42,162 bases of DNA from Holophagaceae bacterium (GTDB lineage Bacteria > Acidobacteriota > Holophagae > Holophagales > Holophagaceae), in the NCBI GenBank assembly GCA_025353305.1, contig JANXQX010000041.1, positions 1 to 42,162 on the forward strand, in the 5' to 3' direction. Every line of letters starts with the position of its first letter. The first letter of the stretch is position 1. Shown piece by piece: positions 1 to 42,162 of the stretch. The position numbers and the translations under genes were made by a program. Below the pieces are notes generated by a model. It made no database searches. It saw nothing but the letters and a program-made list of their open reading frames with translations, and was not told where the DNA came from.

Positions 1-1302
<1,302 letters not shown>

Positions 1303-1551
1303 AGGCGCAGCGGCAATGCTGGGTCTCAACCCCAGCACCCTTCGCGGCCGGATGAGGAAAGGCGGCATCCGCCGTTCATAAAAAAAACGCCGCAAGACAC
1401 GCAAATTCTCACTCTTCACGGCCATGACATCTGACGGTTCTGTCAAATGCGACGGGAGCTCTTGACGGCTTTCGCTTGACCTCTATTTCTCACTTTGAAT
1501 TATGTCTTGCACCATCAAGCTTTTAATCTCGCAAGGCCCACAATTCTCCTC

Positions 1552-1567
1552 TGGCACGTCAGTTGCC
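1552..1567 (+). promoter_or_regulatory. Sigma-54 (-24/-12) promoter candidate for the DUF3494 gene
   Basis: TGGCACGTCAGTTGCC matches the sigma-54 consensus TGGCAC-N5-TTGC at every conserved base and with the right spacing. It lies 76 bases before the ATG at 1644. No copy of the two-dyad element found at 20651, 26367 and 30799 is visible upstream. A different dyad, TGAC-N6-GTCA (1432-1445), lies about 106 bases upstream of the -24 and could be the site of another activator. Confidence 0.7.
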
Positions 1568-1582
1568 CTTACCCCTCCAGGA

Positions 1583-1608
1583 AGTGGCAGGCAATCACGT
1601 TTGCCACT
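1583..1608 (+). other. Hairpin in the 5' leader of the DUF3494 gene
   Basis: AGTGGCA (1583-1589) and TGCCACT (1602-1608) are perfect 7-base arms around a 12-base loop. They lie between the -24/-12 promoter and the ribosome site. No U-run follows, so it is not a terminator. It may stabilise the leader or bind a protein; its role is unknown. Confidence 0.4.
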
Positions 1609-1643
1609 ATCAGATTTGAAAGTCCTCGAGGAGGGGACACGTC

Positions 1644-2387
1644 ATGAAGAATCGCAAAGAAAATTCAAAAAAGGTGTTGCTGACGGCACTGCTCGGCTTT
1701 TGTATCACCGGGGTCGCAAGCGCCGGCCCAGGTCCGATGCCGGTAAACCTTGGTTCAGCCCGTTCTTTCGCGATCCTGAGCCAAACTGGAAGCACCGACG
1801 TTTACCGATCCGCCATTGTTGCGGATGTTGGAACGAGCCCCATCACCGGTGCAGCACTCCTTCTTACGTGCGGTGAAGTGTCGGGAAAGATCTACACGGT
1901 CGATGCGGCTGGCCCGCTCCCCTGCTCGTTGACTGCCGCCACCTTCCTGACCTCGGCTGTGCGCGACATGGAATTCGCGTACGACGACGCCGCGGGACGG
2001 CGGTCACCGGATTTCATTGAACTGGGCGCGGGAGAGATCGGCGGGCTGACCCTAGCCCCTGGCCTCTACCAATGGAGCACGTCACTTTTGATTTCCACGG
2101 ATGTCACGCTCTCGGGCGGCCCGAACGATGTGTGGGTCTTCCAGATAGCGGGAACACTGGACGAGGCCAACGCTACGCGGGTGACGCTGGCCGGCGGCGC
2201 CAGGGCCAAAAACATCTTCTGGCAGGTCGCTGGCGCGGTGACGCTTGGAACCAACTCGCACTTTGAAGGTGTCGTACTGGGCAAAACCATGATCGCCGTG
2301 AACACGGGGACATCCGTGAACGGCAGACTGTTGGCTCAGACCGCGGTCACGCTTCAGATGAACGCGATTACCGAGCCCGCCAAATAA
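1644..2387 (+). CDS. Secreted DUF3494 (ice-binding-like) protein
   Basis: 247 aa with a Sec signal peptide (basic start, hydrophobic LLTALLGFCITGVASAG, cleavage near residue 28) and a single DUF3494 domain over the rest. Diagnostic features are the opening PVNLGSARSFAILSQTG, the middle LGAGEIGGLTLAPGLYQW, the segment DVWVFQIAGTL, and the end KNIFWQVAGAVTLGT followed by NGRLLAQTAVTL. Family members form a beta-solenoid; some bind ice, many are surface or matrix proteins of unknown ligand. No anchor is visible, so it is probably exported as a free protein. The start is set by GAGGAGGGG just upstream. A strong sigma-54 promoter precedes it and a terminator follows. The same domain recurs in 22005-25661 and twice in 28217-30640; this single-domain gene is closest in style to the latter. 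Confidence 0.9.
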   Translation: MKNRKENSKKVLLTALLGFCITGVASAGPGPMPVNLGSARSFAILSQTGSTDVYRSAIVADVGTSPITGAALLLTCGEVSGKIYTVDAAGPLPCSLTAATFLTSAVRDMEFAYDDAAGRRSPDFIELGAGEIGGLTLAPGLYQWSTSLLISTDVTLSGGPNDVWVFQIAGTLDEANATRVTLAGGARAKNIFWQVAGAVTLGTNSHFEGVVLGKTMIAVNTGTSVNGRLLAQTAVTLQMNAITEPAK

Positions 2388-2437
2388 GCACGCAAGCTTC
2401 ACAAGTGGGTTTGACGCCCAACTACAGCCGTAAGGTC

Positions 2438-2470
2438 AAAGGGTTGCAGATCTCGGTCTGTAACCCTTTT
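2438..2470 (+). terminator. Intrinsic terminator after the DUF3494 gene
   Basis: A 13-pair stem (AAAGGGTT-G-CAGA pairing with TCTG-T-AACCCTTT, with one G-T pair) around a 6-base loop ends in TTTT. It lies about 50 bases past the stop at 2387. From 2471 to about 2740 I see no further gene. Confidence 0.75.
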
Positions 2471-2747
2471 GATTTCCCTTCCGAATCCATTCCGTTGAAT
2501 CAAATTTCCTTCTCGTGCTTGCGTCTTGTTTCATTGAACTCACGCCTTCGACGAGTGCAGCTAGCGCATTGCCGAATGGGTTCAAATAACCTGGTATGCC
2601 GGGTACCTGTTTCAACCGCAACCAGATTTACCCCCTGGGCAGGACTTATCAAATTATGGGGGTAATTACCTCAATATGATGAAATATACAACCTTGAATA
2701 GATCCACAAAATCATTGTTATTGCTATAATATTTCATTTTAACGCTT

Positions 2748-2763
2748 TGGTATGACACATGCA
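2748..2763 (+). promoter_or_regulatory. Weak sigma-54 promoter candidate for the YXWGXW-like gene
   Basis: TGGTATGACACATGCA has GG at -24 and TGC at -12 with correct spacing, but poor similarity between them. It lies 30 bases before the ATG at 2793. A loose relative of the two-dyad element (TCAAT, GATGAA, CCTT, AAT over 2671-2699) lies upstream in the opposite sense. A TATAAT hexamer (2725-2730) without a good -35 is the competing reading. Confidence 0.35.
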
Positions 2764-2792
2764 TACTTCCGTATGTGGTCAAGGAGGCCCCT

Positions 2793-3257
2793 ATGCAAAA
2801 CAGGTTGGCAAAATTGGTAATTCCCGCCGTGCTTGCGGTTTTCAGCTGCGCGCCTGCGTTCGCCCAGATCCGGGTAGGAGTGGATCTCCCTAGTGTTCAT
2901 ATCCGGATCGCACCTGAAGCGCCACCGCGGCCACGATGGGAAAGAAGGACCCCGCAACCAAGCCGGAATCATGTTTGGATTCAGGGCTATTGGGACCGCC
3001 AGGGTAGCGAGTGGGCTTGGGCTCCGGGACGCTGGGAAGAACCCTCCCAACGGGGTTCCCGCTGGATCAGGCCCCAGTACAGGCGCGAAGGCGGCGCTTA
3101 TCGCTACGAGCCCGGGCGTTGGTCCCATCAACGGATGGAGGAAGGCGAAGATTACAGCAACTGGCGTAGGGAGCACGGTCGGGGACATGACCACGACCGG
3201 GGCAACGGCAGGGATGACCGCCGGGATGACCATCGGGATGACCATCGGGATCACTGA
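2793..3257 (+). CDS. Secreted YXWGXW-repeat-like basic protein
   Basis: 154 aa when started at the ATG at 2793, which has AAGGAGG six bases upstream; an in-frame GTG at 2775 has no such site. Signal peptide to about residue 25 (VIPAVLAVFSCAPAFAQ). The mature part is rich in Trp, Arg and Pro and contains HVWIQGYWDRQGSEWAWAPGRW and a second RYEPGRW, the pattern of YXWGXW-type periplasmic proteins of unknown function. The tail is a low-complexity run of Arg, Asp and His, made at DNA level by short tandem repeats of GGGATGACCATC type. A terminator follows directly. The family is common in environmental Gram-negatives; no enzymatic role is apparent. Confidence 0.8.
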   Translation: MQNRLAKLVIPAVLAVFSCAPAFAQIRVGVDLPSVHIRIAPEAPPRPRWERRTPQPSRNHVWIQGYWDRQGSEWAWAPGRWEEPSQRGSRWIRPQYRREGGAYRYEPGRWSHQRMEEGEDYSNWRREHGRGHDHDRGNGRDDRRDDHRDDHRDH

Positions 3258-3278
3258 TCATTAACGACCTTCGCATGC

Positions 3279-3316
3279 AAAAGAGGCAGGAGATGAATTT
3301 CTCTCCTGCCCCTTTT
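3279..3316 (+). terminator. Intrinsic terminator
   Basis: AAAAGAGGCAGGAG (3279-3292) pairs with CTCCTGCCCCTTTT (3303-3316) with a single mismatch around a 10-base loop and ends in a T-run. It closes the gene at 2793-3257. Confidence 0.85.
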
Positions 3317-4166
3317 GACAGCCTTTCAGTGTGCTGCCCGCAAAGCCTGCAAGTTCATCGGCTCTCGGGGTGTTAATCTTTGGCCTGTGCAACTGGGCGC
3401 GCCAGGACAAGTTGCAGCGAATGAGAGGAACAGTTTAACGGACGCCGTACTACCGTACCGTATCGCCTTCCTGGGCGGCTACCTGCCACGGCTGTGCGGC
3501 ATCGCTACCTTCACAACCGATATTTGTGAGGCGGTGGCAGCGGCGGCTCCTGCCTCCGAGTGTTTCGTGGGCGCAGTGAACGATCTGAGTGAGGGCTACG
3601 ATTATCCGCCCCGCGTGCGCTTTGAACTGGATCAGAAGGATCGGGACTCCTACCGGCGCGCGGCAGATTTTCTGAACTTCAATAATGCGGATGTACTGTG
3701 TGTGCAGCACGAGTTCGGCATCTACGGCGGTCCGGCTGGGAGCCATCTGCTGGCCCTGCTCAAAGAAGTGCGAATGCCAGTGGTGACCACGTTGCACACG
3801 GTATTACGGGAGCCCAATGCGGATCAGCGGAAGGTGATGGAAGGACTGATCCAGCGCAGTGATCGCCTGGTGGTGATGGCTCGAAAAGGTGCAGAAATTC
3901 TGTGTGAGACCTATGGGGTTTCGGGCACCAAGGTGGATATCATTCCCCACGGAATCCCGGATTTACCCTTCGTTGATTCAAGCGTCTATAAGGCGCACCT
4001 CGGGGGTGGAAGGCCGCGTTGTACTACTCACCTTCGGACTTATCGGGCCCGGAAAGGGTATCGAGCATGCGATAGAAGCATTGCCGGAAATCGTGAAGCG
4101 ACATCCGAATGTGGTCTACCTGGTCTTGGGAGCCACCCATCCCCATCTTGTCGCACGCGAAGGTGA
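3315..4166 (+). CDS. GT4 glycosyltransferase, N-terminal part of a frameshifted gene
   Basis: The homologous protein begins around PYRIAFLGGYLPRLCGIATFTTD (about residue 47), a nucleotide-sugar transferase N-terminal Rossmann half with QHEFGIYGG and VVTTLHTVL, running to DIIPHGIPDLPF. After SSVYKAHLG the frame drifts into nonsense, while the expected continuation GVEGRVVLLTFGL is in the +1 frame. One extra G in the run at 4002-4006 explains this: 3315-5721 is 3x802+1 bases. The 5' end is uncertain: the TTG at 3315 lies inside the terminator of the previous gene, and GTG at 3387 is an alternative with no clear ribosome site. The predicted role is transfer of a sugar from an activated donor, probably with the GH130 partner downstream. 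Confidence 0.75.
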   Translation: MTAFQCAARKACKFIGSRGVNLWPVQLGAPGQVAANERNSLTDAVLPYRIAFLGGYLPRLCGIATFTTDICEAVAAAAPASECFVGAVNDLSEGYDYPPRVRFELDQKDRDSYRRAADFLNFNNADVLCVQHEFGIYGGPAGSHLLALLKEVRMPVVTTLHTVLREPNADQRKVMEGLIQRSDRLVVMARKGAEILCETYGVSGTKVDIIPHGIPDLPFVDSSVYKAHLGGGRPRCTTHLRTYRARKGYRACDRSIAGNREATSECGLPGLGSHPSPSCRTRR

Positions 4167-5721
4167 GCGTTACCGCCTGGGCCTGGAGCGGCTGGCAGAG
4201 GATCGCGGAGTCAAAGAACATGTGATCTATTATAACCGTTTCGTATCGCTGGAGGACCTGAAGGAGTTCATCGGTGCGACGGATATCTACCTCACACCCT
4301 ATCTCAATGAAGCCCAGATCACCTCTGGCACCCTGGCCTATGTCTTCGGGGCGGGCAAGGCAGTGGTCTCCACCCCCTATTGGCACGCACAGGAATTGCT
4401 CGCCGATGATCGGGGCATTCTGGTCCCCTTCCGAAATCCCCACGCCATCGCTGAGGGGGTGTGCACCTTCCTGGACGATCACACACTGCTGCAAAAGACG
4501 CGAAAAAATGCCTACGCGTTTGGTCGCGAGATGATCTGGCCACAAGTGGCCAAGCGTTTCATTGAATCGTTCCAGCGCGCGGGGGCCGACCGTAAAGCCA
4601 CTCCCCGCAAAGCCTTTGCTGGGTGGACGCTGGCCAGCAGACCCTACGATCTCCCTCCGCTGCGGCTCGATCACATCATCTGCATGAGCGATGGCACCGG
4701 TATCCTTCAGCACGCCACCTTCAATGTCCCCAATTTCAACGAAGGCTATTGCACCGATGACAACGCGCGGGCCTTCATCCTGTGCAATCTTCTGGATGAA
4801 CTCGGCGGTCGCCGCCCATCGGAAAACCTGGATCGAAAGGCGACGAGCTACCTCGCATTTTTGTCCGCCGCCATGAACCGCGAATCTGGGCGGTTTCGTA
4901 ATTTCATGAGTCACGGACGGGAATGGCTGGAGCACGCGGGCAGCGAAGACAGCCATGCCCGGGCACTCTGGGCCTTAGGCACCGGTGCCTCCCGCTCGCA
5001 CAATGAAGGTCACCGGAAGCTCTCCGCGCATCTATTCGAGCGTGGGTTGTCCACGGTGGAAGCTTTCTCCTCACCGCGCGCATGGGCATTCACACTGCTG
5101 GGCATCCACGAGTACCTGAACGCCTTCCCCGACCATTCCAGCGTGAAGGTAGTACGGGAACTGTTGACTCATAGGCTGATAGAACTATGGAAGCAGTGCG
5201 CATCCGAAAACTGGCCCTGGTTCGAGTCAAGCGCCACCTATGAAAACGCGCGCTTGTGCCAGGCTCTTCTGCTCAGTGGTCAATGGATGCCCAACAATGA
5301 GGCATTGGAGATCGGCCTCAAGTCTTTAAGTTGGCTGGCATCTGTTCAGAAAACCCAGGCAGGCCATTTCCGACCCATAGGCAGCAATGGTTTCTATGAA
5401 AGAGATGGGGCCAGAGCAGACTTTGATCAGCAGCCCGTCGAAGCACAAGCAATGGTATCCGCCTGCATTGAAGCCTTTCGTGCCACGCAAGATGAAGCCT
5501 GGTCAAGGGAGGCGAAGCGGGCCTTCGAGTGGTTCCTGGGTCGCAACGATCTTGCTTTGCCTCTTTACGATTCCAGTAGCGGAGCGTGCAGCGATGGCCT
5601 GCACCAGGATCGGGTCAATGAGAATCAGGGTGCAGAATCAACCTTGGCCTTCCACCTTTCCCTGGCCGAAATGAATTACCCCGAATACCAAGTAGCTCCT
5701 CCTCTGAATAAGGTCTTATGA
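3889..5721 (+). CDS. GT4 glycosyltransferase, C-terminal part plus alpha/alpha-barrel-like domain (same gene as 3315-4166)
   Basis: The frame is open from 3889, but family-like sequence starts only near 4003 (GVEGRVVLLTFGLIGPGKG). It contains the GT-B C-terminal half with the donor-binding stretch NEAQITSGTLAYVFGAGKA, ending around residue 240 of this frame. About 350 residues follow of a helical domain beginning DHIICMSDGTGILQHATF and containing YCTDDNARAF, which resembles (alpha/alpha)6-type sugar-processing domains. Long GT4 proteins of about 750-800 aa with this tail are known next to GH130 genes. With the frame repaired, the protein would be about 800 aa. Its stop overlaps the GH130 start (ATGA), so the two are translationally coupled. 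Confidence 0.8.
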   Translation: MQKFCVRPMGFRAPRWISFPTESRIYPSLIQASIRRTSGVEGRVVLLTFGLIGPGKGIEHAIEALPEIVKRHPNVVYLVLGATHPHLVAREGERYRLGLERLAEDRGVKEHVIYYNRFVSLEDLKEFIGATDIYLTPYLNEAQITSGTLAYVFGAGKAVVSTPYWHAQELLADDRGILVPFRNPHAIAEGVCTFLDDHTLLQKTRKNAYAFGREMIWPQVAKRFIESFQRAGADRKATPRKAFAGWTLASRPYDLPPLRLDHIICMSDGTGILQHATFNVPNFNEGYCTDDNARAFILCNLLDELGGRRPSENLDRKATSYLAFLSAAMNRESGRFRNFMSHGREWLEHAGSEDSHARALWALGTGASRSHNEGHRKLSAHLFERGLSTVEAFSSPRAWAFTLLGIHEYLNAFPDHSSVKVVRELLTHRLIELWKQCASENWPWFESSATYENARLCQALLLSGQWMPNNEALEIGLKSLSWLASVQKTQAGHFRPIGSNGFYERDGARADFDQQPVEAQAMVSACIEAFRATQDEAWSREAKRAFEWFLGRNDLALPLYDSSSGACSDGLHQDRVNENQGAESTLAFHLSLAEMNYPEYQVAPPLNKVL

Positions 5722-7175
5722 CTCCCATCACCCTTCGCCGTCACGAGACTACGCTCCTGCCTGAGAGCGCCCGGGTTATCATCCGGCCCTTCATCCCTTC
5801 CAGTACTCAGCGCATCACCACCATCATCGGCCGCGCGCTTGCTTTGAGCGAAGAGGACACCGTCCGTGACCTGGATGCCCTGCTCAAGGATTTCGACTCG
5901 CGGCACCTGGACATGGAGTCGCCTCTGCTTGCGAACTACGAGCGGGTGGTTCCTCATATCTTCACGCAACGCCACCTTTCCCGCGCACGGAAGCTCCTCA
6001 TCGGCGCGCTCTTTTCCGGGGAGTACGCGCTGGAATCCGCCGCACTCTTCAACCCTTCCATCGTGCCTCACCCGGTCCAGGATGGCGTGCCCGAGGGCAG
6101 TTTGAAATTCATCATGAGCCTGCGCGCCACCGGTGAAGGACACGTTTCCTCCATCGAATTCCGTACCGGCCTCATTGCTCCCGATGGCGGCCTCCGCCTG
6201 GACCCGGTCTCCCGGTATGTTGCCATGCCGGAAATCGATACCAATCCAAGCTACAAAAAAACGCCCTTCATTGTGAAGCTGCACGAGATGGGGTTCGACA
6301 ACAGCCACACCGCCGCCGTGATGGAACCGCTAGAGGAGTCCTTCACGCGTAGCGACCTGACTAAAAGCGTGCTGCGCATCCGCCGTGAAATCAAGCCCGT
6401 CACCCAGGACCTCAAAAGCACGCTCCGAGGCGTCCAGTGGCTCGCCGACTCGAACTATGAGATGAGTTTCTCACCCAAGCTCAGCATGAGCGAACGCATC
6501 ATCTTCCCTGTCTCCGAAAACGAGAGCAACGGCATCGAAGACGCGCGCTTTGTCCGTTTCACCGACGACGATGGAACAGTCATGTATTACGCCACCTACA
6601 CGGCCTACAACGGGCACACCATCCTGCCCCAGCTCATCGAAACGCAGGACTTTCTGCATTTCCGCGTACTCACGCTCAACGGCTCCGCGGTGCAAAACAA
6701 GGGCATGGCACTCTTCCCCCGACGGATTGACGGTTGCTACGCGATGCTATCGCGGCAGGACGATGAGAACCTATTCATCATGTTCTCGGACAATCCCCAC
6801 TTTTGGTCCGACTCCCAAGTGCTCCTGCGGCCTACAGAAATGTGGGAGTCCGTGAAGATCGGAAACTGTGGTTCGCCCCTCGAAACCGCCGAGGGTTGGC
6901 TCGTGATCACCCATGGCGTCGGACCCATGCGCAAGTACTGCATTGGCGCAGTCCTGCTCGACCTGCACGATCCAACGAAGGTCATCGGACGCTTGAATGA
7001 ACCACTCATATCACCTGAAGGCACCGGCAGAGAAGGCTATGTGCCCAATGTCGTCTACAGCTGCGGATCGCTCATCCACGGCCGCGAACTCATCCTTCCC
7101 TTTGCCATGAGCGACCGGGCCACTGCCATCGCGTGTATTTCCTTGGATGAACTGCTGGCCGCTTTACTGGCCTGA
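5718..7175 (+). CDS. Glycoside hydrolase family 130 protein (beta-mannoside phosphorylase/hydrolase type)
   Basis: 485 aa, cytoplasmic, no signal peptide. The five-bladed propeller family is recognised by NGIEDARFVRFTDDDGTVMYYATYTAYNG, KNMALFP-like KGMALFPRR, the substrate-binding region ENLFIMFSDNPHFW, and GNCGSPLETAEGWLVITHGVG. GH130 enzymes cleave beta-mannosides, by phosphorolysis with inorganic phosphate or by hydrolysis. The N-terminal 130 or so residues are an extra helical extension seen in the longer bacterial subgroup. The start overlaps the glycosyltransferase stop by four bases, so one transcript makes a synthesising and a degrading enzyme for the same kind of mannose-containing oligosaccharide. 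The exact linkage cannot be read from sequence. It converges on the Nramp gene with only 12 bases between stops. Confidence 0.85.
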   Translation: MTPITLRRHETTLLPESARVIIRPFIPSSTQRITTIIGRALALSEEDTVRDLDALLKDFDSRHLDMESPLLANYERVVPHIFTQRHLSRARKLLIGALFSGEYALESAALFNPSIVPHPVQDGVPEGSLKFIMSLRATGEGHVSSIEFRTGLIAPDGGLRLDPVSRYVAMPEIDTNPSYKKTPFIVKLHEMGFDNSHTAAVMEPLEESFTRSDLTKSVLRIRREIKPVTQDLKSTLRGVQWLADSNYEMSFSPKLSMSERIIFPVSENESNGIEDARFVRFTDDDGTVMYYATYTAYNGHTILPQLIETQDFLHFRVLTLNGSAVQNKGMALFPRRIDGCYAMLSRQDDENLFIMFSDNPHFWSDSQVLLRPTEMWESVKIGNCGSPLETAEGWLVITHGVGPMRKYCIGAVLLDLHDPTKVIGRLNEPLISPEGTGREGYVPNVVYSCGSLIHGRELILPFAMSDRATAIACISLDELLAALLA

Positions 7176-7187
7176 ACCCGACGACTG

Positions 7188-8507
7188 CTATTGCTTCCAG
7201 GTCAGAAACATCCCGAGGCTGGCTAGGAACATGACCGCCGTTGCGATCCAACCAATGGCTCGCAGCAACCCGGACCTCAGCGCGAACCTCCCCATGACCT
7301 TGGGGTTCCCCACCATCAGCATGACGACGACCATGATCGGCACCGCCACAACTCCGTTGATGACTGCGCACACGAACAGCGCCTTGATCGGCGATATGTG
7401 GAGATGTTTTTGCACCACAGGAAAGTTGATGAAGAGGCCCAAGGCAGTCGCTGAAGCCAGCACCGTATAAAACCCCTTGGCCTCCTCCGGCTTCCGGTCC
7501 AGACCCGTCCGCCACTTGCGTGCTTCGCCGATGGCGTAGGCCGCGGAACCTGCCAAAACGGGTACCGCAAGGAGCCCAGTCCCGATGATTCCCAGTGCGA
7601 ACAAGGTGAACGCGAAGCGGCCTGCGAGGGGGCGGAGGGCTTCAGCGGCCTGGTTGGCGGTTTGGATGTCAGTGATGCCGTGAACGTGCAGTGTCGCGCC
7701 TGCTGCAAGGATGATGAAGAACGCGACGACGTTGGAGAAGAACATGCCGACGAGGGTATCGAGGCGAATGCGGCCGAATTGAACTCGAGCCTGCCAAGGC
7801 TCCTTGCTCAGGGGTTCCTCATCCCCGTGATCCCGGATTTCTTCAGTCTCTTGGGAGGCTTGCCAGAAGAACAAATAAGGGCTGATGGTCGTTCCCAGAA
7901 TGGCGATGAACGTCGCCCAGTAATTGCCGCTGCGGCTGAACGAAGGGATCAAGGTTGCCAGCGCCACCTCTTTCCAGGGAACTTTCACGATGAAGGCCGT
8001 GGCGACATAGCTGAACAGCACCACGGTCATCCATTTGAGATAGTTGGAATAACTTTGATAGGTGACGAACACCTCAAGCACGAGGCAAAGCACCGCAAAA
8101 CCGATGGCATAGAGAAGGGCCGGACCGCCGATCAATAGTTGCAACGCAGAACCCATAGCGCCGATGTCAACACCAAGGTTGATGGTGTTCGCCAGAACGA
8201 GGAGAAACACTACGGGGTATAGCAACCAAGGAGAATAGTATCGCCGGATATTCCCCGCGATGCCCCGGCCCGTGACCCGTCCAATGCGCGCACTGATTTC
8301 TTGAATCGCACTCATCAATGGAAACGAAAACAGCATCGTCCAAAGCAATGAAAACCCAAAGGCGGCCCCTGCCTGGGAGTAGGTGGCGATGCCACTGGGG
8401 TCGTCGTCGGAAGCTCCAGTGATCAAACCCGGACCCAGGCGTTTGAGCAGCGACTTTTTCACCGGAGTGCCTGTACCTGGCTTCAAATGTTCTATTCGTG
8501 CATTCAA
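7188..8507 (-). CDS. Nramp-family divalent metal transporter with atypical binding motifs
   Basis: 439 aa, about 11 membrane helices. The TM1 motif is DDDPSGIATYSQAG, the Nramp DPGN position written as DPSG, so the metal-ligand Asp is kept. The TM6 region reads TTISPYLFFWQAS where classical MntH has an MPH-type sequence with a metal-binding Met; this Met is absent. The protein therefore belongs to the Nramp superfamily, but Mn/Fe transport should not be assumed. Start is TTG at 8507 with only a weak ribosome site; GTG fifteen codons in is an alternative. It is the last gene of a leftward series starting at 12227 (gaps of 33-138 bases), so probably cotranscribed with the PLD-like lipoprotein. 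Confidence 0.85.
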   Translation of the reverse strand: MNARIEHLKPGTGTPVKKSLLKRLGPGLITGASDDDPSGIATYSQAGAAFGFSLLWTMLFSFPLMSAIQEISARIGRVTGRGIAGNIRRYYSPWLLYPVVFLLVLANTINLGVDIGAMGSALQLLIGGPALLYAIGFAVLCLVLEVFVTYQSYSNYLKWMTVVLFSYVATAFIVKVPWKEVALATLIPSFSRSGNYWATFIAILGTTISPYLFFWQASQETEEIRDHGDEEPLSKEPWQARVQFGRIRLDTLVGMFFSNVVAFFIILAAGATLHVHGITDIQTANQAAEALRPLAGRFAFTLFALGIIGTGLLAVPVLAGSAAYAIGEARKWRTGLDRKPEEAKGFYTVLASATALGLFINFPVVQKHLHISPIKALFVCAVINGVVAVPIMVVVMLMVGNPKVMGRFALRSGLLRAIGWIATAVMFLASLGMFLTWKQ

Positions 8508-8549
8508 TGGGATTCAATGCTCCGGGATGGTTGCTCGGTGAGGCTCAAT

Positions 8550-9956
8550 TCAGAGCCAGTAGGACAGAAGGCGCGTGAGCAAATCTTTACATTTCTCGCC
8601 GAAAGAACGATGCTTCCACCGCTCCAGCAAGACCTGCTTGGAGTCCTTAAGGTCGTCTTGGAAGGCGCTTTCCATCTCCCGCCCGAAGTCATCCCCCAGC
8701 ACAATCACGTTGACCTCTTTGTTGTGGAGGAAGCTGCGCGTATCTATGTTGGTGGAGCCCACCGTGGACCAGCTGCCATCAATGACGGCGGTCTTGGCAT
8801 GCAGCATATTAGCCTTAAGCTCGTACACCTTGATCCCGGCTTTCAACATCGGCGTGTAGAAGGAATGACTGGCCCGGGAGATCAATCCGCTGTCAGTAAC
8901 AGCGGGCAAAATGATCTTGACGTCGACCCCTCGATGGGCAGCGTCTAAAAGTGTTTTAATGATTTGGCGGTCCGGGACGAAGTAGGCGGCAGTGATGTGG
9001 ATGGATTTCGTGGCGCCTTGGAAGGCAAGGGCATAGGCCTTGTACACCTCGTGGTGCTTGCCGGGTTCATTGCTGAGCACGCGCAGGACCTTGTCGCCAG
9101 CCGGGGGAAGCGGGGGGTAATAGTCCCGTTCCGGGAGAACACTCTCCTTCTGGCTGGCCCAGTTGTCCAGGAAGGTCCACTGCAGCGCAGCTACCGCGGG
9201 ACCTTCAATCTGGAGATGGGTGTCCCGCCAACCCGCAGAGGTCGGATTCTTACCGCGGGACCTGAACATCGAACCCCGGGCATAATCGGCGGTGATGTTC
9301 ACGCCACCGGCGAAGGCCACCTTGCCGTCCACCACCAGGATTTTCCGGTGATCGCGGTTATTGAGGCGCCAGCGGCGGAGCTTATGCAGGGGGCTCAGCG
9401 GGTGGTAGGGCAGCATCCTGATGCCTGCATTCTGCATGCGGATGAAGAAGGCCTCAGGCGTGCCCATCGTGCCGACGCAGTCATAGATGATGCTGACCTG
9501 GACCCCCTCCTTCTGCTTGGCGATGAGCAGGTCGGAGAACTTTATTCCCAGGCTGTCTTGCTCGAAGAGGTAGGTTTCCAGATTGATGGTGTCCTTGGCT
9601 GCCGAAATCGCGGCCATCATCGCCGTGATGGTCTTGGGCCCATCGAAGAGCAGCGTGACCTTGTTACCCGCGATGAGAGGCCGGCCTGTGGCGGCTTCTT
9701 CAAGGCTGGCGAGAGTCTTGGCGTCAACTTTTGAACCCTGGCGCGGCGGGAGCACCGAGGCTGCCTCCTTGCTGCTCAGGGAGCGCTGATCGTCTACCAC
9801 GCTTGGAGTGGCGGGTGTGTGGCCAGGCGTCTTCAGGTGCTCGACATCGGGCAAGCGGGCGCAGGCCGAGAGCAGCAGGCAGACCGCCAGGGCCAAGATG
9901 GTCAGGGGGCTTGAAGCGCCCGAGGGGGGGGGCAATGGGCCGCTACCACCTCCCAA
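8550..9956 (-). CDS. Phospholipase D / cardiolipin synthase-like lipoprotein
   Basis: 468 aa from a TTG start. A lipoprotein signal ends at LLLSAC (Cys about 32), so it is envelope-anchored. Two HKD motifs are complete: NNRDHRKILVVDGKVAFAGG and MLHAKTAVIDGSWSTVGSTN, each with His, Lys and Asp of the PLD superfamily, which works through a phospho-His intermediate. Cardiolipin synthase-type overall order (NLETYLFEQD before the first motif, AAYFVPDRQI between). Likely role: phosphatidyl transfer or phospholipid hydrolysis. The 5' end is doubtful. A run of eight C (minus strand) lies just inside the start, and an ATG with a perfect GAGGAGG site near 10060 is in the frame that would join with one C fewer. 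Confidence 0.88.
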   Translation of the reverse strand: MGGGSGPLPPPSGASSPLTILALAVCLLLSACARLPDVEHLKTPGHTPATPSVVDDQRSLSSKEAASVLPPRQGSKVDAKTLASLEEAATGRPLIAGNKVTLLFDGPKTITAMMAAISAAKDTINLETYLFEQDSLGIKFSDLLIAKQKEGVQVSIIYDCVGTMGTPEAFFIRMQNAGIRMLPYHPLSPLHKLRRWRLNNRDHRKILVVDGKVAFAGGVNITADYARGSMFRSRGKNPTSAGWRDTHLQIEGPAVAALQWTFLDNWASQKESVLPERDYYPPLPPAGDKVLRVLSNEPGKHHEVYKAYALAFQGATKSIHITAAYFVPDRQIIKTLLDAAHRGVDVKIILPAVTDSGLISRASHSFYTPMLKAGIKVYELKANMLHAKTAVIDGSWSTVGSTNIDTRSFLHNKEVNVIVLGDDFGREMESAFQDDLKDSKQVLLERWKHRSFGEKCKDLLTRLLSYWL

Positions 9957-10094
9957 GGCTGCTGCGCTGGGGGGCGATTGCCGCCGAAAGACAGAGGAGA
10001 GAGGGGAACTGCCCCGCTATCGAGAGAAGGGCTGAGCATGGCGGGAACTTTGATTTCATGGGGCATGGCCCTCCTCGGTTGAAACTCGAAAGAA

Positions 10095-11396
10095 CTATCC
10101 GGCCGTCCCGGGAACCTCTGGGTCGGGTGGAAGGCTCTCCTCTATTTTCCGATCCACCGACATCTCAACGGCGATGGCCGCGGCCTGCTCGGCGCCCACC
10201 CCCTCGGTTCGGCGCTCGTACTCTTCTTCTGCAAGGTCGTCCCGGGCGCGCAACTCCGTGTCCGCGACGAGTTCCTGCTCACCTGGCAGCTCTACCCGCA
10301 ATTCCTCGATGAGCATCATGATCGTCGCCGCAACCGGAAGCGCGAGCAGCGCACCGAGCAGCCCCAGCAACGTTCCGCCCACCATGAGCGCGAAGAGGAC
10401 GACGGAAGAGGGCAGACGGAGCGCCCGGCCATAGATCCGCGGGACGAGCACGCGGCTCTCGAATTCTTCGTAGGCCAGCATCGTGACGAGTACGATGGCC
10501 GCGGCGGTGGGGCTGTGGCCAAGGGCTGCGATGACCGCCGGTCCAATTGATAGGATGGCGCCGACGTAAGGAAGGACGTCCGCGACGCCCGCGAATACCG
10601 CCAGAGCCATGGCGTTCTCGACGCCGCAGGCCGTAAGCAGCGTAAACGTGAAGGCGCCGATGAGAAGACACGTGATGACCTGCCCACGGATGTAGGCGCC
10701 AACGATGGTTTCCAGGTTCATCATGACCCGCGAGAGCCGGATGTGATGCGTGCGGGGGACGACCGCGAAAAGCCCCCCGCGCAGTCGGTCGCGGTCGATC
10801 ATCATGTAGAGCGCGAGAAAGATGGCGCTCGTGCCATAGGCGGCCATCTCGAAGATTCTCAGCGAATAGGCAAAAGCCGTGGCTGCGACGCCGCTGCCGG
10901 GAGCGCCGTATTTAATATTCCGCAGCCAGTCCGCGAGCGGTGCACTGATGTGGAAGCGGGCGAGATAGTCCGCCATTCCAGCGCGGAAAGCTGGCTCCCG
11001 CTCGAACAGCGCCGCCAGCTGGGCCACGAGCGAAGGGATCGTGAGGGTCACCAGGAGGAATGCAGCCAGGAAAACCAAGGTGAATACAAACGCGATCCCC
11101 AGGTTGCGCCTGACCCGCCGTGCCTCCAGCCAGGTGACGGCAGGGCTCATGGTCCCCACGATAAGGAGGGCAACGACCAGCACGAGGAGAATCGGAGCGA
11201 GCCGGATCAGTAACCAAAGGGCTGCCACGACGAGAATCAGTCTGATCATCATCCCAGGGGAAACATCGAATCTCACCGTGGGTGCAATGTGGTCCACCGA
11301 CCGCCGTCGCTCGGTGAAGGGCTGGGAAGCAGCGGGGTGTTGCTGGGGTGGCTTCACCGAAGCACTATCCTTTTCGGGCCTGACATCACTCGGCAC
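10095..11396 (-). CDS. AI-2E family (UPF0118) membrane permease
   Basis: 433 aa. GTG start with TAGGAG eight bases upstream. A hydrophilic N-terminal 50 residues, then about 7-8 helices in the order typical of the family: RLILVVAALWLLIRLAPILL, then NLGIAFVFTLVFLAAFLLV, the long loop, and the C-terminal cluster with GVADVLPYVGAIL and the glycine-rich LPSSVVLFALMVGGTLLGLLG. Family members are variously reported as autoinducer-2 exporters or Na+/H+ antiporters; the substrate here is unknown. An acidic/charged C-terminal tail of about 70 residues is longer than usual. It lies between the hydrolase (40-base gap) and the PLD-like lipoprotein on the same strand. Confidence 0.87.
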   Translation of the reverse strand: MPSDVRPEKDSASVKPPQQHPAASQPFTERRRSVDHIAPTVRFDVSPGMMIRLILVVAALWLLIRLAPILLVLVVALLIVGTMSPAVTWLEARRVRRNLGIAFVFTLVFLAAFLLVTLTIPSLVAQLAALFEREPAFRAGMADYLARFHISAPLADWLRNIKYGAPGSGVAATAFAYSLRIFEMAAYGTSAIFLALYMMIDRDRLRGGLFAVVPRTHHIRLSRVMMNLETIVGAYIRGQVITCLLIGAFTFTLLTACGVENAMALAVFAGVADVLPYVGAILSIGPAVIAALGHSPTAAAIVLVTMLAYEEFESRVLVPRIYGRALRLPSSVVLFALMVGGTLLGLLGALLALPVAATIMMLIEELRVELPGEQELVADTELRARDDLAEEEYERRTEGVGAEQAAAIAVEMSVDRKIEESLPPDPEVPGTAG

Positions 11397-11435
11397 GTCC
11401 AGCTCCTAACCCAATAGTTTGGAAACTGTGGTTCA

Positions 11436-12227
11436 TCATTCTGGCCATGGTTGGGCGAGCCAATCATTCAGAGCCTGATTGAAAGCGTCGGCCTGTTCGA
11501 AGGCGACCAGGTGGCCCGCCTTGGGAATGAGTTGCAGCTGGGCGCCGGGGATCGCCTTCGCCATGGCTTCGGATTCGCTGGGCGGAATGATGGTGTCTTC
11601 GGTACCTGCCATCACGAGGGTTGGCACTCGGATTTCGCTGAGCCAGGCCCGGGCATCGGGACGCTCGGCCATGCCCAGCAGTGCGCCGATGACCCCTTCG
11701 GACTTTGAGGACGCCATGAAGCCCCGTACCGCTGCGACCATGGCCGTGTTGGTAGTGCCAGCTGAAAGCATCTTGGGAGCCATGGCGTCCACCACTACGG
11801 AGATGCCGTCCGCCCGGACCTTCTCCACCGTTGCACGGCGCGCGGTGGCGCCCTCAGTCGTATCCGCACCGGCCTTTGTGCCCACCAACACCAAGCCTCG
11901 AAGGGCTTGGGGGTAGGCCTTGGCAAAGGCCAGGGCCACATAGCCACCCATGGAATGGCCGGCAAGAATCACCGGCCCTGAATCCAAGTGTTTTAGCAGC
12001 GCGTGGAGATCCTCGGCGAAGCGGGTCATGGTGATGCCGCCTGCGGTGGCCTCGCTCTCGCCCAGGCCACGCAGATCCGGGGCGATCACGCGATAGTTGG
12101 CCTTGAAGGCCTCCACCTGTTTCGACCAGGTGACGCGGTTCAGCGGAAAACCATGAACGAAGAGCAAGGTTGCACCCTGCCCCTCGTCTGTAAAAACCAT
12201 TTCAATACCGTTAATCATCGCGTGCAT
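11436..12227 (-). CDS. Alpha/beta hydrolase
   Basis: 263 aa, cytoplasmic. Catalytic triad visible: nucleophile Ser in GHSMGG, Asp in AGTEDTIIP, His in KAGHLVAFEQ; oxyanion loop HGFPLN. The set resembles esterase/haloperoxidase-like hydrolases (3-oxoadipate enol-lactonase fold); substrate unknown. ATG with GAGGAG six bases upstream. First gene of the leftward series 12227 to 7188, and preceded by a -24/-12-like sequence at 12264-12279. Confidence 0.87.
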   Translation of the reverse strand: MHAMINGIEMVFTDEGQGATLLFVHGFPLNRVTWSKQVEAFKANYRVIAPDLRGLGESEATAGGITMTRFAEDLHALLKHLDSGPVILAGHSMGGYVALAFAKAYPQALRGLVLVGTKAGADTTEGATARRATVEKVRADGISVVVDAMAPKMLSAGTTNTAMVAAVRGFMASSKSEGVIGALLGMAERPDARAWLSEIRVPTLVMAGTEDTIIPPSESEAMAKAIPGAQLQLIPKAGHLVAFEQADAFNQALNDWLAQPWPE

Positions 12228-12263
12228 AAAATCTCCTCGCCGACCTCAGTCGAACAGCATGAT

Positions 12264-12279
12264 GGCAAATCTAAGGCCT
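12264..12279 (-). promoter_or_regulatory. Possible sigma-54 promoter for the hydrolase series
   Basis: On the minus strand AGGCCTTAGATTTGCC: GGC at -24 and TTTGC at -12 with correct spacing, 37 bases before the ATG. No full two-dyad element lies upstream, only an isolated TTCAAGGAAC (12331). Moderate support. Confidence 0.4.
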
Positions 12280-12381
12280 AAGGGAGGTAATAAAAATGTG
12301 GCAGCCATCTCTTGAATACTGAATTGCCCCTTCAAGGAACTTCATGGTTGCAAAATAGACTGGCCGATCTGATCACGGATC

Positions 12382-12684
12382 CTAATGGCGATCTTCGCCA
12401 CGGTGATCTTTGCCCCGCCGACCATCGCCCCTATGACGAGTCTCTTTGGGCCAGTGGTCTCTCGGCAGTTCTGATCGGCGACCATTCCTTGAGTTTGAAT
12501 AATACCACCGTTCGTTGGTATAGAAATAGTGATAGCCGTGGTGCTCATAGTACGAGTCGTCACCGATTTCGACGACCGTTGGCAGGATCGGAATAATTTC
12601 CAATCCACCCCTGTGCGTGGATCTCACCATGCACGCACTAAGAATAAAGACTGAGGACATCAGGACGATCACTCTGCTTTTCAT
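12382..12684 (-). CDS. Small His/Tyr-rich lipoprotein of unknown function
   Basis: 100 aa from the ATG at 12684, chosen because a GGGAGGAGGG ribosome site sits directly before it; the longer frame to 12747 adds a segment with no such site. Lipobox LSAC gives Cys18. The mature part contains DDSYYEHHGYHYFYTNERWYY, then a strongly basic His/Arg tail. I do not recognise a named family. The abundance of His, Asp and Tyr could bind metal, but this is only compositional. Confidence 0.75.
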   Translation of the reverse strand: MKSRVIVLMSSVFILSACMVRSTHRGGLEIIPILPTVVEIGDDSYYEHHGYHYFYTNERWYYSNSRNGRRSELPRDHWPKETRHRGDGRRGKDHRGEDRH

Positions 12685-12796
12685 CCCTCCTCCCTTGTGG
12701 GTTGCTGGTGAATTAGGTTCCAGCAAGTGGTTGAAGTACTCCAGCACGCTGCTGGAGATGGGGTTTTTAACATTGAATTACGCGGGTGATGCAAGT

Positions 12797-12949
12797 CTAG
12801 ATTCGTCCCATGAGCAGGAGAATCACCAGCACCACCACCAGAAGACCCAACCCACCACTGGGGTAATATCCCCACTGCTTGCTGTGGGGCCAAGTGGGTA
12901 TTGCACCAATCAACATCAAAACCAGGATGACGATCAAGATAGTGAACAT
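12797..12949 (-). CDS. DUF3309-type small membrane protein
   Basis: 50 aa. ATG with AGGAGATAATAA upstream. Two hydrophobic helices (FTILIVILVLMLIGA and GLGLLVVVLVILLLMGRI) flank the signature PTWPHSKQWGYYPSGG. This arrangement and length are those of DUF3309 inner-membrane proteins, whose function is unknown and which are often induced by stress. Confidence 0.85.
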   Translation of the reverse strand: MFTILIVILVLMLIGAIPTWPHSKQWGYYPSGGLGLLVVVLVILLLMGRI

Positions 12950-13271
12950 TTATTATCTCCTATTATTTTGCCAACAGAGGCAACTCCATCAACGGAGCCC
13001 CCCAACCAACGAAAGGAATCAGGCTCAATCGAGCCTAATCGTTAGATGGCTGCACCTTCACTGTTCAAGGAGCGTGCCGTTTGGCCTCATTCATTTAAAA
13101 ACAGTTGTAAACTTATTATTTGTCATCTATTAGCTATTTTAAACTCAGAGATTCAGGAAGATTCTAGGAATTCAAATCAACTCGGTTCCATTCAAAACGA
13201 TGGAGCCTTATATTCAAAACGATGGTTAGACCAAGCTAGGTTGGTCTCATGAAACAACTCATCAACCAGGC
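12950..13271. other. Gene-free AT-rich region with short repeats
   Basis: I see no convincing gene in these 322 bases. It holds an inverted repeat AGGCTC-AATC-GAGCCT (13021-13036), an AT-rich core (13090-13145) that could be a promoter for the DUF3309 gene, and two exact direct repeats described separately at 13191-13225. Confidence 0.5.
13191..13225. repeat. Two direct copies of TTCAAAACGATGG
   Basis: Exact 13-base copies start at 13191 and 13213, 22 bases (two helical turns) apart; a partial TTCAA starts at 13171. Each resembles the second dyad of the 43-bp element (TTCAATTCGAAGG, 10 of 13 bases). They lie upstream of the leftward DUF3309 gene. Binding by the same or a related regulator is possible, unproven. 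Confidence 0.45.
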
Positions 13272-13610
13272 TCAGCCCAGGAATTCTTTGATATCCCTGC
13301 GGAGCTTGGAACCAGTCCTGGGAGTGGTGAGGGCGATCAAGATCGCACCGGAAGCGGCTCCAACCAGAAAGATCAGCGCACGATTGGGGCTTCGACGCGA
13401 CCGAGGCCCAGGGTCTGGGTACACATTGGACCTGGTTACGCCTTTCAAGAAACGATCAGGCTCACTTAACTCGTCAAGTTCATTCCTGGCATCCGTGGTG
13501 GAGAGCGCGCGCAACTCCGTGTGGGAATAGATCTCAGTACTGTCTTCTGGACCGACCGGCACGAAGGGCTTGATGGCATTCCTGGGCTTCGAATTTGTTT
13601 GGGTGGACAA
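13272..13610 (-). CDS. YtxH-like single-pass protein
   Basis: 112 aa. TTG start with GAGG seven bases upstream. A hydrophilic N-terminal 75 residues precede one membrane segment, ALIFLVGAASGAILIALTTP, followed by RTGSKLRRDIKEFLG. The segment GAASGAILIALTTPRTGSKLR closely matches that of the YtxH protein at 17257 (GAAVGAVVMALTTPKTGPELR). YtxH-type proteins are small general-stress envelope proteins of unknown mechanism. It lies 26 bases after the end of the read-through frame of the preceding gene. Confidence 0.75.
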   Translation of the reverse strand: MSTQTNSKPRNAIKPFVPVGPEDSTEIYSHTELRALSTTDARNELDELSEPDRFLKGVTRSNVYPDPGPRSRRSPNRALIFLVGAASGAILIALTTPRTGSKLRRDIKEFLG

Positions 13611-13636
13611 GGTGGGTCCTCAGTTCGAGCTGGGGT

Positions 13637-13810
13637 TCATTCAAGAATGTGGGCTCTGGCGGAATCCGGCAGGGCGATGGGCTTCTTGGGGATTTTCAGG
13701 GTGGCCGTCAGGTAGTCCGGGGTGGGAACCAAGGCTCTCAGCCCGTTGTCGAAGGTCAGGATCAAACCCTTGCCTACTTGCTCGGTTTTGACCCCGGAGC
13801 GCTGCTCGTA
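13637..13810 (-). pseudogene. In-frame C-terminal continuation after an amber codon
   Basis: Directly after the TAG of the gene 13811-14689 the same frame stays open for 57 codons to a TGA at 13637-13639. It reads YEQRSGVKTEQVGKG, then LILTFDNGLRALVPTPDYLT, ending with PIALPDSARAHILE. Composition and periodicity look like real protein rather than untranslated spacer. There is no start or ribosome site. Most simply, it is the lost end of a protein of about 350 aa cut by one nonsense change. Confidence 0.6.
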
Positions 13811-14689
13811 CTAGTTACTGAGGTCGTGGTGCCAAGGAATGGCAGCGGGATAAACCGCGAGATAGCGCTCCACGGCCTCATCCATGAAGACGGCATAATT
13901 TTCGATCAAGATGTTAAAGGCCTCATCGAAGCCTGCCATCGGTTCCATGGCGAGACCACTGGCCCGCAGGAAATCCGCAGCCTTTTCGCCGGCGATGAAT
14001 TCCCGGCCATCGTTGGCCCAGCGTCCTCCGGGAAGCCAGGGGGACCAGCGCAGGCCACCGGTGGAGGAGAAGCTCACTTTCCCTAGCCGGGCCGGGGCCT
14101 CGGCGTGGTTGCCAAGGATCAGGTCAATGCCGACATAGGCCTCGTCCAGCGCCTTCCCAAGGTAATCCACCCGCTGCTCAGGTCGGTCGTGCAGGACCAC
14201 GGCGCGCAACGGGAGCTCCGCGAACATTGCCGCCACCTGCGCTGTGGCATCGCTTGCCGAGGCCTGACGGAGGCGAGCGACGAAGGCCTGGTGGACCTGC
14301 TGCAAACTCGCCAAGCTGACCACGCCATCGGGAAAACCGCCTTCATCATAGGGCAACGGAAATTCAGTCCACTTCGCCGCCATGGCCGGCAGAATGCTGT
14401 GAAAAAGGATCATCACCGGATCACGGTCCCAGTCGGAGCGCGGCTGGTAGCCCCCTTCGCGGCAGACATTGAACCATTCCGCTCCGGGCATGACATCGCC
14501 AGATTTATAAATGAGCGCCGCATCCAGCAGCACTCTCAGTGTCTTACTCTCGCCATCGTCCAGCACGTAGGCTTCGAGTTCATGCCCACCCAGCGAAGCC
14601 CGCGAGGATTCCAGGTAAGGATGGTCCTGCATCACCCGTGGCTTGAACGGCAACTTGTGCATGAAGGGGATCTCTAGCTCAGGTTTCAT
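13811..14689 (-). CDS. Unknown cytoplasmic protein, ended by an amber codon
   Basis: 292 aa; ATG with GAGGTAG eight bases upstream. No signal peptide, membrane segment or family motif that I recognise. Visible features are an ordered globular composition, GGRWANDGREFIAGEKAADF, and DPVMILFHSILPAMAAKW. The protein ends PWHHDLSN-TAG, and 57 more sensible codons follow in the same frame, so the natural protein is probably about 350 aa. It lies between the OmpA/coiled-coil gene and the YtxH-like gene on the same strand. Confidence 0.65.
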   Translation of the reverse strand: MKPELEIPFMHKLPFKPRVMQDHPYLESSRASLGGHELEAYVLDDGESKTLRVLLDAALIYKSGDVMPGAEWFNVCREGGYQPRSDWDRDPVMILFHSILPAMAAKWTEFPLPYDEGGFPDGVVSLASLQQVHQAFVARLRQASASDATAQVAAMFAELPLRAVVLHDRPEQRVDYLGKALDEAYVGIDLILGNHAEAPARLGKVSFSSTGGLRWSPWLPGGRWANDGREFIAGEKAADFLRASGLAMEPMAGFDEAFNILIENYAVFMDEAVERYLAVYPAAIPWHHDLSN

Positions 14690-14741
14690 GGTGGCTACCT
14701 CTTCGATGGGTGGCGCTTCGGATTACCCCTGCTTTTACTAC

Positions 14742-14773
14742 GCGGATCCTGGGTTGATTCGCCCAGGATCCGC
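14742..14773. repeat. Perfect 12-bp inverted repeat
   Basis: GCGGATCCTGGG (14742-14753) and CCCAGGATCCGC (14762-14773) form a perfect 12-pair stem with an 8-base loop in the gap between 14689 and 14837. Neither strand has a U-run after it, so it is not a standard terminator. It could attenuate or stabilise the message of the leftward OmpA gene. Confidence 0.55.
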
Positions 14774-14836
14774 CTCCTCGTCCATAGCATGGTTCGATTG
14801 TGGTTTTGCTTCATTCCAACGGCAGAATCTGGGCTG

Positions 14837-16345
14837 CTATTCCTGGGTGATCCCTTCGCCTGAAACCACTAATTCCACGCGCCTGTTTTCTTGCCGGCCC
14901 GCGTTCGTTTCATTGGCAGCGATGGGGTTTTCTTTCCCGAATCCCTTGGCGGTGACAATCTCAGCCGAAACCCCTTGGCTCACGAGATAGTCCCTTGTCG
15001 CACTGGCTCTTTGCTCCGATAGGCGCTGATTGAATTCATCGCTGCCGGTGCTGTCCGTGAAGCCGTCCGCCTCGATCCTCAACCCTTTGTGGGTCGATAG
15101 GATCCCTGCTATTTTCGCTAGCTTCTCCCGTGCGGGGGGTAGCAGCGTCGCCTTGCCGGTCTGGAACAGTACGTCGGACATGTTCACAATCAGCCCACGG
15201 GCGGTGGCTCGGGTCTGAAGAATGGTATTGAGCTGCTCCATTAATTTGGACCGTAGCCCTTCATTCCTGGATTGGAGTCCTTCATTTTTGGATTCAAGTC
15301 CTTCGTTCTTGGACTGAAGGCCTTCGTTCTTGGACCGCAGACCTTCATTCTTGACCCGCAGGGCTTCATTCTGGCTCTCCGCCAGCTTGGCCTCTTTGAG
15401 CGCCGCATCCTTGGCTGCTGCTGCTCTGGCAGCTTCCAGCTTGGCGTTATCCAAATTGTCCTGGGCCAGTTTTCGGTCCATGGCCAGTTGTTGTGCTTCC
15501 TGTCGCTGGACTGCGAGCAGGCGAGCATCTTCGGCCCGCTGGACCGCCTCCCGGGCCATGAACACCTTGCCCTTGCGCCCCCCCTCATCAGTCTCCGATT
15601 GTTTGAGGTAGCTCTGGGCTTTTTCGAAAGCCTCTGGAGCGAAAGTTGGCGCTCCTGCCGCTTGGGCGATGCGCACTGCATTTCGGGCCTGATAGACCTC
15701 GAACGGCGTTTTTTCATCCATTACCACAGGTTCAGTCGTCCCAAGGTTCAGGTCGTACTGACCCCGCTTCAAGAGCTCGAATTTGGCTTCAATGAACTCC
15801 ACGTGGCCCTGGGCATCACCCTTGATCGAATTTTCCAAGACCACCGCATCACTGGGCTGGCTCACGGCAAAATAAGGTTCTGCAGTCACGATAAGACCAA
15901 AGCTCTGAAGCTTTTCGGTGACCTTGATGCTCGATTTGCCATGCTTGAGCACCAGTTCCCCAAGGTTGGTGGCGCGGCCTTCTGGAGAGATCCCCCACAG
16001 CACATAAGTCAGGAACTCCCCTCCGAAAGTAGAGGCTTGGGGCAGGTCTTTGACCTTGGCGGTGATATGGATCGTTCCGCCCTCGTTTTTCAAAGACGCC
16101 TCGCCCGAAGCATTGGGTTGCAGCGAGGTGCCGTTGAGGTCAACCTTGGTGGTGCTTTTCACATTTCGATAATTGATGGCGTTGGTTGAGCCATGGACAA
16201 CCGTCACCCGATAAAGCGGAACCACTGATGTCGCGGTCTGGGGCGTTGGGTTTGGGTTCAGCTTATAGGCATGGGTGTTGACCGGCGTACGGGCCTGGAC
16301 GGCCACAAGGGCCGCCGCGAATGGAATTAATTTCCATAATTTCAT
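14837..16345 (-). CDS. OmpA-family protein with N-terminal beta domain and heptad-repeat coiled coil
   Basis: 502 aa. Signal peptide (MKLWKLIPFAAALVAVQA). Residues about 65-180 form a beta-rich domain (IHITAKVKDLPQAS, LTYVLWGISPEGRATNLGEL) that recurs in the lipoprotein at 25819. Residues about 205-330 form an Ala/Glu/Lys coiled coil of DUF4398 type. At about 331-370 there are five heptads of KNEGL(R/Q/E)S kind. Residues about 385-495 are an OmpA peptidoglycan-binding domain (LFQTGKATLLPPAREKL, DGFTDSTGS, NQRLSEQRA, NRRVELVV). It probably ties an outer-membrane or periplasmic scaffold to peptidoglycan. ATG with AAGGAG. It starts three bases after the PRC-barrel gene stop, so it is in its operon. 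Confidence 0.9.
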   Translation of the reverse strand: MKLWKLIPFAAALVAVQARTPVNTHAYKLNPNPTPQTATSVVPLYRVTVVHGSTNAINYRNVKSTTKVDLNGTSLQPNASGEASLKNEGGTIHITAKVKDLPQASTFGGEFLTYVLWGISPEGRATNLGELVLKHGKSSIKVTEKLQSFGLIVTAEPYFAVSQPSDAVVLENSIKGDAQGHVEFIEAKFELLKRGQYDLNLGTTEPVVMDEKTPFEVYQARNAVRIAQAAGAPTFAPEAFEKAQSYLKQSETDEGGRKGKVFMAREAVQRAEDARLLAVQRQEAQQLAMDRKLAQDNLDNAKLEAARAAAAKDAALKEAKLAESQNEALRVKNEGLRSKNEGLQSKNEGLESKNEGLQSRNEGLRSKLMEQLNTILQTRATARGLIVNMSDVLFQTGKATLLPPAREKLAKIAGILSTHKGLRIEADGFTDSTGSDEFNQRLSEQRASATRDYLVSQGVSAEIVTAKGFGKENPIAANETNAGRQENRRVELVVSGEGITQE

Positions 16346-16348
16346 CGG

Positions 16349-16723
16349 TTACTCCTTTTCCCAATACGGAGGGCGCCCGTAGTAGCTGTAGATGTCCCGG
16401 TTCCACTTTTCGTCGGACATCAAAGGCCAATGATCTGAATCGAAGCCAGGCGCTTCCACCAAACGCTTCTTGGAAATATCCAGAACATATTCATTTTTTG
16501 TCACATTAAAAGCGAAGGCACTGAACGGAATGGCGAAGAGCTTTTCTCCCATGACGAAAGAGCGGACCAAGGATACGACGACATACGCAACCCTGCCGCT
16601 GTTGGGGTCAATGACCACTTCCTTGATTACTCCCAAGCTGTCGCCTTGGGGATTGACTACGTTCGTACCAATAATGTTAGAAGCTTTCAGGGGTGTGCTT
16701 ACAAACATCTGGAGTTGGCTCAT
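16349..16723 (-). CDS. PRC-barrel domain protein
   Basis: 124 aa from the ATG at 16723, supported by AGGAG upstream; the longer frame to 16774 has no ribosome site. Contains GTNVVNPQGDSLGVIKEVVID, NSGRVAYVVVSL and GEKLFAIPFSAF, the small beta-barrel of PRC proteins, followed by a conserved tail HWPLMSDEKWNRDIY and YYGRPPYWE. Soluble. Closely related to the next gene at 16868, so a local duplication. PRC-barrel proteins of this type are often stress-induced and bind partners, not substrates. Confidence 0.87.
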   Translation of the reverse strand: MSQLQMFVSTPLKASNIIGTNVVNPQGDSLGVIKEVVIDPNSGRVAYVVVSLVRSFVMGEKLFAIPFSAFAFNVTKNEYVLDISKKRLVEAPGFDSDHWPLMSDEKWNRDIYSYYGRPPYWEKE

Positions 16724-16754
16724 CTTGATTCTCCTGTTGAGTTGGTTGATGGAA

Positions 16755-16796
16755 CTGGCCCAGATCCTGTCCACAAAAACATAAACACTGGGCCAG
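16755..16796. repeat. 9-bp inverted repeat between the two PRC-barrel genes
   Basis: CTGGCCCAG (16755-16763) and CTGGGCCAG (16788-16796) are perfect arms with a 24-base spacer. There is no U-run. It could be an operator or a processing hairpin in the 144-base gap between 16723 and 16868. Confidence 0.4.
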
Positions 16797-16867
16797 ATTA
16801 TTGGTTAAGCGGCTCATCGGCACATGCGCCATAGCCCGTCCTGCAGTTGCTTGAGATAGCCGTGGCC

Positions 16868-17236
16868 CTATTCCCAATAGGGAGGGCGCCCGTAGAACTT
16901 GTAGATGTTCCGGTTCCACTTTTCATCAGCCATGGAAGGCCAATGTTCCGGATCGAAACCGGGAGCTTCTTTCAAGCGGTCCCGGTCTACATCAAGAACA
17001 TATTCGTTTTTATCCACGTTGTACTCGATGGCGCTGAACGGAATGGCAAACAGCTTTTCGCCTATGCTCAGAAAGCCGCCGAAGGCTACGACGACATACA
17101 CAACTCTGCCGGTATTGGGGTCAATGACCACTTCCTTGATGTCCCCCAGGCTGTCGCCCTTGCGGCTGTACAAGTTGGTGCCGAGCATGCTCGACGCTTT
17201 TACGGGTGAATTCGAAAACTTTTGCAATTGACTCAT
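16868..17236 (-). CDS. PRC-barrel domain protein (paralogue)
   Basis: 122 aa. Same architecture as the gene at 16349: MSQLQKFSNSPVKASSMLGTN, then KGDSLGDIKEVVID, GRVVYVVVAF, GEKLFAIPFSAI, tail HWPSMADEKWNRNIYKFYGRPPYWE. Together the two genes look like a tandem duplication that has since diverged. GGAG lies upstream of the ATG. 20 bases separate it from the YtxH gene, so it is in the same transcript. Confidence 0.87.
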   Translation of the reverse strand: MSQLQKFSNSPVKASSMLGTNLYSRKGDSLGDIKEVVIDPNTGRVVYVVVAFGGFLSIGEKLFAIPFSAIEYNVDKNEYVLDVDRDRLKEAPGFDPEHWPSMADEKWNRNIYKFYGRPPYWE

Positions 17237-17256
17237 TGCGGTGCTCCAGTGGACCT

Positions 17257-17565
17257 TCAGCCCCGAAGATCTTTCGCCGCATCTGACATACCGCGCTTGA
17301 GATCACCAGCGGCAAGGGCCGTGCGCTGTTTCATATCGGCAGCGGCAACCATGGTGCGTTCCTTCAAGTCGTCATAGGCCTCGTAGGCATCGTCGGCCAA
17401 AGCCCCGGCCTTACGCTTGGCGCGACCGGCAAGATCTTTGAGATCCCCACGCAGCTCGGGACCGGTCTTGGGTGTGGTGAGGGCCATCACGACTGCACCG
17501 ACGGCGGCGCCGGCGAGGAAAGTCATCAGCATGGAACCGATGGGGGTAGTGTTTTCTTGACTCAT
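17257..17565 (-). CDS. YtxH-domain stress protein
   Basis: 102 aa. One N-terminal membrane segment (MLMTFLAGAAVGAVVMAL) followed by TTPKTGPELRGDLKDLAG and an amphipathic Ala/Lys/Asp-rich helix to the end, the standard YtxH layout. AGGAG upstream of the ATG. The 11-base gap to the DUF948-like gene points to one operon with it. Function unknown; family members are general stress proteins. Confidence 0.87.
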   Translation of the reverse strand: MSQENTTPIGSMLMTFLAGAAVGAVVMALTTPKTGPELRGDLKDLAGRAKRKAGALADDAYEAYDDLKERTMVAAADMKQRTALAAGDLKRGMSDAAKDLRG

Positions 17566-17576
17566 GATTAGTGCTC

Positions 17577-17966
17577 CTAAAGAGAATTGTTTGAGGATTT
17601 CCTGCTTTTGAAGAAAGCCAGCACGGCGCTGGCCCCTCCGATAATTCCGCCAAAATTTCTGGAGGCAGATTCGATGGTGCTGTGAAAACTGTTGTGGAAA
17701 TTCCTTACGGTTTGTCCCACTTCCCCCATCAGTTGGACGAAGGTGGAAAGCTCATCGAGGTAGGTCTGAAGGGAGCCGGTCAGTTGATCCATACGCAATC
17801 GGGATTCATGCACATCCTCTGCGATTTGGGACAAATCCCTCCTCGTCGAGAGCAGAAAGGCGTCCACCCCCCGGGCTGTGTGGCGCAGTTGAAAAAGCAG
17901 GGGCAACAAGCCAACCGCAAGGGCGACCAAAACCACGATAAGCGTGATCTCAAGGGCAATGGGCAT
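17577..17966 (-). CDS. DUF948-like membrane-anchored coiled-coil protein
   Basis: 129 aa. N-terminal membrane helix (ALEITLIVVLVALAVGLLPLLF) followed by a long helical region with repeated Leu/Val spacing (LRHTARGVDAFLLSTRRDL, MDQLTGSLQTYLDEL), then a Gly/Ala-rich hydrophobic patch (FGGIIGGASAVLAFF). This is the DUF948 pattern, commonly found next to YtxH genes as here. The role is unknown. Confidence 0.75.
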   Translation of the reverse strand: MPIALEITLIVVLVALAVGLLPLLFQLRHTARGVDAFLLSTRRDLSQIAEDVHESRLRMDQLTGSLQTYLDELSTFVQLMGEVGQTVRNFHNSFHSTIESASRNFGGIIGGASAVLAFFKSRKSSNNSL

Positions 17967-17984
17967 GGCGACTCCAAATACTAT

Positions 17985-18476
17985 TCATGATTCTTGATGG
18001 GCTTTAAGCATCCAGAGGGCCTTGTCCATGGCCCGGCTGATAGCTTTGTAAAGGTCTACGGAGTCTGGATCTCCGAGCTGTTCAGCCCGGCGGATCGCCT
18101 TGCGCATCCGCCCGGTGTATTCACCGTAGCGATCCACCAAAGAGTCCACATGGATCTTGCTTTCCAGCGCCTCCAAAGGGTATTCCGCAAGATTCGAGGA
18201 GCTTGCTGCGCTACGGATAGTGCCCAGGGCTTGACCCCCCATGGAAACCACCCGCTCGGCAAAGTCATCCACATAAGCGGCCAATTGGTCGAAGAGGCCG
18301 TCGAACAATAAATGAAGGCTGTAGAAATTCTGTCCCTTCACGTTCCAATGGGCCTGCTTGGTCTGGTAAGCCAAATCGAGCGTGTCCGCTAGGGACTGAT
18401 TCAGCATTGCCACCAGATCCCTGGTGGTCTTGGCATCAAACATCACGTGTTCAGCTAGTGCAGGATTTCTGGCCAT
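17985..18476 (-). CDS. dps: Dps-family ferritin-like DNA-protection protein
   Basis: 163 aa. Ferroxidase residues of Dps are present: His in AHWNVKG, His and Asp in LHLLFDGLFD, and Asp and Glu in YVDDFAERV. The fold oxidises Fe(II) with peroxide and stores Fe(III) in a 12-mer; many members also bind DNA. The N-terminus is short and not strongly basic, so DNA binding is uncertain. It sits 18 bases upstream of the DUF948-like gene, suggesting co-regulation of iron and oxidative protection with envelope stress proteins. Confidence 0.93.
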   Translation of the reverse strand: MARNPALAEHVMFDAKTTRDLVAMLNQSLADTLDLAYQTKQAHWNVKGQNFYSLHLLFDGLFDQLAAYVDDFAERVVSMGGQALGTIRSAASSSNLAEYPLEALESKIHVDSLVDRYGEYTGRMRKAIRRAEQLGDPDSVDLYKAISRAMDKALWMLKAHQES

Positions 18477-18553
18477 GGTGGGTTCCCGGAGTAATGCATC
18501 AAGTCGGAGTGTTCGTCGGGTGAAGCAGGCGATCTTCCGGCCCCCTGAGCAGA

Positions 18554-18697
18554 TCAGGTGGTTTCGGCGGAGCTATGGAATTGTGAGTTGAGCTCCAACC
18601 AAGCCATCTCGCTTTCCCTCGCGTTGTCACTGGCAGCCTTCCATTGGGCCAACTGTCCAACCAGGTTGCCCTCATAGGTAACGAAATTTTCGATCAT
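18554..18697 (-). CDS. 47-aa mini-protein related to the coiled-coil gene at 18773
   Basis: ATG with CCAGGAGGTTTC directly upstream, an excellent ribosome site. Its start, YEGNLVGQLAQWKAASD, matches YENKLDAQLAQWKADLD of the next gene. Its end, AWLELNSQFHSSAETT, matches the frame-corrected end of that gene (VWAEIKSQFQGTAEKA). It therefore looks like a copy that lost its middle about 50 residues. Soluble, helical; function unknown. Confidence 0.7.
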   Translation of the reverse strand: MIENFVTYEGNLVGQLAQWKAASDNARESEMAWLELNSQFHSSAETT

Positions 18698-18772
18698 GAA
18701 ACCTCCTGGAATGATGGGTCGCCCGACCCCGGATGACCCGAATGAAAATGGCTGCAGCGGTAGAACATGGGG

Positions 18773-19102
18773 TCAACTTTGGTGACTACTCCCGGTTACC
18801 GTTCCCCTGCGATGATCAGGCTTTTTCAGCAGTGCCCTGGAACTGGGACTTGATCTCAGCCAGACTTTCTCCATGCCGACCTTCACGTTTTCCCAGGCAT
18901 CGTCAGTGGCGGCTTTCAAGTTGCCCAAGTGCTTGCTGGCTTCGTCGTGCTTCTCCTCCAACGCAGTAATGGTTTTGTCGTAATTGACCATCACATCAAC
19001 TCCAGTGAGCTTGGCCTTGGCCTTCAGCACATCAAGGTCGGCCTTCCATTGCGCCAACTGGGCGTCCAGCTTGTTTTCGTAAGCTTTGCGGTCTTCGAGC
19101 AT
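18773..19102 (-). CDS. Small coiled-coil stress-type protein, frameshifted near its end
   Basis: 109 aa as it reads. It is a helical, charged protein without signal (YENKLDAQLAQWKADLDVLK, ITALEEKHDEASKHLGNLK, ATDDAWENVKVGMEKVW). After VGMEKVW the frame becomes LRSSPSSRALLKKP, which is out of character. With one extra G at 18859-18862 the frame continues AEIKSQFQGTAEKA and stops at 18816, the natural end. The real protein is probably about 95 aa. Start ATG with AAAGGAGG upstream; 10 bases from the Lmo0937-like gene, so one operon. Confidence 0.75.
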   Translation of the reverse strand: MLEDRKAYENKLDAQLAQWKADLDVLKAKAKLTGVDVMVNYDKTITALEEKHDEASKHLGNLKAATDDAWENVKVGMEKVWLRSSPSSRALLKKPDHRRGTVTGSSHQS

Positions 19103-19112
19103 GGGACCTCCT

Positions 19113-19262
19113 TTAAAGGACTCTCCGGCCTTGGATGATTCGGATGAGGATGACGATGATGGCGAGTATCAGTAGAAGGTGGATGAAGCCGCCCAACACA
19201 TGGAAACCAACAAAACCTAGCAACCAAAGAACGATCAATACGACAGCGATGGTCCATAACAT
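19113..19262 (-). CDS. Lmo0937-family small membrane protein
   Basis: 49 aa. AAAGGA precedes the ATG. Begins MLWTIAVVLIVLWLLGFVGF, then HVLGGFIHLLLILAIIVILI and ends RIIQGRRVL: two membrane helices and the C-terminal RxIxGRR motif of the lmo0937 family. Function unknown. Confidence 0.85.
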   Translation of the reverse strand: MLWTIAVVLIVLWLLGFVGFHVLGGFIHLLLILAIIVILIRIIQGRRVL

Positions 19263-19317
19263 GACATTTCCTTTCAATAATGGTTTCGCTTGAAGAAGCC
19301 GATGGCTTCCCTCATGA

Positions 19318-20082
19318 CTACTTGACGGTCATATGATTCCGAACTTTCTTCACGCCTTCGATGTCCCCGGCAATCCTGGCCACGAGTTCCTTCTCTGCCT
19401 CGTTCTGAGCCTCCCCCCGCAGGAACACCACACCATTCTTGGTGGTTACCTTGGTGTCCACAGGATGGGTGGATTTGTGCATGACAAGGGCCAGCTTGAT
19501 CTGGGCTGTGATGGAAGAATCGTCCACCTTCTCCCCCAGGGTCCGGTGGGCCTTTTCGGGCTTGGACACGACCAGCTCATTACGGACTTCAGTGACACCC
19601 TCCACATCCTTGGCGTAATCGCCCGTAAGCTGCTTTTGCCCATCGGAGTCGGCAATGCCGGACAAGGTGACCACGCCGTTCTGCGTATGCACCTCGGTAT
19701 CCTTGGCACTCACATGCTTCCGGAAGGCCAGTGCGCCTTTGACCTTCATGGTGATCCAGCCATCGGAATGCTCAGCAGGCTGCTCGCCAACCACTGAAAG
19801 CTGGTTGACCACGCTTTTGACCCCAGGCAGTTCCGAAACGGTCTCCTCAGCCAGGGACTTGTGATAGTCATAGGCTACGGTACCTGTGAGCGTGACCACG
19901 CCGTGGGACGACTCGACCTTGATAGTGTCATCCTTCAGATAGGTCTTGAAGTTGTAGCTGCTCTTGGCGGAGGCCTCGATCCGGTTGTCCTGATCAGTGG
20001 CTTGCAGGGGCAGTCCGCCCACCATGACCAAGGCCGTGGCAACCAGGAGTGCGGTTCGGGGATTGAGCGCGAAATTACGCAT
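19318..20082 (-). CDS. Periplasmic protein with three BON domains
   Basis: 254 aa from the ATG at 20082 (AAAGGATG upstream; the longer frame to 20133 lacks a site). Signal peptide ends near residue 29 (ALVMVGGLPLQA). Three BON repeats follow: TIKVESSHGVVTLTGTV, DTEVHTQNGVVTLSGIA and DTKVTTKNGVVFLRGEA, each ending with a VKSVVN- or VRN-type segment. BON domains bind phospholipid or membranes; OsmY-type proteins protect the envelope under osmotic and desiccation stress. A loose half-element TTCAATCAATCGGAA lies upstream at 20246. Confidence 0.9.
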   Translation of the reverse strand: MRNFALNPRTALLVATALVMVGGLPLQATDQDNRIEASAKSSYNFKTYLKDDTIKVESSHGVVTLTGTVAYDYHKSLAEETVSELPGVKSVVNQLSVVGEQPAEHSDGWITMKVKGALAFRKHVSAKDTEVHTQNGVVTLSGIADSDGQKQLTGDYAKDVEGVTEVRNELVVSKPEKAHRTLGEKVDDSSITAQIKLALVMHKSTHPVDTKVTTKNGVVFLRGEAQNEAEKELVARIAGDIEGVKKVRNHMTVK

Positions 20083-20148
20083 GGTGCATCCTTTTTTCTG
20101 CCCCGTAGGGCGACTGGGTTGAAAAAGTCTCAAAGCGGGTGAGCCTGG

Positions 20149-20164
20149 AGCAGGCCTAGGGCCT
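20149..20164 (-). promoter_or_regulatory. Weak sigma-54 promoter candidate for the BON gene
   Basis: Minus strand AGGCCCTAGGCCTGCT has GGC and TGC at the right distance but a poor middle, and lies within a GGCC-rich palindromic stretch. The half-element TTCAATCAATCGGAA starts 82 bases upstream of the -24, not the 63-64 seen at the three clear sites. Low support. Confidence 0.22.
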
Positions 20165-20285
20165 AGACCAGCGCCGAAATGAGGTGTTCATGAGGGCCCG
20201 GACAGCCCGGGGAGCCAATGGGGTTTTGTGGGTTGATCGAATCAATTCAATCAATCGGAAAGTATTAACGCTACCTTTTCACTTT

Positions 20286-20489
20286 TTACTTTTTCACTTC
20301 TCCCGGTATGGTTTTCTCGTTTGGATTCTTGTTCATTCCAGGTTTGGGTTCATTCTCTGGCACTGGCTTGGTGCCGTGCTTGGGATCGAATTTGGGATCG
20401 TGCCTGGATTCGTGCTTGGAGATATCGTCCACCTTCTTGGAGCAGGAAAATTGCCAGCCACTGGAACCAGCTTCGGACTTTTGCATCAT
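20286..20489 (-). CDS. Small hydrophilic Lys/Pro/His-rich protein
   Basis: 67 aa, no signal or membrane segment. Content: KVDDISKHESRHDPKFDPKH, then PVPENEPKPGMNKNPNEK. AAGGGAG lies upstream of the ATG. Such intrinsically disordered, hydrophilic composition is typical of small stress (hydrophilin-like) proteins, but no family is recognised. It has its own sigma-54-type promoter (20573) and the two-dyad element (20651) upstream, the main reason to believe it is a real gene. Confidence 0.6.
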   Translation of the reverse strand: MMQKSEAGSSGWQFSCSKKVDDISKHESRHDPKFDPKHGTKPVPENEPKPGMNKNPNEKTIPGEVKK

Positions 20490-20572
20490 GGATAGCTCCC
20501 TTGTGGTGATTGCATGGTGAGGATTTCAATAGAGGTCACCCATATGCGCTGGGACGCCTGAGTCTGACAAAA

Positions 20573-20588
20573 AGCATCATCCGGGCCA
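20573..20588 (-). promoter_or_regulatory. Sigma-54 (-24/-12) promoter for the small hydrophilic gene
   Basis: Minus strand TGGCCCGGATGATGCT: TGGC at -24 and TGC at -12, spacing exact. It lies about 84 bases before the ATG at 20489. The two-dyad element begins 64 bases further upstream (20652), the distance expected for an enhancer-binding protein. Confidence 0.65.
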
Positions 20589-20650
20589 TATTCATAACTA
20601 TTACTATTTGTATCTTTAGCGTATTTTTGGAATCGTTGAGACTGAGGATA

Positions 20651-20693
20651 ATTCAATCAAGATGAATTACCATATCCTTCAATTCGAAGGAGA
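20651..20693. promoter_or_regulatory. Two-dyad enhancer-type element, copy A
   Basis: First dyad ATTCA-N7-TGAAT (20651-20667), second dyad CCTTC-N5-GAAGG (20677-20691); the TTCAA cores start 26 bases apart (20652 and 20678). It differs from copy B at only 3 of 43 positions. There is no credible gene on it. Location between the OmpA terminator and a -24/-12 promoter fits an upstream activator site for a sigma-54 enhancer-binding protein. Confidence 0.7.
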
Positions 20694-20721
20694 TACGCAT
20701 CTCGAACAGGACGATGGAGCC

Positions 20722-20755
20722 AAGAAAAAACCAGGGTGCCTCGCGGCACCCTGGT
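20722..20755 (-). terminator. Intrinsic terminator after the OmpA/Ig operon
   Basis: ACCAGGGTGCC and GGCACCCTGGT form a perfect 11-pair stem with a 4-base loop (20730-20755). On the minus strand it is followed by TTTTTTCTT. It lies about 30 bases past the stop of the gene 20784-21968 and ends the leftward operon from 26259. Confidence 0.93.
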
Positions 20756-20783
20756 CCCTAGTTGTACATTTGCACATAGGCAA

Positions 20784-21968
20784 TTACGGTTGCTTGGTGC
20801 CGTGTACTTCGATTTCCACGCGGCGATCCGGCTGTAGGCAGGCAATCAGTTTTTTAGTTGCCTTGGTGCCTTTGCAGGCATCGGCCTTGGTCACGGGCTG
20901 AGCTTCACCCATGCCTGAGGCCGAGATCTTTCCGGCGGGGATCCCTGCGGATTCCACCAGATAGTCCTTGACCGCTTCGGCGCGTTGATTCGACAGCTTC
21001 AGGTTGTATTTTGGCGAACCGATGCGGTCGGTGTGACCCACTACCTTAATGACATCAAATTGGGTGCCTTTGAGTTCTGCGGCAAAGGTGTCGAGTTCTC
21101 GTTTGGCTTCAGGCCTTAGGGTGAACTTGTCAAACCCAAAAAGATTGTCTGCGGAGAAAGCCACGTGCCTCGGTTGAGGTGGCGGTGGTGGCGGTGGTGG
21201 CACCACTACGGGCGGCGGTGGTGCTGGCGCCGGTGGTGGTGGCGGTTCTGGCGCCGGTGGTGGCGGTGGCGGTGGCGGAGGTTCCGGCACCACTACGGGC
21301 GGCGGCGGCGGGGCCGGAGTGCTTCGACCGAACCTGATGAGCAGGCCGATGGAGGCAAGATCAACGTCGCCTTTATTGCCAACAGCATCGTCAATCCTGT
21401 AGCGTTCGACTTCGGCGCGCATTCCCACCGATTTTGTGAAATCGTACTGGATTCCACCACCGAATTTGATGTTCGAACCGCGCTTACTCGGGTTGGGAGT
21501 TAGCACGTGGACCGCCCCGGCTCCAGTGAAGGTATCCGTGGCTTCAGCGTTGTTGATTCCGATCCGGCCAAACGCAGAGAACTTCTCAGTGAAGGGAATA
21601 CTGATGACTGCGTCAACATTCAGGCCTTTCAGCTTGATGTCGCCGTTCAAGGTTCCTAGTGGCACCGTAGTCGCCAGGAAATCGAACTTACCCAGATCGA
21701 AATAGCCTGCTTCAAGGGCGAAATACCGGTTGAACTGGTAGCCGCCGAAAACCTTGAAGCCGGTGTCATTGTTGTGATCAACGATCGAAGTGGTGCTGAA
21801 CCCTGCTCCCAACAAGCCACTGGTGATCCTCGCATCGTCTATTTTCGCCATGGATCGGCCAAAATTGAAGCCTACGTACAAGCCTGAGTCCTGGGCCACA
21901 GCGAAAGGGCTGGCGATCAGGGTAAGCGCTACGAGCCGTAGCAACCCTGAGGCTCTTGGTAATCTCAT
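20784..21968 (-). CDS. Outer-membrane beta-barrel protein with proline hinge and OmpA domain
   Basis: 394 aa. Signal peptide to about residue 25 (LVALTLIASPFAVAQ). Residues about 28-215 form an 8-stranded barrel (GLYVGFNFGRSM, FGGYQFNRYFALEAGYFDL, FGRIGINNAEATD, IKFGGGIQYDFT, SIGLLIRFG). About 217-270 is a hinge of proline runs with VVVPEP. About 275-392 is an OmpA peptidoglycan-binding domain (DKFTLRPEAKRELD, VVGHTDRIGSPKYNLKLSNQ, PDRRVEIEVHG), including a Cys pair typical of OmpA C-terminal domains. Structural link between outer membrane and cell wall. SD GAGGAG. It lies 36 bases after the Ig/DUF3494 gene and ends at the terminator. Confidence 0.93.
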   Translation of the reverse strand: MRLPRASGLLRLVALTLIASPFAVAQDSGLYVGFNFGRSMAKIDDARITSGLLGAGFSTTSIVDHNNDTGFKVFGGYQFNRYFALEAGYFDLGKFDFLATTVPLGTLNGDIKLKGLNVDAVISIPFTEKFSAFGRIGINNAEATDTFTGAGAVHVLTPNPSKRGSNIKFGGGIQYDFTKSVGMRAEVERYRIDDAVGNKGDVDLASIGLLIRFGRSTPAPPPPPVVVPEPPPPPPPPPAPEPPPPPAPAPPPPVVVPPPPPPPPQPRHVAFSADNLFGFDKFTLRPEAKRELDTFAAELKGTQFDVIKVVGHTDRIGSPKYNLKLSNQRAEAVKDYLVESAGIPAGKISASGMGEAQPVTKADACKGTKATKKLIACLQPDRRVEIEVHGTKQP

Positions 21969-22004
21969 GATTTCTCCTCTGGAATAATTACCGATTTATT
22001 GAAG

Positions 22005-25000
22005 TCATTGGGGGACGTTGACAGTATTGGAATCCAGGACAATCGCTCCAGGGCCAATCGCACCGGCCAACAGACGGCCGTAGATGGTGGCGCCGGTTTG
22101 ACCCGTGATGCTCACGCCCGCGATGATGGTTCCGTAGAAGTTCGTGCCCACACCGATGGTCGCTGATGCCGTGCAAACCCAGAAAACATTGCGGGGGTTG
22201 GCGCCGCCAAGGAGCGAAACAGTACCCAATGGAGTCGTCGTGGTCAGTGAGGAGCCAATCTGGAAAACCCAGATGGCATTCGCGTTTCCGCCCGCGTTGA
22301 GAACAAGCGGGGTGTTGATTGACATCGTGCTGCCAGAGGTATACGTCCCCGGTGGGATGCCGCCGGAAGAAGCTGGGTACAGGGCACCCAGATCCGCGCC
22401 AGCCGTGATGGTCACGCCAGGAGGCAGGTTCTTGTAGTAGTTGTAGGCGCTCAACAGGTCGGCATAGGCCGCTTGGGCGATAGAATCCCCAATGTGGATC
22501 GTGCCGTTAACCTGGGCAGGCAGCAAGCCATTGGAGGAGCCTGGATAGAGCGCGACATCCCCATTGATCATGGTGGAGGCACCGGTGTTGCTGATTGAAT
22601 TGCTCGACATGATCCCGTAGGTCCCAGCCAAACCAAGGTGGGAGGGGAGTGGTGCTGGTTGGCAATTCGTGACGGTAAAGGTCCAGGTGAAGTCACTCAG
22701 CATCGCATTGGCTGGGATGGCGAGATCCTTGACGCCAGTCGAACCCCCTTTGATGGTGGCCGTATAGGTGACGCCCACGGTGAGATTGCTGGCTGGCGTG
22801 AAGGTCGCAATGCGGCCGGTGAGGGGATCAAGGACGACTGATGAAGACAGGACGGGGGTAAAAGCAGGCGAGGGTCCCGTCACAGTTACGGTTGAGGCGT
22901 TGACTGTCGAGGGGTCCAACCGGAGACCGGAGGGCACATTGAAAGTCGCGTTGATGGTCGAGTCAGGGCACACCGTAAGCGAACCAGCAGCAGGGTTCGT
23001 TGAAGTCACAGTGATATTGCCAGGGATGGCGGGGGCCCCAGTCCTGAAGGTCCACACATAGTCACTGGGATTGGGCAGGGGAGCCTGATTGCCTGCCAGG
23101 GCATTGCCTGCCAAGTCCGTGGCCGCCAGGGTGATGGTGACGGTATAGGTCGTGCTGGTTTGAAGCACGGCTGTTGGAGTGAAAATCGCGGTTTTGAAAG
23201 CGTAGCTCACGCTGCCAGATACCAGCGTCGTGCCGGGTCCCCGAACGATGAAGCTGGAGGTGGAAATCGTATTGACGTCCATATCCTCGGAGAAAACAGC
23301 GGTGATCGCCGTGTTGGTGGGCACGAGATCCGTGGGACCAGGAATGGTCGTAGCTGGGATGGTGAGGGTCACTCGGGGCCTGGTGGTGTCAGTGGACACA
23401 CCGGTCGTGAAGGTCCACACATAATCACTGGGCGCGGGCAGCGGAGCTTGATTGCCGGCCAGCGCATTGCCTGCCAGATCCTGGGCTGCCATGGTGATCG
23501 TGGCAGTATAGGTCGTGAGCGGTGCCAGTGCTGTGAGGGGTGTGAAGACCGCGGATCTGGAGGCGTAGCTCACGCCACCCTGCAAGAGGAGCCCGCCTGG
23601 TCCCGTCACTGTGAAGCTGGAGACATTGATCGTGGCAGGAGCCATATCCTTGGTGAAAGCTGCGGCGATGGCGGTATTGATGGGCACGGCGGTGGTGGGG
23701 CCTGGAATCGTCGTGGCCGGGATGGTGATGGTCACTCGGGGACGGGTCGTGTCGGGGGCTGGACCGGTGGTGAAGGTCCAGACATAGTCACTTGCTCCAG
23801 GCAAGGGGGCTTGATTACCAGCCAGGTTGTTGCCGGCCAGGTCCGTGGCCGCCATGGTAATGGTGGCGGTATAGGTCGTGTTGACCGCAAGCGCTGTCAC
23901 GGGAGTGAAGATTGCAGTTCTGGACGCGTAGGTTACGGAGCCTTCTACGGCAATCCCGCCAGGTCCTTTAACCGTGAAGGTCAGAGGTGCCGTGATGGTC
24001 GCAGGGGCCATATCTTCGGTAAAGGCAGCGGCGATGGCTGTGTTGACCGGCACATTGGTCGGGCCAGGAATCGTCGTGACCGGGACCGTGATGGTCACTC
24101 GGGGCCGGATCGTGTCGGGTGCTGGACCGGTGACGAAGGTCCATATGTAATTGCTGGCCGCGGGCAAAGGGGCTTGATTACCGGCCAGGGCGTTGCCGGC
24201 CAGATCCGTGGCCACGGTGGTGATGGTGGCGGTATAGGTCGTGGCTGGAAGCAGCAAAGCTGTTGGTGTGAAGACTGCGGTCCGGGAAGCATAGCTCACG
24301 GTGCCAGCGACCACTGTCGAGCCAGGGCCGGTCAAGGTGAAGGTTCCCGGTGCCAGGATGGTCGAAAGGGCCATGTCCTCGGTGAAAGCCGCGGCAACGG
24401 CCGCGTTGACCGCCACTCCCGTGCGAGGAGGAATGCTTGTGACTGGATTGGTGAGTGTCACCCGTGGCCGAGTGATATCCGGTCCTGGACCTGTTGTGAA
24501 GGTCCAGACATAGTTGCTGGCCGCAGGTAGGGCGGCTTGATTGCCGGCCAAGGCGTTACCCGCCAGATCCGTGGCCGCCATGGTGATCGTGGCGGTGTAG
24601 GTCGTGAGGGGCGTCAACTCTGCCACTGGCGTAAAGACTGCGATTCTGGAAGCGTAGGTCACCGAACCAGAAACTGTGGTGGTGCCAGGTCCAGTCACCG
24701 TGAACGTGCCTGAAGCCGTGATGGTCGCAGGAGCCATATCCTTGGTGAAGGCGGCCGCGATTCCCGTGTTGGTCGGGACATTCGTCTGACTAGGAATCGT
24801 GGTAGCGGGGACCGTAAGCGTCACCCTGGGCCGGGTCGTATCTGGGCCTGGGCCCGTTGTGAAGGTCCAGACATAATTGCTAGCCGCAGGCAAGGCGGCT
24901 TGATTGCCAGCCAAGGCGTTGCCCGCCAGGTCCGTGGCCGCCGTGGTGATCGTGGCGGTGAAGGTCGTGAGGGGTGCCAAGGCGGTCGTTGGTGTGAAGA

Positions 25001-25661
25001 ACGCAGTTTTGGAAGCATAAGACACGCTGCCGGCTACGGCGGTCACGCCAGGTCCAGTCACCGTAAAGGTGCCTGAAGCAGTGATGGTTGCAGGGGCCAT
25101 GTCTTCAGTGAAGGCTGCGGCAATGGCCGTGTTGGTGGGCACATCAGCAGTGGGCCCTGGAATCGTGGTGGCCGGGACTGTAAGGGTCACGCGGGGTCGG
25201 ATCGTGTCTGGGGCTGGCCCTGTCACAAAGGACCAGGCATAGGGATTCTCCAACGCCAAGCCTGTTGCTAGGCTTTTGGCACTGGTGACGGTGGCGACAT
25301 AGAGATTGTCGGGCGCGAGAGTAGTTCCCGCGGTCAGCGTAAAGGTTGCAGTTCTATTGGTGCCGTCGAGAGCCACTGTTCCCGTGGGGGACTGGGCCGA
25401 ACCGGCCGAGGTCACGGTAAAGGTTGCTCCGCTGGTAATCGGGGCCATCGCTTCACTGAAGGTGGCGGTAATGCCCGGATTGGTGACTGATACTCCGGTG
25501 GCATTGTTCAGCGGGGTCACCGCCGTCACCGTGGGTGGGTGCACCGCATTTGCGCCGGTGCCAAGGATCGGGTTTTGCGATCCGCAGCTGGTCGCCAAGG
25601 CAACCAGCAGCGCCGCGAGAGACACCATCAGGGGCTTGGTATAGCTTTTTAATAGGTTCAT
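22005..25661 (-). CDS. Giant lipoprotein with tandem Ig-like (Big_5/SbsA type) repeats and C-terminal DUF3494 domain
   Basis: 1218 aa. Lipoprotein signal with LATSC (Cys26). After a first Ig-like domain (about 40-150: VTAVTPLNNATGVSVT, ATFSEAM) come six close repeats of about 121 aa, each with DT(I/T)RPRVTL, TNTAIAAAFTEDMAPATI, TFTVTGPG, ATDLAGNALAGNQA and YVWTFTTG, then a more divergent Ig domain (SLTVCPDSTINATFNV). The last 210 or so residues are DUF3494 (LGLAGTYGIMSSNSIS, GTYTSGSTMSIN, ANAIWVFQIGSSL, NVFWVCTASATIG). A stalk displaying a beta-solenoid head fits an adhesin- or matrix-like surface protein; ice binding is possible but untested. Likely cotranscribed with the lipoprotein at 25819 and the OmpA gene below. 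Confidence 0.9.
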   Translation of the reverse strand: MNLLKSYTKPLMVSLAALLVALATSCGSQNPILGTGANAVHPPTVTAVTPLNNATGVSVTNPGITATFSEAMAPITSGATFTVTSAGSAQSPTGTVALDGTNRTATFTLTAGTTLAPDNLYVATVTSAKSLATGLALENPYAWSFVTGPAPDTIRPRVTLTVPATTIPGPTADVPTNTAIAAAFTEDMAPATITASGTFTVTGPGVTAVAGSVSYASKTAFFTPTTALAPLTTFTATITTAATDLAGNALAGNQAALPAASNYVWTFTTGPGPDTTRPRVTLTVPATTIPSQTNVPTNTGIAAAFTKDMAPATITASGTFTVTGPGTTTVSGSVTYASRIAVFTPVAELTPLTTYTATITMAATDLAGNALAGNQAALPAASNYVWTFTTGPGPDITRPRVTLTNPVTSIPPRTGVAVNAAVAAAFTEDMALSTILAPGTFTLTGPGSTVVAGTVSYASRTAVFTPTALLLPATTYTATITTVATDLAGNALAGNQAPLPAASNYIWTFVTGPAPDTIRPRVTITVPVTTIPGPTNVPVNTAIAAAFTEDMAPATITAPLTFTVKGPGGIAVEGSVTYASRTAIFTPVTALAVNTTYTATITMAATDLAGNNLAGNQAPLPGASDYVWTFTTGPAPDTTRPRVTITIPATTIPGPTTAVPINTAIAAAFTKDMAPATINVSSFTVTGPGGLLLQGGVSYASRSAVFTPLTALAPLTTYTATITMAAQDLAGNALAGNQAPLPAPSDYVWTFTTGVSTDTTRPRVTLTIPATTIPGPTDLVPTNTAITAVFSEDMDVNTISTSSFIVRGPGTTLVSGSVSYAFKTAIFTPTAVLQTSTTYTVTITLAATDLAGNALAGNQAPLPNPSDYVWTFRTGAPAIPGNITVTSTNPAAGSLTVCPDSTINATFNVPSGLRLDPSTVNASTVTVTGPSPAFTPVLSSSVVLDPLTGRIATFTPASNLTVGVTYTATIKGGSTGVKDLAIPANAMLSDFTWTFTVTNCQPAPLPSHLGLAGTYGIMSSNSISNTGASTMINGDVALYPGSSNGLLPAQVNGTIHIGDSIAQAAYADLLSAYNYYKNLPPGVTITAGADLGALYPASSGGIPPGTYTSGSTMSINTPLVLNAGGNANAIWVFQIGSSLTTTTPLGTVSLLGGANPRNVFWVCTASATIGVGTNFYGTIIAGVSITGQTGATIYGRLLAGAIGPGAIVLDSNTVNVPQ
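23040..25215 (-). repeat. Six tandem ~363-bp coding repeats in the giant lipoprotein gene
   Basis: The DNA encoding the TRPRVTL segment recurs near 23371, 23733, 24098, 24460, 24823 and 25187, so the unit is 362-365 bases. Units are similar at DNA level, including the stretch encoding GNALAGNQA. This points to recent tandem amplification and makes copy number liable to change by slippage or unequal exchange, or to assembly collapse. Confidence 0.85.
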
Positions 25662-25818
25662 TTGCTTCCTCTCTTGATCTGTTGCGGTCGAGTGGGATGG
25701 GGTTCAGCTGGCATAGGGCTCCTCTTTCTTGTGGTATTCGGTGGAAGTGCCCAGACAAGGCAACGCCAGACCATCCGCTTTCAGACGGAGACGCAACGGT
25801 GCAAGGTGCCTGGCGTAT

Positions 25819-26259
25819 CTAGCTAGGTTGTTCGACCTCCGCAGTGAAGACTGGTTCGTGGGTGGGTTCTGAGACCCGTCCACCGGGTTCCGGCGTGACA
25901 GTAATAAGGAATCGGCGGTGCGGTGTCACCGTGTCGAGGCTTCCTTCAAGATTGTTGTTCAACATCAGCGCACCGATATTTTGCCTAGCGGCATTCCGCG
26001 CCTGCAGCCACACCACATAGACCGTCGCGTCCGTTGCGAGCTTCGAGGGTGGCGCCAGGTGTTTGACCTTGATGGAGACTTTGACGTTGTCGTTCTCTCC
26101 GACCGTAGCCTTGACCGTCCCTTGGCTAGCAGGAACTTCAGCGGCGGATTGCATGATCTGGGGTTTTGCACAGCCAAGTGAGCTACCTACAAAAATCGTG
26201 GTTGCAGGCAATGCAACCGCTAAAACAACGCGCCGGATCTTCACGGTGGGTAGCCGCAT
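25819..26259 (-). CDS. Lipoprotein with the same beta-domain as the OmpA protein at 14837
   Basis: 146 aa from the ATG at 26259. GAGGAG lies just upstream, and the earlier ATG at 26274 would lie within about five bases of the predicted transcription start. Signal VVLAVALPATTIFVGSSLGC with a somewhat imperfect lipobox (SLGC, Cys30). The mature domain, VKVSIKVKHLAPPSKL, then ATVYVVWLQARNAARQNIGAL and FLITVTPEPGG, aligns by eye with IHITAKVKDLPQAS, LTYVLWGISPEGRATNLGEL and LIVTAEPYF of the gene at 14837. First gene of the operon driven by the sigma-54 promoter at 26290. Confidence 0.8.
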   Translation of the reverse strand: MRLPTVKIRRVVLAVALPATTIFVGSSLGCAKPQIMQSAAEVPASQGTVKATVGENDNVKVSIKVKHLAPPSKLATDATVYVVWLQARNAARQNIGALMLNNNLEGSLDTVTPHRRFLITVTPEPGGRVSEPTHEPVFTAEVEQPS

Positions 26260-26289
26260 GGGCAGACTCCTCATTTCTGAATTGAAAGG

Positions 26290-26305
26290 AGCAATTCTCA
26301 GACCA
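26290..26305 (-). promoter_or_regulatory. Sigma-54 (-24/-12) promoter for the lipoprotein/Ig/OmpA operon
   Basis: Minus strand TGGTCTGAGAATTGCT: TGG at -24, TTGC at -12, exact spacing. Predicted transcription start about 26279, 20 bases before the ATG at 26259. The two-dyad element starts 63 bases upstream at 26368. No equally good promoter is visible in the 157-base gap before 25661, so this one probably serves all three genes down to 20784. Confidence 0.72.
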
Positions 26306-26366
26306 TTTTTATAAGCCTAGTATTAGTAATGTTTGTGATCTTTTCGTACAGTACTTTTCTTGGCTC

Positions 26367-26409
26367 ATTCAATCAAGATGAAGTACCATATCTTTCAAAT
26401 CGAAGGAGA
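26367..26409. promoter_or_regulatory. Two-dyad enhancer-type element, copy B, in front of the activator gene
   Basis: ATTCAATCAAGATGAA followed 26 bases later by TTCAAATCGAAGG. It matches copy A at 40 of 43 positions. It sits in the divergent region between the lipoprotein (left) and the V4R activator (right). Its right end contains AAGGAG, the ribosome site of the activator, so a bound activator could also affect its own expression. Confidence 0.72.
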
Positions 26410-26420
26410 AACCCGGCCTC

Positions 26421-28088
26421 ATGCGCGCGGATGACCTGGACCCCAAGGAACTGCTGGAACTGGACCCCGAAGGCGGCGTGATCCGCTTCGCTGGACAGCG
26501 GGCGATCCTGCTTGATGCGGTAGCGATGGGACTTTTGCGTAAGTACCTGGTGGAAAATTTTGGGCTCAACGCGGCCCGCACCGTCTTCACCCAATTTGGG
26601 TTTGCTCATGGCTGGCGCATGGCCGAGGCCATGCAGTCCCACTTCAAATGGGACAGCGACGAAGAATGGCGCCTGGCTGGCACCCGCCTCAATAACTTCG
26701 AAGGCCTCTTCCGTGTGGAGGCGGGAAGCAAAGATCCCCTTTCCAAGGAAGGCGTGATGCTGGTCGCATCCTACGAGGCGGAGCAGCATTTATTGCACTT
26801 TGGCCGTGCCGATGCGCCCATGTGTTGGACCATCTCCGGCCTGATCAGTGGCTACCTCAGCCGCATTGCAGGGAAAGAGATCTTTGTCCTGGAAGACCGC
26901 TGCATGGGCAAAGGCGATGCGGGTTGCCACCTGCTGGGGCGCACCCGGAAAGATTGGGGCGACGAGCACGCCGATGAGCTGCGATTTTATAACTCCGACC
27001 GCCTGGCGGAATGCCTCGATGTATCCCTGCATCGGGTCACCCAGACCTTGAAGACTGCCGAGCACAGGCTTCTTGAGCGGCGCCGGGAATTGATCCGCGT
27101 GGCGCCTGATGTGGAAGAGCCCATGGGCATCGTCGCCAAGAGCACAGCGATGAAACTGGTGGTGAATTTGGCGTGCCGTGTGGCTTTGGTGGACTCCACC
27201 GTTCTGATCACCGGAGAAAGTGGATCAGGCAAAGAGCGCATCGCCCGGCTCGTCCATCACGAATCTACGCGGGCCGCGGGCCCCTTCATCGCGGTGAACT
27301 GCGGCGCCATCACTGAAACCCTGCTTGAAAGTGAGCTGTTCGGCCACGCCCGGGGTGCCTTCACTGGGGCGACCCACGATCGGCCGGGTCTGTTCGAGGC
27401 GGCCAACAATGGGACGCTGTTGCTGGATGAGATCGGCGAAGTCTCGCCGGGCATGCAGGTCAAACTTTTGCGGGTGCTCCAGGAGCGAGAAATCCGGCGG
27501 GCCGGCGAAAACAAAAACCGCAAGGTTGATGTGCGCGTATTGGCCGCTACCAATCGCGACCTCAACCAGGCGGTGGCGGAAGGCAGCTTCCGACAGGATC
27601 TCTACTATCGCCTGAAGGTCGTGGAACTCCACGTGCCACCGCTTCGCGAACGCAGGGACGATGTCCTGCCCCTCGCCCGGGTGCTGCTCGCTGATGTAGC
27701 GCTGCGGATGAAACGGAAAATCTCCGGGTTCGCCCCGGACGCGGCCGTGCAACTCCTGCGCTGCGAGTGGCCCGGCAATGTGCGCGAGCTTGAAAACGCC
27801 ATGGAGCGCGCCGTGGCGCTCGCCCGGGGCAGCCGCGTGGAATTCGAGGATCTGCCTGATGAAGTCAGACAGGCAATCCCCAGGCCCGTACCCACCAAGG
27901 GCGTGTTGCCGCTGGAGAAAGTGGAGAAGAGTTACATCCTTGCGGCAATGGATCTAAACGATGGCAACCAGACCCGCACCGCCGAGCAACTCCAGATCGG
28001 CTCAGCGACACTGTATCGAAAGCTCAAGAGCTACGGCATGATCGGCGTGAAGCGCGCGGGCGGGAAAGAGACCAAAGCAGTTAGCTGA
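26421..28088 (+). CDS. XylR_N/V4R sigma-54 enhancer-binding activator
   Basis: 555 aa. Residues about 20-110 are XylR_N-like and 110-175 V4R. Cys135, Glu158, Cys161 and Cys169 have exactly the spacing (+23, +26, +34) of the zinc ligands of the phenol sensor MopR/DmpR. AAA+ domain about 235-460: Walker A GESGSGKE, intact [12 protein letters not shown] loop, [18 protein letters not shown]. Fis-type HTH about 505-545 ([22 protein letters not shown]). XylR/DmpR proteins bind a small, often aromatic ligand that relieves repression of the ATPase; the phenol-contact residues do not line up obviously here, so the ligand is unknown. ATG with AAGGAG. It is flanked by copy B of the element and lies between two leftward surface-protein transcription units that carry the element. 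Confidence 0.93.
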
Positions 28089-28156
28089 TCAGCTACCTGA
28101 ACATCAGCTTCGGTGGGAAATCCAGGCTACGAGATCCGAGCTACTTAAAAAAAATA

Positions 28157-28184
28157 AAAGAGGCCGCTGGGATGCGGCCTCTTT
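28157..28184. terminator. Bidirectional intrinsic terminator
   Basis: AAAGAGGCCGC (28157-28167) pairs perfectly with GCGGCCTCTTT (28174-28184), 6-base loop. On the minus strand it is followed by TTTTATTTTTTTT, serving the gene 28217-30640; on the plus strand a short T-run may serve the activator gene. Confidence 0.88.
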
Positions 28185-28216
28185 CGTTCAGTTGGCAGTA
28201 TTTCCTTCGTGCCTAG

Positions 28217-30640
28217 TTACGGCGCGGGTTGAACCACGGTACTGCTATCGAGGGTGACCGCCGTTTGCGCCAGCAGCCTGCCGTTGATGGACGAGCCGGT
28301 TTGCATGGCGACCGCGGTTTGAGTCAGGACGATTCCCTCAATGTGAGCCGTGGTTCCGATATCCACCGAACCGCTGACCTGCCAGAAAACGTTCTTGGGT
28401 AAAGCGCCCCCCATCAGGATGATTTGCGTGGCATTGGCCAGGGTGAGGTTCTGGGCGATCTGGAAGATCCAAACATCTGTCGCGCTGCCCGTGAGGGTGA
28501 CATTGGTGGGGATCAACAGCCCTGTACCCCATTTGTAGACGCCCGGAACGAGGGTCATTCCGCCGATGTTGCCGGCCCCCAGTTCAGTGACACCCGCCGC
28601 GCGGCCCGCAGCTACTGTTAAGGCAATCTGCATGTCGCTGACGGCCGCGGTCATCTTGTCCGGGGTGGGTATTGCGTAATTGGACGCATACACCTTGCCG
28701 GTAACCTGGGTGGAGGTGGAGAACACATTTGAAGGATCAGCCGTCAACGCGAAGCCAGTGATGTAAGTGGCCGCAGCGGGGCTGACGCCAATGTTGCCGG
28801 TTATGGCAGAGGTCGGCACGGTGGAGATCCCGGTTTTTGTGAGGATCACGAAATTGCCGGCTGTACCTAGATTTACGGGAATTCCGGGCACCATGGCAGG
28901 CAAGGTGGTGAAGCTCCAGGTATGGTTCGTGGCAAGGGCAACGCGCACGGCGCTCTTGGCGCCGATGGTGATGGTCGCGGTATAGATGCGGCTGTTCACA
29001 AGGGAAGAGGCGGGCGTGAAGACGACCGTCGAATTGCCGTAAGCCACGGTGCCAAGGACTGCACCGGCACTGGAGGTCAAGGTGAACGTGCTGGTGGAGA
29101 GTGTGGCTTGATCCATCGCCTCGCTGAAGGTGGCGCTGATGCTGCCATTAAGCCCAACGCCGACGGCGCCGTTGAACGGGGTATTGGCAAGAACGGTCGG
29201 TATGACCGGGTTGCCACCGCCGGTGGTGAAACTCCAGGTGTGGTTCGCTGCCAAGGCGACCCCCAAGGCATTCTTAGCCCCGGTGGTGATGGTCGCTGTA
29301 TACAATCGGTTGCTCACGAGCGGTGTGGTGGGTGTGAAGACGGCTGTGGAATTGGCGTAGGTGACTGAGCCCTGGACCGCACCAACGCTGGAGGTCAGCG
29401 TGAACGTGTTCGTGGTCAAGGTGGTCTGATCCATTCCCTCGCTGAAGGCGGCGCTGACGTTGATGTTGAGGAGAACGCCGGTGGCGTTGTTGAGGGGGTT
29501 GGTGGCAAGGACCATCGGTATGGAGGCGATGCCACCGTCCGTCACCGTGCTGCCATCAAGGGTGACCGCCGTCTGCGCCAGCAATCTGCCATTGATGGAC
29601 GAACCCGTCCGCATGGCCACTGCTGTTTTAGTCAGGATGACTCCCGCGCAATGCGCGGTGGTCCCAATGTCAACGGCTCCGCTGACTTGCCAGAAGACGT
29701 TCTTGGGCAAGGCGCCACCCGCCAGGAAGATATTTGTGGCGTTAGCCATGGTGAGATTCTGGGCGATCTGGATGACCCAGACATCCGTCGCACTGCCCCT
29801 GAGGGTGACATTCGTGGGAATCAGGAGTCCGGTGCCCCATTTGTAAACGCCCGGAACGAGCGTCATCCCGCCGATGTTCCCGGCGCCCAATTCGGTGGCA
29901 TCGGGTGCGCGCCCCGCCGCATCGGTGAAGGCCAGTTCCATATCACTGACCGCCGTGGTCATGTTGGACGGGGTGGGCAGCGCGTAATTGGCCGCGTACA
30001 CCTTTCCCACAACTTGGGTCGAGGTCGAGAAAACATTCGAAGCATCTGCGGTCAATGAGAATCCGGTGATATAGGTGGCTGCCGCAGGACTGACCCCAAT
30101 GTTCCCGGTAACGGCGGAGATCGGCACCGTGGAAATTCCGGATTTTGCGAGAATCACGAAATTGCCAGCCGTTCCGAGATTCACCGGGAGTCCAGGCATC
30201 ATTTGGTGGCCGGTGGTGAGGCTCCAGACATGGTTGATCGGCAGGGGGACACCGAACGTGTTCTTGGCCCCGGTGGTGATCGTCGCCGTGAAGGGGGTGT
30301 TGCTCATGAGGTGGGCCGTCGGCCAGAAGACCGCGGTGGCGTTGGCGTAGACCACGGTGCCCTGCACCGGGACCGTCGAAGACCCGGAAGTCAACGTGAA
30401 GGTACTCGTATTGAGGGTGGCGGGATTCATCGCCTCGCTAAAGGTCACGCTCACGCTGCCGTTGAGAGCCATGTCGCTGGGGCCGTTAGGGGGGTTGCTG
30501 GACATGACCGACGGAGCGGTTGGCGGTGGCTGGGTTGTAACAATCTGATTGCTGGAGCCTCCACAGGCGGCCAGCGAGAGCAGGAACAGGAAGGTAGTTC
30601 CCTGTTTCAAGAGATTCGATTTGGAATTCATCAACATCAT
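28217..30640 (-). CDS. Lipoprotein with Ig-like domains and two DUF3494 domains
   Basis: 807 aa. Lipoprotein signal LFLLSLAACGG (Cys26). Order: Ig-like (about 40-145, VSVTFSEAMNPATL), DUF3494 #1 (about 150-370, PVNLGTAGNFVILAKSG to NGRLLAQTAVTL), two Ig-like domains (about 380-590, AAFSEGMDQTTL and ATFSEAMDQATL), DUF3494 #2 (about 595-805). The two DUF3494 copies are nearly identical over long stretches (GNIGVSPAAATYITGF, ELGAGNIGGMTLVPGVYKWG, LPKNVFWQVSG). ATG with AGGGAG. Surface adhesin/matrix or ice-binding-like role, as for the gene at 22005, with which it shares the promoter and element type. Confidence 0.9.
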   Translation of the reverse strand: MMLMNSKSNLLKQGTTFLFLLSLAACGGSSNQIVTTQPPPTAPSVMSSNPPNGPSDMALNGSVSVTFSEAMNPATLNTSTFTLTSGSSTVPVQGTVVYANATAVFWPTAHLMSNTPFTATITTGAKNTFGVPLPINHVWSLTTGHQMMPGLPVNLGTAGNFVILAKSGISTVPISAVTGNIGVSPAAATYITGFSLTADASNVFSTSTQVVGKVYAANYALPTPSNMTTAVSDMELAFTDAAGRAPDATELGAGNIGGMTLVPGVYKWGTGLLIPTNVTLRGSATDVWVIQIAQNLTMANATNIFLAGGALPKNVFWQVSGAVDIGTTAHCAGVILTKTAVAMRTGSSINGRLLAQTAVTLDGSTVTDGGIASIPMVLATNPLNNATGVLLNINVSAAFSEGMDQTTLTTNTFTLTSSVGAVQGSVTYANSTAVFTPTTPLVSNRLYTATITTGAKNALGVALAANHTWSFTTGGGNPVIPTVLANTPFNGAVGVGLNGSISATFSEAMDQATLSTSTFTLTSSAGAVLGTVAYGNSTVVFTPASSLVNSRIYTATITIGAKSAVRVALATNHTWSFTTLPAMVPGIPVNLGTAGNFVILTKTGISTVPTSAITGNIGVSPAAATYITGFALTADPSNVFSTSTQVTGKVYASNYAIPTPDKMTAAVSDMQIALTVAAGRAAGVTELGAGNIGGMTLVPGVYKWGTGLLIPTNVTLTGSATDVWIFQIAQNLTLANATQIILMGGALPKNVFWQVSGSVDIGTTAHIEGIVLTQTAVAMQTGSSINGRLLAQTAVTLDSSTVVQPAP
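28230..30200 (-). repeat. Internal duplication of the DUF3494 segment
   Basis: About 660 bases near 28230-28880 recur at about 29540-30200, both encoding a DUF3494 domain with the same start (PVNLGTAGNFVIL) and end (LLAQTAVTLD). The middle holds two similar Ig-like units. A recent Ig-plus-DUF3494 duplication explains it. Confidence 0.75.
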
Positions 30641-30720
30641 GGCTCCCTGGCGGTAGCGGTTTGTCTAAAATTCATGAATAGACAACCCGCTTGTGGCGGA
30701 GCGCATGAACGTGTAACTAG

Positions 30721-30736
30721 AGCAATTTTCTGTTCA
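30721..30736 (-). promoter_or_regulatory. Sigma-54-like promoter for the second Ig/DUF3494 gene
   Basis: Minus strand TGAACAGAAAATTGCT has a perfect TTGCT at -12 and T-G at -24, but A replaces the second G. The element copy C starts 64 bases upstream, matching the other two sites. Predicted leader about 70 bases. Confidence 0.5.
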
Positions 30737-30798
30737 TACTGTTAACATATATTATTATAGTATTTATGTTACATTTTAAACAACAATTGGAGCCATTT

Positions 30799-30840
30799 GT
30801 TCAATCATTATGAAGGACTAGCTCCTTCAATTCAGAGGTG
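30799..30840. promoter_or_regulatory. Two-dyad enhancer-type element, copy C
   Basis: TTCAATCATTATGAA and, 26 bases after the first core, CCTTCAATTC with a weakened right arm (AGAGG). About 31 of 42 positions agree with copy A, with both cores and their spacing kept. It lies in the divergent region between the Ig/DUF3494 gene (left) and the CheB-CheR gene (right). The rest of 30641-30955 holds a small hairpin CCAGA/TCTGG (30886-30901) and no gene. Confidence 0.6.
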
Positions 30841-31055
30841 GGGACGGCGCTCCTTCAGTCTGGCGATCCGAAAAAGGAGGCCCAACCAGATTCGAGTCTG
30901 GCGGAATGATTTAGGCATTTCAGTGGTGCATCATCCAGGTAACAGGGAACCGCCATGACCCGAAAGAAAGCCGATCTTCAGACACCCAAACCGAAGCTTC
31001 CAGCTCCGCCTTCCGAACCGGACCGGCTCCTTCCGGTTCATCTGAAGCCGTTTCT

Positions 31056-34052
31056 GTGGAAGCGAGCAAGGACACACCGACCAAGCCGTTAAGAAGTTTC
31101 CCCATCGTCGGCATCGGCGCGTCGGCCGGGGGTCTAGGAGCCTTTGAAGCTTTCTTTTCCGGCATGCCGGCCAGTGGCGATCCGGGTATGGCTTTCGTGC
31201 TGGTGCAGCATCTGGCCCCGGATCACAACAGCATCCTGGCGGACCTCATCCGGCGCTACACGCGCATGCAGGTTTTCGAAGTCGAAGACGGAATGACGGT
31301 CCAACCCAACTGCACCTACATCATCACTCCCAACCACGATATGGCCTTTCTGAATGGCACCCTGCACTTGCTGGAGCCTTCCGCGCCACGGGGCCAGCGT
31401 CTACCCATAGATTTCTTCTTCCGTTCCCTGGCCCAGGATCAGCATGAACGGGCCATCGGCATCGTGCTTTCCGGCACCGGTAGTGACGGCACCGTAGGTG
31501 TGCGGGCCATCAAGGCAGAAGGCGGCATGGTCATGGCGCAAAATCCGGCTTCCACCGAATATGACGGCATGCCGCGTAGCGCCATTGCCACCGGCCTGGT
31601 GGATTTCGAGCTGCCCCCAGCCGAGATGCCCGCCCAGCTCATGGCCTACGCGGCCCATGCCTTCGGTAGGGTTCCGCGAGGTTTATCCAGCCCCGCTCCC
31701 AAGGCCGAGAATGCATTGAAAAAAATATTCATCTTGCTGCGTGACCGGACCGGCCATGACTTTTCCCAATACAAACCCAGCACCATCAATCGCCGCATCG
31801 AACGACGCATGGACGTCCAGCAGATCGAAAACATAGATGGCTACCTAAAATTTCTGCAACACACTCCGTCTGAAATAGACGCCCTATTTCGTGATCTGTT
31901 GATCGGTGTCACCCGTTTTTTCCGAGATCCCGAGGCCTTCTCCGCCCTTGAGCAAGAAATCATTCCCAAACTCTTTGCCGACAAGCCCGCCGGTGCGCTG
32001 GTGCGGATTTGGTCGCCAGGCTGCTCCACCGGCGAGGAGGCCTACTCCATTGCGATCCTGCTGCAAGAGCATCAGGAGGCGCTGAAGCTGAACTATACGG
32101 TGCAGGTCTTCGCCACGGACATTGATAGCCAAGCCATTGCCACCGCCCGGGCGGGCCTCTATCCAACCAGTATCGCGGCTGATATCACTCCAGAGCGCCT
32201 CGGCCGTTTTTTCACGACCGAACCTGATGGCAACGGTTATCGCATTAACAAATTAATCCGCGACATGCTGGTCTTTTCCGAACAAGACGTGATCAAGGAC
32301 CCTCCTTTCTCCAAACTCGACCTCATCAGTTGCCGGAATCTCCTGATTTATATGGGCGGAGATTTGCAGAAGAAAGTGATTCCGCTGTTCCACTACGCGG
32401 TGCGTCCGCGCGGGTTTCTGCTCCTAGGCACTTCGGAAACTGTGGGCGAGTTCGGAGATCTGTTCACTGTATTGGATCGTAAAGCGAAGCTGTACCAACG
32501 CGAGGTGGATCTCCATGGAACCCAACGCGCGGCATTAAGCAGTTTTCTCCCGCCCACCACAGCGGTGAGCGCGACGCTTCGACAGGTCGCTGAAAGGGCG
32601 GTCGGCCCTATGAAACTGCCCTTGCGGGCGTTGACCGAACAGGCGCTCCTGCAACAGGTCGCCGCCACCGCCGCGCTCGTCAACAGCCGGGGCGACATCC
32701 TTTACTTGCACGGCCGCGCCGGGATGTACCTGGAACTCGCTCCGGGCGAGACGGAAATCAACAACATCCTGAAGCTGGCTAGGGAAGGCTTGAGACGCGA
32801 TCTGGCCACAGCCCTGCACAAAGCCATGAATACAGCCGAACCCGTGCGAATGCCGGGCCTGCAAGTGAAAACCAACGGCCACTTCACGACGGTCAACCTG
32901 AGCGTTTGCCGAGTTGCGGCAAGTCCCGACGCAACGGTCGAGCCGCCGCTGTTCTTGGTGATCCTAGAAGAAGCGCCACCCTTGAACCTTTCGGATTCGG
33001 AGCAACCTCTAGAGACCAAGGATCAGTCCTTGGAGGTCGATCTACGGATTGCGACGCTCAAGCAGGAACTGTGGGCCAAGGAAGAGTATCTTCAGACTGC
33101 CAATGAGGAACTTGAGACCTCCAATGAAGAGCTCAAATCATCGAATGAGGAAATGCAATCGGTGAACGAAGAACTGCAGTCCACCAACGAGGAATTGGAA
33201 ACCTCCAAGGAGGAACTGCAATCAGTCAACGAGGAATTGGCGACGGTTAACAACGAGCTGCAAACCAAGGTCGCGGATTTGTCGCGGGCCAACAACGACA
33301 TGAACAATCTCCTGGCCGGCACTGGCATCGCCACCATTTTCGTGGACCAAGCCCTGCGCATTCTGCGCTTCACGCCTGCCATCAAGCGGATCATCTACCT
33401 GATCCTGAGCGACGTAGGGCGCCCCGTGGGACACTTCGTTTCCAACCTGGTGGGCTACGACACCCTGGTCGTGGATGCCCAGAACGTGCTGGACAGTTTG
33501 CTTTCCAAGGAAGTGGATGTTCAGACCAAGGCGAGCGCGTGGTACACCATGCGGATCCTGCCCTACCGCACCCTTGACAACGTGATCGAGGGCGCGGTGA
33601 TCACCTTTGTTGATATCACCGAAATTGTGCGGACGCGGGAAGCCTTGCAGAAAGCCAACGAGTTGCTCCGCCTGGCGGTGGTCGTGCGCGATGCGCATGA
33701 TGCCATCACCGTGCAGGACCTGAATGGCCGCATCCTGGCTTGGAATCCAGGTGCCGTGAGGAGCTATGGCTGGAGTGAAGCGGAGGCGCTGGCCATGAAC
33801 GTCCGCAACCGGATACCGGAGGCCCTGAGAGCAGAGGCCTTGGCCAAGGTTCATCAACTCAGCCGGGCTGAAATCCTGGAGCCCTACCTCACCCAACGAA
33901 TCACCAAAGGAGGTCTCGTTCTGGAAGTTTCCATGACCTCGACAGCCTTGATGAACGAGGCCGGGGAGATGTATGCCATTGCCACCACGGAGCGGCAGCG
34001 AGCATCAAAACCGGATGAAATGAAGGAGGCGCGCAATGACAGGCAAATATAA
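31056..34052 (+). CDS. CheB-CheR-PAS signalling protein; true start probably at 30956 behind a frameshift
   Basis: 998 aa. CheB methylesterase domain 14-200 with catalytic Ser23 (GIGASAGG), His52 (LVQHLAPDH) and Asp144 (GTGSDG). CheR methyltransferase about 215-490 (VTRFFRDPEAF, RIWSPGCSTGEEAYSIAI, FSKLDLISCRNLLIY). A coiled coil of repeated NEELxTSNEEL units lies at about 675-745, then two PAS domains (about 750-860 and 875-960). No kinase domain. Such proteins combine chemoreceptor-type methylation and demethylation with PAS sensing. The GTG at 31056 has no ribosome site. ATG at 30956 does (AGGGA) and gives MTRKKADLQTPKP before the frame breaks near 30990; one extra C there would join it to EASSSA in the main frame. 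Confidence 0.88.
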   Translation: MEASKDTPTKPLRSFPIVGIGASAGGLGAFEAFFSGMPASGDPGMAFVLVQHLAPDHNSILADLIRRYTRMQVFEVEDGMTVQPNCTYIITPNHDMAFLNGTLHLLEPSAPRGQRLPIDFFFRSLAQDQHERAIGIVLSGTGSDGTVGVRAIKAEGGMVMAQNPASTEYDGMPRSAIATGLVDFELPPAEMPAQLMAYAAHAFGRVPRGLSSPAPKAENALKKIFILLRDRTGHDFSQYKPSTINRRIERRMDVQQIENIDGYLKFLQHTPSEIDALFRDLLIGVTRFFRDPEAFSALEQEIIPKLFADKPAGALVRIWSPGCSTGEEAYSIAILLQEHQEALKLNYTVQVFATDIDSQAIATARAGLYPTSIAADITPERLGRFFTTEPDGNGYRINKLIRDMLVFSEQDVIKDPPFSKLDLISCRNLLIYMGGDLQKKVIPLFHYAVRPRGFLLLGTSETVGEFGDLFTVLDRKAKLYQREVDLHGTQRAALSSFLPPTTAVSATLRQVAERAVGPMKLPLRALTEQALLQQVAATAALVNSRGDILYLHGRAGMYLELAPGETEINNILKLAREGLRRDLATALHKAMNTAEPVRMPGLQVKTNGHFTTVNLSVCRVAASPDATVEPPLFLVILEEAPPLNLSDSEQPLETKDQSLEVDLRIATLKQELWAKEEYLQTANEELETSNEELKSSNEEMQSVNEELQSTNEELETSKEELQSVNEELATVNNELQTKVADLSRANNDMNNLLAGTGIATIFVDQALRILRFTPAIKRIIYLILSDVGRPVGHFVSNLVGYDTLVVDAQNVLDSLLSKEVDVQTKASAWYTMRILPYRTLDNVIEGAVITFVDITEIVRTREALQKANELLRLAVVVRDAHDAITVQDLNGRILAWNPGAVRSYGWSEAEALAMNVRNRIPEALRAEALAKVHQLSRAEILEPYLTQRITKGGLVLEVSMTSTALMNEAGEMYAIATTERQRASKPDEMKEARNDRQI

Positions 34053-34584
34053 ACGTGAGAATACCCATGTGGAAAAACTGGCTCGGGAAGAAGCCGCGCG
34101 CTCCCCTCAAGTCAATGAGGATCTGTCGCCTGAGGAAGCCCAGTTGATGCTCCACGAGCTGCGTGTGCACCAGGTCGAGCTGGAGATGCAGAACGAGGAA
34201 CTGCGCCGCACGCAGCTTGAACTGCAAGCGGCGCGGGCGCGCTATTTCGACCTCTATGACCTGGCCCCGGTGGGTTATTGCACGCTCAATGAGAAAGGGC
34301 TGGTCCTGCAATCCAACTTGGCGGCGTCCACCTTGCTGGGCATCCCACGGAGCACGTTGGTCAAGCAGCTATTGACCCGTTTTATCCTGAGGGAAGACCA
34401 CGATATCTATTACTTGCACCGTAAAAAGCTCTTGGAGTCCGGTGCCCCTCAACTGTGCGCGTTACGAATGGTGAAGGATGACGGTCTGCAATTCACGGCG
34501 CATCTGGCAGCCAGCAGCGCGCAAGATGGCAACGCAAATCCGGTTATCCGGATCGTGATGATGCAATGCCACGCTGTGCGCTGA
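34036..34584 (+). CDS. Orphan PAS-domain protein
   Basis: 182 aa, soluble. Residues about 28-65 form a coiled coil (EEAQLMLHELRVHQVELEMQNEEL). One PAS fold follows: RYFDLYDLAPVGYCTLNEKGLVL, LAASTLLGI, RFILREDHDIYYLHRKKLL. In other proteins this module precedes a histidine kinase or GGDEF output; here it ends right after the PAS (VIRIVMMQCHAVR) with no output. It overlaps the CheB-CheR stop by 17 bases with GGAGG before the ATG, so the two are cotranslated and may work as a pair. Truncation of a larger kinase is the alternative. Confidence 0.82.
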   Translation: MTGKYKRENTHVEKLAREEAARSPQVNEDLSPEEAQLMLHELRVHQVELEMQNEELRRTQLELQAARARYFDLYDLAPVGYCTLNEKGLVLQSNLAASTLLGIPRSTLVKQLLTRFILREDHDIYYLHRKKLLESGAPQLCALRMVKDDGLQFTAHLAASSAQDGNANPVIRIVMMQCHAVR

Positions 34585-34616
34585 GTTGCAGCTAATCCAG
34601 GGCCCCGCCCAGGTGG

Positions 34617-34838
34617 TTACGCCTTTTCGCGATGATTGGGCTTGAATCGGGCGATCCACTCGTCAATCTGCTGCTCGGCTTCGTCCTTGAGAACCCCGTA
34701 GTGTTCTTGGATCTTGCCGATCAGATGGTCCTTCCTTCCTGCGACCTTTTGCAGGTCGTCATCCGTGAGTTTGGCCCAGTGCACTTTGACCTGCCCTGCC
34801 CGCTGATGCCAATGCCCTTCGATTTGATTCCAATTCAT
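34617..34838 (-). CDS. CsbD-family stress protein
   Basis: 73 aa from the ATG at 34838 (AGGAGAT upstream; the longer frame to 34871 has none). MNWNQIEGHWHQRAGQVK, then WAKLTDDDLQKVAGRKDHLIGKIQEHYG is the CsbD signature, followed by a helical tail. CsbD proteins are small general-stress proteins of unknown mechanism. Confidence 0.9.
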   Translation of the reverse strand: MNWNQIEGHWHQRAGQVKVHWAKLTDDDLQKVAGRKDHLIGKIQEHYGVLKDEAEQQIDEWIARFKPNHREKA

Positions 34839-35275
34839 CGTGATCTCCTCTTGAAATGCGACCGGGAACAATGCGGAATAGCCATCTCAACTGACGAGTA
34901 GACTCGCCAATCTCGTTTTCGTTGCTCGACTCCGTTGATTTAGCTCAAGGCAGGTGCAGTTTTCGCGCCGAATTTCACGAAGCCGGTAACTCGCTGAAAA
35001 AACACTGGGATTTTCATCGGGAGGGAATCCTTCAGAGCCAGAGCTGGATGAAAAGCTCTATCAAAATGAAGGTGTTATTGCTTCAAACTGAATGGAGGAT
35101 CAACTAAAGCTAGGGCCAGGTGGGATCCTTCAGACACCTTAAAGCATCCCCGCGATCCGTGTAGGTTGGTTCCCAATGCGAGTCTTGCTTGGGTCAAGCC
35201 ATTGCTCACGGCAGCCTCTCAAGAATGAATGCCACCTGGCACCCGTCTTGCTGACCCTCGCTTGGAGGCTGGTTC
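34839..35275. other. Gene-free region between CsbD and the DUF3185-like gene
   Basis: I find no convincing gene. The region holds a sequence distantly like the two-dyad element at about 35063-35100 (ATCAAAATGAAG, TTCAAACTGAATGGAGG) and, at its right end, the sigma-54 promoter at 35237. No clear promoter for the leftward CsbD gene is visible. Confidence 0.45.
35237..35252 (+). promoter_or_regulatory. Sigma-54 (-24/-12) promoter for the DUF3185-like gene and kinase operon
   Basis: TGGCACCCGTCTTGCT matches the consensus TGGCAC-N5-TTGC completely. It lies 24 bases before the ATG at 35276, so the leader is very short. The kinase gene at 35561 may share this promoter. No good copy of the 43-bp element lies at the usual distance. 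Confidence 0.75.
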
Positions 35276-35497
35276 ATGAAGCTTATTGGCATCGTTCTGA
35301 TTGTATTTGGCCTATTGGCCTTGGCATTCGGCGGTTTCAGCTACACCAAGCGCGAGAAAGTACTGGATCTGGGACCAATCCACGCCACAACAGAGACGCA
35401 CAAAACCATTCCCATCGCGCCCATCGCAGGCATCGCCGCACTGCTCGGTGGCATCGCGCTGATTGTGGTGGGAGCAAAAACGGGCAGCAAGGTCTAA
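35276..35497 (+). CDS. DUF3185-like two-helix membrane protein
   Basis: 73 aa. TTGGAGG before the ATG. Helix 1 MKLIGIVLIVFGLLALAFGG, then a short soluble loop FSYTKREKVLDLGPIHATTE, then helix 2 IAGIAALLGGIALIVVGAK. The YTKREKVLDLGP loop is characteristic of this small inner-membrane family, function unknown. Preceded by a consensus sigma-54 promoter, and 63 bases before the hybrid kinase. Confidence 0.8.
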   Translation: MKLIGIVLIVFGLLALAFGGFSYTKREKVLDLGPIHATTETHKTIPIAPIAGIAALLGGIALIVVGAKTGSKV

Positions 35498-35560
35498 ACA
35501 GCAAAAAGTGCTACCTCAACCAAGAGATCCACGAATCCACGCATTGGAGGAGGTCTTTCT

Positions 35561-38500
35561 TTGAAAGTTACCCGGAAATTCATTGCTTGGCTCTGTGCCG
35601 CAGCCTTGCTGGTTGCGCTGGTGGTGGTGCCATCGTTCCGGGCCTTTGGACAGCTTAGGGAAGCCGCCGAAGCGCGCAAGCATACCTTTGAAGCCATCAT
35701 CCGATCGGATGCATTATTGTCGGCCCTGAGAGACGCCGAGACGGGTCAACAGGGCTACCTGCTTACGGGTAATGAGGCCTTTCTGCAACCGTATCTGGCG
35801 GTATCCGATGGTGTACGAGGCCAACTACAGGAATTACGTCGCTCGACCCAAATCCCTTCGGCGCGCGCGCACCTGGAGGCAGTGACCCCATTGATGGATG
35901 CCAAATTGGCGGAAATGGCGCAGGCAATTGACCTGCGTCGCCATCAAGACATCACCGCCATGCAAGCGATTGTGAGTAGCGGCCAAGGCAAGCGGCTCAT
36001 GGATTCGATTCGCGCCGAGATGGGCAGCTACAGCCAGATTGAAAATGAAGCTCTATCGCGGAATGATGCAGAGCTTCAATCGAAGCTGCGGGTGATGTTC
36101 AGCCTCATCGCCGCCGCCAGCCTGCTGACTCTGCTGTTCGCGTTTTCTTTCACCTATTTGATCTATAAACAATCCCAGCAGCGGCTCAAGAATCTGGTTC
36201 ACCTTGAAACTGAGCATTTACTGAAGGTCCAGGAAGCAACGAATAAACAACTGAAGCTGGCCAATACCTCCTTGGAAATCAGTGAGGATAAGCTGGCCGT
36301 TACGCTCCACTCCATCGGTGATGGCGTTATTGCCACCGACGCCGAAGGGCGCGTGACGTTCATGAATCCCCTGGCCAATCGGCTCACCGGCTGGACCCAG
36401 GCCGAAGCTGCGGGTCACCCGGTGGCTGAAATTTTTCACATCATCAACCAGGAAACCCGTCAACCCGTTACGGTACCGGTAACGGAAGCCTTGGCAAAAG
36501 GCACTATCCAGGGCTTGGCCAACCACACCGTGCTGATTGCGCTGGATGGCAGCGAATGCACCATTGCCGATAGCTGCGCGCCCATTCGCGATCGCGATGG
36601 CCATGTGGTCGGTGCAGTCTTGGTCTTCCGGGATGTCTCCAATGAATATGCCGCGCAGCAGGGCATGCGTGATAGTGCCGCGCTGATTCAGACAATTCTC
36701 AATAACGTGGTGGACGGCATCATAACCCTCCAGGCCCGCGGCGGCCTGGTCGAGACCATCAACCCGGCAGCTGAGCGAATGTTTGGCTATTCCGCCGCAG
36801 AACTCATCGGCCAACCTTTCAGCAGGTTGATACCCGAGCTTGATCGAGATCAGCTCAATGGCAATGGCTCCCTCGAGTATTACGGTGCGAGCGAACAGGC
36901 ACGCGCCATCGGCCTGGGACGTGAAGTCACGGGCCGTCGCAAGGATGGCAGTCTATTCCCCATGGAAATGGCCGTAAGCGAGATGTGGCTCGGGGGCCAG
37001 CGGTACTTCACGGGCATATTACGGGAAATTTCTACTCGCAAAGAGGCTGAGGAAGTGCTCCTCAAAGCCGGGGCTTTGCAAAGCGCAATTTTCAACAGCG
37101 CCAATTTCTCGAGCATCGCCACTGATGCCAATGGCGTCATCCAGATCTTCAATGTCGGAGCCGAACGCATGTTGGGCTACGCGGCCGTCGAGGTAATGAA
37201 CAAGATCACGCCAGCCGACATTTCCGATCCGCAGGAAGTCATCGCCCGCGCCAAGGTCCTGAGCCAGGAGTTGAAAACCTTGATCACCCCAGGCTTTGAA
37301 GCCTTGGTCTTCAAGGCTTCACGCGGTATCGAGGATATTTATGAGCTGACCTACATCCGCAAGGACGGCAGCCGATTCCCGGCGGTGGTGTCGGTCACAG
37401 CCCTTCGCGATGATCAAGACGCCATCATCGGCTACCTGCTCATCGGTACCGACAACACCGCCCGCAAGCAGGCTGAAGAAGCACTGCTCAAGGCGGGGGC
37501 GCTCCAAAGCGCGATTTTCAACAGTGCTAATTTCTCGAGTATCGCCACCGATGAAAAGGGTGTCATCCAGATCTTCAATGTCGGGGCGGAACGCATGTTG
37601 GGCTACGCGGCCTCTGACGTGATGAACAAAATCACGCCTGCGGATATTTCCGATCCACAGGAATTGATCGCGCGCGCCAATGCGTTGACCCTCGAGCTCT
37701 CCACGCGGATCTCGCCTGGTTTTGATGCCTTGGTCTTCAAGGCCAGGCGCGGCATCGAGGACATCTACGAGCTGACCTACATCCGCAAAGATGGGAGCCG
37801 TTTCCCGGCCATCGTGTCGGTCACCGCGCTACGCGATGATGAAGGCGCCATCATCGGCTATCTGCTGATCGGAACTGACAACAGCGCTCGCAAGCAGGCA
37901 GAAGAAGCTTTGCTCAAGGCCGGAGCCTTGCAAAGCGCCATTTTCAACAGCGCTAATTTCTCGAGCATCGCTACGGACGCGAAGGGCGTCATTCAGATCT
38001 TCAACGTGGGCGCGGAGCGCATGTTGGGTTACGCGGCCACCGAAGTGATGAACAAGATCACGCCAGCTGACATTTCTGATCCACATGAAGTGATCGCCCG
38101 CGCCATGGCATTAAGCGATGAACTTGATACACCCATCACACCGGGGTTCGAAGCCTTGGTCTTCAAGGCCTCCCGCGGCATCGAGGATATTTATGAGCTG
38201 ACTTACATCCGCAAGGATGGCAGCCGTTTCCCAGCGGTTGTATCAGTCACCGCCTTGCGCGACGATCAAAACGAAATCATCGGTTACCTGCTAATCGGCA
38301 CAGACAACACCGCCCGCAAGGAGGTCGAGGCAGAACAAAAGGTGCTCGATCAGCGCCTGCGTGACCAGCAGTTCTATTCCCGTTCGCTCATCGAATCCAA
38401 CATTGATGCCATCATGACCACCGACCCGTCCGGCATCGTCACCGATGCCAATAAGCAGATGGAAGTACTCACCGGTTGCACCCGCGACGAATTGATTGGC

Positions 38501-39934
38501 GCGCCATTCAAGAGTTACTTCACCGATCCAGGCCGGGCTGAGGCCGGCATTGAACGGGTGTTGCGGGAAAAGAAAGTCACCGACTATGAACTTACCGCGC
38601 GTTCCAGGGATGGCCAGGAAACCGTGGTGTCCTACAACGCTGCCACTTTCTATGATCGCGACCGCAAGTTGCAAGGCGTGTTTGCCGCCGCCCGGGATGT
38701 CACCGAGCGCAAACGCCTGGATCAAGCGCTGCAAGAAAAGAATATCGAACTGGAGGGCGCAAGATCATTGGCGGAAAAAGCCAATCTCGCCAAATCTGAA
38801 TTCCTATCCAGCATGAGCCATGAACTGCGCAGCCCCCTCAATGCGATCCTCGGTTTCGCCCAACTGATGGAGTCGGACACGCCACCACCAACACCCTCGG
38901 AAAAGGAAAGCATCTCGCAGATTCTTCAGGCGGGATGGCATCTGTTGACGCTCATCAACGAAATCCTGGATCTCGCCAAGGTCGAGTCCGGGCAGGTGCC
39001 ACTTTCGAAGGAGCCGGTGTCCCTGGCGGAAGTCATCCTCGAATGCCAAGGCATGATCGAACCGCAAGCGCAAGAACGGGGCATCCGATTGACCTTCCCC
39101 ACACTCGACAAATCCTATTTTGTCCAAGCTGACCGGACCCGGGTGAAGCAAGTGCTCATCAACTTGCTGACCAACGCGATCAAATACAATGTCAAAAACG
39201 GAACGGTTTTAGTTAGTTGCGCTGAGAGCCCGCTGGGTCGCATTCGCGTGAGTATCCGGGATACCGGTGCCGGACTTTCTCCCGAACAGGTGAACCAGCT
39301 CTTCCAGGCGTTCAATCGTCTGGGTCAAGAAGCTGGAGGCGAGGAGGGTACGGGGATCGGCCTCGTAGTAGCCAAACGCTTGGTGGAACTGATGGGCGGC
39401 GTCATCGGCGTAGAAAGCACGCTCTCGCTAGGCAGCGTGTTCTGGTTCGAACTCAACTCAGTCGCAGAGCCTCATGTTCTCATGGAAGAAGTCGGTATAA
39501 CCGCCTTGGCCCTGCCGCAGGTACCCCCTGGAAAACGCTTGCATACGCTGCTTTACGTCGAGGACAACCCTGCCAACCTGAACCTAGTGAAACAAATTAT
39601 CGCGCGGCACCCGAATATCCACCTGCTGACCGCCGCAGATGGAATTAGTGGCATCGAGATAGCGCGCGCGGCCCGGCCGGATGTGATCTTGATGGATATC
39701 AACCTGCCGGGCATCAACGGTATTCAAGCACTCAAAATCCTGCGCGAAGATCCCTTGACGGCGCAAATCCCCGTCATCGCCATCAGTGCCAATGCCATGC
39801 CACGCGACATTGAGAGGGGCATGAATGCTGGTTTCTTCAGCTATGTGACCAAGCCGATCAAGGTGAACGAATTCATGGATGCGCTGGGTGTAGCCTTGAA
39901 CTTCGCAGGAAATAACTCAACCACGAGCAACTAA
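35561..39934 (+). CDS. CHASE3/multi-PAS hybrid histidine kinase with receiver domain
   Basis: 1457 aa; TTG start with GGAGGAGG upstream. Membrane helix 1 (about 9-28), periplasmic CHASE3 sensor (about 40-175), helix 2 (about 185-208), six PAS domains (about 245-370, 375-500, three near-identical 142-aa copies about 501-926, and about 935-1060), HisKA with phospho-His at about 1087 (MSHELRSPLNAI), HATPase with N box (LINLLTNAIKYN), G1 (IRDTGAGLS) and G2 (GTGIGLVVAKRL), then a receiver with Asp about 1379 (ILMDINLPG) and Lys in TKPIKV. It autophosphorylates on His and passes phosphate to its own receiver and probably to the response regulators encoded just after it. The neighbouring receivers at 39950 and 40928 are likely partners. 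Confidence 0.93.
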   Translation: MKVTRKFIAWLCAAALLVALVVVPSFRAFGQLREAAEARKHTFEAIIRSDALLSALRDAETGQQGYLLTGNEAFLQPYLAVSDGVRGQLQELRRSTQIPSARAHLEAVTPLMDAKLAEMAQAIDLRRHQDITAMQAIVSSGQGKRLMDSIRAEMGSYSQIENEALSRNDAELQSKLRVMFSLIAAASLLTLLFAFSFTYLIYKQSQQRLKNLVHLETEHLLKVQEATNKQLKLANTSLEISEDKLAVTLHSIGDGVIATDAEGRVTFMNPLANRLTGWTQAEAAGHPVAEIFHIINQETRQPVTVPVTEALAKGTIQGLANHTVLIALDGSECTIADSCAPIRDRDGHVVGAVLVFRDVSNEYAAQQGMRDSAALIQTILNNVVDGIITLQARGGLVETINPAAERMFGYSAAELIGQPFSRLIPELDRDQLNGNGSLEYYGASEQARAIGLGREVTGRRKDGSLFPMEMAVSEMWLGGQRYFTGILREISTRKEAEEVLLKAGALQSAIFNSANFSSIATDANGVIQIFNVGAERMLGYAAVEVMNKITPADISDPQEVIARAKVLSQELKTLITPGFEALVFKASRGIEDIYELTYIRKDGSRFPAVVSVTALRDDQDAIIGYLLIGTDNTARKQAEEALLKAGALQSAIFNSANFSSIATDEKGVIQIFNVGAERMLGYAASDVMNKITPADISDPQELIARANALTLELSTRISPGFDALVFKARRGIEDIYELTYIRKDGSRFPAIVSVTALRDDEGAIIGYLLIGTDNSARKQAEEALLKAGALQSAIFNSANFSSIATDAKGVIQIFNVGAERMLGYAATEVMNKITPADISDPHEVIARAMALSDELDTPITPGFEALVFKASRGIEDIYELTYIRKDGSRFPAVVSVTALRDDQNEIIGYLLIGTDNTARKEVEAEQKVLDQRLRDQQFYSRSLIESNIDAIMTTDPSGIVTDANKQMEVLTGCTRDELIGAPFKSYFTDPGRAEAGIERVLREKKVTDYELTARSRDGQETVVSYNAATFYDRDRKLQGVFAAARDVTERKRLDQALQEKNIELEGARSLAEKANLAKSEFLSSMSHELRSPLNAILGFAQLMESDTPPPTPSEKESISQILQAGWHLLTLINEILDLAKVESGQVPLSKEPVSLAEVILECQGMIEPQAQERGIRLTFPTLDKSYFVQADRTRVKQVLINLLTNAIKYNVKNGTVLVSCAESPLGRIRVSIRDTGAGLSPEQVNQLFQAFNRLGQEAGGEEGTGIGLVVAKRLVELMGGVIGVESTLSLGSVFWFELNSVAEPHVLMEEVGITALALPQVPPGKRLHTLLYVEDNPANLNLVKQIIARHPNIHLLTAADGISGIEIARAARPDVILMDINLPGINGIQALKILREDPLTAQIPVIAISANAMPRDIERGMNAGFFSYVTKPIKVNEFMDALGVALNFAGNNSTTSN
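37061..38338 (+). repeat. Three tandem 426-bp coding repeats (PAS triplication)
   Basis: Units start at 37061, 37487 and 37913, exactly 426 bases (142 codons) apart, each beginning with the codons for LKAGALQSAIFNSANFSSIA and ending near TDNTARKQAEEAL. Differences are mostly silent or conservative, so the copies look recent. Confidence 0.9.
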
Positions 39935-39949
39935 GGGGTACTACTTCTC

Positions 39950-40861
39950 ATGATCGGTTCAAAAGACATTCTTCGCGGAAAAATCCTGATCGTGGATGAC
40001 AAGCACGCAAATGTGCTCCTGCTGGAGCGGATGCTGCGCGGTGCCGGCTATGAGTCCATCACCTCGACCCTGGATCCTGAAAAGGTTTGTGAACTGCATC
40101 TAATAAACCACTACGACCTGATCCTGTTGGATCTTGAGATGCCCCGCATGGATGGTTTCCAGGTGATGGAAAACCTGAAACAGATCGAACAGGGCAGTTA
40201 TCTTCCAGTCCTCGTGATCACCGCGCAACCCGAGCACAAGCTTCGCGCCTTGAAAGCTGGCGCGAAGGATTTCATAAGCAAACCGTTCGATCTGTCCGAA
40301 GTCTTGATCCGGGTTTACAACATGCTTGAGGTTCGGCTGCTCCACCTGGAAACGAAGAGCCTTTACGCCCGGGTCCTGGCGGAGCAGAAAGTGTCGGAGC
40401 GGCTGCTATTGAATGTGTTGCCTCATTCCATCGCGGAATACCTGAAGGAGCGGCCCGCGGACACCAGCGATAGCTTTGCGGAACTCATCACCGGGAGTTA
40501 CGCGGAGGTGACCGTGTTGTTCGCAGACATCCTGGAGTTCACGAAGTTTTCCGAGGGCTCCAGCGCCCATGTCCTGGTCGGTGTTCTAAATGATATCTCC
40601 GCCCGCTTTGAAGGCACTGACAACCACAAGAAATTTGAGAAATCCAAGACCATTGGTGATGCCTACCTGGATTCTGTAGGACTACCTGGCCCATTGGCGG
40701 ATCACTCGATCTGTGCGGCGAAAATGGCCTTGGATCTGGTATCGGCCATGGATCGGTTCAATGCGCATAGCCGCTACAAGCTGAAAGTCCGCATCGGAAT
40801 TGATACTGGCGAAGCTTTGGACGACATCGTTAGCAAGCGAAGGTTTCTCTACGACGTTTGA
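39950..40861 (+). CDS. Response regulator with truncated class III nucleotide cyclase domain
   Basis: 303 aa. Receiver domain 10-125 (acidic pair in IVDDKHAN, Asp61 in LLDLEMP, Lys111 in SKPFDL), linker helix to 155, then a class III cyclase domain from about 186 (VTVLFADILEF, metal Asp193; KTIGDAYLDSVGLPG, Asp237). It stops at RRFLYDV, where family members continue with WGDTVNxAARME; the transition-state Asn and Arg of that segment are absent and the preceding IGIDTGEALDDIVSK is also divergent. It is therefore probably catalytically dead or a remnant. Right at the break the DNA shows three heptamers GACGTTT-GACGTTT-GACATTT. 15 bases after the hybrid kinase gene. Confidence 0.87.
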   Translation: MIGSKDILRGKILIVDDKHANVLLLERMLRGAGYESITSTLDPEKVCELHLINHYDLILLDLEMPRMDGFQVMENLKQIEQGSYLPVLVITAQPEHKLRALKAGAKDFISKPFDLSEVLIRVYNMLEVRLLHLETKSLYARVLAEQKVSERLLLNVLPHSIAEYLKERPADTSDSFAELITGSYAEVTVLFADILEFTKFSEGSSAHVLVGVLNDISARFEGTDNHKKFEKSKTIGDAYLDSVGLPGPLADHSICAAKMALDLVSAMDRFNAHSRYKLKVRIGIDTGEALDDIVSKRRFLYDV

Positions 40862-40927
40862 CGTTTGACATTTAGGGGATAAAGGCCCTGAAAGGGCTCG
40901 GCAGGCTGCTAGTGAAGGGTGTTGTTC

Positions 40928-41029
40928 ATGCTCAATTCAACCGCAATCCTGAATGGGAACATCCTAATTGTTGATGATAGGGAAGCCAATGTTCTATTGC
41001 TGGATCGGATGTTGCGTGGAGCCGGTTAA
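40928..41029 (+). pseudogene. First 33 codons of the HD-GYP response regulator, cut by an in-frame TAA
   Basis: ATG with AAGGGTG upstream begins MLNSTAILNGNILIVDDREAN and continues VLLLDRMLRGAG, then TAA (41027-41029), then SITSTMDP in the same frame as the ORF from 41048. The neighbour at 39950 reads MLRGAGYESITSTLDP at this point, so Tyr (TAT/TAC) has become TAA. The rest of the gene is intact. Either a true nonsense mutation or a sequence error. Confidence 0.85.
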
Positions 41030-41047
41030 CTTTCCATTACGTCAACG

Positions 41048-42007
41048 ATGGATCCATGCGAAGTCGGTGAACTTCACGCTAAAAACCACTATGACTTGAT
41101 CCTCCTGGATCTTCAGATGCCCGGCATGGACGGATTCCAGGTGATGGAAGGGCTCAAGGAGCTTGCCTCGGACAACTACCTTCCCGTGCTCGTCATCACG
41201 GCCCAGCCAGGTCACAAATTGCGCGCGCTCCGGGCCGGCGCGAAGGATTTCATCAGCAAACCCTTTGAACTGGCAGAAGTACTGGCGCGCGTTCACAACC
41301 TGCTGGAAGTGCGTCTGCTGCACAAGGAGTTGCACAACACCAACGAGGTGCTGGAACAGCGAGTGCGAGAAAGGACTGCAGAGCTTAAGGATAGCTACCA
41401 GGAAACCATTTTCACCATGACTCGCGCGGCGGAATACAAGGATGAAGACACCGGTGCGCACGTGCAACGCATCAGTTATTACAGCCGCGAACTATCCGAA
41501 ATACTGGGCATGGACAATGGCTTCTCCGAAAAGCTGTTTTTCGCCAGCCCCATGCACGACATTGGCAAAATCGGTATTCCCGACCACATCCTGCTCAAGC
41601 CTGGCACGTTTACGCTATATGAGTGGGAGATCATGATGGGACATGCCTTGCTGGGTTCCAAGATTCTAGGCAACAGCAAGTCGCCCTACCTCATGATGGG
41701 CGCCGAGATCGCGCTAAATCATCACGAGCGTTGGGATGGTGGCGGCTATCCCAGTGGCAAGCGGGGCGAAGCCATACCCCTAACCGCGCGCACCATGAAT
41801 ATCTGCGTCGTATACGATGCGATTCGAAGCAAGCGGCCCTACAAGCCCGCATTCGACCATCTGAAGACCATGGACATCATCAGCCAAGGTGATGGCCGCA
41901 CCCAGCCCGAGCATTTTGATCCGGTCATCCTTTCGGCCTTCACACAACACCAGCAAACGTTTTGGGATATTTTCCACTCCTACGACAACAGCATGGCAGA
42001 CGCTTAA
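41048..42007 (+). CDS. HD-GYP response regulator (cyclic-di-GMP phosphodiesterase type), N-terminus cut off
   Basis: 319 aa as the ORF stands, about 360 with the part from 40928. The receiver domain lacks its first strand and acidic pair if started here, but keeps Asp (LLDLQMPGMDG) and Lys (SKPFEL). A helical linker (NEVLEQRVRERTAEL) is followed by an HD-GYP domain with metal ligands in MHDIGKIGIPDH and HHERWDGGGYP, plus ITLTARTMNICVVYDAI-type continuation. HD-GYP proteins hydrolyse cyclic-di-GMP to pGpG/GMP. ATG 41048 has no ribosome site, so full expression needs the upstream start. Confidence 0.9.
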   Translation: MDPCEVGELHAKNHYDLILLDLQMPGMDGFQVMEGLKELASDNYLPVLVITAQPGHKLRALRAGAKDFISKPFELAEVLARVHNLLEVRLLHKELHNTNEVLEQRVRERTAELKDSYQETIFTMTRAAEYKDEDTGAHVQRISYYSRELSEILGMDNGFSEKLFFASPMHDIGKIGIPDHILLKPGTFTLYEWEIMMGHALLGSKILGNSKSPYLMMGAEIALNHHERWDGGGYPSGKRGEAIPLTARTMNICVVYDAIRSKRPYKPAFDHLKTMDIISQGDGRTQPEHFDPVILSAFTQHQQTFWDIFHSYDNSMADA

Positions 42008-42012
42008 GAACC

Positions 42013-42048
42013 AGGAGGTCATTGGTTCGATCCCGCTAAACGGCTTCA
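42013..42048 (+). other. tRNA 3'-end-like sequence (possible att remnant)
   Basis: AGGTC, then a T-arm-like ATTGG-TTCGATC-CCGCT (stem 4 of 5 pairs), then AAACGGC-T-TCA in the place of acceptor strand and 3' end. The order and the GGTTCGATCCCGCT stretch are those of a bacterial tRNA from position 44 on. No D-arm or anticodon stem can be formed upstream, which is HD-GYP coding sequence, so this is not a complete tRNA. A 3' tRNA fragment followed by a terminator is what integrative elements leave as an att site. Confidence 0.4.
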
Positions 42049-42064
42049 AGAGATGTAACAATCA

Positions 42065-42093
42065 GGCTCGTCACCATGCGGGCCTTTTGTTTT
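42065..42093 (+). terminator. Intrinsic terminator
   Basis: GGCTCG (42065-42070) pairs with CGGGCC (42079-42084), one G-T pair, 8-base loop, followed by TTTTGTTTT. It closes the kinase/response-regulator transcript. The remaining bases to 42162 show nothing I can support. Confidence 0.75.
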
Positions 42094-42162
42094 GACCCAC
42101 AGGTAGTTCCGAATAGCCGAGCCAACGGTCATGAGCCCATCATTCAACTTTCCCCAAAACCT

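What the first reader, a model, noticed from the sequence alone, without database searches (positions are those of the whole stretch)
20651..30840. Three copies of a 43-bp two-dyad element at a fixed 63-64 bp from sigma-54 promoters: a local enhancer regulon
Copies at 20651, 26367 and 30799 each contain TTCA-N7-TGAA and, 26 bp later, a CTTC-N5-GAAG-type dyad. A and B differ at 3 of 43 positions; C agrees at about 31 of 42. Each starts 63-64 bp upstream of a minus-strand -24/-12 candidate (20573, 26290, 30721) leading into, respectively, a small hydrophilic protein, a lipoprotein/Ig-DUF3494/OmpA operon, and an Ig-DUF3494 lipoprotein. Fixed distance, dyad symmetry and sigma-54 promoters are how enhancer-binding proteins act. 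I know of no described regulon of this composition.
Basis: partly seen in the sequence, partly recalled or inferred. Interest (0 to 1): 0.9.

Follow-up and report, generated by a model that had tools for sequence, protein, structure and literature searches.

The report
Conserved sigma-54 enhancer for stress genes
The repeated DNA element is very probably the landing site of a neighbouring sigma-54 activator protein, and the same activator, site and promoter spacing recur in bacteria of several phyla in front of surface-protein and stress-type genes.

Summary
Copies A, B and C lie where stated (A-B 40 of 44 identical, A-C 31, B-C 30). A and B have -24/-12 sites at the stated spacing; C's has GA for GG. 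Comparison corrects the anatomy: the core is two TCA-N3-TGA dyads, usually 22 bp apart. It ends within 21 nt of the start of the adjacent XylR_N/V4R/sigma-54 activator gene in 61 of 74 sequences (73 loci of several phyla plus the window). In stretches not used for training, 68 of 95 elements have a -24/-12 site 68-74 nt upstream of the first dyad, 4 of 95 on the mirror side. In one class sample 21 of 23 genomes with the activator and 8 of 58 without carry the site. Ice-binding-like proteins are enriched downstream; Fe/Mn superoxide dismutases only borderline. Best reading: enhancer of an autoregulated XylR/DmpR-type activator driving an envelope and stress-type regulon. The Trp called strictly conserved in DmpR is absent, so phenol in the known mode is unlikely. 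Binding, RpoN dependence and inducer are untested.

The parts
20657..20687 (+). Element A: dyads TCAAGATGA (20657-20665) and TCAATTCGA (20679-20687)
   Evidence: two-dyad matrix score 39.9
20573..20588 (-). -24/-12 site TGGCCCGGATGATGCT, 73 nt from the centre of dyad 1 of A
20286..20489 (-). 67-aa hydrophilic protein downstream of A; a homologue in L010 (46% over 50 aa) has the same element and a -24/-12 site at 73 nt
26373..26403 (+). Element B: dyads TCAAGATGA (26373-26381) and TCAAATCGA (26395-26403), ending just before the activator start codon
26290..26305 (-). -24/-12 site TGGTCTGAGAATTGCT, 72 nt from the centre of dyad 1 of B
25819..26274 (-). Lipoprotein-like gene, first of the B operon (no Pfam match; homologues in L010 and L138 have the element and a -24/-12 site at 72 and 71 nt)
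22005..25661 (-). 1218-aa protein with eight Big_5 Ig-like stretches and a C-terminal Ice_binding domain
20784..21968 (-). OmpA-family outer membrane protein, last gene of the presumed B operon (a hairpin with a T run on the minus strand at 20731-20754 follows it)
26421..28088 (+). Activator: XylR_N, V4R, sigma-54 AAA+ (GAFTGA at residue 312), Fis-type HTH
30805..30835 (+). Element C: dyads TCATTATGA and a damaged TCAATTCAG
   Evidence: score 27.3
30721..30736 (-). Degenerate -24/-12 site TGAACAGAAAATTGCT (GA in place of GG), 73 nt from dyad 1 of C; a homologous gene in L118 has TGGTTCGGAAGTTGCT at 71 nt
28217..30640 (-). 807-aa lipoprotein-like protein with two Ice_binding and three Big_5 stretches
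35061..35091 (+).
34955..34970 (-). -24/-12 site CGGCGCGAAAACTGCA, 95 nt from dyad 1 of D, leading to the CsbD gene; kept in L120
34617..34871 (-). CsbD-like protein
35237..35252 (+). -24/-12 site TGGCACCCGTCTTGCT (10 of 10 consensus positions) on the other side of D; in L120 TGGCATCAGATTTGCT
35276..35497 (+). 73-aa membrane-type protein, weak DUF3185/DUF202 match below the curated cut-offs

Best explanation
The element is the upstream activating sequence (enhancer) of the activator encoded at 26421-28088. Two dimers would bind two TCA-N3-TGA dyads about two helical turns apart, at roughly -97 and -119 from the transcription start (taking the T of TGG as -26, recalled convention), and activate sigma-54 RNA polymerase at a -24/-12 promoter about 71 nt from the nearer dyad. 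Because element B abuts the activator's own start codon, the same binding probably also represses the activator gene, as XylR does. Targets in this window: the lipoprotein/Ig-ice-binding/OmpA operon (B), a small hydrophilic protein (A), probably CsbD and a small membrane protein in both directions (D), and weakly or no longer a second ice-binding-like protein (C). SHOWN computationally: site, promoter spacing, conservation, co-occurrence, target families. INFERRED: protein-DNA binding, sigma-54 dependence, autorepression, induction by a stress-linked ligand of the V4R domain.
For: Site within 120 nt of the activator start in 64 of 74 sequences, within 21 nt in 61 of 74. Of 63 with enough upstream DNA, 50 have a best promoter score of 13 or more and 44 of the 50 lie at 69-73 nt; 14 or more in 40 of 63 on the expected strand, 9 of 63 on the other, 5.8% of shuffles. 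Stretches outside training: 68 of 95 at 68-74 nt, 4 of 95 on the mirror side (67 against 3 discordant, sign test p 1e-16); without near-duplicates 63 of 84 against 2. Co-occurrence in the class of G001: 21 of 23 against 8 of 58 (counting matches that include the N-terminus at 60% identity or more), p 6e-11; among genomes that gave no training site 9 of 10 against 8 of 58, p 4e-6. Phylum of G011: 4 of 8 against 4 of 87, p 0.0013. rpoN in 22 of the 22 genomes I gave, of 40 then in hand. Activator domains and GAFTGA. D and both flanking promoters kept in L120. AT-rich spacer, 56% against 37% for the locus, higher in 123 of 139.
Against: No binding, RNA-end or mutant data. The matrix was trained on activator-proximal sites, so their scores are circular; the covariance model was built from sites that have promoters, and the stretches fetched came from genomes rich in matches, some closely related. 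10 of 74 sequences show no site scoring above 16; 27 of 95 elements outside training lack a -24/-12 site at 68-74 nt; 2 of 23 activator-bearing genomes lack the site and 8 of 58 others have it, G082 and G083 strongly. Counted without the N-terminus rule the table is 22 of 25 against 7 of 56. In the second sample half of the activator-bearing genomes lack it. C's promoter lacks GG. D sits at a non-standard distance.
Confidence: 0.92

Rival explanations
1. The element is bound by another regulator (another sigma-54 activator or a repressor), and its place beside the 26421 gene only means that this gene is one of the targets.
For: 2 of 23 genomes with the activator lack a detected site and 8 of 58 without it have one. 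One search also shows a second activator type, 63-64% identical over the AAA+ and HTH part only, in G088, G089 and G099.
Against: The site lies within 21 nt of this gene in 61 of 74 sequences from several phyla, and site and gene go together in two samples. Its core resembles the palindrome recalled for XylR/DmpR (recalled, from no call).
Confidence: 0.06
2. The element is coding: the start of the activator or of a small peptide (MKYHLLQFEG...), so that the likeness of copies reflects a duplicated gene start.
For: Four homologues in the alignment (P0002, P0006, P0009, P0052) begin with this kind of peptide in frame.
Against: In the window the frame is off by one base (26378 against 26421). C reads ATG AAG GAC TAG. 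The gap between dyads varies by single bases (13 in 38, 12 in 17, 11 in 9 of 69 sites), which would break a reading frame.
Confidence: 0.02
3. Chance or recent duplication: similar AT-rich sequences that happen to lie near -24/-12-like matches.
For: -24/-12-like matches are common in the window (25 with 8 or more of 10); A and B are 40 of 44 identical, as a recent copy would be.
Against: The positional peak in stretches outside training, also without near-duplicates.
Confidence: 0.01

Closest known systems
XylR/DmpR/MopR/PoxR subfamily of sigma-54 activators and their upstream activating sequences
   Same: Domain order XylR_N-V4R-AAA+-HTH; sequence match to PoxR, MopR and CapR structures; zinc-ligand positions conserved in 23 of 23; inverted repeats upstream of a -24/-12 promoter divergent from the regulator gene, as for mphR-mphK (PMC3063778, passages seen); XylR represses its own gene (PMC3469447, passages seen).
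   Different: The Trp128 that the DmpR paper calls strictly conserved is Leu here and Leu, Ile or Ala in all 23 aligned; the His100 equivalent is Asn here, His in 18 of 23 (passages seen). Targets printed show no aromatic catabolism. Distance fixed near 71 nt; DmpR-type sites are given as about 100-200 bp upstream (PMC7264223, passages seen).
NmpR of Myxococcus xanthus (oxygen-utilisation regulon)
   Same: A sigma-54 activator that binds paired dyads upstream of several promoters (PMC11841059, passages seen).
   Different: NmpR is a response regulator with site GCGCA-N5-TGCGC; here the sensor is XylR_N/V4R and the site TCA-N3-TGA.
PspF regulon
   Same: A sigma-54-controlled membrane stress response (table line in PMC3162934, passages seen).
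   Different: PspF as I recall it lacks a sensor domain and is held by PspA; here there is a XylR_N/V4R domain and the targets differ.

Membership tests
Sigma-54 (bacterial enhancer-binding protein) activator | AAA+ sigma-54 interaction domain with GAFTGA and a C-terminal Fis-type HTH | tested here: met
   Sigma54_activat E 1.3e-69, HTH_8 E 4.9e-12; GAFTGA at residue 312
XylR/DmpR subfamily | N-terminal XylR_N plus V4R domain | tested here: met
   XylR_N E 1.3e-27, V4R E 3.2e-10; PDB sequence matches PoxR, MopR, CapR
XylR/DmpR subfamily | Zinc site (Cys151, Glu172, Cys177, Cys185 as printed for DmpR in PMC7264223) | tested here: met
   By alignment C135, E158, C161, C169, identical in 23 of 23; spacing motif in 120 of 120 listed homologues. 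The printed Glu number does not fit the chain spacing exactly; I map by alignment.
XylR/DmpR subfamily | Phenol-positioning His100 and the Trp128 called strictly conserved | tested here: not met
   Trp equivalent is Leu114 (L 21, I 1, A 1 of 23); His equivalent is Asn91 here (H in 18 of 23). XylR itself has Tyr at the His place.
XylR/DmpR subfamily | Activation by an aromatic effector | not testable with these tools
   needs ligand-binding or reporter assays
XylR/DmpR subfamily | Controls aromatic catabolism operons | tested here: inconclusive
   No such family among those printed for 96 + 40 downstream proteins, but one search prints only 25 of 61 families and only first genes were called
Sigma-54 promoter with enhancer | -24/-12 site at a consistent place relative to paired activator sites | tested here: met
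   68 of 95 against 4 of 95; met by A and B in the window, not by C
Sigma-54 promoter with enhancer | Transcription depends on RpoN | not testable with these tools
   only presence of rpoN shown, 22 of 22 genomes given
General stress regulon | Targets enriched in stress-protection genes over background | tested here: inconclusive
   Fe/Mn superoxide dismutase 8 of 136 against at most 1 of 95 controls, p 0.058; OmpA 2 of 96 against 3 of 95 controls and Cpn60 1 of 40 against 1 of 95, not enriched

The most novel reading that the evidence does not exclude
A stress-response regulon built on sigma-54 rather than on a stress sigma factor, shared across Acidobacteriota, Myxococcota and other phyla: a one-component V4R activator senses an unknown, non-phenol ligand (a lipid, quinone or redox product would fit superoxide dismutase, pirin, envelope and chaperonin targets) and switches on surface-adhesin and stress islands of mostly uncultured soil and sediment bacteria.
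Probability: 0.35. Interest if true: 0.85.

Novelty: new variant of a known kind. Interest (0 to 1): 0.7.

Why it matters
It gives a predicted activator, binding site, promoter geometry and target list for a regulon in phyla where few regulators have a known site, and suggests that a protein family known for aromatic degradation has been put in charge of surface and stress-type genes. It makes the control of DUF3494 ice-binding-like proteins directly testable (no paper in the library searched holds both DUF3494 and sigma-54), and the sites lie in named Geothrix strains with sequenced genomes (G. campi, G. limicola, G. fuzhouensis).

Tried and rejected
Rfam (0 matches) and ARAGORN (0 genes) on the window. 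Coding explanation (MKYHLLQFEG): rejected for frame breaks and single-base gap variation. Helical-phase idea for promoters off the main peak (minor groups at 59-62 and 89-95 nt): vector strength 0.40, p about 0.007, but the mirror side gave 0.36, p about 0.04, so not claimed. Superoxide dismutase enrichment: 8 of 136 against at most 1 of 95, p 0.058, suggestive only. Ice_binding: 14 of 136 against at most 1 of 95, p 0.003. The bound of 1 is used because only 25 of 85 control families are printed; all families shared by two or more controls are printed. OmpA and Cpn60 are not enriched.

Rows dropped or limits. Of 79 loci, 73 entered the start table; L053, L063, L064, L066 and L076 lack the activator's start in the match, and L054 (match 1-510) I left out without good reason; L054 and L064 do have activator-proximal elements and so sit wrongly among the 86 'other' elements and in the 96-protein set. 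Of 140 called targets (99 + 41) 136 were scanned: three cut at contig ends and one with masked bases were dropped. Of 96 drawn controls 95 were given; the dropped one is the activator itself. Targets were called by my own ORF rule and include wrong frames and relatives of each other, so family counts are rough. A 10 of 10 -24/-12 site at 1552 before an Ice_binding gene has only one weak dyad near 1494: left open.

Papers: ten searches listed no description of this regulon, but long lists were cut (15 of 1,616, 25 of 379, 10 of 85). PMC4641369, PMC6615313, PMC12316311 and PMC2725144 were checked by passages, PMC3162934 by abstract and passages. Subscription papers are not in the library.

Full report
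OBSERVATION. A, B and C are at the stated places (promoter coordinates). Over 44 nt A and B agree at 40, A and C at 31, B and C at 30. A and B are followed on the minus strand by GG-N10-GC sites; C's has GA for GG. In the window alone such matches are common (25 with at least 8 of 10 positions), so the case needed relatives.

THE NEIGHBOURING REGULATOR. The 26421 ORF is a XylR_N-V4R-AAA+-HTH activator. Homologues are numerous and alike: the best 120 of 8000 scored candidates are 80-94% identical. A scan of species genomes kept 79 loci at 62-94% identity, with titles naming Acidobacteria (Geothrix, Holophagaceae, Thermoanaerobaculia), Myxococcales and Polyangiaceae, Deltaproteobacteria, Planctomycetota, Gemmatimonadetes, Schekmanbacteria and Desulfocarbo. 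The nearest is an Acidobacteria MAG (L001, 94%).

THE SITE. 73 of the 79 loci plus the window were used (the six left out are explained under Tried and rejected). A two-block model converged on TCA-N3-TGA twice; of 69 sites the nine-base cores are 13 bases apart in 38, 12 in 17, 11 in 9, other in 5. 64 of 74 sequences score above 16 in the 120 nt before the activator start; in 61 the second block ends within 21 nt of the start codon. Shuffled 200-nt upstream stretches (20 per sequence) had a maximum of 16.8. The matrix was trained on these sequences, so this step is circular.

THE PROMOTER TEST. Promoter positions were not used to train the matrix. Of 63 activator-proximal sites with enough sequence, 40 have a divergent -24/-12 score of 14 or more, 9 on the opposite strand, 5.8% of shuffles; of 50 with 13 or more, 44 lie at 69-73 nt from the first dyad's centre. 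In the loci and window 86 further elements score above 18; 33 have a promoter at 69-74 nt, 8 on the mirror side (some elements are near-palindromic, so the mirror side is not a pure null, and at least two of the 86 are activator-proximal).

OUTSIDE TRAINING. A sequence-only covariance model from 67 sites, chosen because they have promoters, was run on relatives' genomes, and 60 stretches around matches outside the training loci were fetched, mostly from genomes with many matches. There 95 elements score above 20; 68 have a promoter score of 13.4 or more at 68-74 nt upstream, 4 on the mirror side; control distances of 100-106 and 40-46 nt gave 4 and 0. Without near-duplicates it is 63 of 84 against 2; without stretches on contigs that also gave a training locus, 62 of 85 against 4. 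Pooled, 233 distinct elements peak at 70-73 nt. The spacer is AT-rich (56% against 37%; 123 of 139).

GENOME-WIDE. In Geothrix campi 7 matches reach E of 1 or less; 6 lie between 1,063,118 and 1,077,765, around the activator at 1,069,206. Four of those six are training sites, so the clustering is partly built in; that only one further match exists in 3.3 Mb is not. Of 39 further genomes 35 have a match at E up to 0.2, one to 17 each, so the regulon is dispersed in some. Activator and site go together. Counting an activator as a match that includes the N-terminus at 60% identity or more: 21 of 23 against 8 of 58 in the class of G001; leaving out genomes that gave training sites, 9 of 10 against 8 of 58 (p 4e-6); without the N-terminus rule 22 of 25 against 7 of 56. 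In the phylum of G011: 4 of 8 against 4 of 87; there only G011 (81% activator) has many sites. rpoN is present in 22 of 22 genomes given.

TARGETS. Of 96 downstream proteins from elements not counted as activator-proximal, 9 have Big_5, 8 Ice_binding, 8 Sod_Fe_C, 4 WXXGXW, 2 each RelA_SpoT, YflT, OmpA and others (25 of 61 families printed). Of 40 divergent from the activator, 6 Ice_binding, 4 Big_5, 2 Cpn10, 2 pirin, 1 each BON, Ferritin, Cpn60. Among 95 control ORFs from the same loci no Ice_binding, Big_5 or superoxide dismutase family is shared by two or more; OmpA is in 3 and Cpn60 in 1. So Ice_binding is enriched (p 0.003 with a conservative bound), superoxide dismutase borderline (p 0.058), OmpA and Cpn60 not. 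'Stress-type regulon' is my reading of this list together with the window's BON, CsbD, PRC, YtxH and ferritin-like genes; it is not proved by enrichment.

WINDOW DETAILS. The presumed B operon runs lipoprotein-like, 1218-aa Big_5/Ice_binding, OmpA and ends at a hairpin with a T run at 20731-20754 before element A. A homologue of C's gene in the nearest relative's genome (L118; 68% over 367 aa) has an intact element (score 39.8) and TGGTTCGGAAGTTGCT at 71 nt, so C looks like a decayed site. D is 34 of 35 identical in L120 from that genome; the -24/-12 sites on both sides, toward CsbD and toward the 35276 ORF, are kept in an alignment of 78% mean identity.

MECHANISM. Shown: paired dyads two turns apart, fixed promoter distance, linkage to the activator. 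Inferred: two dimers bind and act on sigma-54 polymerase; the abutting B site represses the activator as XylR represses its own gene (PMC3469447, passages). The sensor keeps the zinc ligands but not the tryptophan that PMC7264223 calls strictly conserved, so the ligand or its placing should differ from phenol. Likeness of the half-site to that of XylR/DmpR is recalled, not tested.

VERDICT. The kind of system is known; the regulon is undescribed as far as the searches could show.

Noticed in passing
window 13170-13225: Three dyads in tandem (ATTCAAATCAACTC, ATTCAAAACGATGG twice), scoring 30.7 as a pair, between a 50-aa ORF (12797-12949, minus; DUF3309-like by recall) and the ORF at 13249; no -24/-12 site at the usual distance.
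   Followed up: partly
window 1552-1566 (+): 10 of 10 -24/-12 consensus TGGCACGTCAGTTGC upstream of an Ice_binding gene (1644-2387), with only a single weak dyad near 1494.
   Followed up: partly
window 26378-26420; proteins P0002, P0006, P0009, P0052: Homologues with an N-terminal MKYHLLQFEG-type extension have very probably had the enhancer translated as protein; the annotated starts look wrong.
   Followed up: partly
window 14837-20133: Run of stress-type genes on the minus strand: OmpA, PRC-barrel, YtxH, ferritin-like, and a protein with three BON stretches.
   Followed up: partly
G008:C40:15558-15662 and 21063-21167; G006:C42:63955-64059: Pairs of oppositely oriented elements about 72 bp apart, in G008 present twice on one contig in inverted order, next to ORFs that look like Fe/Mn superoxide dismutases.
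   Followed up: no
G082, G083 (class of G001): Genomes with strong matches to the site (best E 8e-6 and 3e-6) but no activator at E up to 1e-100; missing contigs or a diverged activator.
   Followed up: no
G088:C1:1595084-1595998, G089 and G099 further matches: A second activator type, 63-64% identical to this one over the AAA+ and HTH part only, so with another sensor domain; it may share or compete for the site.
   Followed up: no
L069 near 1394: A near-perfect palindromic version of the site (TATCAAATTGATA ... TATCAATTTGATG), which may show the ideal half-site.
   Followed up: no
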